From Trichomonas tenax (taxonomy: Eukaryota; Parabasalia; Trichomonadida; Trichomonadidae), in NCBI GenBank assembly GCA_023091735.1, contig JALKBU010000067.1, forward strand, positions 32,301-96,300: a stretch of DNA of 64,000 bases, in the 5' to 3' direction. Below, piece by piece: positions 1 through 64,000 of this stretch; the first letter of the stretch is position 1, and the number at the start of each line of letters is the position of its first letter. Position numbers and translations under genes: made by a program. Under the pieces are notes generated by a model, which worked only from the letters and a program-made list of their open reading frames with translations, ran no database searches and had not been told where the DNA came from.

Positions 1-512
1 AAATTATTTGCAATATCTGGTAATATTGAAGACACGGCATCTGTAAGTGTTTTTGATTTGAATTTATTCTCCAATTCTGTAAAATATTTAATAATCGACG
101 GAATTGAAAAATTATTTTCCGAAAAAACGTCAATCAAACGCGCCAAACCATTCTTGGCTTGGATTTCTGTTATGTTTAAGTCGTATTTGTAGTCATTTCG
201 ATGTGTTTTTGGTTCTTTTGCCCTTAAATTGTTAAAATAGTTGTAAACATCCTGAGAACTTTCTTCAAATCGATCTTCGAGCTGCTTTCGTATTCTCTTG
301 GCCGTGGGGTCTATGAAAATCGTGAATTGGCACATGTTGTGCATTGTTTTTGCTGCCATACTTTTCAAATTATCGAGATTTCCTTCGTTAATCGTCTCCA
401 AAACGTCGTCGTTCGACATTTTGGGGTCTTCCATCGGCTCTATCTCGAGACTGTTTAAATATTCCTCGGAGAAAACCTTCTCTGGAGAGAAGATATCCTC
501 CTGAATTGTCAT
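1..512 (-). CDS. Unknown protein, N-terminal part, runs off the left edge
   Basis: An open frame of about 170 codons reads leftward from an ATG at 512 and is still open at base 1. The start is supported by an initiator-like TCATT at 529-533, 17 bases upstream. An in-frame ATG at 551 exists but lies upstream of that word. The product begins MTIQEDIFSPEK. It is rich in acidic residues over the first 45 positions and then looks helical, with a segment near residues 55-80 that resembles no motif I know. There is no signal peptide or membrane segment. The protein family is not recognised and the C-terminus is unseen. Confidence 0.7.
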   Translation of the reverse strand, partial: MTIQEDIFSPEKVFSEEYLNSLEIEPMEDPKMSNDDVLETINEGNLDNLKSMAAKTMHNMCQFTIFIDPTAKRIRKQLEDRFEESSQDVYNYFNNLRAKEPKTHRNDYKYDLNITEIQAKNGLARLIDVFSENNFSIPSIIKYFTELENKFKSKTLTDAVSSILPDIANN

Positions 513-528
513 CGAAATGGAGTTTTTT

Positions 529-533
529 AATGA
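529..533 (-). promoter_or_regulatory. Initiator-like TCATT
   Basis: TCATT on the minus strand lies 17 bases before the ATG at 512. It matches the trichomonad initiator pattern TCA-pyrimidine-(T/A), in which A is the transcription start. Only the word and its spacing are seen; function is inferred. Confidence 0.45.
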
Positions 534-551
534 ACTTACAATCTGTATCAT

Positions 552-1140
552 ATTCTATCTCTATTTTTTGCATTTTTTCTTTTTGAAAATCAAAATTTTT
601 CCCGCTATGTATTTCAAAAAATAAAAAATTTAATATTTTTGTTGTTTTATGTAAATTAAAATCTTTTTGAGAAATTGTAAAATTATAGTTATATTGTGTT
701 TTTGTTTTGCTATAATTTTATTCGGTAAAAGATAAAATTTATTGAAAAATTTAATATATATTAATGCAGCTTATGTCTACATATCTCATCTTCAGGTGTA
801 TATAAACATCAAAATAAGATCCTCCACAGCAGTATTTAATGGATTAAGCGCCTATAATAACAATTCATTTCATATTTGTTTATTAAATATGTTTGCATGT
901 TCAAATATAATTTGTAAGTGCATGAATTTTAGACAAAATTCTATAATCAAAATATCATTCAAAAATTTATGATCAGAATGGAAAAATTGCGCGTATTGAC
1001 ACCCTATTGGATGCTGATTAATTTAAAACAAAGTTGTTTTTTATGTATTTTTGATTAGAAAGAAAAAATTATGGAAAAATATTAACTACCATTAATACAA
1101 TTGTTTTTTTTATTTGAAAATATAGTTCAATTAATTTATT
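552..1140. other. Intergenic, no gene seen
   Basis: Very AT-rich DNA between the partial gene and the relic that starts near 1141. Short open frames here begin with TTG or have no family resemblance. I see no RNA gene or long repeat. Confidence 0.5.
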
Positions 1141-2056
1141 ATAATGATTCTCTCCGAATAACACCATTCAATGAAAAACTGAACTGCAATCATTGCACTT
1201 TTAATCCTAATAATTACAAGCCTAATAGCACACCAAGGGATTTAATTCTCGCAGGTGCAACAAAGAAAGTCTAAAACATCAATTTATGCTTAAGAACTCT
1301 TCGACACACAGGATCTAAAGCAACAGTTGCATTCCTTTTAGACAATGAAGCATATCACTTTTTGACGAAAGACATGATTCGTGATATCGAGAGATGCGGC
1401 GGACAAATCATCAACATGGGCGAACCGGAGTTTGACAAACCAAAGAATTTTTATTCCCTCGTTTATCTTTGGATATTGTATGTCTCCAAAAGAAACTATT
1501 TTGACTATGATCGAATCTACAAATGAGATTTATTCGATACACTGTTCCAAGACGATCCATTCAGCGAATTGATCGAACCAGACAATTTTTATATGATAAC
1601 CGATATTGATTACGGTTTTTATGCAGAATAATATTATAAATATAGTTGGATATCAAGAGATTTAAATATTTCCAAGACCAGAAAAGGGATAACATATCAC
1701 ATTTGTGCAAGAATTTCTGTTGGATATATTCATCATTTCACAAAAGCTCTGAATGTATATTTCTCGTATTTTGTTTAGGATCGTCAATGGGTATTTAATG
1801 TTTTGCATGCTTATGGGATATACAAACAACATGGTGGCAATGTTGTTCATGATCGCATTACAAAACCTATTCGTCATCTTTGGTCAATCCATCAAAATTT
1901 ATAATTCGGGAAAATCACAAGCATTCGAAACAAAAACTTCAGTGCTCAAGTTGTCCACCATACACATATTGCAGATCAGTTCCTTTCAAGCATCATACAA
2001 CTATGTCCAAATTATAACCCAAAACTCTTAAATTATGTCACCAAACATCGTCCATA
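1141..2056 (+). pseudogene. Decayed gene of an unidentified protein family
   Basis: Protein-like text persists across several frames and is broken by stops and shifts. Readable blocks include NDSLRITPFNEKLNCNHC near 1141-1200, RHTGSKATVAFLLDNEAYHF near 1300-1360, CGGQIINMGEPEFDKPKNFY near 1395-1455, DIDYGFYAE near 1603-1630, KGITYHICARISVGYIHHF near 1690-1745, and a last block ending in a stop at 2054-2056. The blocks lie in the right order and direction for one ancestral protein of roughly 300 residues. The order strongly suggests one inactivated gene, not chance. The resemblance to a multi-copy trichomonad family is from memory and uncertain. Confidence 0.6.
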
Positions 2057-2058
2057 AG

Positions 2059-2155
2059 TTCCTATATTCTTGAAATTGTTCAATATAGGAAAAGAATCAA
2101 CAGGAATTAATTGTTCAGTATAGGAAAAAAAATCTAGAATTAATTCCTGTTGATT
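2059..2155. repeat. Two nested foldbacks
   Basis: Two perfect inverted repeats follow the relic gene. TTCCTATATT at 2059-2068 pairs with 2082-2091 over a 13-base loop. An 18-base arm, AATCAACAGGAATTAATT at 2095-2112, pairs perfectly with 2138-2155 over a 25-base loop. A direct repeat TTGTTCARTATAGGAAAA also occurs twice in the stretch. It may be a small foldback element or a 3' end structure. Confidence 0.6.
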
Positions 2156-2483
2156 TAAAAGATGCATTTCCTTAATAAAGAAATGAATGAAAAGTTGCTT
2201 AATGCTCAAATTTGAGCAAATGCTGCTTCACTAATAAAAGTTACATCATTTGATGAACAGAAATAAAACGATAATTGACAAATTTTTCAAATTCCTTGTC
2301 ATAGCAGCTTAATCTGATATATCAATAAATGATCCTTCACTTGGAAATACCCGGTATTAATGACGACACTGATCGTATATTGACCTGCGCCGTCATTTCT
2401 AACATCCATTCAGGGAAACATATTTTTTAGATCACAAGAAAAAAAAGCAATTTTACAAATTTTGTTGGAAAATTTTTAAATTG

Positions 2484-2489
2484 TCATTT
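2484..2489 (+). promoter_or_regulatory. Initiator-like TCATTT before the ankyrin gene
   Basis: TCATTT lies three bases before an ATG at 2493. That ATG is in frame with the ankyrin product but is cut off by TGA at 2571-2573. Confidence 0.45.
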
Positions 2490-2603
2490 TTTATGGATTC
2501 TAAGGAAAGAAATGCAGAAGAGAATTCATTAGACAGCAGTTCCATCGATTTCAATGAAATATCAACTCATTGAAGAAACTCGATAAAAAAGAAGATAATT
2601 TTG

Positions 2604-3092
2604 ATGAAATTAAACAAAATTATAGAAAGAATTGCAGAAGAGAATGACATAATAGCTGTAGAATTTGCAATTAGAGAGAAATTCTGCGATGTGACTGATA
2701 TAAATGGGAATATTCTTATTAGAACTGCATATTTAAATAATTTCAAATTTGCTAAGTTTCTCGTTGAATCCGGTGCAGACTATTTGTATTGCTCCAATAA
2801 AGGAGTAAATGCTTTTTGGTGGTTCTGCGCTAAAGGAAATCTTGAAGCAGTTAAATATTTTTCTCGTCTTCCAAATGTTGATCTGAATTCTCCAGACAAT
2901 GCAAACTGGACAACACTGATTGAGGCTTCAGCCGCTTGTAAAACTGAAGTCTGTGAATTCCTTGTAAAACTTCCAAAAATCAATATCAACGCAGTTGCGA
3001 AATTCGGTTTAACACCATGGATAGCTGCACATACACAACAAATTCCAGATCTTCTTATAAAAGAAGGCGCGTTTCGAAAATATTATTATTAA
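2604..3092 (+). CDS. Ankyrin-repeat protein, possibly 5' damaged
   Basis: The frame from the first ATG at 2604 gives 162 residues. Ankyrin-type units are visible: one near residues 30-60 (GNILIRTAYLNNFKFAKFLVESGAD), one near 65-95 (KGNLEAVKYFSRL), one near 100-130 (TTLIEASAACKTEVCEFLV) and a partial last unit. Ankyrin repeats mediate protein binding; the partner is unknown. A better promoter lies further upstream: TCATTT at 2484-2489, with an ATG at 2493 in the same frame. That ATG runs only 26 codons before TGA at 2571. A second frame carries a plausible linker (SLKKLDKKEDNFDEIK) just after. The ancestral gene probably began at 2493 and now carries a shift or stop, or the annotated product is a shorter survivor. 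Confidence 0.65.
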   Translation: MKLNKIIERIAEENDIIAVEFAIREKFCDVTDINGNILIRTAYLNNFKFAKFLVESGADYLYCSNKGVNAFWWFCAKGNLEAVKYFSRLPNVDLNSPDNANWTTLIEASAACKTEVCEFLVKLPKININAVAKFGLTPWIAAHTQQIPDLLIKEGAFRKYYY

Positions 3093-3316
3093 TTAATATA
3101 ATGATATTTTATGATATGAATGAATAGACGTGATATTCTTTTATGCGATTTCAATCCATACCAAGAAAATAATATTTATATATATTACAAAAAACAAACA
3201 AAATAAAAATTTCATCAAATATTTGTGATAAATATCAGGTCATTTCATGGAAAACAGAAGCAGTGAATGAACGCAATCTCAAACATCAAAAGAAATTTCA
3301 ACCCCGCGAAAAATTA

Positions 3317-3910
3317 TTATTGGAACATAAACGGTTGAACGCTTTCGGATTTGAACCTTGACGCCGATGGGAAAACGAGCTTTGCTATGGGACTCGCCGT
3401 AGGCAAATTGTTGTCAAAAGTCGAAATTGGCGGAAGAATAGGTTTCTGGAGATTTTCGAAGTTCTCAGGCGGTGCTGTTGTCGAAACAACCTTCACTGGT
3501 CTCTGTTGCAGCTGCGTTTTCTCAGTCTTTGAAGGTTTAATCATTCCAAAATTCGATTTCTGCGACTGGTTGAATCTCTGTTTGACGTAAGTGTACCATC
3601 TGTTTTTGACGTTGTTTTCGCTCCTTCCGTCGAAGAATTTCGCAATGCTTGTCCACTGTGGCCCGTGTTCGATATATTTCTCAGCCAAAAGTTGGTCCTC
3701 TTCGTGCGACCACGGCCCATTTTTGTTCGACGGTGAAAGATAGTTCACCCACCTATCTCTGCATTGACGAGCGGTTCTTCCTGGTAGTTGTTCGGCGACA
3801 GCAATCCATGTTTCGAATGGCTGCTGGAACATTATCTTCGTAAGCAGTGCGTCTTCTTGCGGTGAGAAAAGTTTGCGCATCTTCTTCGGTTTTTGGCTCT
3901 CTTCGTTCAT
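3317..3910 (-). CDS. R2R3 Myb-like DNA-binding protein
   Basis: The product has 197 residues. Two consecutive Myb (SANT) repeats occupy about residues 11-112. The first has W, A and R anchors in FETWIAVAEQLPGRTARQCRDRW. The second is GPWSHEEDQLLAEKYIEHG to ENNVKNRWYTYV. The recognition-helix pattern ARQCRDRW...ENNVKNRW is typical of protist R2R3 factors. The C-terminal 85 residues are Ser, Pro and Gln rich and probably disordered. In trichomonads such proteins bind short promoter motifs. The start ATG ends at 3910, and only low-complexity AT DNA precedes it. A second Myb gene lies at 7538, beyond the phosphatase gene. Confidence 0.9.
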   Translation of the reverse strand: MNEESQKPKKMRKLFSPQEDALLTKIMFQQPFETWIAVAEQLPGRTARQCRDRWVNYLSPSNKNGPWSHEEDQLLAEKYIEHGPQWTSIAKFFDGRSENNVKNRWYTYVKQRFNQSQKSNFGMIKPSKTEKTQLQQRPVKVVSTTAPPENFENLQKPILPPISTFDNNLPTASPIAKLVFPSASRFKSESVQPFMFQ

Positions 3911-5188
3911 TTTTTTAAATTTAAATTTGATGTTTTACAAAACCGCCCAATTGGAATTTTTCTGAACTCACTCAGAATTTGCGTCACATTTTAGAAAAAT
4001 ATTTCTGTTTCATTTGATTTTTCTATTGATTTATAACATTATAATCTAATTTACAACGTTCTGCATTGAAATTTAACAAATTATTGAGTTAATTTTGAGT
4101 CCGGGAAAAAAATTAGCATATGCAGGATGGTTAGAACATCATCAAGGACAATCTTTCTCTACCGACATTTCACAATTTTTTTGATACAATAGATGGTCTT
4201 TAACCTTTTCTAGGTTTGCATGCGAAAGCTTGATTTTTAAGATTCCATATTAAAAATTGATTTTGTTTCAAGTATTGTTGCTTACAAAATAAATGCAATA
4301 TATTGCTGTCTTCTTGATGATAGTAATTTGGCTCCATATAAAATATTTAATATCAACTGTTATATAAGTCTCAGGGCAATGAATAAGAAGTTTCATGATA
4401 TTTAGCCTTAGCATAATATATCAATATCAAGGAACGAATTTTCTATATATTTGAGCATCTTTTCAACTTTGGTAAAAATCTAGGTATTCTACGGGCGTGT
4501 TTCTCACAATATTGAGGAGACTCCGTTAAAAAATTGAGAGGTGTCCCTATATTAAAAATGTAGTTTAGATATTTATGTTGACACACATCATGAATATAAC
4601 AAAATAACATGGTTTTAGATATAAAAGGGTCTAGCAAAATTGATAAGGGGAATCAAAAATTTGGTTCCAATTTGTTTATGCATATAGGTCAAAACAAAAT
4701 ACCAAAACCTTATTTTGCATTAGAAGCAGGGTACTAAAAAATAATTAAGGGATCATAAATTGAAAAGCTCTGTCTGGCAAATTTCATCAAGAACGAAATC
4801 AAAATTTTATTTTAAAACAAGAAAATAGTATATATGAAGAAACCGAATATCATGAAATTTATGAAAATTAATGATTTTCAAATATAAAAGGGGTTCGAAA
4901 AATAATAAAGGGTGAATGTTATAATCAGTTTTTGTCGTTTGTCTTAAATTTAGTTATAGTATCGTATGTAGATCCTAAAAATATAAGAATTATTTTAATT
5001 TAAAGGGTGAGTTTCAAAAATTAAGGGTATCATATTTAAAATCTAAATTGAATTACTCTGTCTGTCAGAATTCTTTTTAAAACTTTCAACGAAATTTTTA
5101 CAATATTTTGAGCCACCATGCTTTAGAATATATAAAAATGCAATACAATCATTGTTCTATTGTTTTCTCTTTTCAAAAACAAAAAAAA
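3911..5188. other. Long intergenic region with degenerate repeats
   Basis: No gene is supported. The distal half, about 4610-5040, contains four imperfect copies of a word like ATATAAAAGGGTYYRNAAAAATWATAAAGGG, near 4617, 4725, 4878 and 5000. The phrase CTCTGTCTG occurs near 4770 and 5056. These look like old diverged duplications. An initiator-like TCATT lies at 5149-5153, ahead of the phosphatase. Confidence 0.5.
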
Positions 5189-6475
5189 ATGTTTCCTTAT
5201 CCTGATCTCATTCCCGGCATCCAGAAAGTTTACAATGTTTACGAAAACCTCTGGAATGTCGATATAACGAAATACGAGCTCGGCCAGAACCATTTGATAC
5301 TTCCAATCGTTCCAGAACAGCTATTGAAAGATATTTGCCGCGGCGTGAACCAGATTTTGCTGTCAGAGCCTGTCGTTTTGAGATTAAATGAGAAATGCAT
5401 CATCATTGGTGACCTCCACGGGCACATTCTGGACTTATTCAGGGTCTTGAAAAAATTTGGACCACCATCGAAGACAACTTATATAATTCTCGGAGATATA
5501 GTTGACCGCGGGGACTTCTCGCTGGAGACCGCAACGTTAATTTTCGTTTTGAAAGCTTTATTCCCAAAAAATATTTACATAATTAGAGGAAATCACGAAT
5601 TTGCAGCAATGTTCCAATACAATGGATTCTCAAAACAATTGGAGGATATTTACGGCAATCATTTAGTAACTTATGCTTTCGCAAATGCATTTTCTTGTTT
5701 GCCGTTCGGAATTGTTCTCTTCGACAAGATTTTCTGCGTCCATGGCGGCATCGGAGAGGGATTTACTTCCATATCGCAGCTAGAAACTGTACAACGTCCT
5801 GTAATAAATTACACATCTGACCCAATCATTTCTGCTGTATGGAGCGATCCTTCTCCTGGAGTACAGGAAGGTTTTGCACCGTCTTCGCGCGGAATTGGGT
5901 TCTTTTTCGGCGAATCTGAGTTTAATAAATTTATGGATTCGCAAAATTTGAAGTTATTAGTGAGAGGACACGAACCCTGCGAAGGAGGAGTGCAATTTAT
6001 ATTCGGTAGGAGACTCGCTACCGTTTTTGGTGCTTCAAATTATTGTAATGCAATGAATAACAAGTCAGGCGTTCTCCACATTCACGAAAATGGCGATAAA
6101 TGGACATCTTCAATTTTCCCGCCAATCAAATATATCAATAGAAGCAATGCAATATTTTCTGAATGCGATGCAAACGAAAACTATTCAATTAGTCTATCAT
6201 CCAAGGGTATAAAGAGTCAGAAGGCTTTGCCACTACTCTCAAAACCCACTAAAATCCATCCTAGAAGAAATTCTGAAAGTTCAACTTTGTTGAAACGCTG
6301 TAATTCAGCACAACGAGCAAGCCTTCGACTTGCATCAACGAACAAGATCGTGTCTTCATCAACACCAGACTTAGTTTTCCATGACGACACTCCTGCAAGA
6401 TCGCCTTTGGCGTCTTTTACGGATTCATTCATCATATCTCCAAATGCGAAAAAGATGAGCGTACTCCATAAGTGA
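5189..6475 (+). CDS. PPP-family serine/threonine phosphatase
   Basis: The frame is open from 5108, but only through TTG. The ATG at 5189 (MFPYPDLIPG) is preferred because TCATT lies 36 bases upstream; an ATG at 5138 is the alternative. The product is 428 residues. Metal-binding and catalytic signatures are all present: GDLHGH near residue 74, GDIVDRG near 102, RGNHE near 133, VHGGI near 184 and RGHEP near 260, followed by FGASNYC. This is the PP1/PP2A/PP2B core, which removes phosphate from Ser/Thr with two metal ions. The usual HGGLSP is HGGIGEG. The C-terminal 115 residues form a Ser-rich basic tail with RRNSESS-like sites, a possible regulatory or targeting extension. The exact subfamily is not clear. 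Confidence 0.9.
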   Translation: MFPYPDLIPGIQKVYNVYENLWNVDITKYELGQNHLILPIVPEQLLKDICRGVNQILLSEPVVLRLNEKCIIIGDLHGHILDLFRVLKKFGPPSKTTYIILGDIVDRGDFSLETATLIFVLKALFPKNIYIIRGNHEFAAMFQYNGFSKQLEDIYGNHLVTYAFANAFSCLPFGIVLFDKIFCVHGGIGEGFTSISQLETVQRPVINYTSDPIISAVWSDPSPGVQEGFAPSSRGIGFFFGESEFNKFMDSQNLKLLVRGHEPCEGGVQFIFGRRLATVFGASNYCNAMNNKSGVLHIHENGDKWTSSIFPPIKYINRSNAIFSECDANENYSISLSSKGIKSQKALPLLSKPTKIHPRRNSESSTLLKRCNSAQRASLRLASTNKIVSSSTPDLVFHDDTPARSPLASFTDSFIISPNAKKMSVLHK

Positions 6476-7537
6476 CCTTTATTTATTTATGTAAATGTTT
6501 TATGTTATTTTCCTTTTTAGTAACCGAAACAGTTTTGTTGTTTCTAGCATCAGTAAAATGAAGCCATATCGCTCTGTGTGTTATTCTCCCAAAAATAATG
6601 ATGATTCTTTTTTTGCGCGGCTAAATTTGACAAGTTTATTAAATTGAGAAAAATAACACACAGAGCTTATGTGCGAACACTTGGAATACTTTTTTCTAAA
6701 AAAAAAACATATTTGTGATTAGATTTACCTATTTATCATCAACAACAGCCTATTTTACGTTATAAAAATGCTATACAATGGGAATATAATATATTATAAT
6801 GAGTAAAGCACATCATGGCAAATCAATGTCTTTGATGCAAGATATATCTAATATTTTAATGAAATATAGACTTTGTTAGCTAATTCTTTAATATATCATG
6901 CACAACAGGATTTTGTACATTGGGGTTCAATAACTTAGCAAGAAGTTAATCCAGTGAGTTAAAAATCGAGTTTCGCCAACTTTGCGTATAAAAATTTAAT
7001 TGCCCGACGAAATTATTTTCGAATAAGTAAAGCTTTTCATGTTTCTGGTGGGATATAAGGTGTAGAATTAATTGCTTTATAGATCAAGATAGTGAGCGAT
7101 TGAAAAAGTTGGAGTTTTTATACCAAAAATCAAAACACCGTCATGACAAGAGTCATTTGTTTACAAAGCGGTTTTGACAAACATTAATTTTTATTTAAAA
7201 ATGCTATATCATAATATGCATAAATAATAGATTCCAATTCAATGTGTTGCTAGAAATAAATTGTGATGACATTGAATTTGCTCTTGATGGAAAGCCTTTT
7301 GAACAATTCAAGGAATCAAGATTGGCGATTGTGGGTAAGACTGCGCTCAATTCTCTCAAAAGTCCCCAAAAAAAATTATAAACTTAACAAAATGTAAAAA
7401 TTTTTAATATTAATTTTAGCGGTTTCATCTCAAATTTTCTCTCTCAAAATATAATTCAAAGTTTTGCTAAATCATTCTATTTTTATAGCTATTACATTTA
7501 AAAATTTCAAAAAAATACAAAAAAAAATTTTCTTTCA
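6476..7537. other. Intergenic, one foldback, no gene seen
   Basis: AT-rich DNA without a supportable reading frame, containing the inverted repeat listed at 6571-6666. The stretch 7400-7537 is highly A/T and is the likely promoter of the following Myb gene. Confidence 0.5.
6571..6666. repeat. 15-bp perfect inverted repeat, 96-bp foldback
   Basis: GCTCTGTGTGTTATT at 6571-6585 is perfectly complementary to 6652-6666, with a 66-base spacer. Pairing extends past a two-base bulge into TCTC/GAGA. It could be a tiny MITE or a 3' hairpin of the phosphatase transcript. Confidence 0.65.
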
Positions 7538-8044
7538 ATGTCTTCTTCTCACAGCGTCGTCCCTAAAGTGAAGTTCACTCCACAGGACGATGCAAAACTT
7601 ACGGATATTGTTGGTAGACTGGGGTCGAGCAATTGGGACTTAGTTTCGAAAGAAATGAAAACAAAAAACTCTCGGCAGTGCAGAGAGCGCTGGATTAACT
7701 ACATTTCTCCAGAACTCAGGAACGACCCTTGGACTAAGGAAGATGATCAGATGCTTGATGAGCTATATCAAGAGTTTGGATCAAGATGGCACAAAATTGC
7801 CGAGTTTTTCACATCCAGATCTGGGAATTCGGTCAGAAATAGGTTCAAATTACGGCAGAGGAGAGAGCAAAGGCAAAAAATTAAGAACAAGATGAATAAG
7901 AAAGAAATTAAAGCAAAACAGAAAACAGAACAAATTCCGGCAGTTGATGATCAAATACGTGATTACTTAGTTTCGTTGCCGCAAGAAGAGATACTGAATA
8001 TGTTCAATAATGGAACTGAAAATCTAATTATGGATTTTCTTTGA
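7538..8044 (+). CDS. R2R3 Myb-like DNA-binding protein
   Basis: The product has 168 residues from an ATG at 7538. Two Myb repeats cover about residues 10-105. Repeat one is KVKFTPQDDAKLTDIVGRLG with SSNWDLVSKEM and SRQCRERW. Repeat two is DPWTKEDDQMLDELYQEFG with SRWHKIAEFF and NSVRNRF. A strongly basic stretch (residues 105-130) follows and could be a nuclear signal. An acidic, hydrophobic tail ends the protein. It is shorter than the Myb protein at 3317 but has the same architecture; the two may be old paralogues. Function as a transcription regulator is inferred from the family. Confidence 0.9.
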   Translation: MSSSHSVVPKVKFTPQDDAKLTDIVGRLGSSNWDLVSKEMKTKNSRQCRERWINYISPELRNDPWTKEDDQMLDELYQEFGSRWHKIAEFFTSRSGNSVRNRFKLRQRREQRQKIKNKMNKKEIKAKQKTEQIPAVDDQIRDYLVSLPQEEILNMFNNGTENLIMDFL

Positions 8045-8216
8045 TTTTTCCAACGAATACTGCTATATATGTTACTGATACATGTTAATTACCATGAAAA
8101 TTTCTTATTTTTAATTGAATTGGTTTAAATTTTTTAAATAAATCGTTCAATTTTACTAAATATGATGCATTTAATATTTCAATTAAAATCCTGTGCCATG
8201 CCATCTTCTTGGCGTG

Positions 8217-8441
8217 TCAGACTCTGCCTAATGGGATGCGGCCGCCAATGACGTAGTCTCCGTGGCGTCCTGGGACAATGGTCATATGTAAGCGGTTAGA
8301 TTCTGCACCAGAGAAGCCTGGACCTTGCCAGTCATGGAATTCCTCCCAGTCGTTCTTTGCTTGACTTAAAGGTATTTTGAGATATTCCCATGAATGTTTT
8401 GGCATACATCCTCCTATTCTGATTTCTTCTATCGAAAGCAT
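8217..8441 (-). CDS. Small unknown protein, 74 residues
   Basis: A compact frame starts at an ATG at 8441, with an initiator-like TCATT at 8449-8453 eight bases upstream. The product has a balanced composition with several Trp, Gly and Pro residues (DWEEFHDWQGPGFSG, MTIVPGRHGDYVIGGRIP), unlike random AT-rich frames. Local GC content is higher than in the flanks. I do not recognise a family. It could be a complete small gene or the start of a truncated larger one. Confidence 0.55.
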   Translation of the reverse strand: MLSIEEIRIGGCMPKHSWEYLKIPLSQAKNDWEEFHDWQGPGFSGAESNRLHMTIVPGRHGDYVIGGRIPLGRV

Positions 8442-9262
8442 TTAGAACAATGAATTAAAGAGACAAATTGTCAGCTTGACGCAAATTATTTTTTAATATT
8501 TTTTTTGGTAAAACTATTAAGCATCAATAAAAAAATATATTTTCATTTTCTATGAGATGTCAGTCTGCCACTGATTTTCATCTGTGTGATGTTTATCCAC
8601 TGCTTTAACACATTTCTTAATTTGTTTCATTTCAGTGGCTGTCAAATTGAAGTAAAAATATGACAAAATGACGAAATTTTTACTTCACTGGCAATTTGAC
8701 ATTATTATTTTTTTTTAAAAAAAATCTCTCATGTATTTATTTAAAAATAACATATTTTACTGATTAACAAAATCTATTATAACTATTTTCTGAGTATGTC
8801 GTTTATAGATTTTATGGACAAGTTTGTAAATTTGGCCTTATCTCAGCCAATAGTCAACATTTGGCCATATTGTTATACAAGAAGTTGGAGAATATGCTTG
8901 TCCATGATATCTGAAAGTTTGAAGCGATTCTAGAATCTTATCGTCCGGTGTGCACCCCTTATTATAAGACGTTTGAGTGGATTTGAAAAAGGCAATAATT
9001 ATCCAGGATAGAAGGAGTTTCTTGCAACATTATGAGTCTGATACTTGAATACATAGTTTTCTTTATCTTCAGTGCACAGGAGCCCAGAAAAGAATCATCA
9101 ATTACGAGTTATGTAAGGAGAAAGACATTCGAAAAATCTAACAGAATGTCAAAAAATAGTACGAACACATTTAAAATGATTTAGGATATCTTACAAAGGT
9201 GAATATTAGAAGAAGAAAATTAGAAAGAAATGGTTTAATAAACAGATAAAAATAATAAAAAG
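8442..9262. other. Intergenic with one foldback
   Basis: No gene is seen. A bulged hairpin lies at 8641-8700: GTCAAATTG and AAGTAAAAAT pair with ATTTTTACTT at 8676-8685 and CAATTTGAC at 8692-8700. The part from 8800 to 9240 has slightly richer composition and may be decayed coding DNA, but no family is readable. Confidence 0.45.
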
Positions 9263-11404
9263 TTACATCCAAATGATGTGTGTTTCAACAAGAAGACTTT
9301 TGATAACTTGTGAAATTGCCGCATCTGTCACAAGTTTATCAGCAGAAAGCAAGAACTTAAATCTGTTGTGACCAACAATGTTCTGAAGACATTCGATATC
9401 AAGTTGTTGTCCAAAAACTGAAAGCAAATCGTAAAGATAAACAGTGACGCATGATGGCGCTGTACGCATCTGGTTCATGATAAGCTCCATTTTGGAAGAA
9501 ACTGGTGTCTCAGCAACATATTCAGATAAAACTTCAGGAGAAAGGAAACTTGGTTCCCAGAAATATTGCTTTGAGCATGGAATTAAACCAGCTTCAATCA
9601 ACCTGTTGTTAGGGATAAGTTCAAGTCCAGCTTGATCAATGATAAGAGCACATGGAGTAACTTTAGCAGTGTCTTTGAAGAACTGGAAGAATTTCTCAAC
9701 TGATTCTTTTCTTTCTTGATCATTAAACAAAGCTTTGAACGATTCAAGTTTCACAGAAAATTCATTTTGCCTTTCTTCAGGTACTCCTAGGGATTTAATT
9801 AGTTCTTGATAGTTTGGCTTCAACTGAACATTGGATCCCTTAATATTGAATAGTCTTGATGCAGTTCTTGAAAAGTCGCCAAAATGATTATATAAATCGT
9901 AAACAGAAACAGGAGACAATGAAAGAGAAGCATTAACGACTTTCAAATATTGCGCATGAGGAGCAAACATTTGAATCTGCTGCTCGAGAGATCCAACAAC
10001 GCCATCAGCAATTACATCAATAACAAGAGAGATTCCAAGATCGAATGCGTGAGCTGCAACTTGAGCGAGTTCTTTGTAAAGCAAATACTGCGCATACATA
10101 GCAAACTTTTCCTGGCAAAATGGAGAAAGGAATTTACCAAAAATTCCGCAGAACTCATTAAACTTTGGATCTTGAGTCCTTGATTGCTCCCAATTCGTAA
10201 ATATTTCCTTCAAAGCTTGAATCTTCATCTCTCTGATCTTTCTCAATGGCGTATTTTCAATGACATTTATTGGAATGCTTGCAAGGATTGGATCAATGAT
10301 TCTATTATCATTGATGCGATCAATGCCAACATGAATGTGTCCAATACCAGAAATCTTTGCAAAATCAATGAGTTTGAACAAACTCGAAAAATCTCCTGTT
10401 ACTGAATTATCTGTTGAAGGCAATGAAGATAACTGGACGAAAATACCGAAAGAGCGATCATTAGGAGGTCCCTTGATCATTCTTATAGCAATCGCATCGT
10501 ATTTCGTCTCCAAATTTAATATCTCCAAAGCATCATGAGAATCCCAGTTTATTGATGTTCCATTTGATTCTGTGCGTGTTCCAATCGAAATCTTGTTGAA
10601 ATTGATAAAGCCGGCCATGCTCTTCACCTGCTTGAAGCCAGTATCCCTCATTAAGTGTTCCGGTTTGCTGTCAGAGTATTTAATCAAACAAGAAGAAACC
10701 TTTTTGTCAGACAAAAAGTCTGTTTGTATGATAGTTCCGAACGGTCTTGCACACGCTGGATGTATAGGACGTGGATAATATGGATATAATGATAATTTGT
10801 GGTTAAAATAATCGGCAACATATATTGTTTTGCCTGCTATTGGAGATTCTATCGATAATATGTGTGATCTTTCCTTTTCTTCCATTTGCGTTGGCGAAAC
10901 AACGAAATATTTGTATTGAATTGGTAAAAGATGATCGCAATGAATAAAAACTTTGCAGTAAAAGAGTCCAACACTGATTTGCTTCATTGGGACTTGATTA
11001 TTAAATTTCCTTTCGTAGAAAAATACAGGAAATGGCGAAACTATTAAAACTTGAGATTCTTGTATCAAATTGATCGTAACGTGGAATATAACTTGGTTGA
11101 AATTCAAGAATTCCGGTTTTATTTGCTCAGAATCGCGAATAACAAGATCACAATTTGGTGGATATTTGATTATAAGACTTCTCTGCCTGAAATTATCAAC
11201 AGAATATGAATAATTTAACGTGTATGGGTAAGATTTTGGAAAATCGAGCTTTAAAAATAACTGAAAATAGGCATATTTTTGTTTTTTGCCTGTTTCTGGT
11301 AGTTTGTTCATCTCCATTGGTTCTTCATTGAGTTTGAGGAGTACCTTATGCTTTGCGGGCTCTTGAACCTCAATGTGGAACAAAATATTCAGGTTTTGTT
11401 GCAT
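9263..11404 (-). CDS. GH77/DPE2-like protein with N-terminal CBM20-like region, probable pseudoenzyme
   Basis: The product has 713 residues. The first 230 look like two starch-binding CBM20-like beta domains (FHIEVQ..KVLLKLNEE; VIFHVTINL..SVGLFYCKVFI..YKYFVVSP), as in disproportionating enzyme DPE2. From about residue 318 the sequence follows 4-alpha-glucanotransferase: FGIFVQLSSLPS, then AMYAQYLLYKELAQVAAHAFDLGISLVIDVIADGV near 436-470. The family needs an Asp nucleophile in an RIDH-type block, a Glu in AEDLG and an Asp in a THD block. I cannot find RIDH. The EDLG region reads IIDQAGLELIPNN near 588-600, and the third block reads VTVYLYDLLSVFG. It may therefore bind glucan without catalysing transfer, perhaps as a regulator. 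Cytosolic; no signal peptide. Confidence 0.7.
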   Translation of the reverse strand: MQQNLNILFHIEVQEPAKHKVLLKLNEEPMEMNKLPETGKKQKYAYFQLFLKLDFPKSYPYTLNYSYSVDNFRQRSLIIKYPPNCDLVIRDSEQIKPEFLNFNQVIFHVTINLIQESQVLIVSPFPVFFYERKFNNQVPMKQISVGLFYCKVFIHCDHLLPIQYKYFVVSPTQMEEKERSHILSIESPIAGKTIYVADYFNHKLSLYPYYPRPIHPACARPFGTIIQTDFLSDKKVSSCLIKYSDSKPEHLMRDTGFKQVKSMAGFINFNKISIGTRTESNGTSINWDSHDALEILNLETKYDAIAIRMIKGPPNDRSFGIFVQLSSLPSTDNSVTGDFSSLFKLIDFAKISGIGHIHVGIDRINDNRIIDPILASIPINVIENTPLRKIREMKIQALKEIFTNWEQSRTQDPKFNEFCGIFGKFLSPFCQEKFAMYAQYLLYKELAQVAAHAFDLGISLVIDVIADGVVGSLEQQIQMFAPHAQYLKVVNASLSLSPVSVYDLYNHFGDFSRTASRLFNIKGSNVQLKPNYQELIKSLGVPEERQNEFSVKLESFKALFNDQERKESVEKFFQFFKDTAKVTPCALIIDQAGLELIPNNRLIEAGLIPCSKQYFWEPSFLSPEVLSEYVAETPVSSKMELIMNQMRTAPSCVTVYLYDLLSVFGQQLDIECLQNIVGHNRFKFLLSADKLVTDAAISQVIKSLLVETHIIWM

Positions 11405-11942
11405 AATAAAAATAATTTGACTTTTTATGCCACATTATTCAGTTTACATGTCTAATACATTTTTTTACAAAAAATTGCAAACATCAATGATTGACTCAAT
11501 CAGAATAAAGATGAAACTTTGGAAGATATTTTGGATTCTGGATGGAAATAAAAACTTTCTGGAAGATTTTCTGTAAATAAATTTGGAATGAAAAAAAAAT
11601 TTAACAAATAGTATAAGCAGTGTTAGGTATGCATAATACTTAGTCAAGATATTAGTATTAGCCTGTATTTATTGTGATAAAGCAAAAATGAAAAAAAAAT
11701 AAATGAGAACGCAATCGAACAATTTACCTTTGTCAATGAAAAATGATTTATCCAATTATGCCACGTAATTTATGTTCTTCGCAATGAAATAAAAAGCATA
11801 AAATGATAAAAACGATTACATGGCAAAATTTGTGAAAACAAAATTCGTCATCCATTCAAAATTAAAACTCAATTTCATTGCAATTTTTCTCCAAATTTCA
11901 ATAGAAAAAAAAAAAAAATATTGGTATAGTAAAAATTATAGT
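11405..11942. other. Intergenic, no gene seen
   Basis: Low-complexity AT-rich DNA between the GH77-like gene's start and the recombinase fragment. A short frame at 11465-11647 is Phe/Ile rich and judged non-coding. Confidence 0.45.
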
Positions 11943-12299
11943 TTAAATTACGGGTGCAATAATATCAGCTTCTTGAGTTGTTTTTGTCAAATATCCTATA
12001 AAACAGACACTATTCCAACGACCCATCGATTTTATCGATGCATGATCAATTCCTTGAGAATTTGCAGTCGTGGCTGCGCCACGACGGTTAGAATGAGTGC
12101 TGTATGAAGCTGGATCGATTCCAATTGCAGATAATGAGCTCTTGAAAAGTTTTTCATAATAAGTGTAACTGTGAGGAAAAACAGGCAGTTCAGGTGAAAC
12201 TTCTTTATAATTCAAATATTCTTTATACCATATATAAGGAGAATGTGAGGCTCTTTGCATTGCTGATGCAAAAATAGCATTAATATTCGTGGCCTGCAT
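11943..12299 (-). mobile_element. Tyrosine recombinase, C-terminal catalytic fragment
   Basis: The frame gives 118 residues ending in a normal stop. It shows the C-terminal signature of the tyrosine recombinase/integrase fold: SYSTHSNRRGAATTA near residues 66-80 (the H-x-x-R box), then GIDHASIKSMGRWNS, and Tyr in CFIGYL near residue 102 as the likely nucleophile. The N-terminal half, including the first catalytic Arg, is absent. This is therefore a truncated copy of a recombinase-bearing mobile element. Crypton-like is possible; the class cannot be fixed from this fragment. The ATG at 12299 is probably an internal Met, not a true start. Confidence 0.65.
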
Positions 12300-12591
12300 T
12301 TCAATTTTGATGTTGTCAAAAATTTGAAATAAAAATAGTCTTTCTAATTTTGTCTGAAACTAAGATAAAAGAATAAGCTACTAAATATAGATGATATATT
12401 GAAAAAGAAAGCATTTTTAACAAATTAATGCTATATACACAATCAGAATGCAAATAAACCTGCCATAGCGATATATTGCTGATAATAACCTTAATGACTT
12501 GGGATATATTTTTGGGATTCCATTGGTACTTTCCAAATATATAAAAACAATAACAAATATTTATCAAAATAATAACAAATAACTACAAAGC

Positions 12592-14862
12592 TCATAGCAA
12601 TCTTGATTCGAAGAATTGAGAGATTGAATAATGAAGTTCTTTGTACAAACTAAAGAGTTGTTCATCCTTCATGCAAATAAATCTGATTGCTTTCTGCATC
12701 AATATGAGAGATTCATATTTATTATCTTCTAGGTTTCTTATGAAAGAAGAATCACCAAGGAGACTCGCTGATATAAGAATCGATGTCACAGCGATTGATG
12801 GACTGCTGCATATCTCAAGCGCATGAAGAAGAACATCGATATCATTATTGAAGAAAGATCGCGATAAAATGACAGATTCAGTCGAACCTTTGATAACTTG
12901 AATGAATCTTTTACTGAAACGGACGTATTCAATGTTTTCGAAGATGACATTAATTATGTGGAAAGATTGACCAAAAATGAGTCTCCTCGATTTGGGGAAT
13001 TGCTCTGTGTCTATGTTCTTTATATCATGCGATTTGACGACATTCATCCATTGATCACTAAATTTAGTGACAAGTTGGTCTGTTTCTTCATTCTGCCAAT
13101 CTTTTAGAATATATTCGACTTTCCATGAGTAATATGAACAAATGACGGATTTCTGGGAATACAGAGGACAAATATTGTGCAGATCAAATGATTTGTCATT
13201 TGAAAAGTCGTGTACAGACAATAGTTCAGTTGCCGCGCTCAAAACATATTGGTCGAATGTTGAACGAACGATTTCATGCCACTTCTCGATCTCTTTAGAC
13301 AGGAACAAGATCTCTATAAATGCCTCAAAGTTTTCTGTTAAATCAACAGCTTGATTGTGTTGTTTCATGATGACAAACTCTCGGAATGATGGAATTTTAG
13401 ATTCATTTGATGGTTTAGTTTCTTTAATATCAAAAGTCTTTTCTGATTGAAGCTCTGATAACGAAAAACTGTTTGATGATGAAAATTCTTCATTAGAGTC
13501 ATTATATGAAAATTCAGTTGGACCAACATATGAACTTGAGACTTCATCACTCGCAAAATCTGAACAATCGTTTTCAATACGTTTGACTGATATGTTTGCA
13601 ATTCTGTCATAAAAATCTTTTTTGCTTGAGTTGTCGTAATAATTAAAAACAAATTTTCGTTCTCTAATAGCGCTCTGATTGAGTTCAACGAATATTCTGT
13701 CATATCCAGGAATATTTGGAAGATCTGTGATCTTCTTGAGATCGCCAAATATTAATTTAGTTTTGATTTTAATTTCGTTGCTGATTACGTCTTTTGGATA
13801 AATGTTGAAAAGAATTGGTTGGGAGCCGAGATGCTTAAGTTGATCAAGATTCTTCAATTTATGCAGCAAAGGAGGAACATTGATGCACTTTCGTGATACT
13901 TTATAAAGAATTTCGATGTCTTTTATAGTTGCAATGAATCGCAAATATCTTCTTCCTAGTTTTTTATACGCAAGTGGAATTTCGAAGATAGATCGAGTTT
14001 TGTATAGTGAATATGGTTCAATACTCGTTTCGAATATACTGATTGATCGAAGAGCAATGTGATTGAATATGTTTATTATCCCTGAGAAAGGAGATGTTGA
14101 AAGATAAATCTCGAGTTGAGGAAGAACAACGTCTTTGATGAGAAATTCATAAACTTCAGCCTCTGATAGATTTCTCTGCTGCATCAGAGAGATCAAATTT
14201 AAGTGCATTGATGGTAGGAAAATCATATTTGAAACAATAGATTTCGCCAAAAGTTTTGAGTGTTTTTCAACATTTTGTTCATCAACGGATGAATTTAAAA
14301 ATCTGATATCATTGCAAATGAACATAGAAACGTTATCATATATCTGTCTGATGAATGGTGTTGTGTTTGAAGATGTGAAATAAGGAGAAAGCAACATCAT
14401 GAAAAATTTCGGCTGCAATTTTAAAACTGCTGATGTGTAGTATGAATAGGCAGAAACATCGTGGTCACCTGTTGCGAAGTAACCAAAAAGAGATGGAATT
14501 GTCGATTGAATAAAAAAGTTTAATTCGTATTTATCAAGATTTTGAAAAGCATTTGATGTAACTGTGATCAGCTCATCTGGATTATCCCAGAAGAACTCGT
14601 AAAACTTAGAAATTAAAAGTACTTGCGAGCCATTGATGAATTCGGAGTATTTGATTGGCTGTGATATAAAATTGATGATGCCATCACGTTTTGGAAAGAA
14701 GGAAGGAAGGAATTTGGACTTCCTGAATGAAAACAAAGAGATAAATCTTTGCTTCATCAAAACGTCATCGGAAACAGTGACGAATTTGTCGATACATGAA
14801 ATCGCTCTATCGTGGACATTCGTCGGAATGTGCTTCAGGAGGAATTTGACTTCCTCTTCCAT
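12592..14862 (-). CDS. Unknown 756-residue protein
   Basis: A long intact frame starts at 14862. An initiator-like TCATTT lies at 14866-14871, only 3 bases upstream, and an AAAAGTGACATAG box lies about 74 bases upstream. The sequence is rich in hydrophobic helices spread evenly, without a signal peptide or clear membrane segments, and looks like a helical-repeat or GAP-like fold. A Ser/Asp/Glu-rich disordered segment occupies about residues 430-500 (SDEVSSSYVG; SNEEFSSSNS). I recognise no catalytic motif. Multi-copy proteins of this general look occur in trichomonads, but I cannot name the family. The 3' neighbour is the recombinase fragment, about 290 bases away. Confidence 0.85.
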   Translation of the reverse strand: MEEEVKFLLKHIPTNVHDRAISCIDKFVTVSDDVLMKQRFISLFSFRKSKFLPSFFPKRDGIINFISQPIKYSEFINGSQVLLISKFYEFFWDNPDELITVTSNAFQNLDKYELNFFIQSTIPSLFGYFATGDHDVSAYSYYTSAVLKLQPKFFMMLLSPYFTSSNTTPFIRQIYDNVSMFICNDIRFLNSSVDEQNVEKHSKLLAKSIVSNMIFLPSMHLNLISLMQQRNLSEAEVYEFLIKDVVLPQLEIYLSTSPFSGIINIFNHIALRSISIFETSIEPYSLYKTRSIFEIPLAYKKLGRRYLRFIATIKDIEILYKVSRKCINVPPLLHKLKNLDQLKHLGSQPILFNIYPKDVISNEIKIKTKLIFGDLKKITDLPNIPGYDRIFVELNQSAIRERKFVFNYYDNSSKKDFYDRIANISVKRIENDCSDFASDEVSSSYVGPTEFSYNDSNEEFSSSNSFSLSELQSEKTFDIKETKPSNESKIPSFREFVIMKQHNQAVDLTENFEAFIEILFLSKEIEKWHEIVRSTFDQYVLSAATELLSVHDFSNDKSFDLHNICPLYSQKSVICSYYSWKVEYILKDWQNEETDQLVTKFSDQWMNVVKSHDIKNIDTEQFPKSRRLIFGQSFHIINVIFENIEYVRFSKRFIQVIKGSTESVILSRSFFNNDIDVLLHALEICSSPSIAVTSILISASLLGDSSFIRNLEDNKYESLILMQKAIRFICMKDEQLFSLYKELHYSISQFFESRLL

Positions 14863-14935
14863 TCGAAATGAGAAAAAAAATGTTTTTGTACCGGAAATTT
14901 TAGGGTGGACCCTATTTTACATAACTATGTCACTT

Positions 14936-14947
14936 TTCATTTACAAT
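14936..14947 (-). promoter_or_regulatory. AAAAGTGACATA box
   Basis: One copy of the recurrent AAAAGTGNCATT word, 74 bases upstream of the ATG at 14862 and in the same orientation as the gene. Confidence 0.4.
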
Positions 14948-15128
14948 GAAATAGTTTATCCTTTTTTTCATTCTCTAAATCTTCAATTTCTGCTATGCTT
15001 TCTGGAACATTCTCAAACCAGAGCGGTCAACATTCTACGAAACTGCATCTCTAGAGCCGAAGAAATATATTTAAGATTCATCAAAATCGCTATATGAAAT
15101 TCCATCTGGCTCTGACATATTTTTTTTT

Positions 15129-15300
15129 TTTGAATCAAAATTTATTTCTATGAATATTCGAGCAATTTATAGTTCAAGTTCAAATTCAGCAACAAAAGTT
15201 CTTAGTGAACTTTGTTCATTTGACAGTGTTTCTTATTCATCAAATGATTATGGACCAACAGTATATTTTTCTCAATCAGGCGAATTTTTTTTTCAATTTA
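15129..15300 (+). pseudogene. Fragment of a beta-helix-like surface protein
   Basis: A readable segment includes LSELCSFDSVSYSS and GPTVYFSQSGE. It matches the relic near 29.7 kb: bases 15198-15234 equal the reverse complement of 29737-29773 except at one position. Stops and shifts surround it. It is a dispersed scrap of the same multi-copy family that is abundant at 48-51 kb. Confidence 0.6.
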
Positions 15301-15878
15301 TATTTCAGTAAAAACAGCGCAAAAAGCCTAAACTCGATGCATTTCAAATGATTTATGATTGCTCATAAAGGTAATTAAACAAATAGAATTTAATGCTTAT
15401 CAAATTATGTGATTATATAGGTCAAAGCCATACAGCAATGATGCAAATTTAGTCAAATGATATGTATAGTATTTTCATCGCTTAAATATTTCATTTAGCA
15501 AATAATATTGAAAATTATTTTCATTGATGATTGTTGTTCAGCGACAGTTGAGCATTGATATTTCTATTGTTTGCAAATGACAGTAAAACAGTTAATAAAC
15601 TTGTTCATGAAAAGTATTATCAATAAATTTTTTGATCGATAATGCGTTATATTTATTCTATAAAACTAATCTATATTCATTGTCTCTTGTAGCCACAAAC
15701 TTTAAAAGTGATAATCTTTAAAAAATAAATAAATATAATAAAAAAGATTTATTAATTAGTTTATATCGTCCAAATATTGTTCCTTTACCTTTTTTTCAAG
15801 AAAATCTTAAATTTTATGAAAAATATTTATGAATTAATCAATTCAGAAATAAGGTTTGAGGCGATAATTTTTATTGTC

Positions 15879-15890
15879 AAAAGTGTCATT
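15879..15890 (+). promoter_or_regulatory. AAAAGTGTCATT box at the start of the surface-protein gene
   Basis: The word ends four bases before the ATG at 15895. Its TCATT part doubles as an initiator-like element, so transcription would begin a few bases before the start codon. Confidence 0.5.
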
Positions 15891-15894
15891 TCAT

Positions 15895-18800
15895 ATGTTT
15901 TGCTTTTTAATTTCCGCTGTTTTATCGGTCAACGTCTGTATTTACATTACAGAACAGTCCGAATGCGGTAGCCCACTGACTTTTCAAGAAAATCTCAAGT
16001 TTTCTGAGATTATTGGGACAGAAGAACCATATAAGCGGATTATTCAAGCGCACCCCAATGAAATTATCAACATACTATATCCGGGACAGTCAGAAAGTAA
16101 TGTTTCTGATCAATCGATTTACTTAAACTTCTTTAAACAAGTCGAATTAAGAGATCTTAAAGTAATAATCAATTCTGGAAGCTCAACACCATCGAAATAC
16201 TTGAAATTAGACGCTTCTGATCTCTACAATGATGATCAATCGAATATGTACAAATCAAATCTTGAAATTCATGGATTTATTTTAACATTCGAAGGAGATT
16301 CACTCTCATTCACAACGATAAAGATATATGACTGTAAGCCAATTGAGAATTCCAAAATTCACTATTGGTTTGCGATAGAAATGGAGTGTTCATACGATTT
16401 TCTTACATTTTTGTTGAGCAGTCCTGATGATGATTCTACAATATACTTCAACACACTCAGAATGATTGAAGATTCAACTTCGTTCAGTGATTACACACAA
16501 AACAAAAAAGTCGCATTTTCTTCATATCAAACAGAGTTTGTTTACACGAATAAATATGAAACGACATTACATGATTTAGTCGATGACAGTCACTTCAAAG
16601 TCGCAATCAAGAAAGGAGACAAAACACTCGATTTAGTTTATATCTTCGGAGAGACAACATACATCACATTTCGATTTGGAGAATTCATCAATAATCAAGT
16701 TCCTCTTAGGTTTGTTCAATTTGAAAGCAGCTCAGTATTGGATTACAAGGAATTAGACACTCAATCAGGACAATCTTGGTATCCAAGTCTTTACATTGAA
16801 TCATCTGTTGATGAACCATACATTCACATCGACATTCGATCAATCGCATTGATGAAGAGATGCACAGAGGTTCTCCTCAAAACAGGAAAACCAATCAACA
16901 ATCCTGCTAAGTACTCAGTCATCGATATCGCGTCTACAATCAATGAAAACACAATTCCAATTACATTCAATCCTGCAAACGATTTTACTCTAAAAATCAG
17001 AAAAGAAGATATTGTTTTCAAGAACTATAAACCTTTCAATCTTTTAATCAGTCACAAACTCCGCATTGAAATACCCAATCTCAATAACAATAACATTGTG
17101 ACGTTTGAGAACTATCTCGGAAATCAATTCGAAGGTTTGACGCCAGAGAATAAAACAGTTCAGCTTCTGAACCAGATAAAGATTGAATCACCAAACAGGT
17201 CAACAATCTACTTCAAAAACCTCGATTATGCAGTCATGAACAACAACTTCGTTATGACAACATATGTTTTTAACTACAACAACAAGATGCAGTGTGGAAC
17301 ATTGAAGATTGGAGCAATCGATTTAACGAAATCACTTAACTATAACGCATCAAATCCTATCAATGTCAACATCAACTACATTCATCAGCAGACGAATCAG
17401 TATGATAACAGACAAGTCGAAGAACTCTTCTCTGGTTCTTACATATTCTTGATCGATGATGACAAGAGTCACAGAAATCTCGTTCTCCAGCAGCCTCCTG
17501 CGACATCATCACATCATGGATTCATCAGAAATCAAGACATTCTCAACATCACAGTTGAAAGTGTCAACGAAAACCAATGCATTCACAAAGGATATTACAA
17601 TTATTCTCTTTATTCAACACTATCAACAGATTTCTGTCTTTGCCTCAGATATGAATCACAATATTGCTCTCCTGAGTCACTTGTGATCAACTACGATGAT
17701 GATTTATACACAGTGACACTTCCTAATGGAAACACATCACACAAAGCTAAAACACCTTCATTCTTGAACGATAAAGTCAACGATCTCCTTTCTCAAGTTT
17801 CGACAGACTGCAAGAAGATCGGATTCGAGTATTTGATCTCAGAGTTTGCATACAACGAAATGGGATACAATGTCCCAAATCTCGACTGCTCAAATCTCCA
17901 TCCGAATTCTAATTACACAATCAGATCTCACAACCACTTCAACTTCACAGTCAGATTCGGCCTCGTTAACCTCTCAAACACAATTTCTGGACTTTTCTTG
18001 AGACTCGATAACCTCAAAATCATCAACAATCTCGAACCTTCTTTCACGATATACCTCGGTTCATGCAATTTCGAGATGAGCTCCGGCAACTTCAAGATCA
18101 ACGAGAAAGTCACCGCCGCATTCACACAGAGTAACTTAGTCGACTTGTTCAACCGCAACGAGGACCAATCGAAGAACAAACTTTTCTGCGATCGAGCGCA
18201 CGTCATCATCCGCGGTGTTCAGCCTCTTCACATGTACGGAATCACATATGGAAAATCACCGAGACTCAATGTTCGTCCTCTCGCACAGGAAAACATTTAT
18301 CCGATGCAGATTTCATTCAAATGCAATGACATGAAGATCTACGTCAACTATGTCGAGAATCAGCCTTCATTCGAGAACTCAGAACGCAGACGCTTTGTTT
18401 TGAACTACGATGCAATCAAAGGAGAACCACTTCCAACAGAGTATCCATTGGTTGAAATTCCTGGTTTCAAAGGATTCGCTGAAGTCATCTGTGGGGAAGA
18501 GAAGTGGCCCGGAATGTTCAGGAGAAACGATCCTCTCATCAAGCTTGAGAGGAAACAAGACTCGGACAAGATTGGTGTCCTTCTGAACAATTACTCTGCA
18601 CCAAGCCTCGGCTATCGCGATGACATGAACTACATTGCGAGCAATCGCCTCCAACTTCAGATGCAGCATCAGGAGACAATCTTCGAGCTCGGAGGCATTC
18701 TTCCGAAAGTCAAATTCACAAGTCTCGTTTTCGACACAAACTTCAAGGACACATCAGTTGGCATCTATGGATGCATAGCAATCCTCGAGAAACTCGATAT

Positions 18801-19512
18801 CAGATACAACACGTCAGCATCATTCGAGTCAGTCGAGATCTCTGATTCATTGACATTGTATCCAGGTGCAAAAATCTCACAGAAGCTTCGAACGATATCA
18901 TCATCAACAACGACAGACTTTTGTGACGTCTTCGGCAAGAAGACAATTATGTATTGGAGCTCCATCGCGTTCCCGACAATCACACTCGACGTCGACTGCG
19001 TCCTGAGCAGGAAGCTCGATCTCACATTCCAGTTCGACAGCACTCTCCTCAACGACACATTCCATGCTAGCGACTTCTACAGGAACTACATTCAGCCTCG
19101 GTTCGGTGCTCCTGTCATCGAGAACATCGCTATCACGAACGAAACATCAGAAGAAATCAGGAACTCTATTCTCAAACCAAAACTCCTCCCTCCTCAGAAA
19201 GAGTTCAAAGGATGGGAGATCAACAAACCAGAGATGGAGATCCACGAATCTAAAAACATCTACTTCTTGGGTGTCACCGATGACTACAGGAACAAGACAA
19301 ACAATGGCGAGAACATGACAGACGACGACACGAGCGATTTCATCTACGTCTTCAACAACAAGTGGCAGAAAGTTGGTCTCATCATTCTCTGCATATTCAT
19401 CATTTTGATTGTCATTGTTATATGGACATCGATGTTCTTCAAGTTTGGACGAACAGAGAAGAAAGCAGAAGAATCAGAGACACCTTCATCGAAGCCTCCA
19501 ACTCAAGTGTAA
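15895..19512 (+). CDS. Large type I surface glycoprotein
   Basis: The ATG at 15895 gives about 1205 residues; seven codons upstream are open only through TTG. The start MFCFLISAVLSVNVCIY is a good signal peptide. The ectodomain of about 1130 residues has many Asn-x-Ser/Thr sites and scattered Cys and is probably beta-rich. A single membrane span follows (VGLIILCIFIILIVIVIW, near residues 1160-1181). A 24-residue basic and Ser/Pro tail ends the protein. This is the layout of a plasma-membrane receptor or adhesin. No named domain is recognised. The 3' 488 bases are duplicated, inverted and nearly identical, at 29983-30470, so the family is being copied and shuffled. Codon use is more GC-rich towards the 3' end. 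Confidence 0.9.
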   Translation: MFCFLISAVLSVNVCIYITEQSECGSPLTFQENLKFSEIIGTEEPYKRIIQAHPNEIINILYPGQSESNVSDQSIYLNFFKQVELRDLKVIINSGSSTPSKYLKLDASDLYNDDQSNMYKSNLEIHGFILTFEGDSLSFTTIKIYDCKPIENSKIHYWFAIEMECSYDFLTFLLSSPDDDSTIYFNTLRMIEDSTSFSDYTQNKKVAFSSYQTEFVYTNKYETTLHDLVDDSHFKVAIKKGDKTLDLVYIFGETTYITFRFGEFINNQVPLRFVQFESSSVLDYKELDTQSGQSWYPSLYIESSVDEPYIHIDIRSIALMKRCTEVLLKTGKPINNPAKYSVIDIASTINENTIPITFNPANDFTLKIRKEDIVFKNYKPFNLLISHKLRIEIPNLNNNNIVTFENYLGNQFEGLTPENKTVQLLNQIKIESPNRSTIYFKNLDYAVMNNNFVMTTYVFNYNNKMQCGTLKIGAIDLTKSLNYNASNPINVNINYIHQQTNQYDNRQVEELFSGSYIFLIDDDKSHRNLVLQQPPATSSHHGFIRNQDILNITVESVNENQCIHKGYYNYSLYSTLSTDFCLCLRYESQYCSPESLVINYDDDLYTVTLPNGNTSHKAKTPSFLNDKVNDLLSQVSTDCKKIGFEYLISEFAYNEMGYNVPNLDCSNLHPNSNYTIRSHNHFNFTVRFGLVNLSNTISGLFLRLDNLKIINNLEPSFTIYLGSCNFEMSSGNFKINEKVTAAFTQSNLVDLFNRNEDQSKNKLFCDRAHVIIRGVQPLHMYGITYGKSPRLNVRPLAQENIYPMQISFKCNDMKIYVNYVENQPSFENSERRRFVLNYDAIKGEPLPTEYPLVEIPGFKGFAEVICGEEKWPGMFRRNDPLIKLERKQDSDKIGVLLNNYSAPSLGYRDDMNYIASNRLQLQMQHQETIFELGGILPKVKFTSLVFDTNFKDTSVGIYGCIAILEKLDIRYNTSASFESVEISDSLTLYPGAKISQKLRTISSSTTTDFCDVFGKKTIMYWSSIAFPTITLDVDCVLSRKLDLTFQFDSTLLNDTFHASDFYRNYIQPRFGAPVIENIAITNETSEEIRNSILKPKLLPPQKEFKGWEINKPEMEIHESKNIYFLGVTDDYRNKTNNGENMTDDDTSDFIYVFNNKWQKVGLIILCIFIILIVIVIWTSMFFKFGRTEKKAEESETPSSKPPTQV

Positions 19513-19560
19513 TATAATGAATATTATTAAATATAATTAAGGTTAAGATAAAACATGGTC
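19073..19560 (+). repeat. Source copy of a 488-bp inverted duplication
   Basis: This 3' end of the surface-protein gene plus 48 bases of downstream DNA recurs in reverse orientation at 29983-30470. The two copies have no gaps and two base differences that I can find, both synonymous. Confidence 0.9.
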
Positions 19561-20030
19561 AGTTTTCATATTTTGGAAACAAAATTACAATCAAGTAAAA
19601 CGATTTGAAAAAGCATTCATAGAATGAATGTTTTGCAATTTTATTCCCTATAATATTCATATGTTACAATATATATACTTCGAAGAACACATCAAATTGC
19701 AAATTTGATTTCCTCCTATTTTTGAGTAAATCAGCTTGTTATCAATATAAGTTGTCTGCAATCAGAATCTCTTGGCTATAGTTGTACTAATGAATAATGA
19801 ATATGTGTATTCATTGAGTTATTATTGATTTTATTCAATTTTTTCATCATTTTCGCCTCATTTATGAGAAAAGAAGTATGTGGTATCTTTTGGATGTCAG
19901 CATTCAAGTATTATGCATCCATAGCCCAGAAAAATCGATTGGAATACATATTGATTGGTGTTGACGTTGATTAAGGGTCCGCTATGGCCAAACTTCCTGT
20001 ATAATCGATGAGTCAATATAGCTTGAAAAA
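19561..20030. other. Intergenic, no gene seen
   Basis: AT-rich DNA between the surface-protein gene and the Maverick relic. The end of the mobile element is not visible; no terminal repeat was recognised. Confidence 0.4.
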
Positions 20031-20210
20031 ATGAATGATTTAAAAAAGAAATTCGAATATAATAATCAAGAATATTTCAAATCAAAGCTCAACGTCATTC
20101 CTGATAAATTGAAGGATAAAATAATTTTTGACATTAATGAAATAGATCTTGATATCATAGAAGAATCAGAGGATTCCGAAGAAATAGACATAGATGACGA
20201 GGCTATTTAA
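20031..20210 (+). CDS. Small acidic open frame before the integrase
   Basis: An ATG-to-stop frame of 59 residues begins MNDLKKKFEYNN and ends with an acidic run. It overlaps the integrase frame by a few bases. It has no recognised family. It may be a small element-encoded protein or the decayed end of a larger one. Confidence 0.35.
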   Translation: MNDLKKKFEYNNQEYFKSKLNVIPDKLKDKIIFDINEIDLDIIEESEDSEEIDIDDEAI

Positions 20211-21200
20211 TCATAAAGTTTATTTTTGTATAAATATGCTTGAAGAATTATTTAACAATTCCCGATGGAAAATATTTTCCAAATTCTATCCTATCGCTGC
20301 TGAACATGGTTTTTCAAAGCAAGACGTTCGACAATTTTTAAACAAACATGTTGTTCATGACAAATTAAAAATAGATTCCTCGAAGTACTTCTTACACATT
20401 TATTCTAAAACTCCTGATTCATACCAATTTGATACATTAATACAAAGTAAAGGTTCTTCACCGCCTGCATTCTTGATATTCATTAATATTAATTCACGAA
20501 AAGGTTATGCTTATCCGTTAAGGAAAAAAATACTGATTCGGTAATGAATGCATTAAATGAATTTGTAAAAACAGTTCATCCCAAAACATTAACGTCTGAT
20601 CAAGATAGTGCATATTTAGCTAAATCAGTAACTGAATTCTTTAACGAAAATAACATAACACATTACACAACGGAGAAGCATAACCATAACATTCTTGGTA
20701 TAATTAATAGACTCATTCGAACGTTAAGAGATTTAAACAGAGATCGAGACTTTATTATAGACTCAATGAGTAAATTTATTAAAACATATAATTACACCAT
20801 CCATTCTTCGACAGGAATTCCACCAAATAAATTTAACGCTACTAATGAGTTTATATATATTGAACAAATGAATGCTAAAACTGATGCTATCACTAGCGAT
20901 AAAGAGTTTAAATTACTTCCTGGCGAAAAGGTGAGAGTTATCATTGATTCGAATCCACTGAAAAAGAGAAGAACGAAGTTAAGTCCAAATTACTATATTG
21001 TCGATTCTAAGCAGGCTAATGGTTTCTTAATTAAAGCAGCGGATGATTCAGTCGCTTGTAATCCAAGATATAAATTAATCCGAAGGAATGAGGGTAAGTA
21101 TGCATCAGCCATTGACGATGCAAGTTTTGGAATCATTGATGAGATCATAGATTACGATGCAAAGACTGACAAGTATACCGTCATTTATGAAGGAGGTATC
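20194..21200 (+). mobile_element. Maverick/Polinton-type integrase, frameshifted
   Basis: Two frames make up one integrase. The first, from about 20236, carries YFLHIYSKTPDSYQFDTLIQ and PAFLIFININSRKGYAYPL. After a single-base shift in an A-run near 20530, the second continues with SDQDSAYLAKSVTEFF, TTEKHNHNILGIINRLIRTLRDLN and then a chromodomain-like or SH3-like tail (LLPGEKVRVII, FGIIDEIIDYDAKTDKYTVIYEGG). The Asp in FDTL and the Asp in TSDQD fit the DDE core. HNILGIINR sits where other integrases have a Glu-containing helix. This agrees with the c-integrase of Mavericks, which are abundant in trichomonads. No other Maverick genes lie nearby, so this is a solitary decayed fragment. Confidence 0.75.
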
Positions 21201-21696
21201 ATCATAGTAAGCCCACTAATGGAAAACGTCACGATTTCAACTTATTTAAATATACTGAGATTGCAGATCTTGTCAAAAAGGAAGCAGTTGAAGTTTTCGA
21301 TCATTTGGCCATTATCCACAGATCATGGCCGATAGTTGTTATACTGGAATGAGAGCTAGCATACCCGGGGCTCAAGTCATGAAGAAGAAACCCAAAGGAA
21401 GAGAGCTTTCAGCCGAAGACAAGGCGCAAAATAAGAAGATTTCACATTCCCAAATAGTGGTAGAGAATTATTTTGGTTGCCTTAATGTGCTCTGGAAGAT
21501 TATGGCACTTCCATATCGTTTGAAACTCGAATACTACGATGTTATTTTTACATTTTGCGCTTCATTGACTAATTATCATCTTAAAAACTCACTATTGAGA
21601 CAACACGAATACTGTGCTCAATTTCAACTTTTTAATTATAATATTAATAATCAGCTAGAAACGGTGAAATCATTTACCATTTTAATAGCCACTTGA
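21201..21696 (+). mobile_element. DDE transposase (IS5/Harbinger-like) C-terminal relic
   Basis: Right where the integrase homology ends, another frame reads SKPTNGKRHDFNLFKYTEI, like the GSxHDxxLF block of DDE_Tnp_4 transposases. After a shift near 21310, the frame from 21325 reads ADSCYTGMRASIPGAQ, then KKPKGRELSAEDKAQNK, then VVENYFGCLNVLWKIM. This is the typical distal part, with the catalytic Asp of the DSGY block and the Glu of VExxFG. The N-terminal half is missing. The abrupt junction suggests one element landed in or recombined with the other. Confidence 0.65.
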
Positions 21697-23611
21697 ATAT
21701 ATACATGCTAAAAATATGCCGATAATCGTAAAGTAGTAAAATAAACAAGCAAATCACAATGAAATTATGCTGTTTCTTCGCGTTCAATTTGTTTGATGCA
21801 TTAAACAGTTACTATAGCCTATGAAAGCTATATGATTTCAATTAGGTGCTTTGGTATCCATAAATAACACGAATTATTACACCTAAATTTATGGATAGCT
21901 CTACATTGGTTCTAGGCTTTCGTCCACGTGAATTGATAGCATAACTGTCTCCCCTTGCGTTATTTCGTGTAAATTTCTTAAAGCTTTCATATGTTTTTCA
22001 AAAATCGAGGAATTTTTGAGTAATAATTAATTTATTTTTATGCTTAATATTCATATATTAATGTTTTGTTGTGAAATTCATATTTGTGTGAAATCATCTT
22101 CAAAAACACGTATTTTCAATTTATTTTGGCATTACAGCGATCTCAGTACTACATATAATACAAATTATACCTTAAAATCGAGAAATATGCAAATTTTGCT
22201 GAATTTTAAAATTTTTCTCCCTGTTAGTATTTTGCAAATTTATTACCAAAATACTGTTAAGTGATGATTGGCAAATGAATTAATGCAAGAAAAAAGGATC
22301 CTGATTCTCACATCACTCGTGTTTTTTGAAAAAAATCACATTTCTTTTTCAAAGTCCATGATTTTTAAGTTTTGATTAATTTTTAAGCGAGAGATATTAA
22401 TGAATCTCCTCAAATATGCTATCTGCAAAGAATCGAATATCATTGCAAATCTAGATCTCTCTATCTTGAAAGAATCAAATTGTGGGAAATACGTTTTTTA
22501 GACAATCTCATAGAATTTTATAAGTAATTTTCAATTGCTAACAATTTGCCAAATCTTAGAGATAATTGTTACATTTGGACTAAGCAAAGATATTCTGTTG
22601 CTTAAGTTTTGACTAAAACCTCACCAGTTTCGCGAAATGCAATTTTTGCTTGCGTCCTCTGTATTTTTTGCCAAAACCGTCGGCTTGTGGATCGTTTTTC
22701 TCCACACTGATGTTGCTTCAGACTGTCATATCTAGGCTATAGGTAGAAGAGATACTACCCTACAACATATTTAGATTTTGTTGGATTATGTTTTCCAAGT
22801 CGTGAGATATAATATCAACAGCATGGGTAAAGAAAAAAAGTCCAGTCCAGCGCAATATAAATATGTTGAGTAATCGGAATTGTTAGCTTCCTGTATTGGG
22901 TTATTAATTGTTTTGATATCCGTAAGATCATCAGATATCTTCCCGCTTGTGCGATAATCAATATTTGATGAATTTAACGTTCTGCAGCGCATATTTCACA
23001 AAATAACAAAATGAGTAAACAATTTTCTCATCTCATATTTTTTGTTGTTTTTATTTAAAATGCTTTTTTCTCCTTCAAACAGAGGTATATCTTAATATAG
23101 TTTATCATTCACTGAAGGTCCAAACGTCATCCCTTATATTCCTCCTCAAGTTTCTATCGAACTTCCTCTTTGTTCGGAGTGCACAATATTTGATTTCAAA
23201 CTTCTTCATTTATTTGTTACTGCAATTTATGGATAAATATTTTAGCATGGAATTTAGAGCAATTAAAAACCATTCCAGCTCCACTGAAATATGAATCGTC
23301 ATATCATTTTGCCATAATAAGAGGTAAACCCGCCTCCTTGTCGCAATATTTCATTATGATTTTCAGGGTAACTCAAATAATAAAGCTGGTGAAATAGGGA
23401 AAAGTGGAAAATTTGATGAAAAAAACATCATGGATCTGATTTTGAAATTCTCGAAATATTTAACCTTAAATTTGTTTTCATCTCTGCAGCTGTTTTACAG
23501 GAGATTTCAAATCTTATAAATAAAACCAATTTTCTTGTTATTTTAATAATATTTAAATAATATTCTAAAAGTCTAAACTAAAAATGTAAAAAAATAACAT
23601 TTACCGATAAA
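21697..23611. other. Long gene-poor stretch with a dispersed repeat
   Basis: No intact gene. The segment 22267-22352 recurs near the right end of the window. Stretches at 22620-22990 and 23100-23250 have higher complexity than simple AT DNA and may be decayed coding sequence, but I cannot read a family in them. Confidence 0.4.
22267..22352 (+). repeat. Dispersed repeat, copy 1
   Basis: This 86-bp segment matches 63772-63856 in the same orientation with two substitutions and a one-base gap. One frame in both copies reads ANELMQEKR(I/V)LILTSL, so it may come from a repeated coding element. Confidence 0.75.
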
Positions 23612-25948
23612 TTATTGAGTTGCGTTTTCATCTTCGATGTACATTCGATACAAGACGTTTTCGAGTGAATCAACAACAATATTGAAGCCATCGATGCCAA
23701 ACTCTTCTTTGCGAGATTCGATTTCTTCGAGAAGTGGAACGATTTCTGATGAAACAGGAAGGAGAATGTGATTTTTGTGTGAATCATCAATTGCTGCATC
23801 ATTGAACTTTGAAAGGCAGAACTGATACAATGTTTGAATAACCTCTTCAGATCGTTCTTTGTTCTTAAATGATGGTGTCAAAACGTATCCGCAGTGATAT
23901 TTTCTTCGCAATTCACTCGATGAACCTTGGAATATCAACTTTCCTGACCTGAGAATGAAAAGTCTGTTGGAAACTGTTTCTGCTTCTTCCAATGAGTGTG
24001 AACTGATAAGAGATGTTGTCTTATATGTTGAGATTGACTTCCAGATCGCTTGTCTTGTTGTGACATCGATTCCTGCTGTTGGTTCATCTAAGATGATGAA
24101 TTCTGGTGTTCCAATGAATGCCAATGCGATGCTTAATTTGCGCTTCTGTCCTCCTGACAATTTTTCTGCAATATGATCTCTGATTTCACTCAGTCCAAAA
24201 TTATCAATGCATAAATCAAGTTCATGTTTGAGTTTTGCACCCTCAAGTCCTCTCAGTTGTGCAAAGAATTCGAGGTGTTTGTAAACAGAGAGCTTCTCGA
24301 AAAGAACATTCTCCTGGAAGCAGATTCCTAAGTAACTTTGAAGATCCGAAAATCCAGAAGCTGTTTCGATGCCCAACAACTTGATTTTTCCTCCATCAGA
24401 GTCGAGGCAACCTGTCATGCAGTTCATCAACGTTGTTTTTCCACTTCCATTTGGACCAATCAAAATGATGACTTCTCCTGAAGATATTCCGAAAGAAACA
24501 TCGTCTAGAGCGTGAACTTTGACTCTTCCTTTGTATGTCTTCGAAATGTTTGATACGCTAATAAATGTTTCATCAGAATTTATGGCCGTGTTCTGTGGCG
24601 AAATACTTGAGAAAAGTTTTTTCCAATGCTTTTTTGAGAACATATTTCGGAATCCAATTGGAGGAATTCCGTTCTCTCTTGGGCACATCAAATTGAAGAA
24701 AATGAAAAGCAAAAAGTAAACAATGCAGAGAATTAAAAGAATAAATATGCATGTTGACATCGAATATATTTCAAAATTTGTATTCCAGTTTGCAAAAGTG
24801 AGAGGGAAATTATATTTAAGTCCTGAGTTTATAGCATCCGTAAAGATCTGCAATGGTATGAAAGGAAGAAAAGACAATGATTCCAAAATAATGGGAAATG
24901 AACGACCAATTTTCTCTTTATACATATACAACTGAAGTACTATGACAGGGAAAGCAATAAAAATCATTGTAATGGCCCTAAATGCCACATATTTCTTAAA
25001 CAATGGAACTGTCATCAGTATTAAATTGTAGCAAGCTAAGTTAAAAAGAACAGAAACCATAATAAATAACAAAATTTGTGATCCCTTGAGAACAAGATTA
25101 TACAATACCAAAGCAGTCAGAACGATATGAACAAAAATGATCAAGAAATCAGCCAAAATATTTGCTGCAATGAGAGTTTTTTCATGAGCGCCGGATATGA
25201 TCAAAAGAAGATGTATCTTTGATGCTCTCTGCAAAACCATTTCTCCTATAAAAATCCAAATTGGAACAATTACTGCAAATTCAATGAAAAACTGAACGGC
25301 AGGATTCAATGGTTGATTTTCAAAATCCTTTGTTTGAAATGGATTTGTCATCTCATCTATTGTAACTTTTCTTGTAAAATTTGATGTTTTATTGAAAATG
25401 AATTCAAGTAACTCTGAATGAACAGCACCTGTGAATTTGTTCTTATTATATAATGTTTGTCCACCTGTTATATTGAAAAGTTTTGATGACTCATCGAATC
25501 GTAAATGAAGCTGATTGTCTTTGGTTGAAAAATCATTGTACTCTTTTTCATTCTGGAATATTGTAATTTCATTGTCATAAATATTTTGAGATGACAAATT
25601 AAGATTCTGGAAAAAGTTTTTTATTTCTTTTGTATACTGCGTGTCCGGATATAGGCCTGTAGTTACATTTTGCATCTTGAGATAAATTGCAGGCTGTGTA
25701 TAGGTATAAGTAAAATTCCAATCAAATTGTTTTTCTTTGATAATTTTATTAGGATCATTTGATTTTATTGGAATAACAAAACCAATGAGAATCAAAAGAC
25801 CAATAATTGCTATTTCGATAAGATAAAATGAAATCTTCCTGAAGCGCATCTGTAATAACAAGGAAAAATACTTCTTGAAGATGAGCTTCTGCGAGCGGTT
25901 TCTAAGATGCACATCTGCATCATTTTCGGTTAAATTTTGCATCAACAT
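23612..25948 (-). CDS. Half-size ABCA-type transporter
   Basis: The first ATG at 25948 gives 778 residues; 15 further codons are open upstream only from a TTG. Layout is membrane domain then ATPase, as in a half ABCA protein. There is one span near residues 43-59, a luminal loop to about 220, and several spans between 225 and 420. The nucleotide-binding domain begins near 463. Walker A is GPNGSGKT at about 498-505, the signature is LSGGQ at 597-601, Walker B is FIILDE at 617-622, and the switch His is in SSHSLEE near 651. All ATPase residues are intact. The family moves lipids or related substrates. It is divergent to the transporter at 26036, with only 87 bases between start codons. Confidence 0.92.
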   Translation of the reverse strand: MLMQNLTENDADVHLRNRSQKLIFKKYFSLLLQMRFRKISFYLIEIAIIGLLILIGFVIPIKSNDPNKIIKEKQFDWNFTYTYTQPAIYLKMQNVTTGLYPDTQYTKEIKNFFQNLNLSSQNIYDNEITIFQNEKEYNDFSTKDNQLHLRFDESSKLFNITGGQTLYNKNKFTGAVHSELLEFIFNKTSNFTRKVTIDEMTNPFQTKDFENQPLNPAVQFFIEFAVIVPIWIFIGEMVLQRASKIHLLLIISGAHEKTLIAANILADFLIIFVHIVLTALVLYNLVLKGSQILLFIMVSVLFNLACYNLILMTVPLFKKYVAFRAITMIFIAFPVIVLQLYMYKEKIGRSFPIILESLSFLPFIPLQIFTDAINSGLKYNFPLTFANWNTNFEIYSMSTCIFILLILCIVYFLLFIFFNLMCPRENGIPPIGFRNMFSKKHWKKLFSSISPQNTAINSDETFISVSNISKTYKGRVKVHALDDVSFGISSGEVIILIGPNGSGKTTLMNCMTGCLDSDGGKIKLLGIETASGFSDLQSYLGICFQENVLFEKLSVYKHLEFFAQLRGLEGAKLKHELDLCIDNFGLSEIRDHIAEKLSGGQKRKLSIALAFIGTPEFIILDEPTAGIDVTTRQAIWKSISTYKTTSLISSHSLEEAETVSNRLFILRSGKLIFQGSSSELRRKYHCGYVLTPSFKNKERSEEVIQTLYQFCLSKFNDAAIDDSHKNHILLPVSSEIVPLLEEIESRKEEFGIDGFNIVVDSLENVLYRMYIEDENATQ

Positions 25949-25957
25949 TTTTGGAAT

Positions 25958-25969
25958 AATGTCACTTTT
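25958..25969 (-). promoter_or_regulatory. AAAAGTGACATT box for the left ABC gene
   Basis: A perfect copy of the recurrent box lies nine bases upstream of the ATG at 25948, on the same strand as that gene. Confidence 0.55.
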
Positions 25970-25999
25970 ATGAGCTAGGTTTCTCAGCTCCAAAAAATA

Positions 26000-26011
26000 A
26001 AAAGTGACATT
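26000..26011 (+). promoter_or_regulatory. AAAAGTGACATT box for the right ABC gene
   Basis: A perfect copy lies 24 bases upstream of the ATG at 26036, followed by TCACATTA, itself initiator-like. The two boxes face outward within the shared intergenic segment. Confidence 0.55.
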
Positions 26012-26035
26012 TTCACATTATTGTAGATTCTGATA

Positions 26036-28402
26036 ATGACAAGATCGCTTCTCTTCAGTCAGATCTCTGCCATTCTTTACAGGAGGTCGCTTGTCCATTG
26101 GCGTCATAAATTTGAGTTCCTTTACTCTGTTATTTTGGTGGTCATAATGTCAATTTTACCATTAATTATTCGAAAATCAAATATTAACACCAAAATAGTA
26201 TCAAGTGATTACATTACAGGTTTCCATACATTTAAGTCTAAAAATATCGAAATTGCAAGAATTAAAGATTTTAATTGTACCAACGGAATATGCGTTCCTG
26301 AGTTCACTGATGAACTTAAACTGTTGGCTAAAGAAGATATTGGTATTGATCTCAACATTACTGATTTTGAAAATTTCACTATTTTCGATCTATGGCAGCA
26401 AAGAAGGGTATTCCAAGAAAGCAACACAGTGTTCATTCCATTTGCGTACCAAATTTTAAAGAACTCTAACTTGGATAATAATTTTGAATTAAAATTAATG
26501 AGAAATGGAACTAATGATGATCTCACAGAATTATCGATTGTAACTAGAGCTTTATATAGATTGAACCATAAATCTGACGCTATTGTGATGTTTAACTCAA
26601 AATTTGATCCAAGTTACAATTCGAGAAGAGATTATGAACTAACTCTGACAAATATGTTCCCAGCCTTTACTTCTTTATCTTTTGCATTCATAGCGATGTT
26701 AATTCTTCCTCGTATTATTGAGGACATTCATTCTCCAATGCGCCCTTACATGATTGCTTGTGGTTTGAGTAGGCTTTCTTATTGGGTTGGCAATATAATT
26801 TTCGATGTGGTTCTCCTAACTATTGTCTCTTTGATTATTTTCATCGCTTATTATATATTTGGCATCAAATTATTAGTTTCTTATCCTGCATTAACTTTAC
26901 CGCTGCATGTTTGTGGATTCATTTCTCCTCTTATTTTCACATATATGTTTGGTTTCATTTTTAAGAATAAGAATGGTGCTGTATTTTATTTCTTAATTAT
27001 TCTTCTTGTAACTTTTATTCCTTATATAATTTTCATTTTTGTGAAGAAAGAATCCGTCAAGAATTTTTTATCAATAGCTTTCGAAATACTTTGTCCTGTT
27101 TCGGCTTATTCATATGTTTTTAATAGCATAGCAAGCAAGTTCACTATTGCACTTTTCTTTGAGACAACAAAGTCCATCAAGTTCTTCGATACAAAAATGG
27201 AACGGGCTCAATTGGCTTTGATGTTCATCTCATATCCATTTTATGGTATTGTAATCTTTTTAATCGAAGCTTCTATCAAAGCAGCAAAGAAGAAGTTAAC
27301 AGAATTTGGATGGCATAGTCATGCTGCTTATTTTCAAGCTGTCAAAAACTCTCAAAACATTACTCCGGAAGCCAAGCAAATGGAAGAAGAAGTAAGAAGC
27401 AATACCACTGAATACGTCATTACAATTCATGATGTATCAAAACTGTATCGTGATGCTAAAGGAAATCCAATTTATGCCGTTAACCAAGTATCACTTGGCA
27501 TTAAGAGAGGATGTTTTTTCGGCTTCCTCGGTTCAAATGGCGCAGGAAAAACTACTCTAATGAAGATGATTCTTGGGCAAGAACCTCATTCCAATGGATT
27601 TATTGAAATCGAAGGAAAGAACATCGACGCTGATTTCGACACAACACAAATTGCAATATGTCCACAGTTCGATGATCATTTAACAAACGAATTGACTGGC
27701 ATCGAGAACTTGAAATTCTTCTGCAAACTTTATAACAAGAGTAAGCAAGAAACAAAAGAAACTATCGATATGATCGTCGATCTTCTCGATGTTCATGAGC
27801 ACAAAGAAAAGCTTCACTGCCAAATGTCTGGAGGCAATCGAAGAAAGTTTAGTGTTGGCGTTGCTTTCCTATCTGATGCTCCAATTATTCTTCTCGATGA
27901 ACCAACTTCTTCACTCGATCCAATTGCACGCCACAAAGTTCATCAAATGATCAACAGGTACAAAGGTAAAAAAACTTTCATGCTTTGCACTCACCTCCTT
28001 GATGAAGCTGAAGGCCTTTGCGATGAAATATCGATTATGTTCAATGGCTGCGTTTACACTATTGGCACTCCATCACACTTATCAGATCGCTTTGGCACTG
28101 AATGGAAAGTCGATGTCATTCTTGAAGATCCATCTCAAGATACATGTACAAAAGTTGCTAATTTCTTCAATAAGCACCTTCCGAGCGCTAAGATTGTGAT
28201 CTCACGAGAGGTTTCAAGAGTATATTCAGTCTCGTCTGATGCAATCGGTATCACTGCTCTTTTTAGGCTTCTCGAGAATGCAAAAACCCAAAATGTTGGA
28301 ATCAAGTATTACACTTGTTCATGTTCCACATTGGAAAAGGTTTTTCAGGAAATCGTTATGCTTTCAAAGCAGCACCAGCAAGATATGCAGAAAATGCAAT
28401 AA
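26036..28402 (+). CDS. Half-size ABCA-type transporter
   Basis: The product has 788 residues. One span lies near residues 29-47, then a luminal loop with Cys pair CTNGIC to about 205, then spans between 208 and 415. The ATPase domain begins near 460. Walker A is GSNGAGKT at 499-506. The signature is MSGGN at 597-601, altered from LSGGQ. Walker B is IILLDE at 617-622. The switch His is in CTHLLDE near 653. The C-terminus resembles the regulatory tail of ABCA proteins. It shares layout and size with the opposite-strand transporter at 23612, so the two may be coexpressed partners of a heterodimer. That pairing is inferred from arrangement only. Confidence 0.92.
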   Translation: MTRSLLFSQISAILYRRSLVHWRHKFEFLYSVILVVIMSILPLIIRKSNINTKIVSSDYITGFHTFKSKNIEIARIKDFNCTNGICVPEFTDELKLLAKEDIGIDLNITDFENFTIFDLWQQRRVFQESNTVFIPFAYQILKNSNLDNNFELKLMRNGTNDDLTELSIVTRALYRLNHKSDAIVMFNSKFDPSYNSRRDYELTLTNMFPAFTSLSFAFIAMLILPRIIEDIHSPMRPYMIACGLSRLSYWVGNIIFDVVLLTIVSLIIFIAYYIFGIKLLVSYPALTLPLHVCGFISPLIFTYMFGFIFKNKNGAVFYFLIILLVTFIPYIIFIFVKKESVKNFLSIAFEILCPVSAYSYVFNSIASKFTIALFFETTKSIKFFDTKMERAQLALMFISYPFYGIVIFLIEASIKAAKKKLTEFGWHSHAAYFQAVKNSQNITPEAKQMEEEVRSNTTEYVITIHDVSKLYRDAKGNPIYAVNQVSLGIKRGCFFGFLGSNGAGKTTLMKMILGQEPHSNGFIEIEGKNIDADFDTTQIAICPQFDDHLTNELTGIENLKFFCKLYNKSKQETKETIDMIVDLLDVHEHKEKLHCQMSGGNRRKFSVGVAFLSDAPIILLDEPTSSLDPIARHKVHQMINRYKGKKTFMLCTHLLDEAEGLCDEISIMFNGCVYTIGTPSHLSDRFGTEWKVDVILEDPSQDTCTKVANFFNKHLPSAKIVISREVSRVYSVSSDAIGITALFRLLENAKTQNVGIKYYTCSCSTLEKVFQEIVMLSKQHQQDMQKMQ

Positions 28403-28481
28403 CAATCAGAATCAAAATAATTTTGTATTCTATTTAAAAAAAAAAAAAATAATTTTTTTGCGATAAAATAAATAACAATAA

Positions 28482-29009
28482 TTATTTATCCTTTGGGCAA
28501 TTCTTTCCTTTGATCATTCGTATGTATTCACCCGCTCCCCATGTCTCGCCCCAGCAGTTGCGAATAATCCAATAGTAAACTTTGTATTGCTCGCTGTCTC
28601 TCACCATTCCATAACCAACGCATCCAACTGCATGATTATGACTAAATTTGCTGCACTTTGGTTCGCCATAAATGCCACTGGAGTACATCATGAAAGACCA
28701 ATAACTAGGATCAATTACGCATGAAGCATGGCCTTTATTCATGACGAATGTTTCCAAGCATGATTCATCCATTGGATAATCGGGTTGTTCAACATCAACA
28801 ATCTTTGAAACAGCCTTCGTTGCATCGAATCTGCACTTTCCTACTGATGATCCATAAGGATAATCGGCCTCAAGCATGAATTTTCCGCCTTGATTGTCAA
28901 TCACATCGGATAAAGCCTCATTTGCGAGACCAGAATAGCATCCAAAGCAATTTGGGCAGCTGTCAATGAGATTCTGCAGTGAACATGATATTCGTCTCAC
29001 GCATGTAAC
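28482..29009 (-). pseudogene. Papain-family protease, C-terminal half only
   Basis: The readable frame has no ATG at its 5' end and is preceded by a stop at 29010-29012. It begins in SCSLQNLIDSC, equivalent to the SEQNLIDC block of cathepsin-L-like proteases. It continues through GCYSGLANEAL and DYPYG to the catalytic His in NHAVGCVGYG and the Asn in RNCWGETWG. The signal peptide, propeptide and the GSCW block with the catalytic Cys are missing. It is therefore a 5'-truncated copy of a clan CA, C1A peptidase and cannot be active. It converges on the ABC transporter gene, 79 bases away. Confidence 0.85.
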
Positions 29010-29095
29010 TCAAAAACGCTTTCTGCTCGTGTTGAAGAATTAATTTAACATATAAATTTATGCTATGTAAAGTGTCAGTTAGATTGACTATATAG

Positions 29096-29944
29096 TTATG
29101 GCAATAAGTCGACTATATAAAGAATAATAAATGAAATGAGATTCGTTAGAACAAACTTTCTTGTTGCCATCATATTAATTGTAACTGTTATAGAAGTAGA
29201 TGTCAGATAAAACAAATAATTATCATTTTTAACAATATTATTAACAATATTGCATGTTGAAAAATCACAACTTGAATAAAAATATAAAACACCATTTGTA
29301 ACACATTCATTGGGAATAATATCACAAAATGAAAAAAAAAAATATTTATAATTTCCACCTTGAGCAAATACATAATCTCCAATTCCTGTATTATTATTGA
29401 ATGATGAAAATGAAACATTAACATCTTTGTTTGGATTATACAAATTAGGACATGGATATCGATTTGCTTTTGTATTAGTGATGTTGTTTCGGGTGTTGTT
29501 CATATCGCCATATTTATGCAAAAAAAATTCACTACTTCAACTTTGTAATGCTATACAATATTCAAAACTTGATTTTTGAACATAATTCTTAGAACTTGAA
29601 CTTTGTGCAACAAAATGATATGAATAAATTCCAAAATAATTAGCAGAATTTATTTAAGATTTTTGGACGCAGACTTTGTTGTGAACAATTTCGCCTGAAT
29701 TGTAAAAATATACTGTTCCTCCATTTCCACTCGATGAAGAAACACTGTCAAATGAACAAAGTTCAATAAGAACATTTATAATAAATTGATCGATTATTCT
29801 TAAAAATGAATTTTGATTCAAAAATATATGTCTCAAATCCATATGAAATTTCATAACATGGATTTGCATCATTGTAATCAAATTTGGTTGGATTTGGATT
29901 GAGTTTCGTAAAATGTTGACCACTCTCAATTGACGATGTGACAT
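29096..29944 (-). pseudogene. Beta-helix-like surface protein relic with in-frame stops
   Basis: One frame runs through the region with stops at two places. Blocks are IELCSFDSVSSSSGNGGTVYF, then VCVQKS-stop, then NSANYFGIYSYHFVAQSSSS, then EYCIALQS-stop, then the 141-codon open part with PCPNLYNP and a hydrophobic C-terminus. The SGNGGTVYF and Asn/Ser/Cys-rich style match chlamydial-Pmp-like proteins of trichomonads and the relics at 48-51 kb. The C-terminal stretch LTNLISFIILYIVDLL is a likely former membrane anchor. Confidence 0.7.
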
Positions 29945-29982
29945 AAAAAATGAAAGAAATTACATCGATGTAAATAAAAACC

Positions 29983-30470
29983 GACCATGTTTTATCTTAA
30001 CCTTAATTATATTTAATAATATTCATTATATTACACTTGAGTTGGAGGCTTCGATGAAGGTGTCTCTGATTCTTCTGCTTTCTTCTCTGTTCGTCCAAAC
30101 TTGAAGAACATCGATGTCCATATAACAATGACAATCAAAATGATGAATATGCAGAGAATGATGAGACCAACTTTCTGCCACTTGTTGTTGAAGACGTAGA
30201 TGAAATCGCTCGTGTCGTCGTCTGTCATGTTCTCGCCATTGTTCGTCTTGTTCCTGTAGTCATCGGTGACACCCAAGAAGTAGATGTTTTTAGATTCGTG
30301 GATCTCCATCTCTGGTTTGTTGATCTCCCATCCTTTGAACTCTTTCTGAGGAGGGAGAAGTTTTGGTTTGAGAATAGAGTTCCTGATTTCTTCTGATGTT
30401 TCGTTCGTGATAGCGATGTTCTCGATGACAGGAGCACCGAACCGAGGCTGAATGTAGTTCCTGTAGAAGT
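29983..30470 (-). pseudogene. Inverted near-identical copy of the surface-protein 3' end
   Basis: The reverse complement equals 19073-19560 without gaps; I find two differences, both synonymous. It carries the last 145 or so codons, including the membrane span and cytoplasmic tail, plus 48 bases of 3' flank. It lacks a promoter, start and signal peptide. The copy begins abruptly and ends 56 bases before the ankyrin gene at 30527. Its identity implies a recent duplication or gene conversion. Confidence 0.9.
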
Positions 30471-30512
30471 TGTTCGAATGTTAATAATTTTGAAGATGCA
30501 AACGCCGATAGG

Positions 30513-30524
30513 AAAAGTGCCATT
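30513..30524 (+). promoter_or_regulatory. AAAAGTGCCATT box before the ankyrin gene
   Basis: The box ends two bases before the ATG at 30527. It lies between the duplicated segment and the gene, so the duplication did not remove the likely promoter core. Confidence 0.5.
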
Positions 30525-30526
30525 AA

Positions 30527-31795
30527 ATGCAAAATGTGTGGTCTCTGCCTCCTGAGCAAGAGCCACTAGATCAGCTGTTTGAGATGATATGGGATATCGA
30601 CAGCAACGACATCGATGACGTAATGCAGCTCATTCAACAATGTTCAGATAATAATTTAATTTCAGATCGCGTTATTATACAGATAATAGATCGAGTATGT
30701 AATGAACGCCCAAGGCAATTGCGAAAACTTATAGAATTGTTTGAAAGATATTTTGAATCAAGAAAATTTATTATAACAGCAAATTATTTCTTAATTTGTG
30801 ACGTGTTAAAAGCATATCTCATTAGTCAGCATGACGTTAAGATCCCATTTCCATATCTATACTTCGGGAAATCAAAAGAAGATATTCTGAATGTTCATGA
30901 TAAAAACTCGCTTCCTTACATTGTTTTGCATGACAAGATTGATCAGTTAATTGATATATTTAACAAAGGAATGAAAATGGACAAACTCATAGACTATGCG
31001 GCAAAGTATGGATCGCCTAATTGCTTTAAGTTTTTATATTTAAATAATGATCGAATTGATTCGAAAACTTTGGAATTATGCTTCATTGGTTGTGATTTTG
31101 AAATTATTAACATCCTTGAACAAAAGTTCACTGTAACGCAGATATGTGTCGAAAATGCTGCAATTTCGCATAACAATGACGTTGTTCAGTATTTAACTTC
31201 GAAATATAACTTCGGATATTCATGGTACGCTGCGATTTGTGGCTTTAATTTGCCACTGTTTTATGAGAAATTGGAATTCGTTCAAGATGCCAATGGACCT
31301 GACTTTAGAGGAGAGACTGCCATATTTAATGCTGCAAAATCTGGAATGATCAGCATAATCGATCATCTCATTAGAATTGGAGCAAATGTTAATTCTACAA
31401 CTTTGGGTGGTGAAACGCCATTCATGATGGCAGTAGATTCTGATAATCTCGAGATGATGGAGTATCTCATTGCACAAGAAGCTGATATTGACGCAAGAAG
31501 CAACAGAGGCATTTCATCACTGATAATTTCATGTTATAATCAATCATTAGATATCGTGAAATACTTGATTGACCACGGCGCAAATCTCGAATTGAAAGAT
31601 CAGGATGGAAGCACAGCATTGATGATTTGCGCACGATTTGAGAAGAGCGAATCATTGAAGGTTTTGTTGGATAATGGAGCAAGCTTGTCTGAAGTCGATT
31701 CTAATGGAATGACAACATTCAAAATGGCTTGTAGATATGATTCCAAGAAATGCGCTGCCATCATTGCAGAATCTCTCAGCAAGGACAAAGAATGA
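30527..31795 (+). CDS. Ankyrin-repeat protein
   Basis: The product has 422 residues. The first 250 form a helical region (EPLDQLFEMIWDID; LRKLIELFERYF; LPYIVLHDKIDQL) with degenerate ankyrin-like units, like the DUF3447-type N-terminus of trichomonad ankyrin proteins. Five canonical ankyrin units follow from about residue 260: RGETAIFNAAKSGM, GGETPFMMAVDSDN, RGISSLIISCYNQS, DGSTALMICARFEK and NGMTTFKMACRYDS, each with a GAN/GAD-type turn. The protein is a likely cytosolic scaffold; the partner is unknown. The start codon follows an AAAAGTGCCATT box by two bases. Confidence 0.92.
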   Translation: MQNVWSLPPEQEPLDQLFEMIWDIDSNDIDDVMQLIQQCSDNNLISDRVIIQIIDRVCNERPRQLRKLIELFERYFESRKFIITANYFLICDVLKAYLISQHDVKIPFPYLYFGKSKEDILNVHDKNSLPYIVLHDKIDQLIDIFNKGMKMDKLIDYAAKYGSPNCFKFLYLNNDRIDSKTLELCFIGCDFEIINILEQKFTVTQICVENAAISHNNDVVQYLTSKYNFGYSWYAAICGFNLPLFYEKLEFVQDANGPDFRGETAIFNAAKSGMISIIDHLIRIGANVNSTTLGGETPFMMAVDSDNLEMMEYLIAQEADIDARSNRGISSLIISCYNQSLDIVKYLIDHGANLELKDQDGSTALMICARFEKSESLKVLLDNGASLSEVDSNGMTTFKMACRYDSKKCAAIIAESLSKDKE

Positions 31796-32130
31796 TAACT
31801 TTAATATTATTTTATAGAGTAAATATATATTGTATGTTAAATTATTATCATTTAAATATTTTTGACATGGGATAATAATTTTGTCACGTAAAAATATAAT
31901 TGTCATATAAAATGATCTTTTGTCATGTAATGCAGATATATTTGATTTCAAGAAAACTCGGGTTAGGAAGAGTATATTGCAAAAACATGAGCCAAAAGTG
32001 TTAAATCATGTAATGCATGTGATAAAATAAGATCAAAGCACATTCATATTGATGAACAAGTTTATATTTGATGCGATTATAATAAATGTAGGCAATATCA
32101 TAATATGTTATTAGGTATACATTATTGAGT

Positions 32131-32482
32131 GTAATAGAGTCATGAAAAGTGACGTGTTTACATGGCAAATGTATTTCATTTTGACATGTAAAATTGGTTA
32201 GCTAATTAGAATGTGTATTTATAAAGTTCAATTAAGCTTGTTATAGCATCGGCAAATCTTATTAGAGAGTCTATTAAGCTTGCTAGAGTTCATTTCAAGC
32301 TTGTTACCGAGTCTATTAAGCTTGTTAGAGTAAGTATCAAGCTTGTTAGAGTGCTTATCAAACTTGTTATGGAGTCCATAAAGCTTAATAGAAACCCCTT
32401 TGTTATAATGTCCGACTTTACATGTCAAAACGCATTTAGAACTGCCATGTAAACATGTCACTTTTCTTGACTCTTTATTATA
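32131..32482. mobile_element. MITE-like element with a 21-bp tandem-repeat core
   Basis: Imperfect terminal arms of about 67-71 bp face each other: 32131-32197 and 32412-32482. Shared words include AAAAGTGACRTGTTTACATGG and TTTTGACATGTAAA. The space between is largely a tandem array. The phrase AAGCTTGTTA recurs with exact 21-base spacing at 32234, 32255, 32276, 32297, 32318, 32339, 32360 and 32381. There is no coding capacity for a transposase. Target-site duplication was not identified. Confidence 0.65.
32234..32401. repeat. Eight 21-bp tandem repeats
   Basis: Eight imperfect units with AAGCTTGTTAGAGTNTNTATC as a rough consensus and no change in period. Because 21 is a multiple of three, the antisense frame shows a seven-residue NKL-containing repeat, but that frame lacks an ATG. 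Confidence 0.85.
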
Positions 32483-33762
32483 CCCTACATTAATTTCAAT
32501 TATAGATAATAATTCAAGAACAAAAATGCGATCGAATGTGTAAATTTGTGTCACTTTTTGAACAAATTCTCACTTCAAAACGATGCCAGCCTTAATTAGG
32601 ACATAGATAACAGAAGAATTCCTTCAGTTTAATAACGTATGCGAAATAGATAAAATTTTTATTAATGAATTAGTATCTATAATAGAAATTAATACTAATA
32701 AAATGGTAAAAACCATGAAAACCACCTGACAAGATTTTTCAAATAAATAATGCCTCTTCCCTTCCATTTTGATAATATCCCATAAAGAGACCATATTTAT
32801 TAACACAATCTATTTAAATATGTAAACGCCCAATTTTGATACATCAATAACAGCTTGTTGTGCAGATCAATAATAACAAAAACCATGAAAATTTTTTGGG
32901 TTAATATTTATGAAATGGCTTCAACGATCAAAACGTATCCCCATATTGCTTTTACATCATAAACAGTTGTCTATTGTCCTTCTTCTCGTATTGCAAATGG
33001 AGTTAGGGCACATGGCCAAATAAAATGTTAATTTAGAAACAATTTTTTTCGCTCCTTCAAAATTGAACTCACATAATTTAAACAATCAAATATGAATATG
33101 TTTAGTATATCATGCAGTAATTAAATTTCAATTAAAAACAAAAATACTCGTTGAATCAACATTTTGCTAATATAAGTTGATATTCTAGGACTACATTTGA
33201 TATAGTAATACAATTTAAAGAGAAATGAATGAAATTAAATTCGAACTATTCGAATGGTCGAAAAGTGTACAAAATTGAATATACACAATTCATGGGTTAT
33301 ATATTTTAAGAGAAATTTAATAATATTTTGATTGATATTGACTCAATTCGAAATTTTATAAATTTACAATGCACTATCAATGCTACTATTACTTTTATAG
33401 ATAAATAGTAAAAATTTTACATCTTATATTTCATTTTTTCGAAACTTATAAATTATGATGTGCATATTATTTAAAGTATTTTTATTTGATGGGGTAAATT
33501 TTTGGATGTTAATGAAATTTTGATCTCTACATGATATTCCTTTTGATAAACCCAGAATTTTCAACTTTTGACTGAAAAACGAACATTTTCAATACCACTC
33601 AAATTCCTCCATTCAAAAGATGAACGTCATTTGATTTCTAAAACTAATATGATTGTGTAATATATTCATTGTTGATTATTATTTTGTTGTTTATTGTTTC
33701 GCTCTCAATTATTTCACATTGAATCGATCTTTGGCCATCATTTATTTTTGAAACAAAACATA

Positions 33763-34254
33763 ATGAACAATCGTTCTTCTGACTACGCGAGGATTGGAGG
33801 AGGTTCGCCAGTCTACATTAGGATCGATTCCATCGACACAGGATCGTTTAAACTCAAAGAAACGAATACGATTGTCGCAACATGCGGTCCTGCTGCCCGT
33901 TTCAAGAACTTTTCGCACGAAATAGCAGCTACAAATAAGAACCCGAAGCTCGCCTGGGGATTTAAATATAACAATGCAGATAATTCATCTTTTATCATTG
34001 CATTGTACAAGAAATGCCTATTGTTTGACGATCTCATTGGTCAGGTTTACGTCAAGCTTAACGAATTCTCCATCAACCAGGTTTACACGAGAGAGTTTCA
34101 ACTTAAGAATGGAAAAGATGAATTAACAGATGCTAAAATCAAAATTACCGTTCATCTTGATGATAATGGTTCCCCTCCTTTCCAACCGGTTAAGCATGAT
34201 CCAAGAATAATTCAGCCAAATCATGCTTTGATGATGTCTAATGTCTCCATTTAA
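33763..34254 (+). CDS. C2-domain-like protein
   Basis: The ATG at 33763 gives 163 residues; the longer frame opens only with TTG. TCATTT at 33738-33743 supports this start. Residues 15-130 have the beta-strand rhythm of a C2 domain: PVYIRIDSIDTGSF, then TNTIVATCG, then FIIALYKKCLLFDDLIGQVYVKLNEF, then AKIKITVHL. The usual calcium-binding Asp clusters are sparse, with FDD as the main candidate, so calcium-independent lipid or protein binding is likely. A short Pro-rich tail follows. Alone, such a domain may act as an adaptor at membranes. Confidence 0.7.
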   Translation: MNNRSSDYARIGGGSPVYIRIDSIDTGSFKLKETNTIVATCGPAARFKNFSHEIAATNKNPKLAWGFKYNNADNSSFIIALYKKCLLFDDLIGQVYVKLNEFSINQVYTREFQLKNGKDELTDAKIKITVHLDDNGSPPFQPVKHDPRIIQPNHALMMSNVSI

Positions 34255-34700
34255 CTTTGTTTGTAATTTACTTCATAAATATTAGATATTACTAACTTCT
34301 AAGCTTGTTCCACTTTGCAACAAAGAATAAAAGTCTAAAATATCATTTCCTTTATATAATTATATTCTTTATTGATCAATAAGTTATCTATTTGTTATAT
34401 CTTTCAAGAGTATAGACCATGCACAAAGTGTACAGCCTTGTTTTCGCTGTTAAAATAAAATACATCTTGATTAACTAGATAAGAAGTTGCAAATCATGTG
34501 TCTATACAATGAGCTATTGATTAACATGGATTTGTTGAAATTTGACGAAATCTACTTTTCAAATTTTTAATATTTAAAGTTTGATAATTTAATTCATATA
34601 CATAGATAGCCTTGGAAGATGTTATTGCAAATACGCTGCGAAATCAATATATCAAAAATGTTTATTATTTTTCGAATAAATTTAAGACACTAGTATAAAT
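34255..34700. other. Intergenic, no gene seen
   Basis: AT-rich convergent intergenic stretch between the C2-like gene and inositol monophosphatase. Confidence 0.45.
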
Positions 34701-35540
34701 TTATTGAGGGCGCACTGATTTGATGAGTTCAGAAATCTTGTTGACGATATCTTGATGGCCGACAATCAAGTTGATCTTTGGCTCGTGAAGTTTCTCCTTT
34801 GTGATCTTGTTTCCGAAGTAATCTGTGACAACACCGCCTGCTTCCATGACCAAGGCACTTCCTGCAGCAATATCCCAAATGTGGGGACCATTTTCCCAAT
34901 ATGCGTCCAATCTCGAAGCTGCAACGTTGCAAAGGTCCAAGCATGCACTGCCGCAGCGCCTGATGCATCTCACCTTAGGCAAAATGGCTGCTAACTCTTT
35001 GATGTTGTTATCAGCGTTATTCACGTGATCTGGTGAAAATCCTGTAGCAACTAAGCAATTGATGAGCTCTGGCTTATTACGGCAGTGTAAGCGTGTTGTT
35101 TTACCCTTTGCTTCGAGATAAGCACCTTTTCCTTTGATGGCCCAAAACATTTCGTCTCTGTTTGGATCGTAGACGCATCCACCGATAGGCTGATGTTCGC
35201 AGTCCAAAATGCCGATGCTTACTGAGAAAATTGGGAGTCCACAGCTGAAATTCGTCGTTCCATCGAGTGGATCAGCGCAGAACCAAATCTCGTCCTTTCC
35301 TGACTTTTTCGGTGAAATATCTTTGCCCTCCTCCGTGATCATACCGGCGTCAGGGAAGTGCTTCGTCAATTCCTCGCGAATATGCTGATCAGAATCGAGA
35401 TCTGCCTGTGTGACGATGTCTGCGCATGTGCTCTTTGTGTCCTCTGTGAAATCCTTCGATTCGAAGTGTTTCATGATGATTGTGCCCGATTCACGCGCGA
35501 TTTTCTTGATGACGGGAAGAATTTCTTCTAAATCGTACAT
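34701..35540 (-). CDS. Inositol monophosphatase family enzyme
   Basis: The ATG at 35540 gives 279 residues, the normal family length. Two codons upstream are open only from GTG. The metal-binding signatures are intact: TEEG with Glu near 70-71, DPLDGTTN at 90-97, and WDIAAG at 222-227. The family hydrolyses myo-inositol monophosphate to inositol plus phosphate using magnesium, and some members act on other sugar phosphates or PAP. The protein is cytosolic; no signal peptide is seen. Local GC content is clearly above the flanks, suggesting a well-expressed housekeeping gene. The start codon abuts an AAAAGTGTCA box. Confidence 0.95.
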   Translation of the reverse strand: MYDLEEILPVIKKIARESGTIIMKHFESKDFTEDTKSTCADIVTQADLDSDQHIREELTKHFPDAGMITEEGKDISPKKSGKDEIWFCADPLDGTTNFSCGLPIFSVSIGILDCEHQPIGGCVYDPNRDEMFWAIKGKGAYLEAKGKTTRLHCRNKPELINCLVATGFSPDHVNNADNNIKELAAILPKVRCIRRCGSACLDLCNVAASRLDAYWENGPHIWDIAAGSALVMEAGGVVTDYFGNKITKEKLHEPKINLIVGHQDIVNKISELIKSVRPQ

Positions 35541-35550
35541 TGACACTTTT
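35541..35550 (-). promoter_or_regulatory. AAAAGTGTCA box abutting the start codon
   Basis: The box is directly followed by the ATG at 35540, so the transcript leader would be almost absent. Confidence 0.45.
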
Positions 35551-36234
35551 TAAATTGGTCTCAGACCCTATATTTTTATATATTTCTTGCAATGTTTTCT
35601 ATTATTGCATTGAATCAATAAATGCGTTTAAATATAGCTTTGCATCTATCTGCTGATGCTTCACTATCAACAAAACAATCTAAAACTTATTTTTTGAAAT
35701 CGACTCAGATATTTTATCTGTTTAACTATTTCCTTGCATATATAGCTTTGTATTGATCTACTGATGCTTTCTTATCAATGTTAAAATCCAAATATTACAT
35801 TTTGAAATCGGCGCAGATAGTTCATCAATAGCTTTGTTTTGTTGTATATATATTAACCTCGCTGAGCTCTATAATAGTGTTTAATTATTTGCTCTGATTA
35901 TGATATATATTTTTCTTTTTTCGATGTTTAATATTTTATGATGGGGGGACATCGATTTAAAGAAAAGCCATTTTGCTTCATTCTGACACTGGGCATCAAG
36001 TTTCTAGGAACTCTTCTATATATTTGAAAGGAATATATTTCATTTATAAAGAACAGGAAGAATTCATTTTAGAATCATCTGCAAAAGATGTTTCTTCTTC
36101 TTGAGCAAGTTTTGATTAAATTTTTCAACTGTGGCCATTTAGAAAGATCCTTTTTATTAATTTTATAAAAAATAAAACATAAAAGAACGGTTAATATGAA
36201 TAAAATATTCATTGTATGATTCATGTTAATGTAA
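35551..36234. other. Intergenic with a 108-bp duplicated unit
   Basis: No gene. The phrase TATAGCTTTG ... CTGATGCTT ... TTTTTGAAATCG ... CAGATA occurs twice with a 108-base offset, starting at 35633 and 35741, and a third partial copy begins near 35828. Confidence 0.55.
35632..35850. repeat. Imperfect tandem duplication, 108-bp period
   Basis: Two units plus part of a third. The best-conserved parts are the TATAGCTTTG start and the TTTTGAAATCG block. Confidence 0.6.
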
Positions 36235-38616
36235 TTAGAACAAGAATGAAAGATCGGAGTGTTGCTTCTGCATTATGACTTCCATCGCAACTGAATTTCT
36301 CCTCTTTACTCCTTTCCTCTTCCTCGAGCTTTGTCTTTGTACATCAACCTTCCCTTCTTCGGCATGGAGTGAAGGAACTTGTTTGTTGTTTGCGCCCGTA
36401 GACTTCCTTTTTTCGATCGATGGAGGTGATGGAATTGTGAGTGTTGGAATGATATCGTCATCGTCGTCTTCTTTGAATTCAGATGGAGGTGGCATTGCGT
36501 TTGGATCGAAAACAGGCAATGAATCGTGAACGATTTCTTTGTCTTTGTCGGATAATGCTGTAATGAATGATTCCAAGATTGGCCCTGAGTCGAGTGTTGA
36601 TGAATCAATATCATCTGAATCGAAGGTCGAAGGAGGCAAGAATAACTCCATTGAGCGTCTATAAGTGTCGAATGTCTTCCTTCTGTGCTTCTTCCCTCTT
36701 CTTCCAACATTCAGCAAAATGTCGTCATCATTTGCCTTTTGTTCTTTCTTCGCCAATGTTTCTTTGAAGTTGACAATTTGATCTTCGGATATCTGCGGAA
36801 TTGTATTTGCTTCGTTTATTTCTTGTGACGCTGTTGGCTGTGAATCTGGCATTATTGGAAGAAGGTCTGTGTGTGTTAGCTGCGGAGGAGGCTGCAGTTC
36901 ATATGATTTAGAGTGCTCCATCTCTTTCTGTGTATTTGGCTTTGAACCGCTCTGTGAATCAATTTCGTTATGAATGATGATGAAATTGTCTTGTGCACCC
37001 ATCGCGAGAGGGCTGCTCGCGCATGAAATTTCATGTGCGTTTCCTTGAGTCATATGAGAAAGTGGAACATCTCCTTGCGGCATCTGAGGTGGCTGCAATA
37101 ACTCAGGAGGACGCATTTTATGCCGTCCTCGTTGTGACTCATCAACATTCACTTGAACTTTCTTTATCTTAGGAACTGTTATTGCTCTTGACTTTTCTTG
37201 TTGTGCTTCGACATCTTCAACAGGTTGTTCATCGACATCACTCAGTTTGGAGTTCTCTGTGCCTGAGCTTGAGAATTTTTCGACTTTGTTTTTGATGTTT
37301 TCCATATCAGAAGAATCCGATTGATCTTTGAGATATGGAGAATCTTTTGAATAATGATATGACTTTCCCTGCAATTTGTATTTCTTGTAGAACTTTGATA
37401 TAGACATCGGAGGATGATACTCGAATTTTTCGTTGATATTTTCTTCGAATTCATGATCACGTTCGCTAGGACAACAGGCGTGACATGAAGTGATTATCGC
37501 TGAGATAGGGAATATAACTATACTAAAGATACCGAAAATTATTTGCGAGAAGACTCTGAATCCGCTGTTATACCTCGAATAACAGTTTTGAGTGCAGCTT
37601 TCACAGCAATCATAGCAGGACTCACAACAATGAGCATCCTGGCACATGCATTTTCGACATCCACAAACATTATAATCAGAATAATAATAATTGGGATGAG
37701 ATTGATAATAATCTCTGATTTTGTCGTAGTTGTCGGATCCACTGCAGCAGCAGAGACAAGTTCCGCACGGAGAACCGTAAATTCTGTTAAAATGAGATTT
37801 TCCAATTAGACATGTGATGATTAGGCAGATAACACCTATGACATAGTATGAGGCTATGATAGCTATTATCACATATAGACTCGTATTGGAAGAAATCGAA
37901 GAATTTAATACAGATTTGACGTTATAAAGGAAAGCCCCGCTGTATTTGATGGAAATAGACGGGAATGACGATAGATTGGTCAAATCTATAAAGAAACCAA
38001 AATACGATTTTCGAAGGTTAAAATTAATGAAATTCGAATTTACAGTTTGATTTAAAGCGTTCACATAAATCTTTAAACGATTTTCGATGCTTTCTCGTGA
38101 TTTGATAACGACAGATGTGAAATCGCTCGTTTTTTCTTGCATTTGGAGATATCCGACAGATTTCTTTGTGATTTTTCCTTTTAGACTTTCGAACTTGTAA
38201 ACGTTTGATGTAGAAATATCGAATATAGGATCGAAATCATCTAAATCATGAGACACAATTTGCGCAATTAAAATCTTCGCGTTTTTAAGCTTCTTTCTTG
38301 TAGGTTCTACTATAGCAATTCCTTCCAAACCCTGGAAAACCGTTAGTAATGAGTTATGTTCATTTGAAATTTGATTTTGGATTTGATTTTGCAAGCTTGA
38401 ATCGTAACTGCGAATCAAAACACAGTCTGAGTCGTACGTCAATATCCCTGTGTATCCAAATTTGTAGTTTTTAACTTTTGATTGATAATGAATACATAAA
38501 CTTTGCGAATCAGTAAAGTTAAGCATCATCACTGTGGGGAGGAACGCTTCGATTTCAATTTTCTGAGTTTCCGAGCATTTTAAACATCGAATGAAAGCGA
38601 AAAAGAGTAAAAACAT
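36235..38616 (-). CDS. Cysteine-rich membrane protein with long cytoplasmic tail
   Basis: The product has 793 residues. The start MFLLFFAFIRCLKCSE is a signal peptide. A lumenal or extracellular domain of about 230 residues carries several Asn-x-Ser/Thr sites. The first membrane span is near 247-271. A short segment at 284-345 then holds a dense Cys array (CGTCLCCC; CGCRKCMC; CCESCYDCCESC; QNC). A second span is near 356-377. The remaining 415 residues are disordered, with acidic, Pro-rich and basic patches (KKHRRK near 645, RKRKGVKRR near the end). The Cys array could be palmitoylated or bind metal. No family is recognised. The layout suggests a surface or endomembrane signalling protein. 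Confidence 0.88.
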   Translation of the reverse strand: MFLLFFAFIRCLKCSETQKIEIEAFLPTVMMLNFTDSQSLCIHYQSKVKNYKFGYTGILTYDSDCVLIRSYDSSLQNQIQNQISNEHNSLLTVFQGLEGIAIVEPTRKKLKNAKILIAQIVSHDLDDFDPIFDISTSNVYKFESLKGKITKKSVGYLQMQEKTSDFTSVVIKSRESIENRLKIYVNALNQTVNSNFINFNLRKSYFGFFIDLTNLSSFPSISIKYSGAFLYNVKSVLNSSISSNTSLYVIIAIIASYYVIGVICLIITCLIGKSHFNRIYGSPCGTCLCCCSGSDNYDKIRDYYQSHPNYYYSDYNVCGCRKCMCQDAHCCESCYDCCESCTQNCYSRYNSGFRVFSQIIFGIFSIVIFPISAIITSCHACCPSERDHEFEENINEKFEYHPPMSISKFYKKYKLQGKSYHYSKDSPYLKDQSDSSDMENIKNKVEKFSSSGTENSKLSDVDEQPVEDVEAQQEKSRAITVPKIKKVQVNVDESQRGRHKMRPPELLQPPQMPQGDVPLSHMTQGNAHEISCASSPLAMGAQDNFIIIHNEIDSQSGSKPNTQKEMEHSKSYELQPPPQLTHTDLLPIMPDSQPTASQEINEANTIPQISEDQIVNFKETLAKKEQKANDDDILLNVGRRGKKHRRKTFDTYRRSMELFLPPSTFDSDDIDSSTLDSGPILESFITALSDKDKEIVHDSLPVFDPNAMPPPSEFKEDDDDDIIPTLTIPSPPSIEKRKSTGANNKQVPSLHAEEGKVDVQRQSSRKRKGVKRRNSVAMEVIMQKQHSDLSFLF

Positions 38617-39120
38617 TTTTTGAAAAAAATAAAATCTTTAAAAAGCGCGCACAGTTCGAGTTGTGGGAGAACGGACGGAGGTTGGATATGTGGTGTTACA
38701 GGAATATTAGGCTATGCGAAAGATGGAGTAAATCGGATACAATACCGAAGAACTCAAAATATTGTTTGGCATTTGGAGAAACGGAAGTGAAAACCGTCTG
38801 TAATCTTTCCATAGATCTATTTCCCAAACTGCCGCCTTTATCTGATAATGTTGCCAAAAATACTCTCAGCGAAAAACTCATTAAATCGCAATTTTAGAAT
38901 ATATAACAATAGTAGATCTAAAATTCAACGTTTCTATGATTTTTGATTTATTAATAATCAATTTTATCAAGAACAAAATCATTATTTTTTGTTTTCAAAT
39001 TCAAGTATGCGGCACTTACGCATTTTCCAATGGCGTATTTTTTGGACATACGCAAAACCGTTACGCACTTGCGATTTGTAAAATAAAAATAATTTTTTAT
39101 TATAGGCGGCTCCACTTTTT
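38617..39120. other. Intergenic, weak small frame
   Basis: A frame at 38661-38897 has balanced composition but opens from TTG and has no family resemblance. From 39000 the DNA carries several TACGCA words. No gene is called. Confidence 0.4.
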
Positions 39121-39640
39121 TTTCTCGTTGACCTTTTTGAGTTTTGCGATTTTTAACGAGTAAACCCCTTACTGGACGAATCCGATGAAACATTTACATG
39201 CTTTTTGATGGTGCTGATTCTAGTGGTGCAATCTGTTTCATGATCTTAGCAAGGTATTACTGAATCATGATATTATTATAAACAGAAACCCATTACAAAT
39301 CATTAATGGGCTTCTGTTATGAATCTCTTTGATGATTATAACAAATACATCTCATTATTATAGCGTTCGCTCGCTTATTTTTGCTATATCTATATTATTA
39401 ACATGCAGTTATACCTACAATAGATAAGAGAAGAGAAGAGCTTCCATCATCTTCCAATACAAGATAGTGTTTGTTTAAGCAAAATCATATTGGATGAGCG
39501 GCTTGGTCTTTGTTTGCAGAGATATTATTGATACCACTGTAAACAGAACCCAAGAAAGGCACGTAAATGTTTTATCATATCTGATCTATAGGGGGGTCAC
39601 TCGTTAAAAATCACAAAACTTAAAAGAGTAAACGAGAAAA
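39121..39640. mobile_element. MITE-like element, 520 bp, 48-bp terminal inverted repeats
   Basis: The left arm 39121-39168 is the reverse complement of the right arm 39593-39640 at about 41 of 48 positions; both start with TTTCTCGTT and share GATTTTTAACGAGT. Inside, a strong hairpin occurs at 39281-39318 (AACAGAAACCCATTA against TAATGGGCTTCTGTT, one mismatch). There is no transposase frame, so it would be non-autonomous. Confidence 0.65.
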
Positions 39641-40236
39641 CAATTCAAGAATTACAGGCAAAGTTAAAATGGAAGTTTCATTAATCGGTAAATATACTTC
39701 ATAATAGCTCTTGCCATAGAATCAGTCATAAAATATATTACTTTCCTATCAATAATCCATAGTGCGTGTTCAATTTTAAAACTCACTGACTTTTTTGTAT
39801 GGTGCGTATAATTGATAGTACACACAGGCCAAATAAGTTCTGAGAATCGGCCAGACCAATTCAATTTTTAGATTGCCTTCAAAGTGTGCGTACTCAGAAT
39901 TATACACACTTAAGAATTTTGTGCGTTTTCAAATATTTTTTGGTGCAAAATAGCTATATTGATTGTGCAGCATCTCCAATATGTCAAAGCATTCAAATAC
40001 AAAATGTAACATTCAATTCTGTTTTGGTGGATGATTTTACAGAGATGGGTTTGAGGGGCTTCGCCCTCCCAATAGAACCGAGCGTTCCGCAAAGCGGCAA
40101 GCGAGGAAAATTTGCGTATTGAGAAAAAAAAGAACGTACTTTGCGTATAACCGACGCATGCTTAATCAAATGAGAAAATGTCACTTTTCAATTTATCAAA
40201 AAACAAACAAACATATTTATATAAACACATATAAAA
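39641..40236. other. Intergenic with GC-rich hairpins
   Basis: No gene. At about 40053-40110 an island of high GC holds the short hairpins GAGGGGCTTCGCCCTC and CCGCAAAGCGG. A minus-oriented AAAAGTGACATT box lies at 40177-40188 without an intact gene downstream, suggesting a lost or decayed gene. Confidence 0.5.
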
Positions 40237-41487
40237 TTATATAGAAATATTGTCACGTATCGTAGAACTGTAGGGATTGTTATCATATCGATCATATGGC
40301 GTATTCATGACAACAAGGAAAAACGTAATCATATTGGCTTCTAGTATGAAGAATAAGTCACTTGCTGGTACTAATATTTTGATTAAAAATATCGCAATAT
40401 TAATGAAAATAAACGTTATAAATAATCCTGACTGGAAGGATATTGACCAAATACCAGTATTTTCTGTTTTTGCAAAACCGTAAACTATTAAAGCTAATAT
40501 CGCGAGATTATAAATAATAAATAGTACGATTAACACGGAGAACAGCCCTATATTCTTTTCTATAACTGGCATCATATTCAAACTTCTTCCTGACGTCAAA
40601 ACGAACTCGAACACGATAATAATTAAAGCTATGGCAACAATTATCAAATATAGAACATAATTATTGAACAAGTTGAAGATCACTCCCTTAGTTCTGACAC
40701 TAAAGAATATGAAAATATACATTATGAATAGAATTTTGAATATCTGAAGCATTATCGAGAATAAAACCGAAATACCACTAATGGAGAAGTACTGAAACAC
40801 AATCCAAGGTCCATCAATTAAAAATAAGCATCCAGATAGCATAATTGCTGCCCATTGGTCATATGAGTATGGTTTATAGCGTTTCGCGATAATTAGAACT
40901 AAGATTACTGCATCGATGAGGGCCATAATTGAAACAAAGAAAAGAGAAGTGACGCTTATCGATCGATTTAAACTCACCATCGAAAGTTTGACCGATAACA
41001 TATCGCGTAAATCTGTTTTAACATCAAAAAACGCGATACATGCAGCGAAATCTATGTTGTCGAACTCTGTTAAAATGATTCTTTCGTGTTTTTTATTAAC
41101 ATGATAATTAATATTGCGTGAAATATTCTGTTCACCGACTACATTGCCATTTTCGGACATCAAAAACAATCTTCCATCAATTATAACTCTCGAATTTCTT
41201 TCTTTTGTGGGCTTAGAAAAATATGGAGTGATTTCAACATGTAAAAAGCCCGAAAGAGAGTCGATTCCTTTATAGACTTTCCTGATCTCTATCTGTTTCG
41301 TATATTTATCGATGATTGACGCATAATATTGTGTTTCGAAATTTGTGTTTGGCACTAAAAACGCGATTAGACCGAAAATAATCGTGAAAATAATGAAAAT
41401 TATCGTATATGATGTTGCATTCTCCTTCGTTGTCACATCAATTTGCGTTATTATGTTGCGACAAGGGTCCGAAGGATCCAAAATCAT
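40237..41487 (-). CDS. Wntless/TMEM181-like seven-TM protein
   Basis: The product has 416 residues. One N-terminal span lies near 25-45. A lumenal beta-rich domain follows to about 175, with an N-glycosylation site near 121. Seven closely packed spans follow between 179 and 395. This 1+domain+7 layout is that of the GOST/Wntless group. The block YDQWAAIMLSGCLFLIDGPWIVF near 209-231 resembles the conserved QW...L..NDP region of Wntless and TMEM181. Members act as cargo receptors or sorting proteins in the secretory pathway. A trichomonad has no Wnt ligand, so the cargo would be something else. Assignment rests on topology and one block. Confidence 0.65.
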   Translation of the reverse strand: MILDPSDPCRNIITQIDVTTKENATSYTIIFIIFTIIFGLIAFLVPNTNFETQYYASIIDKYTKQIEIRKVYKGIDSLSGFLHVEITPYFSKPTKERNSRVIIDGRLFLMSENGNVVGEQNISRNINYHVNKKHERIILTEFDNIDFAACIAFFDVKTDLRDMLSVKLSMVSLNRSISVTSLFFVSIMALIDAVILVLIIAKRYKPYSYDQWAAIMLSGCLFLIDGPWIVFQYFSISGISVLFSIMLQIFKILFIMYIFIFFSVRTKGVIFNLFNNYVLYLIIVAIALIIIVFEFVLTSGRSLNMMPVIEKNIGLFSVLIVLFIIYNLAILALIVYGFAKTENTGIWSISFQSGLFITFIFINIAIFLIKILVPASDLFFILEANMITFFLVVMNTPYDRYDNNPYSSTIRDNISI

Positions 41488-42346
41488 TTTGCCAAAATTT
41501 AAAAAAAAATGTTATAATTCTTCTTCAGAATCATTCTAAGGTCCAAATTTCAACAAATCTTAAAACTTGTAATCATTTTTTTGAGAATTGGACAATAGCT
41601 CTGATTTAGCGAAAATATGCATGTTCAGGCTTCAGAGAGTCTATGTTATTGCTTATTTTCATTACAAAGTTTTCAATGCTTTTACAAATATGGCATTTTG
41701 TTAACCCATTGCAAAATTTATGACACACCATTTTACATCTTTTGACACAAAAACAATTCCTTTAATTAAGCTAATAAATCAATCCTCCATCTCATAGAAC
41801 TTTCAAATATCCCATTAAAACATTATTTCAATATATTCAATTTACATGGCAAATATATTATTTATTTTATTATAAATTCGGAAATGATACTATATGGTGA
41901 TTGTAAATCTATGATTTGTTATAGGAGTTGAGGGTATTATTTTACATGTCAATCTGCCAATGTTGATGATCTTTTTCATTGTTGAACGTCATAAATATGA
42001 TTAATGCTAAAAGGAGACTAATATATTAATAACATTGAAATGGTTAAGATGAATTATGTTAATAAAAGGTAAATTACAATTTCCGACTTGAAATTTAATA
42101 TCACAACAACAAAACTCTGCTGTTGCTTTAATAGACATAGAACTATGCTAGTATCCAATTACTCAAGAGAAATATTATATAATATCCAATTACTATATGA
42201 GTTATCGCTTCAGAATTGCGATAATCAAAATGATCATTTTCAAATTCATGATTTAAGCGTTTGGACACATATAGCATGCCAGCACATGGTTAGGTCAGAT
42301 GGTTAATAACAATATATTTATATAAATAACAAAAAAAAAATATAAG
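41488..42346. other. Intergenic, no gene seen
   Basis: AT-rich. Words TTTACATGGCAAAT near 41840 and TTTACATGTCAAT near 41942 resemble the arms of the foldback element at 32131, but in direct orientation. Confidence 0.4.
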
Positions 42347-43843
42347 TTACTTGAATGGCGATGTGGGTCGTGTAGCGAGGGGAGAGACACTTGGAGAGAC
42401 AGGCGGTGTCGCAGACAGCAAGTTCTTCATTGTCACTTCATGTATCTTCTTCATCCATGGATGACTCAATATTTGCTCTGTTGAAAGTCTTTCTCCAGGC
42501 AATGGAGTGAGAATTCCACGGAGAAGAGGAATGATGGAAGGAGAGAATTCCTTTGGATACACAACAGTGCATCTGAGGACTTTGCTCTTCAAGATATCAC
42601 TGTTTTTAGAACTAAACAATGGTTTTCCTGTTAACATCTCAAATAAGATCACGCCGGCCGACCAGATGTCAGCCGCAGTGCCGTCGAACATGTGGCCCTT
42701 GAGAGAGTCGGGACAAGCGTAAGCAGTCGAGTTTAAAACTCTTCCTTTCTTTTCTCCACGTTTGGCAGAGTGACAATATGAAAAATCATATAGTCTCACT
42801 TTTCCATTGTGTATGATTATGTTTTGTGGTGTTATGTGCCCGTGAACAATTCCTAATGAGTGTAAATGTTGTATCGCGTGCATTATTTGTCTAAATATCG
42901 GTCTTGCTGCTTCCTCCGGCAATTTTCCGCCTCGCTGAAGAATCGCTGACAATTCCATCTCTTCTGTAAAAGGATAAATGATGTAATAAAATAATTCGTC
43001 TTGCATCTTCTGTTCGACCTTTAAAATGTTGGCCATTGGCGATTTATCGACAGCTTCAAGCATAATTTTGATCTGATCTAAGTATAATTGCGATCTTTGC
43101 GAGATTTTTGAAATTATGTGCGCTTTGTATCGGTCACAAGTGTCTGGTTTATAGGCTTCGCAGATAGTTCCGAAGAAATCATGTGCCTTTATCTTCGCAA
43201 ACAAGTAAGCATCGTATTTTTGAGGTATATCGTCTGATGTTGCCGCATTCGACTTTTGAATTGCCGTTTGAAGTTGTTCAACAACGTTCTCCAGCTGTGT
43301 GAAGTCGTTTGCTGTTGGCGGAATGGAATATTTCATTGGTTGTAATTCTTTTAATAAATAAGGAAGAATGTTAATAACTTGTTTGAAGTAGTCTCTGATC
43401 TCCATCCCGAACTCATTCTCGACGGATATGCACATTTCATTGAATTGCTCAAAAGATTGACGAAGTTGTTCAAATAATTCAGTATTTAAGTGGTAATCAT
43501 GGAAAAATCCAAGATAAACGGATATTAAGTGTGGTATTGTCTGTGTCCATGATGTAAATGAGCCTGTAATATTCGAATCCCTTGAGTTTTCAAAAAATTC
43601 ACGTGTTATTTGTCTTAAATATTTAAAGAACTTCGGAAATCCATCGAAGAGATGCCATATACCAGGCCAGCTGTTGTATTGGCTCTCGTTAGCGTTCAAA
43701 TAATCCAAAACAACAGGCAAAACTTGATTATGGAACTTCTCCATTGCCTCACACTCACCGCTTATCATCTGGAAGACGGATTTCAAGATTTCGCCTTTAG
43801 TTCTTCGTGGCTGCTCAACGACTCTTTTTGGTGGAGCCTCCAT
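42347..43843 (-). CDS. Pseudokinase with DH (RhoGEF)-like N-terminus
   Basis: The product has 498 residues. Residues 255-466 follow a protein-kinase fold: YYIIYPFTEEMELSAIL hinge, HLHSLGIVHGHITPQNIII catalytic loop, VRLYDFSY in place of DFG, TAYACPDSL in place of APE, then DIWSAGVILFEMLTGKPLF and HPWM. In the catalytic loop HRDLKPEN has become HGHITPQN, so the catalytic Asp and the Lys are gone, and no glycine loop is visible. It is therefore probably a pseudokinase. Residues 18-195 are helical, and PHLISVYLGFFHDYHLN, FEQFNEM and FKQVINILPYLLKELQP resemble the three conserved regions of a DH domain, which activates Rho-type GTPases. The Ser/Pro tail has SPS sites. The DH call is inference from pattern. 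Confidence 0.75.
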   Translation of the reverse strand: MEAPPKRVVEQPRRTKGEILKSVFQMISGECEAMEKFHNQVLPVVLDYLNANESQYNSWPGIWHLFDGFPKFFKYLRQITREFFENSRDSNITGSFTSWTQTIPHLISVYLGFFHDYHLNTELFEQLRQSFEQFNEMCISVENEFGMEIRDYFKQVINILPYLLKELQPMKYSIPPTANDFTQLENVVEQLQTAIQKSNAATSDDIPQKYDAYLFAKIKAHDFFGTICEAYKPDTCDRYKAHIISKISQRSQLYLDQIKIMLEAVDKSPMANILKVEQKMQDELFYYIIYPFTEEMELSAILQRGGKLPEEAARPIFRQIMHAIQHLHSLGIVHGHITPQNIIIHNGKVRLYDFSYCHSAKRGEKKGRVLNSTAYACPDSLKGHMFDGTAADIWSAGVILFEMLTGKPLFSSKNSDILKSKVLRCTVVYPKEFSPSIIPLLRGILTPLPGERLSTEQILSHPWMKKIHEVTMKNLLSATPPVSPSVSPLATRPTSPFK

Positions 43844-44424
43844 ATAAAATAAAATAACGTTGTTTTACATTGTTTTTCCTTCATGACAAAAATCAAAATA
43901 TCTCGAAAAATTACACGATAATATAGCTTTGTTCTCATAAGATATTAAACTATAGACTATAGATTATAATAGTACTAACCAAAATAATTAATCAACTAAA
44001 ATTGATGTAGAAACACATCAAAATCGTTGTTGGTCGAATTATTGTTACTTACACCTTCGACATTTGTCTTTCTGACATTTTACATTTGACATTTTGACAT
44101 GTAACTGGATATAACAAAGCTGCTTTTAGTATATATATCATATGTGTCATATAAAATTATAGATTATTGTGAAGTTTTCACATTTTAGGCCGAAATTAAA
44201 ATCTCATATCGAATATCTTATAGATGTAAAATATTTGAACTCGAAAGTATAACTTACATACTAATAGCTTGCATATCCTATAAAGTTATACAAATATTTG
44301 ATTACCCAGATGTTCGACAAGATGCAAGTTCCCTTTAGGCCTGGGAAGCATCGGACGATAACTATTATTTCAGTTTGGCCATGGTCAGCCACCTGGAGCT
44401 GATACAAATCATGAACAGTATTGA
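43844..44424. other. Intergenic, no gene seen
   Basis: AT-rich DNA with ACATTT and GACATG words near 44070-44100. The 44281-44424 part may hold further transposase remains, but no frame is convincing. Confidence 0.35.
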
Positions 44425-44790
44425 AAGTATACAATATACGCCTCCTACATCATTTGGATCCCTACAAGTGGGACCTATGAATATCAGCCGCTTGATCGCT
44501 TTGTGTTCGGAGCGATCAAGCAAATTGCTGCTAGAATGTGTGCAGATCGGATGTTTGAGTCTCCAACTCCATTTTCGAAAGTTGAAGCGGCTACAATGTT
44601 TCTTAATATTGGGAAGAAAATGAGCTTTTCAACTTTAATCAATGCATGGAGAATTCCTGGTACAAGGCTCGAAAACTTTGCTTATACACACAGGCCAGTT
44701 ATCAGAGAAGATTTCAACACAGAATGCGATGATGAAGAAATCGTCGACGAGCATGACCCCGACTTTTTACCCTCTTCAGATGAAGAATAA
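44425..44790 (+). mobile_element. Pogo/Tc1-type DDE transposase, C-terminal fragment
   Basis: Reading from just after a stop at 44422, the frame gives IIWIPTSGTYEYQPLDRFVFGAIK and ends in an acidic tail (DDEEIVDEHDPDFLPSSDEE). The block LPxxTxxLQPLDxxVFxxLK is diagnostic of DDE_1 pogo/Tigger-type transposases, where it lies between the second and third catalytic acids. Everything upstream is lost. There is no ATG for this frame, so it is a relic. Confidence 0.65.
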
Positions 44791-45140
44791 ATATTACATA
44801 TTGTTTGATTATAAAGATGATATTTCTTTCTATCAGATTCTATCATGTGTGAACACGTTTGCTAGTGGAATATGTTTTCACTTATAGCTTGGACTACAAA
44901 TTAGACACAATTTTTATAAAATTTTCTTCTTTTTGGTGCAAATGTTTTAAATACCATATTATTAAATAAACACGAATAATGGATATAAGATTTAATTTAT
45001 GATTTATGATATTTTAAGCCGTTGTCTCTAAAATTGAAAAAAAAAAATGTTAATCTTTTATCAAAATTACAAAATATGTTAAAAATATCAATATGAATGT
45101 AACTAGGGGGTTTGCTTGTAAATAATTATTCTTTTTGTAA
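44791..45140. other. Intergenic, no gene seen
   Basis: AT-rich DNA without readable coding sequence. Confidence 0.4.
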
Positions 45141-45356
45141 AGAAAAAAACACTTGTTTCTTATTATATCTGCAATTTATTCAACAAAATTTACAGAAGAA
45201 GACCGGAAATTAATTTATTTTGTAAGTTTACTTGGATACAGATGGGCTTCAATTGCTGAATACCTTGGCACCAAGAGTGCAATGATGTGCAGAAACAGAT
45301 TCTCCGTTCTTCAAAAGCGACTTTCTTCTTGCCAATTAGGTCTATATGGGGAATGA
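45141..45356 (+). pseudogene. Single Myb/SANT repeat relic
   Basis: A frame bounded by a stop at 45138 has no upstream ATG. It reads KFTEEDRKLIYFVSLLGYRW, ASIAEYLGTK and MMCRNRF, a clear Myb repeat with the spaced aromatic residues and the recognition helix. It ends 15 residues later. A second repeat and a start are missing, so this is a fragment of a Myb gene like those at 3317 and 7538. Confidence 0.7.
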
Positions 45357-45987
45357 AATGTTGTATTTTGCATTTTTTATTAAATATTTTTCCATAAATA
45401 TTTACGATTTCGTAGGTCTAATTGTGCAAACCTTCATTACTGCATCCGAGAAACTGCATATTGGCATCTGCTATTGCAATCGACCATTTATAAAAAATAA
45501 TCAAAAATGTTGGAATCAATAAGATAGAATGAGATGAGAATTAACAACAGCAGGAGCATGTATCATTGGCTATTGGATCAATTATAAAATATGATTTAAA
45601 TTATTGCAAGTAATTAAAAATAAAGCATTCTTAACAAATGGCAGCTAAAGGCTAAATTAAATGGCCTATTTGGAGTGTAAAATATAAGCTTTTAATTGTT
45701 AAATTATTTTTGATCTTTACATTTTTTGAAAACGTGTGCCTAATACTGAGCATTCAGCTTGTAAAGTATCAGTGGAGCTTATGGTTGATGTAATGTTTTT
45801 TGTTCTCTAGTAAAAATATTGAAAAATAAAATTGTATACGAAAATCGAATAATACAAACAAATTTTAGATATATACAAACAAAAATACATAGTTTCAATT
45901 ATAATGAGATCCTAAAACCAATCAAAAATTCGTGGATTGAATTATATTGAGTTTGACCACAAATTGATCATATAAAATATATCAGAA
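45357..45987. other. Intergenic, no gene seen
   Basis: AT-rich DNA at the 3' side of the proteasome-subunit gene. Confidence 0.4.
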
Positions 45988-46752
45988 CTATTGACTTTTG
46001 ATGTGCTGTATCATTTTCTTGAGCATTTGAGGCTTCGATTTGCTTGGAGAAGCATTAACACTGCTTTGTTTATTGCCATCTTTCTTGGACTGTGAATTTG
46101 CCATTGACTGGTGGTAAGCATCAGAAAACTCCGGATAAGCATCGAATAAATCTTGAAGTTCAGATTGTGATAAACTTTTCATTGGGCAAATTTTAGAACT
46201 GAGCACTTTATCGCTTAGCAGAGTATCGCATTCACGCACTTCGATGCAGTTTGAGTTCGGAATTGCCCGACAAATGCTTTTCAGTAAATAAACGTTTGGA
46301 ATCCGCCTTCCAATCAAAACAATGTCAAGTGGAATATCCTCTCTAATGAATGTTGATGCAATTTGATCTGCTTCTTCTTTAGTTTCTATTCCATGATTTC
46401 CACCAATGAAAGCGAGTATTCTTTTTTCTTCTATGTCCTCATTACTGTATTTTAGCATCATTGTGATGATTTTGAGAGCCTTTTGGAAAAGCAAATTTCC
46501 TCCGGGTTTGATATTTTGCAATGTTCTTATGATTTCAGTATGCGATGAATTGAGCGACGTCCTGAGACCGAACTCTTTCGATCCCATTGTTACAATCCCG
46601 ACCTGTGACTTTTTATTCGATGAAAAGTAGAACTGTGAGAGCCTGTCGACGGTCGTTCGCTGGGCGTCGAGCCTGTTCGGAAAGAAATCGCCGTCAATGG
46701 AAGTGTCCGTGTTATCGATGAGAACTGCAATGGCATATGGAGGCAAATTCAT
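45988..46752 (-). CDS. RPN10: Rpn10/PSMD4-like proteasome subunit without visible UIM
   Basis: The ATG at 46752 gives 254 residues; the frame opens four codons earlier with GTG. Residues 1-195 match the VWA domain of Rpn10: IAVLIDNTDTSIDGDFFPNRLDAQ, then QVGIVTMGSKEFGLRTSL, then TLQNIKPGGNLLFQKAL, then RILAFIGGNHG and IPLDIVLIG. Rpn10 sits at the base-lid junction of the 26S proteasome and, in other eukaryotes, binds ubiquitin through a C-terminal UIM with an acidic-ALxxS pattern. The tail here (ELQDLFDAYPEF, then a Ser/Lys-rich end) shows no such motif. It may be only structural, or the motif may have diverged. An AAAAGTGACAGC box ends four bases before the ATG. Confidence 0.85.
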   Translation of the reverse strand: MNLPPYAIAVLIDNTDTSIDGDFFPNRLDAQRTTVDRLSQFYFSSNKKSQVGIVTMGSKEFGLRTSLNSSHTEIIRTLQNIKPGGNLLFQKALKIITMMLKYSNEDIEEKRILAFIGGNHGIETKEEADQIASTFIREDIPLDIVLIGRRIPNVYLLKSICRAIPNSNCIEVRECDTLLSDKVLSSKICPMKSLSQSELQDLFDAYPEFSDAYHQSMANSQSKKDGNKQSSVNASPSKSKPQMLKKMIQHIKSQ

Positions 46753-46756
46753 TGCA

Positions 46757-46768
46757 GCTGTCACTTTT
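46757..46768 (-). promoter_or_regulatory. AAAAGTGACAGC box for the Rpn10-like gene
   Basis: A variant of the recurrent box, four bases upstream of the ATG at 46752, same strand. Confidence 0.5.
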
Positions 46769-47149
46769 ATGGAGGCAAAAAAGTATCTTTGGTATTTTGA
46801 CAGCTGTCAAATATTTTTTGACTGTTGTCAAATCTATTTTCCGGCACAAATTATCTCCTTAAGATTATAAGGATTACAGTCACTCAATTGCCTGAAAGAA
46901 TTCAGTGGGAATATTGGTAATAGGATCTGAATATTTAATTAAAGATAGAATATCATAACTATATAATTTGTTTAGATAGTCTTTGTTTGATTGCCAGTCT
47001 ATTATAGCTCTTATATCAACACCAATTTTATGAGTTTTAAAATTAATTTAACCAGAATCAGAAGAAAGCGTTTAAGTAAAGAAATTAAATAGAAGCGAAG
47101 GAATATTATGATAGAAGATTGGCTGGCGCATGCATGATGCAACACATTT
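46769..47149. other. Intergenic, no gene seen
   Basis: AT-rich. TTTTTGACTG and GACAGCTGTC (a 10-base palindrome) occur at 46790-46830. Confidence 0.4.
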
Positions 47150-47159
47150 ACATTGAATT

Positions 47160-48032
47160 GGATTTTGATTTTGAGATTGATTGACAATTCGGGTGATGGT
47201 GGCTCTTCTAGGGCCAGAATTCACGCCGTATTGCAAAATTCCGTTCAAAACCTCAACTTCTGTGATGTCTCTAATTTGATCTGTTTTTCTATCTGCAGAA
47301 TAAACAAAACCAGAGCCACTGCCTGGACTACTACTACTTGCTCCACCACCGAACTAACCACCACTGCCACCAAAATAGTCATGATCTGCACCAAATTCAA
47401 ATTCACCTGATTGTCCTCCATTTTTCCCTTCTCCACCATGTGTTTGGTTTCCTCCTCTTATTCCTCCACCTCCAGAAAATCCCCATCCATAGGCATATAC
47501 ACCATCAGCAGCTCCTGCTCCGCCTGCAATAAGAAATCGTGTTGACAAATCATTATAAATAATTCGAAAATCTGTCGCTCCCCCACCGCTGTGATAACCT
47601 CCTTTTCCTCCTCCTTTGAATGAACCCTAACTTCCTGATTCTTCGCCTCTTCCGCCAATAGATAAAAAAAATCGGAGTTTCTGAAATTATGTTAATATTT
47701 GCAGCTGCATAACCTCCTTGAAAGTTCCGTGCGCTTGCACCATAAATTTAAGAAAAATATTCGCCTTTATTTAAAAATAATTTATAATTATCACAAATAT
47801 CATGCTGTTCACAAGGATATACAAACTTACACGTATTTTGAAAACATATAGGGTGTTGCTTTACAAGATCTGTATTGATAATATATTTTCCAAAATCAAA
47901 ATCATATTCCATTTAATTCTTATTAATCCAACACACTTTAAACATTCTCCCCTCACTGAAAATTTCAGCGTTCATTCATTGATCTTCACTGAGGAAATTA
48001 AATCAATAAAACATGACAAAAATGTCACTTTT
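47160..48032 (-). pseudogene. Glycine-rich secreted protein relic
   Basis: Reading leftward from 48032, blocks in several frames are YPCEQHDICDNYKLFLNKGEYF, stop, IYGASARNFQGGYAAA, then GGGKGGYHSGGGATDFRIIY, then FLIAGGAGAADGVYAYGWGF and SGGGGIRGGNQTHGGEG, then, past a TAG, GGGASSSSPGSGSGFVYS. The PC..HD.C..Y.L.L..G.Y.....GA.GG opening and the GG-rich body match the ALK-like Gly-rich (PF12810-type) secreted family common in trichomonads. At least two stops and two shifts make it inactive. An AAAAGTGACATT box survives at its 5' end (48021-48032). Confidence 0.7.
48021..48032 (-). promoter_or_regulatory. AAAAGTGACATT box of the glycine-rich relic
   Basis: A perfect copy of the box remains at the 5' end of the broken gene, nine bases before an ATG at about 48014, which no longer leads into an open frame. 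Confidence 0.4.
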
Positions 48033-48220
48033 ATGTTTTTTTTCTTGGGCATCTAAATTTGATACCAAATCATGAATATTAGGGATAGAAGTCTACTGTC
48101 AAAGCATTATGCTTAGAATGATGATCTTTATTAAATATATTATGTAATGAATTAATGCTTTAATCAATATCTTTTTAGATTTAAGAAAAATCTTTTAGGA
48201 TCCTGATTTTAGGAAAAAAT

Positions 48221-48544
48221 ATGGAACTTGTTTTCTTCAGCTTTGGAGCAGACAGCACTTGGATCACAGTTCTTTAAATGGCGTGTGCTCATCCTTCTGC
48301 ATGGTCTCTCCATGTACATTCTATGCCTTCTTTGGCAACGGCAGCCGGAATGCATTGGGCGCATTTTGTAGTAGCATCCATTTTCATCAGCTTCGGCAAA
48401 TGGCCAGTAAACACCTGGGAAATAGTTTTCTTCGGCTTCAGCTTATGGAATGGAGTCGCGATGTCCGAACAAATTTTGTTCAACTTTGGAGCAGAAAGCA
48501 TATGGATCCTTTCTGAACTATTCTCAATGTTTGCATGGAATTAA
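48221..48544 (+). other. Unusual GC-richer segment with an unexplained frame
   Basis: This 300-base block has higher GC than its surroundings and one frame open except for a TAA at 48275. It contains an internal repeat, FFSFGADSTWI near the start and LFNFGAESIWI near the end. The product would be Trp and Phe rich and possibly membrane bound. I do not recognise it. Its right end runs into the beta-helix relic. It may be part of that relic, a shadow frame, or an inserted fragment. Confidence 0.35.
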
Positions 48545-48911
48545 TGATTATTCAATGTTAGAAATTTACCCCGGAAAAATATTTGCATCAAATTGTGTTT
48601 TTGTAAATGATTCCAAAATGACATCTTATTTCTGTAAATCTAAAACAGCTGTTATTGTGACAATAAGTGCATTTATAATCATAAACTGTTCAAAGCCCAC
48701 TTATTATATAAAATTTATAAATTCTTATTGTAATTCTTTTTTCAATAGCTTAAATTTAACAAACTCATATTCATTCATTTCTTTTGTTCAAAATAATAAT
48801 TGCAATCAAATTATTAGCAATGTTAATATATCCGAATGTTCCAACTTATGCGCATGCAACAAATTCAGTATCAATACAATTATTCTAGCTATAATTTTTG
48901 CATTATGTTAA
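48500..48911 (+). pseudogene. Beta-helix-like surface protein relic, copy 1
   Basis: The C-terminal part of the family: FLNYSQCLHGINDYSMLEIYP, VFVNDSKMTSYFC, IIINCSKPTYYIKFINSYC, LNLTNSYSFISF, and a hydrophobic anchor TIILAIIFALC. No start or signal peptide. The 5' part is replaced by the GC-richer block before it. Confidence 0.6.
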
Positions 48912-48999
48912 CATTATTTATAATTGAATAAATATTTACTTATATTGCAAATTTGAATTCATAATTATATTGGTTCTGTAAACTATTAATTACTTAGAA

Positions 49000-49663
49000 A
49001 TGCTGAATTACAAATTGATAACATTGAAAAATTATCAATTCGATGAATTGTTGGTTAAAAAATTTTCCATAATATGCACAGAGTTTCTGGATTTGATATC
49101 TTCAAGCAATGGTGGAGCAATCATGCTTGGAAATATGATTGGACCGATGACAGGAAATTCTTATGTGAATTGTATTTCGAGTGCTGAAAGGTGGGGCTTG
49201 TTATTTAAACAACTGTTCGGTTACAATATTAAATAATAAATTTTATGGCTGTTATAATAGCTGTGATGGACAAATAGATGATGAATTTGGAAATATTATA
49301 AGGACTAATTTAGGCACTATAACGTTTAGTCAGTGTTCTGCATCATCATGTGGACCAAGTGAAACGCAATGTGGTGACAGTGTCTTTGGATTTAGAGTCG
49401 ATCAATTTTTCATTAATTATTTCAATAGTTCATATAATTATAATTTTAGAGGAGGCGATCTTGGAAGAGTTTCATGCACCCACACTTCATTTATGAATTA
49501 TTCACAAAGCCTCCACCCATTGCTTGGATATTGCTTTGCCGAAATAGATACGAGTTTCAATTTTTCATTAATCATTAATCTACAACAACAAAATTCTTGT
49601 ATAGAGAATAATATCAAAAGTATATCGAATAATGCATTAATGATTATAACTATTTGTTTTTGA
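49000..49663 (+). pseudogene. Beta-helix-like surface protein relic, copy 2
   Basis: Two frames join near 49190. The first has FSIICTEFLDLISSSNGGAI and GNMIGPMTGNSYVNC. The second has GGACYLNNCSVTILNNKFYGC, DDEFGNIIRTNLGTITFSQC, SSCGPSETQCGDSVFGFR and FMNYSQSLHPL. It ends in a short hydrophobic run. The SSNGGAI/GGACYL and N-rich ladder repeats suggest a parallel beta-helix. The shift and early stop mean it is not functional. Confidence 0.65.
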
Positions 49664-49757
49664 TCCAAATAAAATCTATTCCGATAAGTCTATTATTAAC
49701 CTTATTACATCGACACTTTACATTTTATAAAAGTGACATTCTTCTTTACACTTGAAA

Positions 49758-50573
49758 GATGTTGTGATTATTTGTACTTTATTTGCAAATTTAAGATCTC
49801 AGACCAATGGCAGTGCAATCAGTCTGAATGATATCAAATCCACTATTTTTGGGAATGAGTTTCTAAATTGTAGTTCCGATATTGTCGGCGGTGCAATATA
49901 TGCATCCAATTGTGTAACAACAGTAACAAATAATATTTTTAGTTATTGTTTTTGTCAGCATGTTGATGGATATTATGGTAATGCAGTGAGGTTCGATAAT
50001 GGAGAATCTAATTTTTCGATTTGCTCAACATATTTGTGTGGACCAAACATAAATGATTGCGGCGATAGTCCTATTGCATTTATAAATCATAAATGCACAA
50101 CACAATTTTTTAATTCATCGTATAACTGTGGAATTAATGGAGGAAGCATAGGCGTATATATTGTATCATCTGATTCAAAAATATCATATTCTCAATCACT
50201 TCATGGCAATGGAGATTGGAGTATGATTGAGGTACACTTTAAAACGAATGTTAATAATCTAATTTTTGTGAATGATTCATTAATTTTACATTTTATTGTT
50301 GATTCTGCTGAAATTTTCACTATTTCTCTTATTATTTTGATCGATTGTTCTAAGCCATCTAATAATGTACATTTAGTTAATTCTTATTCGAACATTCCAT
50401 ACGGAAATTTGCCATTAATTAACGGATATCAAACATTTGATTTCCATTACCTGTCGATATGTTCTAAAATTATGCCGCATGAAAAATCATGCATTGTAGC
50501 CAATCAAAGATATGTTAATTATATGAACCTTTTGGTTATATTATCGTTTCCAGAGGAGTATAATGCAAAATGA
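49758..50573 (+). pseudogene. Beta-helix-like surface protein relic, copy 3
   Basis: The longest open copy, about 271 codons, without an in-frame ATG at the 5' end. It carries VVIICTLFANLRSQTNGSAI, IVGGAIYASNCVTTVTNNIF, GNAVRFDNGESNFSICSTYL, CGPNINDCGDSPIAF, FFNSSYNCGINGGSIGVY, ISYSQSLHGNGDWSMIEV and LIILIDCSKPSNNVHLVNSY. An AAAAGTGACATT box lies at 49729-49740, but the ATG just after it leads to an immediate stop. The signal peptide and membrane anchor are missing or displaced. Confidence 0.6.
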
Positions 50574-50639
50574 AAATAACCTTAACTAGTGATATATAAA
50601 ATTAACCTTCTAAAAGTACCAATATAAGGATTTTTTGCT

Positions 50640-51260
50640 CAAAGAGGTTTCAATAAAATGCACATAGTTCTTGGATTTGAAATCTTCAAGCAATGGTGGT
50701 GCAATCATGCTTGGAAATATGATTGGATCGATGATTGGAAGGAGGTGCTTGTTATTTAAATAACACATCTATAAAGATACTGAGTAATATTTTCTATTAT
50801 TGCTATAACAGTTGCAACATGCAAATTAATGATCAGTTTGGAAATGTTCTTCGTTCTCGAATGGGCTCAGTCACCATTCATCTGCTTCATTATGTGGACC
50901 CAGCAAGACCTTACATCGTCTGGCTATTGCTTTGCTGAATTTAATTCCAATGTTCAATTATCAAAATGCGTATTTATCAATGACTCTAAATTATCATATT
51001 CCTTGACATGTTCTATAACTAATATTCTAATCGACCATGTTACAATGGTTGACTGTAGCAAGCCAACATATCATGTGGAATTCATCAATTCCTATTCAAC
51101 AATAATATTTAAAGATCTAAATTTAACAAGCAAATATTCAACTTTTAGTTTTGATCAAAGCTTCTCTTGCAATGAAAAATGCGAAAATTATTCTTGTAAA
51201 ATTCAAAACTCGATGATCAATACAAAGATCCATATTATGATACTGTTGCTATTAGTTTAA
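50640..51260 (+). pseudogene. Beta-helix-like surface protein relic, copy 4
   Basis: At least three frames are needed. Blocks are FLDLKSSSNGGAIMLGNMIG near 50670-50730, GGACYLNNTSIKILSNIFYYC near 50740-50800, then SGYCFAEFNSNVQLSKCVFI, MVDCSKPTYHVEFINSYS and LNLTSKYSTFSFDQ, ending with the hydrophobic anchor IHIMILLLLV. The order matches copies 1-3 but with an internal deletion. Confidence 0.65.
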
Positions 51261-51310
51261 ATAAAATCGTTTATTCTATAGATTTATACAATATGAATAA
51301 AAATGTTTGA

Positions 51311-54300
51311 TTACTCATTCATGTCATTGTCCTTGAAGCTTCCAAATGTTGGAGCCTTTCCAAATTGAGGAGCCTGGCCGAATGATGGAGCTGCAGTGAA
51401 TGTTGATTGCTCGCCAAATGTTTGACCGAATGCTGGTGACTGATCGAATGAAGGTGCCTGACCGAAAGCTGGGGACTGACCAAATGTCTGAGGTTGCCCG
51501 AAGGCTTGAGATGTTCCATATGAAGGTGTTTGTCCAAATGCTGGTGATTGCCCGAATGCTGGAGCTTGACCGAATGTTGGGGACTGGAAACTGCCAAATG
51601 GTTTGGAAGAATCCTTGTTAGCACCAAAGACTGGTGGTGTCTGGAATGTTTGTGGCTTTGGATAATTGAATGGCTTGGAGAAGTCTTTCGCATCTTTAGA
51701 TGGCTGCTGGAAGAAGAATGGTTTGTTGTCGAATTGTGGTTTGTTGTCTTCGCTCTTCTCAGGAGAAGATGGAGCATTGAAGAATGTCGGCATTTCATAT
51801 GGACTTGACTTCTTAGTCTCTGGGGTTGGCATGAAGAATCTTTGTGGCTTGTCATTGGATTCTTCATCGTCGCTATCTTCATTATCATCTTGCTGTTTTT
51901 CGTTCTTCTTCTCTTCCATGATTGGTTTTTGTTCATTCTTCTTTTCATCGGCTTCAAGTACATTATCAGTGGAAGGTTTCTCTTCTTCCTTCTTTTCTTC
52001 AACCTTTTGTGCTGGAACAACTGGCCTCTCTTCTTCCTTCTTTGGTTCTTCTTTCGGCTCCTCAACTTTAGCCGGTATTGGCATGAAGTTCTTTGGTTTC
52101 TCTTCCTCCTTCTTCTCTTCAACCTTTGCAGGTGTTGGTATGAAGAACTTTGGCTTCTCTTCCTCTTTCTTTTCCTCAGGCTTTGGAGATGCTGGTTGAG
52201 GGATGAACACTTTTGGCTTCTCGGCCGGTTTTCCAAATGCTGGAGGTGCCATGAACATCTGAGGCTTTGGAATTACGGCGGGCTTTTCGTCCTTCTTTTC
52301 CTCAGTCTTCGTTTCTTGTACGGCTGCAGTTGGGATAAAGAAATTTGCCTTTGGTTCTTCCTTCTTTTCCTCAGTCTTTACTGGTGTTGGCACGAAAAAC
52401 TTTGGCTTTTCTTCTTCCTTCTTTTCCTCAGTCTTTACTGGTGTTGGCACGAAGAACTTTGGCTTTTCTTCAACTTTAGCTGGCGGTGGCATGAAGAACT
52501 TTAGCTTGTCTGCTTCTTGCTTAACAGGAGATGTTGGTGGTGGCATGAAAACTCTTGGAGCTGCAGCTGGCTTTTGTGGGATTGCTTCAACCTTCTCGTC
52601 ATCAGAAGAAAGCTCAAGAATCTCATCTCTCTTAGCAATCTTAGAACGCAATTCCTTGATTTCATCAGCCAAGTCATCGATTTCCTCATTGTGGTGCTGC
52701 TCAGCAACTTTAATTTCACTCTTAACACCTTCAATCTTCTGCTTGATTTCAGCAAGCTCTTGTTTCTTACGCATTAAATCAAGTTCCCAGTCCTTCTTCT
52801 TGTTGCTGAGTTCCTCAAGCTGATCCCCGAGTTCAAACTTGCGAAGCTTGAGTTCAGCAAGAGTTTCGTCAAGAGGCTGTAATCCTTCTCTTTCCTCACG
52901 TGGAGCGGCCTTAAGTTCATCTTCGATAATCTTGATATCTGCTTCAAGAGTCTTGATTTCACCCTCAAGATTCTTGGCGTTGTTATCACGCTGCCACTTC
53001 AATCCACGTAACTGACGGCGCTTCTGTCTGGCCAATCCAGCGAGTTCAATTGACTTTTGCTCAAGTGTCTTTGTAGAACTTCTATTGATTTCTTCCTGTA
53101 AGTCTTGCTTCATGCGCTCGTTTGTATCGATCTCATCTTCAAGTTCCTTGATCTTAGCAACAAGTTCGCTGTTGTCCTGAGTCATAGATGAAGACTTAGA
53201 CTTTAATTCGTCATATTCGGACTTCATCTTATTGACTTTCTCGGCAATTTCTTTGTTCTTCTTTTCGAGATTTTCTTTCTCTGCCTTGAGCTCATCAACT
53301 TTCTTCTTTTCATCATCAATTTGCTTATTGATTGCTGTTTCATCGTCAGTCATCTTTGATGCTTCTGACTTAAGATTCTCAATTTGTTCGAGAAGCTTCT
53401 TTTCTTCGTCTTCCAGATTGCCTTTGTTGTCGTCATTCTTCTTCTTCTTCTCGTTAAGGCTCTTGGACTTAGAAAGTAACTCTTCGTGCTGCTTCTTAAG
53501 CTGCTCAACTTTTTCTTGAGAAACTGAAGATGTTGATGACTTAAGTGACTCTTCAAGTTCATTGTTCTTGGTCTCAAGATCCTGGTTGGATTTCTCGAGC
53601 TCGGCAACAACATTCTCTTGGTTTGCGATTTGCTTGAGAAGGTTCTGATTCTTCTCCTGAAGTGCTTCGTACTTCTTCTGAGCATCAGTGAGTTTCTGGC
53701 GTGCGATATTGTTGAACTCTCTTGCGCGGCGCTTGTCTTCATTGTGCTTCTTTGAAAGCTGCTCGCGCTGTGCACGAAGCTCTTCGATGTTCTTCTTGAT
53801 TTCCTGGTATTCCTTCTCATTATCAATCCTGAACTGGTTGATATTCATTGACAACTCATCGCACTTGGCGCGTAAATCGGAAACCTTCTTATTGGCAGCG
53901 TCCATTGTGGACTGTAAGTAGTTCCTCTGCTCAAGGAGTTGGTTATACTGTGCTTCAACCTCATTCTGCTGACCCTGAATAATATCCTTTTCTGTTTCAT
54001 TATCAGCAATTTCGGCCTTGAGTTTCTCGATTTCTTCCTTGAGGTTGGCGTTATCGACTGTTGATGTCTGCTTAGCAGCAATCTTCTGCTTAAGATCGTC
54101 AACAATCTTCTGTAATTCTTCTGTGTTGTTTTGTGGCTGTGTATTCTCGAGTTGAGTCTTGAGATACTCAATTTGCTTGCTAAGTTCCTCATTGTTAGCA
54201 ACTTCACTCTTCTTTGAATCGATCTGAGACTTGAGATCATCAATAACCTTTTGCAACTCTTCGGAGTTATCCTGTGGCTTTGTGTTCTCAAGCTGTTGCT

Positions 54301-57300
54301 TAAGCTCCTCAATCTCCTTCTTAAGCTGCTCGTTGTCAGAAACTTCGTTCTTCTTCTGTTCGATCTTGGCCTTAAGTTGTTCGATCTCCTTCTTCATCTC
54401 ATCGGCTCTTTCGTTGGTTTCAAGACCAGATAAGGTGCTGTTGAGTCTTTCAATTTCATCAGCAAGCTTTGTCGTCCGTTCGTTGTTGTAATCGCGCTTC
54501 ATATGGATTGTCTCCTTGAGGCTTTCGATTTCGCCCTTGAGCATTGTACGCGTTTCATCTGTGCTATTTTCTTCCTCAAGTTCCTCGTTGAGCTCTTGTC
54601 TGAGCTTCTCCAAGTCTTCGAGTTCCTTCTTGTTGTGGGCCTTAGCTGTGTCGAGTACGAGCTTGAGCTTCTGGATTTCGCCCTTCAAGTTCTCAACGGC
54701 ATCATGGCCTGATGTCTGCTCATCAAGGATATCATCCTGAAGCTCTTGGATTTCCTGCTCCTTTTCGGACCTGGCCCTATCGTGATCGTCAATGAATGTC
54801 TGAAGCTTGTTCTTGAGCTCATTGATGATGTCCTGAAGCTTGGATGAATCAGCAGAGTTCTCAGCATCCTTCTGTTCGATCTGAGATCTGAGGCTATCGA
54901 TTTCTTGGCTGAGCTTGCTTTCACTGCCAGAGTTAGCTTCTGTCTTCTCCTTAAGAACTTGCTTGAGCTGATCGATTTCGGACTGAAGCTTATTCTCTGT
55001 TTCGGCAGCCTTCTGTTCTTTCTCTGCAATTTCGCTCTTGATGTTCTCGATTTCGGCCTTAAGATCAGAGTTGGTATCCTCCTCTTCGTTAAATGAGAGC
55101 TCCTGTTTGAGTTGTTCGATCTCTTCGCGAAGTTTCTCGTTCTCTTCGGCAGCAATAATCATCTGCTGAAGCTGTTCCTTGAGTGAATCAAGTTCATTTT
55201 CGAGGGCAGTCTTTTCTGATTCTGGATCGTTCTGGGACTTAATTGCCTCTATCTCGGCCTTGAGGGAATCAATCTCCTCCTGGAGCTGTGCATTCTCATC
55301 AGACTGAGCGTTGTCAGCGAGCTGGGCCTTAAGTTCTTCGATTTCCTTGTGGAGTTTCTCGGATTTCTCCTTCTTTTGCTGCTCCTTCAGGTGGAGTTGT
55401 TCTTGAAGTGTTTCGAACTCTTTCTCGGCTTCATCATCAGAGCTGGCTCTGGTTGCGAGTGCTTCCTTGATATCAGCGATCTGGGCCTTAATCTCGGCCT
55501 TGTCTTCCTCCTCTTCAATAAGATGATTGACGTGAGCATGCAATTCTGCAAGTTCTTCAAGGAGTGATTGCCTGGATGGAGAGCCCTTGAGATCTTCGAG
55601 TTCAGCCTTAACCTTCTCGATCTCTTCCTTGATCTCAGAATCTGTCTTCTCGCTGTTGAGCTGGTTCTTGAGGTCATTGAGCTCTTCATTGAGATTCTGG
55701 GAATCTCCTTCTTCGTCAAGAACGATGACGTCACGTGACTTTACATCACTCTGCTCGGCAAGTTCGGCCTTGAGATTCTCAATTTCCTGTTTAAGCTTCT
55801 CGTTCTCTTGAGCAACTTCAGACTGAGCAATCATCTTCTTCATCTCTTCGTTAGACTTCTCGCTCTCTTCTGTTTGCTTCTGGAGATCCTCGAGTTCGTG
55901 AGCAAGATCAATTTTGAGCTTTTCGTTTTCAGCCTTCTTCTCTTCGAACTTTCTTTCGCTTTCTTCGATCTGTTCACCGAGTTCTTCGATTTCTCTGAGG
56001 AGATCAGATTCGGCCTTCTCGTTTTCGGCATTCTTGTCTTCAAGCTGCTCCTTGAGTTCGTCGATCTGCTTCAGGAGCTCATTTTGTTCGTTGTTGAACT
56101 GCATTTCCTTCGATTCGAGTTCGGCGCGAAGTTGATTGATTTCTTGCTGCTTCTTTTCGACATCATTTGATAACTCAGTCTCCTTTGAAACAATGGCAAG
56201 TGAAAGATTACGCAACTCATTATCCTTCTGAGCGTTCAACTCGCTGTACTTCTTCTCGACTTCCTCGACTCTTTGCTTGAAATCCTGGAGCTCGTTCTCC
56301 TTGACTTCGACTTCAGAAGCACCTTCATCAGTCTTAGCCTTCAATTCGTCCTTGAGATCAAGGATTTCCTTCTCCTTATCGCAAAGATCAGCAGCAATCT
56401 TGTTCTCGACGTCAGCGATCTTTGTAAGGAGTTCGTCCATCTCTTTCTGCTTGTTCTGAGAATCGATTGTGCTTTGCTTCTGCTTCTCTTCGAGTTCGAA
56501 TAACTTTCTCTGTAAATCATCGAGGATCTGCTCGTACTGCTTGGAATCAGATTCGTTTTCAAGCTCCTTTTCGTGAATTCTATCCTTCAGTATATCAATC
56601 TCTCTCTGAAGTTCAGACTGATCTATAACCTTAAGAGATTCAAGCTGATCCTTGGCTTCCTGGAGCTCCTTCTCGAGTTTCTCCTTCTGTTCAGCATTGC
56701 ATTGACGCTGTTCTTCGGCTTCTTGTTTGAGATTTTCGATTTCTTCAGCAACTTCAACCAACTGATCTGGATCGATTTCTGCTTTGATTACCTCGATATC
56801 GTTTTCTGCTTGCTCCTTCTCGGCATTCAAGTTTTCAAGCTGAGCCTTGAGATCGGCGATTTCCTTCTCTGTGTTCATCTTCTGTTCGGCCTTGGCAATG
56901 ACTTCGTTCTCAAGTGTTGTCTTCTTGTTCTCGAGATCATTGCATTCTGCGTTAACCTTAAGAAGTTCATCTGTGAGCATTGCATCTTCTTGTTGAAGCT
57001 TTCCGTACTCTTCCTTCATCTCTTTGATCTTCTTCTTTGTCTCGTCGATCTCTTCCTTGAGGGAATCAGCGTTGTCGTCGGCATTTGGGAGATTTTCGAG
57101 CTCCTTCTTGAGATCCTCGAGCTGCTTAGCAATGGCTTCATTGTGCTTCTCCTTATCGCCGTTTGCAGATTTCCTGTATTCGATTTCGTCATTGACATCG
57201 TTGATCTGCTTCTGGATTTCTTCTGTCTTATCTTGGACAACTTCGATTTCTTCGAGCTTCTTCTTTGTTTCTTCGAGAGACTCCTCGAGCATCTTGTTGC

Positions 57301-60300
57301 CTTCTTCGATGTCCTTGTTTTCGTTCTGCTTCTGCTCAATTAACTGCATTGTTTCGTCGATCATCTTCTGTATCTCTTCGGACTTGTCTTCGATGATGGC
57401 AATGTTGTCATGCTGAGACTTTGTCGAATCGAGTTCCTCCTTGAGCTTGTTGTTGGACTCAAAAATGTTGGCGTTCTTCTGCTTCTTGCCTTTGATCTTG
57501 GTCTTAAGTTTTTCGATTTCTTCGTTGAGTTCAGCAGACTTGTCCTCAACTTCCTCGATGTTCTCGAGTTCATCATTGAATTCGTTGACCAGGTTAGAAA
57601 GCTCTTCGTTATTCTTCTCTATCTCAGCGTTCTTCTGCTTCTTCTCTTCAATCTTGGCCTTAAGTTCCTCGATCTTCTTCTCGCCTTCTTGCTTGCCGCT
57701 GTCGACCACTTCGATGTTGTCGAGTTCGTTTTGTAACTTCTGTAACTCATTGAGTATTTCTTCGTTCTGCGCGCTTCTATTGGCATTTTCTGCCTTCTTG
57801 TTTTCGAGCTTCTCTTTAGTTTCCTCGAGCTGAGCACTGAGTTCTTCGGTCTTATCTTCGACAACTTCCATATTGTCGAGATCATCCTGTGCCTGCTTGA
57901 GAGCTACCTCGAGCATGTTTTTGGCCTCTGTGACATCATTGTTTTCGGAATTCCTGCTTTCAATAGCTTGCTTGATTTCTTCAATCTTAGCTTGGATTTC
58001 CTCGGCCTTGTCTTCAACAACTTCGGTCTCATCAAGCTTCTTCTGTAAGCTCTCGAGCTGACCCTTCATTGAAGAGTTGTTCTTCTCTGTGGATTTGTTG
58101 TTCTCCTTCTTTTCTTCGATCTTCTTCTTGAGATTATCGATTTCTTCAGCGAGTTCTGATGACTTGTCTTCGACATCTTCTATAGCATCAAGTTCATCTT
58201 GTAACTGCTTTACCTGTTGAAGGAGTTCTTCGTTGGCTTGAGAGTTCTGAGAATTCTCGGCCTTCTTTTCTTCGATCTTGGCCTTGAGGTCCTCGATCTT
58301 CTTCTCGCCTTCCTCCTTACCGCTTGCAACGATTTCCATGTTTTCGAGTTTGTTCTGAAGCTTTTGGACTTCCTTGAGAATTTCTTCGTTTTCATTTTCG
58401 ATTTCGGAATTGCTCTTCTTCTTGTTCTCGATTTCTTCCTTGATCTTTTCGATCTTCTCCTTGTTCTCATCGCGGTGGTCTTCGATAGGAACAATTGATT
58501 CGAGCTGAGCCTGAAGATCATTGAGATCAGCAAGAACCATATCATTGGCCTCCTTGATTTCCTCATTTTCACGGTTCTTGTTATCAATATCGTCCTTGAT
58601 TGATTCCATCTGCTCTGTGTATTCTTCGATCTTGTCTTCAACGGTTTCGACACCATCGAGCTCTTCCTTGAGCTTCTGAAGTTCGGCTTCAAGTGACTTG
58701 TTCTGCTCTTCGATGTTAGCATTGTTCTGCTTCTTTTCTTCGATTTGAGATTTAACTCCCTCGATTTCATTGTTGATTTCCTCGGATTTATCTTCGACAT
58801 CAACAATAGCATTGAGTTCATTGAGAACATCCTCGTGCTGCTTCTTTAACTCGTCTAAAGCTGTTGTAACATTAGCGTTGTTTTCATTCTTTTCGTTGAT
58901 CTGAGCCTTGATGTTTCCGATTTGTTCCTCAAGTTCCTTGATATTCTTTTCGTCTTCAACCTCAGTTACTTCGAGTTCAGCTTCAGCATCTTCAAGTTCA
59001 TCTTCGAGCTGCTGCTTTTTCTGAGCGTTTTCTTGCTTCTTCTGCTTGAGCTTAGCCTTAGTTTCCTCGACTTCCTTAGCGATTTGTTCGAGTGGTAAAT
59101 CGCTTGTTTCGATCTTGGAAAGCTCGGATTTGAGCCGCTCAAGTTCTTCAGCAAGCTTCTTGTTTTCTTCGGCGATCTCGTTGTTGCGCTGGTTCTTTGA
59201 ATCGATTTCTTCTCTGACTTTCTCGATGTTTTGAGAGATTTCTTCCCTCTCGTCCTTAACTTCTTTGATGTTCTCAAGAATTTCACACTGTTCTTTCTCA
59301 GACTCCTTGAGCATCTTGATTTCGTCTTCAAGTTCGTCGTTTTCACGCTCCTTCTGAGCGATCTGAGCGAGAACTTCATCTAAGGACTTATAAAGGTCCT
59401 CTCTGTTATCTTCAACAGCTGGGATGCTGTGAAGCTTGTTCTCGGCCTTTGTGAGATCCTCCTTAAGATGAACAAGGAGGGATTCAACGTGTGTATTCTG
59501 TGCAACTCTCTTTGTGATTTCATCGGTGATCTCTTCGATCTTATCCTTAAGCTTCTCGGATTCATCAACTGTGTCAGCCATGTTCTCTAATTCGTTGTTC
59601 TTCTGTTCGAGCTCTTCCTTGAGTTCCTTGTTAGTCTTATTGATGTTATCGATTTCCTTCTTGACGTTCTCTATTTCATTCTTCAAATACTCGGAGTTGT
59701 TCTTGATGTTTGTCATTCCATTGAGTGTTGTCTGATCACGCTTCAATTCAGCCTCGAGATCATCGTTTGTCTTTGTTGTGACATGGTTCTGCTTCTCCTT
59801 TTCTTCGATCTGCTTCTTGACATCAGCGATCTGCTTCTTGAGGCTTTCTGAGTTGTCTTCGATAACTTCAATAGAATCGAGTTCCTTGATCGACTCCTCG
59901 AGCTCATCATTGAGAGCCTGGTTAACTTCGGAGTTAGATTGGTTATTGTTCTTTCTCTCAGAAACCTGTTGCTTGACGTCGTTCAACTTCTTTGTGAGCT
60001 CGTCAGCATTGTCGGAAACGATTTCAGTGGCATCTAGTTCTTTCTGGAGTTCTTCGAGTTCATACTCGAGAGCCTTGTTCTGGTCGATGATGTCCTGGTT
60101 GAGTTTCTTCCTGTCAGCGAGATTTGCCTGAACTTGCTGAATTCTCTCGCGGATCTCATCACTCTGATCTTCAACGATCTCGATAAAATCGAGTTCGTTC
60201 TTTGTTTCCTGCTCAATTTCTATGAGCATGTTGTTCGCTTCCTGAACTTCCTCATTCTCACGCTTCTTAACCTCGATCTGAGACTTGAGATTCTCGATGC

Positions 60301-62707
60301 GCTCGTTCAACTCTTCGCGGTTGTCCTTTACAGCAGCGATCTCGGACATCTCATTCTCAAGATGATTGATTTCCTGTTGAAGAGAATCGATTTCTTCCTG
60401 AATGCGCTCGTTCTGGGTTGTCTTTTCGACGATTTGCTCGTTAAGATCATCAACCTTTGTCTGAAGTTCTTCGGTGTTGTCGACGAAGTTGTTGAGGTTG
60501 TCAAGTTGCTCTTGAAGGTTCTGTATCTGCTTTGTGATAGCTTCGATCTCCTTAGCCTTCTCTGAGTTCTGCTTGCTAACGTTGTTGTACTTGTCTTCAA
60601 CCTTTTGCTTTTCGGCCTTCATGCTGTCGATCTGATCCATCATGTCGTGGTACTGAAGTGTTGCATCATCAAGTTTCTGCTTGAGTTCAGCAACTTCGTT
60701 CTGCAAGTCTTCTGATTCGTTCTGGACATCAACAAGCTGGAGATTATGGAGTTCTTCCTCAAGCTTTGACTTTTCATCAAGAAGTTTCTTCTCTTCCTGA
60801 TCTCTGTCATTTTGAGCCTTCTTCTTGAGTTCCTTATCCTTCTCGATTTCCTCCTTGAGCTGCTTGATCTGGTCGTTCATTTGCTTGTCGTTGCTTTCCT
60901 TGTTCTTCTGGAGTAACTCCTTCTCGAACTGAAGCTCCTTGAGCTGATCCTTAAGCTCATCGATCTCGAAGTCTGGGATTGTCTGGATGTAATCCTTCAA
61001 CTGAGCAATTTCATCAGAAACGTTATCGATCTCAGTCTTAAGCTCGTTCTTCTTCGAATAGTGTTCCTCTTTAGCCTTCTGGAGTTCTTTGTCGACCTTG
61101 ACCATTTCGTCCATCTTAGCCTTGAGCTGCTCATTGAGCTTGTTAAGTTCTGTGACTCTCTCGTTATTCTTTCCGAAGAGTTCTTCTCTCTTCTTGTTGA
61201 CCTTATCTTCCATATCAGAGAGATCGTGTGAAGCGTGCTCGATTTCTGATTGAAGGTCGACATTTTGTGGCTGGTTGAGTTGTTCGAACTCTGACCTGGC
61301 TCTTTCGAGAGCTTCCTTGATCTTCTTGAGTTTAGCCACGTGATTGGCCTTCTCCTGGGCCTGTTCCTTCCTGAGCATTTCGCATTGCTTTTCTTTAAGC
61401 GCTAACTGCTCCTGAAGGGCGGCCTTCTGCTTGTCATGATCACCGTGGACCTTGGTTGTAAGATTGTTGAGTTTGCTGTATTCAGCATCGATTTCTTGGA
61501 TTTGGTTATTAATCGATTGTAATTCGTCCTTTGTATTTTCTGCATCTGTTGTAAGATCCTTACGACGTTGGATGAGATTTTGTCTCCTCTCAGCGAGTTT
61601 CTGACGTGAATCTTCGATCGTCTTCTTCATTTCAGCGAGTTTCTTCTCTGCAATCTGCGTCTTCGCTGTCGTTTCTTCGAGCCTTTCTCTGAGCTTCTTG
61701 ACTTGAGGCTCCTCTGTAGCTTGAAGTCCTGCGATTTCGTCTTCGATTTGTTGTTTATCCTTTTCGGCCTTTGCAATCTGACTCTTAATCTTGTCAACGT
61801 CCTTCGTATGCGAATTCTTAAGGTCTTGAAGCTCGCGACGCTTTTCTGCGACTAAATCAATCATTGCATTGAGTGAATAGTTGAGATTTTCTGTCTTTCC
61901 TTCTTCATCCTCGATCTCCTTCTCCGTCTGATTGAGTTGATCTTTGAGTTGCTTCATCCTGCGATCTTTGTAGTTTCCTCGGTCAATGAAATTGCGGTAA
62001 GAAGGACTCGACGGCGATGTCTTGAGTTCAGAGAGTTTGGATTCGCCCTCAATGATGCCGGAAAGATTCGAAATGCTGAGATCATTGCCGGCCTTTAATG
62101 TTTTAATTTCGTCATCTTTGTCCTGGAGCTGCTTACGAAGCGAGTCCATCTGTGCCTTCTGTCTGGCGTTTTCTCTGTAGAGCTGCTTGACTATCAAAGT
62201 TGTTTTAGATTCAGCTGGTCCGAGGCCACCTTCTGTTGCTGACAAGGAAAGAAGGAGTCCATTTGTCGCTGATTCCCGAAGCTCTTTGTTCTTTTGCTCC
62301 AATTCGGCGATATCTCTTCTTTGTTTATTAATTGTTCGCATTAATTTACGAATCTTGTTAGCTGTATCCTTATCATCGTCAATCTGCTTTAAGTCGCTTG
62401 TATTTGGAAGATCTCCGATGAAATTAATTGTTTTGGCCTTGAGTTCTTTGTTTTCGAATTCTAATGATTCATTTTGACGCTCTAATTCGATCATTCGTTG
62501 GCTCTGCTCCTTCAGTTCGTTGTAAGCATCCTGTGAGCGTTGTTGTGCCTTAGCTAATTGCTGAGCGAGCTGCTTATTAACATCAATCAAGTTGTGTCTG
62601 TTCTTGTAAAGCTGAAGGCAGATTTCCTGCAGCTTCTTCGTGTTGGTAATATTTTTAATTGAGTCCGCTGTGATTACTATCTTCTCAGTTGGAGACTGAA
62701 GAGACAT
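51311..62707 (-). CDS. Giant coiled-coil protein with 52-residue repeats and an FG-repeat tail
   Basis: The ATG at 62707 (MSLQSPTEKIVI) gives about 3798 residues; 13 more codons open only through TTG. Residues from about 15 to 3380 are almost continuous heptad coiled coil, rich in E, K, Q, L and N. Between about 735 and 1890 it is a tandem array of a 52-residue unit with the core (I/M)EVVEDKxEEL. After the coil comes a Pro/Glu/Lys region (about 3380-3690) with some ten FFxPxP motifs separated by EEKKEEEKPK spacers. The end has about 13 FG dipeptides in PAFGQSP-type spacing. FG repeats are the hallmark of nucleoporins; the coil recalls Tpr/Mlp basket proteins and protist lamina proteins. A nuclear-envelope scaffold is a reasonable hypothesis. 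Trichomonad coiled-coil proteins of this kind are often mislabelled as viral inclusion-type proteins. Confidence 0.93.
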   Translation of the reverse strand: MSLQSPTEKIVITADSIKNITNTKKLQEICLQLYKNRHNLIDVNKQLAQQLAKAQQRSQDAYNELKEQSQRMIELERQNESLEFENKELKAKTINFIGDLPNTSDLKQIDDDKDTANKIRKLMRTINKQRRDIAELEQKNKELRESATNGLLLSLSATEGGLGPAESKTTLIVKQLYRENARQKAQMDSLRKQLQDKDDEIKTLKAGNDLSISNLSGIIEGESKLSELKTSPSSPSYRNFIDRGNYKDRRMKQLKDQLNQTEKEIEDEEGKTENLNYSLNAMIDLVAEKRRELQDLKNSHTKDVDKIKSQIAKAEKDKQQIEDEIAGLQATEEPQVKKLRERLEETTAKTQIAEKKLAEMKKTIEDSRQKLAERRQNLIQRRKDLTTDAENTKDELQSINNQIQEIDAEYSKLNNLTTKVHGDHDKQKAALQEQLALKEKQCEMLRKEQAQEKANHVAKLKKIKEALERARSEFEQLNQPQNVDLQSEIEHASHDLSDMEDKVNKKREELFGKNNERVTELNKLNEQLKAKMDEMVKVDKELQKAKEEHYSKKNELKTEIDNVSDEIAQLKDYIQTIPDFEIDELKDQLKELQFEKELLQKNKESNDKQMNDQIKQLKEEIEKDKELKKKAQNDRDQEEKKLLDEKSKLEEELHNLQLVDVQNESEDLQNEVAELKQKLDDATLQYHDMMDQIDSMKAEKQKVEDKYNNVSKQNSEKAKEIEAITKQIQNLQEQLDNLNNFVDNTEELQTKVDDLNEQIVEKTTQNERIQEEIDSLQQEINHLENEMSEIAAVKDNREELNERIENLKSQIEVKKRENEEVQEANNMLIEIEQETKNELDFIEIVEDQSDEIRERIQQVQANLADRKKLNQDIIDQNKALEYELEELQKELDATEIVSDNADELTKKLNDVKQQVSERKNNNQSNSEVNQALNDELEESIKELDSIEVIEDNSESLKKQIADVKKQIEEKEKQNHVTTKTNDDLEAELKRDQTTLNGMTNIKNNSEYLKNEIENVKKEIDNINKTNKELKEELEQKNNELENMADTVDESEKLKDKIEEITDEITKRVAQNTHVESLLVHLKEDLTKAENKLHSIPAVEDNREDLYKSLDEVLAQIAQKERENDELEDEIKMLKESEKEQCEILENIKEVKDEREEISQNIEKVREEIDSKNQRNNEIAEENKKLAEELERLKSELSKIETSDLPLEQIAKEVEETKAKLKQKKQENAQKKQQLEDELEDAEAELEVTEVEDEKNIKELEEQIGNIKAQINEKNENNANVTTALDELKKQHEDVLNELNAIVDVEDKSEEINNEIEGVKSQIEEKKQNNANIEEQNKSLEAELQKLKEELDGVETVEDKIEEYTEQMESIKDDIDNKNRENEEIKEANDMVLADLNDLQAQLESIVPIEDHRDENKEKIEKIKEEIENKKKSNSEIENENEEILKEVQKLQNKLENMEIVASGKEEGEKKIEDLKAKIEEKKAENSQNSQANEELLQQVKQLQDELDAIEDVEDKSSELAEEIDNLKKKIEEKKENNKSTEKNNSSMKGQLESLQKKLDETEVVEDKAEEIQAKIEEIKQAIESRNSENNDVTEAKNMLEVALKQAQDDLDNMEVVEDKTEELSAQLEETKEKLENKKAENANRSAQNEEILNELQKLQNELDNIEVVDSGKQEGEKKIEELKAKIEEKKQKNAEIEKNNEELSNLVNEFNDELENIEEVEDKSAELNEEIEKLKTKIKGKKQKNANIFESNNKLKEELDSTKSQHDNIAIIEDKSEEIQKMIDETMQLIEQKQNENKDIEEGNKMLEESLEETKKKLEEIEVVQDKTEEIQKQINDVNDEIEYRKSANGDKEKHNEAIAKQLEDLKKELENLPNADDNADSLKEEIDETKKKIKEMKEEYGKLQQEDAMLTDELLKVNAECNDLENKKTTLENEVIAKAEQKMNTEKEIADLKAQLENLNAEKEQAENDIEVIKAEIDPDQLVEVAEEIENLKQEAEEQRQCNAEQKEKLEKELQEAKDQLESLKVIDQSELQREIDILKDRIHEKELENESDSKQYEQILDDLQRKLFELEEKQKQSTIDSQNKQKEMDELLTKIADVENKIAADLCDKEKEILDLKDELKAKTDEGASEVEVKENELQDFKQRVEEVEKKYSELNAQKDNELRNLSLAIVSKETELSNDVEKKQQEINQLRAELESKEMQFNNEQNELLKQIDELKEQLEDKNAENEKAESDLLREIEELGEQIEESERKFEEKKAENEKLKIDLAHELEDLQKQTEESEKSNEEMKKMIAQSEVAQENEKLKQEIENLKAELAEQSDVKSRDVIVLDEEGDSQNLNEELNDLKNQLNSEKTDSEIKEEIEKVKAELEDLKGSPSRQSLLEELAELHAHVNHLIEEEEDKAEIKAQIADIKEALATRASSDDEAEKEFETLQEQLHLKEQQKKEKSEKLHKEIEELKAQLADNAQSDENAQLQEEIDSLKAEIEAIKSQNDPESEKTALENELDSLKEQLQQMIIAAEENEKLREEIEQLKQELSFNEEEDTNSDLKAEIENIKSEIAEKEQKAAETENKLQSEIDQLKQVLKEKTEANSGSESKLSQEIDSLRSQIEQKDAENSADSSKLQDIINELKNKLQTFIDDHDRARSEKEQEIQELQDDILDEQTSGHDAVENLKGEIQKLKLVLDTAKAHNKKELEDLEKLRQELNEELEEENSTDETRTMLKGEIESLKETIHMKRDYNNERTTKLADEIERLNSTLSGLETNERADEMKKEIEQLKAKIEQKKNEVSDNEQLKKEIEELKQQLENTKPQDNSEELQKVIDDLKSQIDSKKSEVANNEELSKQIEYLKTQLENTQPQNNTEELQKIVDDLKQKIAAKQTSTVDNANLKEEIEKLKAEIADNETEKDIIQGQQNEVEAQYNQLLEQRNYLQSTMDAANKKVSDLRAKCDELSMNINQFRIDNEKEYQEIKKNIEELRAQREQLSKKHNEDKRRAREFNNIARQKLTDAQKKYEALQEKNQNLLKQIANQENVVAELEKSNQDLETKNNELEESLKSSTSSVSQEKVEQLKKQHEELLSKSKSLNEKKKKNDDNKGNLEDEEKKLLEQIENLKSEASKMTDDETAINKQIDDEKKKVDELKAEKENLEKKNKEIAEKVNKMKSEYDELKSKSSSMTQDNSELVAKIKELEDEIDTNERMKQDLQEEINRSSTKTLEQKSIELAGLARQKRRQLRGLKWQRDNNAKNLEGEIKTLEADIKIIEDELKAAPREEREGLQPLDETLAELKLRKFELGDQLEELSNKKKDWELDLMRKKQELAEIKQKIEGVKSEIKVAEQHHNEEIDDLADEIKELRSKIAKRDEILELSSDDEKVEAIPQKPAAAPRVFMPPPTSPVKQEADKLKFFMPPPAKVEEKPKFFVPTPVKTEEKKEEEKPKFFVPTPVKTEEKKEEPKANFFIPTAAVQETKTEEKKDEKPAVIPKPQMFMAPPAFGKPAEKPKVFIPQPASPKPEEKKEEEKPKFFIPTPAKVEEKKEEEKPKNFMPIPAKVEEPKEEPKKEEERPVVPAQKVEEKKEEEKPSTDNVLEADEKKNEQKPIMEEKKNEKQQDDNEDSDDEESNDKPQRFFMPTPETKKSSPYEMPTFFNAPSSPEKSEDNKPQFDNKPFFFQQPSKDAKDFSKPFNYPKPQTFQTPPVFGANKDSSKPFGSFQSPTFGQAPAFGQSPAFGQTPSYGTSQAFGQPQTFGQSPAFGQAPSFDQSPAFGQTFGEQSTFTAAPSFGQAPQFGKAPTFGSFKDNDMNE
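51320..51640 (-). repeat. FG-repeat coding segment
   Basis: Codes for about 13 FG dipeptides in a Ser/Pro/Gln/Ala spacer context (TFGQAPAFGQSPAFGQTP). The 18- to 24-base units are imperfect. Confidence 0.85.
51640..52570 (-). repeat. FFxPxP motif coding segment
   Basis: Codes for repeated FF(V/I/M)PTP(A/V)K motifs, among them RVFMPPP, KFFMPPP, KFFVPTP twice, KFFIPTP, KNFMPIP and RFFMPTP, separated by charged EEKKEEEKPK runs. Confidence 0.8.
57030..60490 (-). repeat. About 22-23 tandem 156-bp units
   Basis: Each unit codes for 52 residues. Neighbouring VEDK cores are exactly 52 residues apart where I counted (for example VEDKSSEL to VEDKAEEI to VEDKTEEL). The core varies from NTEEL to DNREEL to DKSEEI. 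Two units have SGKxEGEKK in place of the core. Confidence 0.85.
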
Positions 62708-63043
62708 TTCAACAGTCGAAAAATAAAATAAAAAAATATTTTTCAATTTCGCTTGGCGCCAATTCTAAAATAATGAAGTTTTCGTTCATCCCACTCAATA
62801 AAACGCGTTTTTGTGCAATGATTGATAGTTTCATTTTGTTCTAAACATATAATCCAATTACATAATGATTTATATTCCACCATTCTATTTGTACACTAAT
62901 TTTCAAAACTTAAATTGATATTATCAAAACTGAAAAAAATATATTTTGCAATTTGAAATAATATATCAAACTAGAAGGTTGCTTTTGGGGTTTAAACAAA
63001 TAAACGTTTATTAAAAAAGACAATATAATGAATAAAAAAAGAA
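62708..63043. other. Promoter side of the giant gene
   Basis: AT-rich DNA between the giant gene's start and the 3' end of the LC8-like gene. No box of the AAAAGTGNCATT type is seen near 62707. GGCGCC occurs at 62755-62760. Confidence 0.4.
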
Positions 63044-63418
63044 TTATTCTTCTGGCTCTGGTTCTGGTTCAGCACCTTCATCAGCTGCTTCTTCTTCGTT
63101 CATCTCCTCATCCTCAGGTGCGTTACCATCGATATATGGAACTTCTGGCTCTGGAGATTTGTAGATTAAGAAGAATAAACAGCCAACGGAGAAGTAAGCG
63201 CATTTTCTAATTTCGTGCCCCACCAAGGCACCAAACGACTGACCGACTATGACATGCCACGAAGGCTCATTTTTTAGATCGAATTCTTTTTTCATAAATT
63301 CTGCGACTGAATCTTCATCTTTAAAGTTGTGTAGCGCGTACATCGCGCAGTCTATGCATTCCTGGAGAAGCCAATCTTCCATATCATGCTCTATAATCTT
63401 GGCGACTCCTAAGGTCAT
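63044..63418 (-). CDS. LC8-type dynein light chain with acidic tail
   Basis: The product has 124 residues from an ATG at 63418. Residues 1-90 match LC8 (DYNLL): CIDCAMYALHNF, then EDSVAEFMKKEFDLKNEPSWHVIVGQSFGALVGHE, then YFSVGCLFFLIYKS. The WHVIVGxxFG block forms the ligand-binding strand. LC8 is a dimeric hub that binds dynein intermediate chain and many other partners, so it likely serves cytoplasmic or flagellar dynein here. Canonical LC8 is about 89 residues and ends at the KS(G) position. This one has an extra 34 residues, almost all acidic and Pro-rich (ending EPEPEPEE), which is unusual. Confidence 0.9.
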   Translation of the reverse strand: MTLGVAKIIEHDMEDWLLQECIDCAMYALHNFKDEDSVAEFMKKEFDLKNEPSWHVIVGQSFGALVGHEIRKCAYFSVGCLFFLIYKSPEPEVPYIDGNAPEDEEMNEEEAADEGAEPEPEPEE

Positions 63419-64000
63419 AATAACGGACTTTTATGACGATTATTTTTTCAAAATCCAACACATTTTATTGTATGTATGATATCTACATATTGTCTATTTC
63501 ACTTTTCAAAATATAAAAACTGTCTAATTTTGGATTTTTTTCCCCAAATTTTCAAAATTCAAGCAAAACAACAATGTTAATCGAGCATTATTGAGGTGTA
63601 GGTTCTCCGCTTTATAAATATAAGATAACTTTAAATTTAACGAATCTCAAATTATAAAAAATTTTCCAAAAAGTTTAATTTTCTCGTTTTGATTAATAAA
63701 TGATGGGGGTAATTTTATATGAATGAATAGAATAATATTTATATTATGATGAGATTCTTTTCATTAAGGGTATTGGCAAATGAATTAATGCAAGAAAAAA
63801 GGGTCCTGATTCTCACATCACTCATGTTTTTTGAAAAAATCACATTTCTTTTTCAAGGCGTCACTGAATTTTCGGCAGTATTTTTCCTTCTGCGGTGTAG
63901 TCCCGCGACCTTCATAACTTTTTATCTGATCAATATTTTTTCGATTTGAAAGTACTTTCATGAACTTATTGATAGTTGTCTATCCAGTGGTGTAAGTGGC
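63419..64000. other. Intergenic, dispersed repeat copy 2 inside
   Basis: AT-rich. A frame at 63746-63949 overlaps the repeat but has no family resemblance and is not called. Confidence 0.4.
63772..63856 (+). repeat. Dispersed repeat, copy 2
   Basis: Matches 22267-22352 with two substitutions and one missing A. Similarity starts at TTGGCAAATG and stops at CTTTTTCAA on both sides. Confidence 0.75.

Follow-up and report, generated by a model that had tools for sequence, protein, structure and literature searches.

A giant coiled-coil protein of Trichomonas tenax ending in an FG-repeat tail of nucleoporin-like flavor

Introduction

NUP-1 of Trypanosoma brucei, a repetitive coiled-coil protein of more than 400 kDa, is described as building a network along the nuclear rim and as setting the spacing of the nuclear pores. 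The available part of that report gives it a pI of 5.07, coiled coil over almost its whole length, a central array of 17 repeats of 144 aa, and no predicted transmembrane helix (PMC3313915). Lamina-associated proteins of T. brucei are reported to interact with the nuclear basket and the lamina, and the same excerpt lists Mlp1 and Mlp2 at 219 and 195 kDa (PMC11018031). Tpr, Mlp1, and Mlp2 are outlined elsewhere as long coiled coils with unstructured termini near the pore (PMC11416316), and the accessible text of another source attributes the FG repeats of the basket to NUP153, NUP50, Nup1, Nup2, and Nup60 (PMC13242641). FG repeats and coiled coil meet in one chain in TbNup140, for which 101 FG in 117 kDa and a predicted 23-kDa coil are quoted (PMC4758718). 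In Arabidopsis, the FG-repeat basket nucleoporin Nup136/Nup82 is summarized as being bound to CRWN nucleoskeleton filaments (PMC9629626). In Trichomonas vaginalis, the large coiled-coil atractophore protein P477 is described as serving the Golgi-centrosomal region (PMC13071381). A preprint on Toxoplasma, in the portion available, cautions that FG- and coil-type motifs alone do not predict orthologs (PMC12407827).

No trichomonad protein uniting a giant coil with an FG tail was reported in the open-licence titles and abstract openings searched, which is weak evidence of absence. In this study, we analyzed a gene of Trichomonas tenax that a sequence-only reading had described as encoding a giant coiled-coil protein ending in nucleoporin-like FG repeats, and we compared it with the systems above.

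Materials and methods

The window is the whole stretch of DNA that was analyzed, 64,000 nucleotides of T. tenax (contig JALKBU010000067.1 of assembly GCA_023091735.1, positions 32,301 to 96,300, forward strand). Nucleotide coordinates refer to the window and residue numbers to the giant protein. The FG-rich proteins and nucleoporins used as controls were taken from the same assembly (53.4 Mb, 1528 contigs). Domains were searched with Pfam and NCBIfam profiles. Relatives were searched in the assembly, in the PDB, and in a protein database. Structure models were made with AlphaFold2. FG counts and repeat-unit copies were compared with those of shuffled sequences, and the residues preceding FG were compared by Fisher's test.

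Results

The gene is a single open frame on the minus strand, with its ATG at 62707 and its stop codon at 51311-51313. The frame from 62707 to 51311 encodes 3798 aa with no internal stop, a protein of 440.6 kDa (~441 kDa) and pI 4.7. The sequence-only reading had placed the gene at 51311..62707, which is correct, and its three-part layout was borne out. The coil, put at about 3300 residues, extends to about aa 3371 as judged by hydrophobic periodicity and by the end of the helix in a model. The motif-rich linker is present at aa 3372-3639 with ten F(F)[MVI]P-type motifs, and exactly the claimed 13 FG are counted at aa 3640-3798. Third-position GC (GC3) falls from 0.54 for the coil to 0.42 for the linker and 0.38 for the tail; six further large frames in the window have values of 0.33-0.41.

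The coiled-coil rod (aa 1-3371; 52595..62707, minus strand) shows a hydrophobic periodicity of 3.36-3.58 residues in 16 of the 17 blocks of 200 aa from aa 1 to 3400, the exception being aa 2801-3000 with a weaker periodicity of 3.94. For aa 3200-3798, AlphaFold2 run without an alignment gave a helix up to aa 3371. The model of aa 1-300, made with two sequences, shows five briefly interrupted helices and lacks a clear globular fold (pTM 0.27). If the rod were one continuous helix, its length would be ~500 nm by arithmetic for 3375 aa. The best 19-residue Kyte-Doolittle mean across the whole protein is only 0.77, too low for a membrane anchor.

At aa 741-1875 (57083..60487, minus strand), a profile scan scored a 52-residue coil unit (consensus VEDKSEELQKKIEDLKAQIEEKKQENAEIEEANKELEEELEELQNELDNIEV) 20 times in an array. 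The spacing between copies is exactly 52 residues in 17 of 19 cases and 97 and 102 in the remaining two; because the profile was trained on the giant protein itself, this fixed spacing is stronger evidence than the copy score. Beyond the array, aa 2026-2862 contain four additional copies that are more scattered. When aa 601-2000 were shuffled in heptad blocks, a mean of 0.04 copies and a maximum of 1 resulted (n=50). The coil at aa 1900-2700 (54608..57010, minus strand) has a periodicity of ~25 residues, with autocorrelation peaks at 25, 50, 75, and 100.

Matches of the coil to the Pfam families GAS, ATG16, KASH_CCD, and DUF4200 did not reach the curated cut-offs, nor did ten NCBIfam matches such as SMC and Rad50; these identities were rejected and the matches taken as generic coil. 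The sequence-only reading had likened the coil to Tpr/Mlp and to lamina proteins. Membership of Tpr/Mlp or of the lamins was not supported at the profile level, since TPR_MLP1_2 (PF07926) and the lamin filament and tail families of Pfam were absent from the giant protein at E up to 0.1.

The N-terminal head block (aa 8-60; 62528..62686, minus strand) is the most conserved part in the alignment with a paralog, in which a second conserved block, KIRKLMRTINKQRR, covers aa 118-131 (62315..62356, minus strand). The sole relative of the head in the genome is a frame of 1300 aa on contig C1067, with 41% identity over aa 8-230, which runs off its contig at the contig start. When five repeat units were used as the query and 147 of 869 candidates were scored, the 16 matches that reached E 1e-6 were confined to the giant protein and contigs C1067 and C730. 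The C730 frame, which begins at the contig start, has 3491 aa and aligns with the giant protein at 26% identity over 1652 columns in the best match. The 52-residue unit was scored in 25 copies on C730 and eight on C1067, and in none on shuffles. C1067 and C730, which we treated separately in the analysis, are probably one paralogous gene split over two contig ends. At its end, the C730 frame shows neither FG nor a motif-rich linker, and its coil contains two isolated FIP matches. What is probably the 3' portion of the paralog thus has no FG tail, which suggests that the tail is not general to the coil family. For the C-terminal coil, three weak genome matches were found (E 0.015-0.055), and the two of these frames that were read contain no FG; a second C-terminal coil stretch, for which 121 of 899 candidates were scored, matched nothing but itself.

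Searches of 5.8 billion proteins, limited to lengths of 2089-6646 and 1320-4200 aa and to proteins sharing 5-residue words, limits that could hide distant relatives as well as shorter or longer ones, gave no match to aa 1-260 of the head at E 0.01 among 2021 candidates and none to aa 8-140 (2400-aa frame) at E 1 among 407 candidates. In viral contigs, 26 and 206 pattern matches included no relative. With modest confidence, the giant protein may be regarded as a lineage-specific coiled coil.

Long coils are frequent in this genome. TPR_MLP1_2 gave 73 weak matches at E up to 0.1, none above the cut-off and none on the giant protein (contig C1183), and seven of the matched frames exceed 2900 aa, C730 included. 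Contigs C1528, C961, C867, C916, C1459, and C500 carry open frames of 2924-4452 aa that weakly match the coil profile. Contig C1039 (L044/L045) carries a coiled-coil frame of ~3943 aa with a C-terminal hydrophobic stretch (19-residue mean 0.79), a weak candidate for a tail-anchored golgin. Given the seven frames above 2900 aa and the C1039 frame, giant coil-like frames, most of them known by a weak profile match alone, appear ordinary here, and the FG tail is the unusual part.

The frequency of giant coil-like frames would suit a structural cytoskeletal coil of the costa, axostyle, or root filament, in which the sticky tail is incidental. It would also suit this reading that the T. foetus costa proteins are described, in the available part of the source, as mainly alpha-helical and likely coiled-coil (PMC13071381). 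The same text places the main costa polypeptides at about 100-150 kDa, against 441 kDa for the giant protein (PMC13071381), and one would not expect 13 FG to persist through codon divergence if the tail were incidental. We consider a cytoskeletal role improbable.

Elsewhere in the window, two divergent ABC-2 type ABC transporter frames (23612-25993, minus strand; 26036-28402, plus strand) lie 42 bp apart. The frame at 20544-21335 (plus strand) matches the integrase core family (rve) without reaching the Pfam cut-off and is a possible mobile-element remnant.

In the K/E/P-rich linker (aa 3372-3639; 51791..52594, minus strand), the F(F)[MVI]P-type motifs, ten in number with FMAP among them, follow one another at 14-21 residues in seven of nine cases. 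With its 19-residue spacing and KP-F-F-K/E pattern, the linker may resemble the FxFG repeats of Nsp1. The linker found no match in the PDB at E 10 by sequence search and matched only itself in the genome. Its pLDDT is low in the model made without an alignment, and the linker is probably disordered. A 57-bp unit within it, present in 2.2 copies that are 94% alike at the DNA level, indicates that part of the linker expanded recently.

The FG tail (aa 3640-3798; 51314..51790, minus strand) contains 13 FG and nine PxFG, spaced mostly 6 or 12 residues apart, and is near-neutral, with few charges close to the FG sites. Two FG occur outside it, at aa 3491 in the linker and aa 511 in the coil. Shuffles of aa 3651-3798 (n=10,000) gave a mean of 2.3 FG and a maximum of 7, against the 13 observed, and whole-tail shuffles (n=5,000) a mean of 0.33 PxFG and a maximum of 4, against nine. 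Of the 73 stop-to-stop frames in the window that reach 100 aa, the runner-up holds five FG in any 160 aa. After aa 3371, the AlphaFold2 model made without an alignment has low confidence and no secondary structure. This fits, without proving, a tail that is probably disordered.

Across seven FGxxP units, in which the first two codon positions are fixed by construction, 65% of 63 comparisons of F, G, and P codons show a difference at the third position. Phe/Gly codon diversity is 0.50/0.72 in the tail and 0.49/0.66 in eight other frames of the window. The mixed synonymous codons argue for old repeats rather than fresh DNA expansion or slippage. A chance low-complexity tail, or a recently expanded one without function, would agree with the shortness and low complexity of the FG tail and with the recent 57-bp expansion in the linker, and is contradicted by FG and PxFG counts far above those of shuffles and by the diversity of the FG codons. 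We find such an origin highly doubtful; on both shuffles and synonymous codons, the earlier treatment of the FG run as more than chance was sound.

Of 7951 long candidates scored against the tail and linker region, two matched at E 0.01, both of them vertebrate GANP proteins and both in low-complexity FG regions. GANP is the vertebrate relative of Sac3 in TREX-2, an export complex. The whole giant chain had no match in the PDB at E 0.001, and the tail brought up non-significant matches to Spt5 (two distinct sequences, E 3.9) and NUP214 (E 7.4). The other genome match of the FG tail (E 0.33) sits antisense to an acidic frame and was not counted as a relative.

Pfam placed no Nup domain on the giant protein at E up to 0.1, Nsp1_C included. 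The Nucleoporin_FG profile (PF13634) matched 12 places in six genome frames at E up to 10; the giant protein was not among them and had no match at E up to 0.1, and its membership of this Pfam family is not supported. The top scores, both above the cut-off, belonged to a Sec16-like frame (TPR_Sec16 E 9.1e-5; 1452 residues read of a 2132-residue frame) and to a SLFG[DE]-repeat frame without any other domain, and the profile was dropped as a criterion for this reason. FG-rich arms are also found on an ArfGAP frame and on two AAA frames, one with a CDC48 N-domain (L027, L029, and L030). FG richness alone, being present on Sec16-like, ArfGAP, and AAA frames, therefore does not place a protein at the pore. 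A frame on contig C939 may be FAM21-like.

These FG-rich arms speak for the main rival to pore docking, namely that the giant protein is a cytoplasmic tether or a centrosome/Golgi scaffold, golgin- or P477-like, whose F(F)xP motifs and FG would bind coat or trafficking factors. Linker-like [FV]F[IV]P motifs occur twice in the Sec16-like frame and in none of the five other FG-rich frames examined. That this frame alone of the six shares F(F)xP-type motifs is a point for a trafficking role, and a large coil at the T. vaginalis atractophores has a precedent in P477, as the accessible text describes it (PMC13071381). The FG flavor of the FG-rich arms, in contrast, is mostly LFG or [DN]PFG with more acidic flanks (L025, L026, L027, L029, and L030), against [ATS]FG in the giant protein. 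Pfam gave the latter no golgin domain at E up to 0.1, and none of its stretches is strongly hydrophobic. We regard a tether as a real possibility, albeit a minority one.

Nucleoporins were identified in the same genome by their domains: Nup98 (Nucleoporin2, E 6.8e-16; contig C1142), Nsp1/Nup62 (Nsp1_C, E 4.5e-12; contig C709), and three Nup54 frames above the cut-off, of which two were read. A second frame above the Nsp1_C cut-off, on C775, was left out of the set. The four frames used contain three FG (Nup98), none (Nsp1/Nup62), and five and one (Nup54), counts that cover the frames read and to which upstream exons could add. The Nsp1/Nup62 ortholog (L042:1513-2205), 231 aa without FG, is TG/GLG-rich at its N-terminus. 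Unless upstream exons were missed, the pore looks FG-poor in this organism, which would leave room for another FG carrier.

FG is preceded by A, T, S, or G at 10 of 13 sites in the giant tail and at eight of nine in the domain-proven nucleoporins. In the remaining five FG-rich frames, one of which is without independent identity, such a residue stands at seven of 115 sites, and the preceding residue is mostly L or P. By Fisher's test, the giant tail differs from the five frames (2e-8) and not from the nucleoporins (0.62), values that overstate certainty because the feature was chosen post hoc, repeat sites are not independent, and the nucleoporin sample comprises nine sites. Acidic residues among the 12 flanking each site number 0.62 in the giant tail, between the 0-0.33 of the nucleoporins and the 0.92-3.06 of the five frames. 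The description of the FG as nucleoporin-like thus found post-hoc support, in that the [ATS]FG flavor matches Nup98 and Nup54 of this genome and not the LFG or [DN]PFG frames. On balance, the tail appears to group with pore proteins by its FG flavor.

A frame on contig C1291 (L028:1749-3257; 503-507 aa, 21 FG), so far unassigned, has a Nup-like flavor, with A, T, S, or G before FG at 14 of 21 sites, and a sub-cut-off match to the FG profile. It is a candidate novel FG nucleoporin.

Discussion

The reading that we tentatively favor, with somewhat less than even confidence, is a giant coil whose nucleoporin-type FG tail docks at nuclear pores or on transport receptors. The protein would dimerize into a long rod, measuring at most about 0.5 micrometre, with its C-terminus as a disordered arm consisting of a charged F(F)xP spacer followed by a nucleoporin-type PxFG domain. 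The FG end may enter the FG phase of the pore, or bind karyopherins or mRNA-export factors, and the rod and the conserved N-terminal head may assemble with like molecules. The giant protein would then be a peripheral component, similar to a basket or scaffold, and would keep pores in position.

A bolder proposal, which we think unlikely, is that a nuclear scaffold of giant coil and the FG phase of the pore are linked by one chain, in an organism whose Nup62 has lost its FG repeats. Under this one-chain proposal, a lamina-like rod would have taken over part of the FG function of the channel nucleoporins. No description of such an architecture was found in the literature searched.

If the FG tail works at the pore, tagging the protein would give direct access to the pore periphery and nucleoskeleton of this lineage, about which little is known, and a giant coil would be able to carry FG while the channel Nup62 has none. 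If it is instead a cytoplasmic tether, the FG arms on trafficking-type proteins would call for caution in naming nucleoporins by FG count or by the Pfam FG profile.

Among the described systems, NUP-1 resembles the giant protein in how it would work. The giant protein has 441 kDa, pI 4.7, an array of 20 units of 52 aa, and no membrane anchor, and the likeness to NUP-1, whose repeats have 144 aa rather than 52, is one of description. The FG tail sets the two apart, none being reported for NUP-1 in the available part of its description (PMC3313915). A long coil with an unstructured end is common to the giant protein and to Tpr/Mlp as outlined in the excerpts cited, in which Mlp1 and Mlp2, at 219 and 195 kDa, are far smaller than 441 kDa. 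P477 is another large coil, of ~477 kDa if its name gives its mass; its accessible description locates it at the atractophores, and the comparison is again with that description and not with its sequence. GANP, the sole significant database match of the tail, shares a PAFGQ-type FG region, whereas the giant protein has none of the Pfam domains listed for the GANP proteins matched. Nup136/Nup82 and CRWN, likened here by their summarized description, are separate proteins, whereas the giant protein is one chain. FG domain and coiled coil do occur in one chain in the Nup62/Nsp1 class and in TbNup140, as far as the cited text describes them, and in the giant protein these proportions are reversed, with ~3370 residues of coil and 13 FG.
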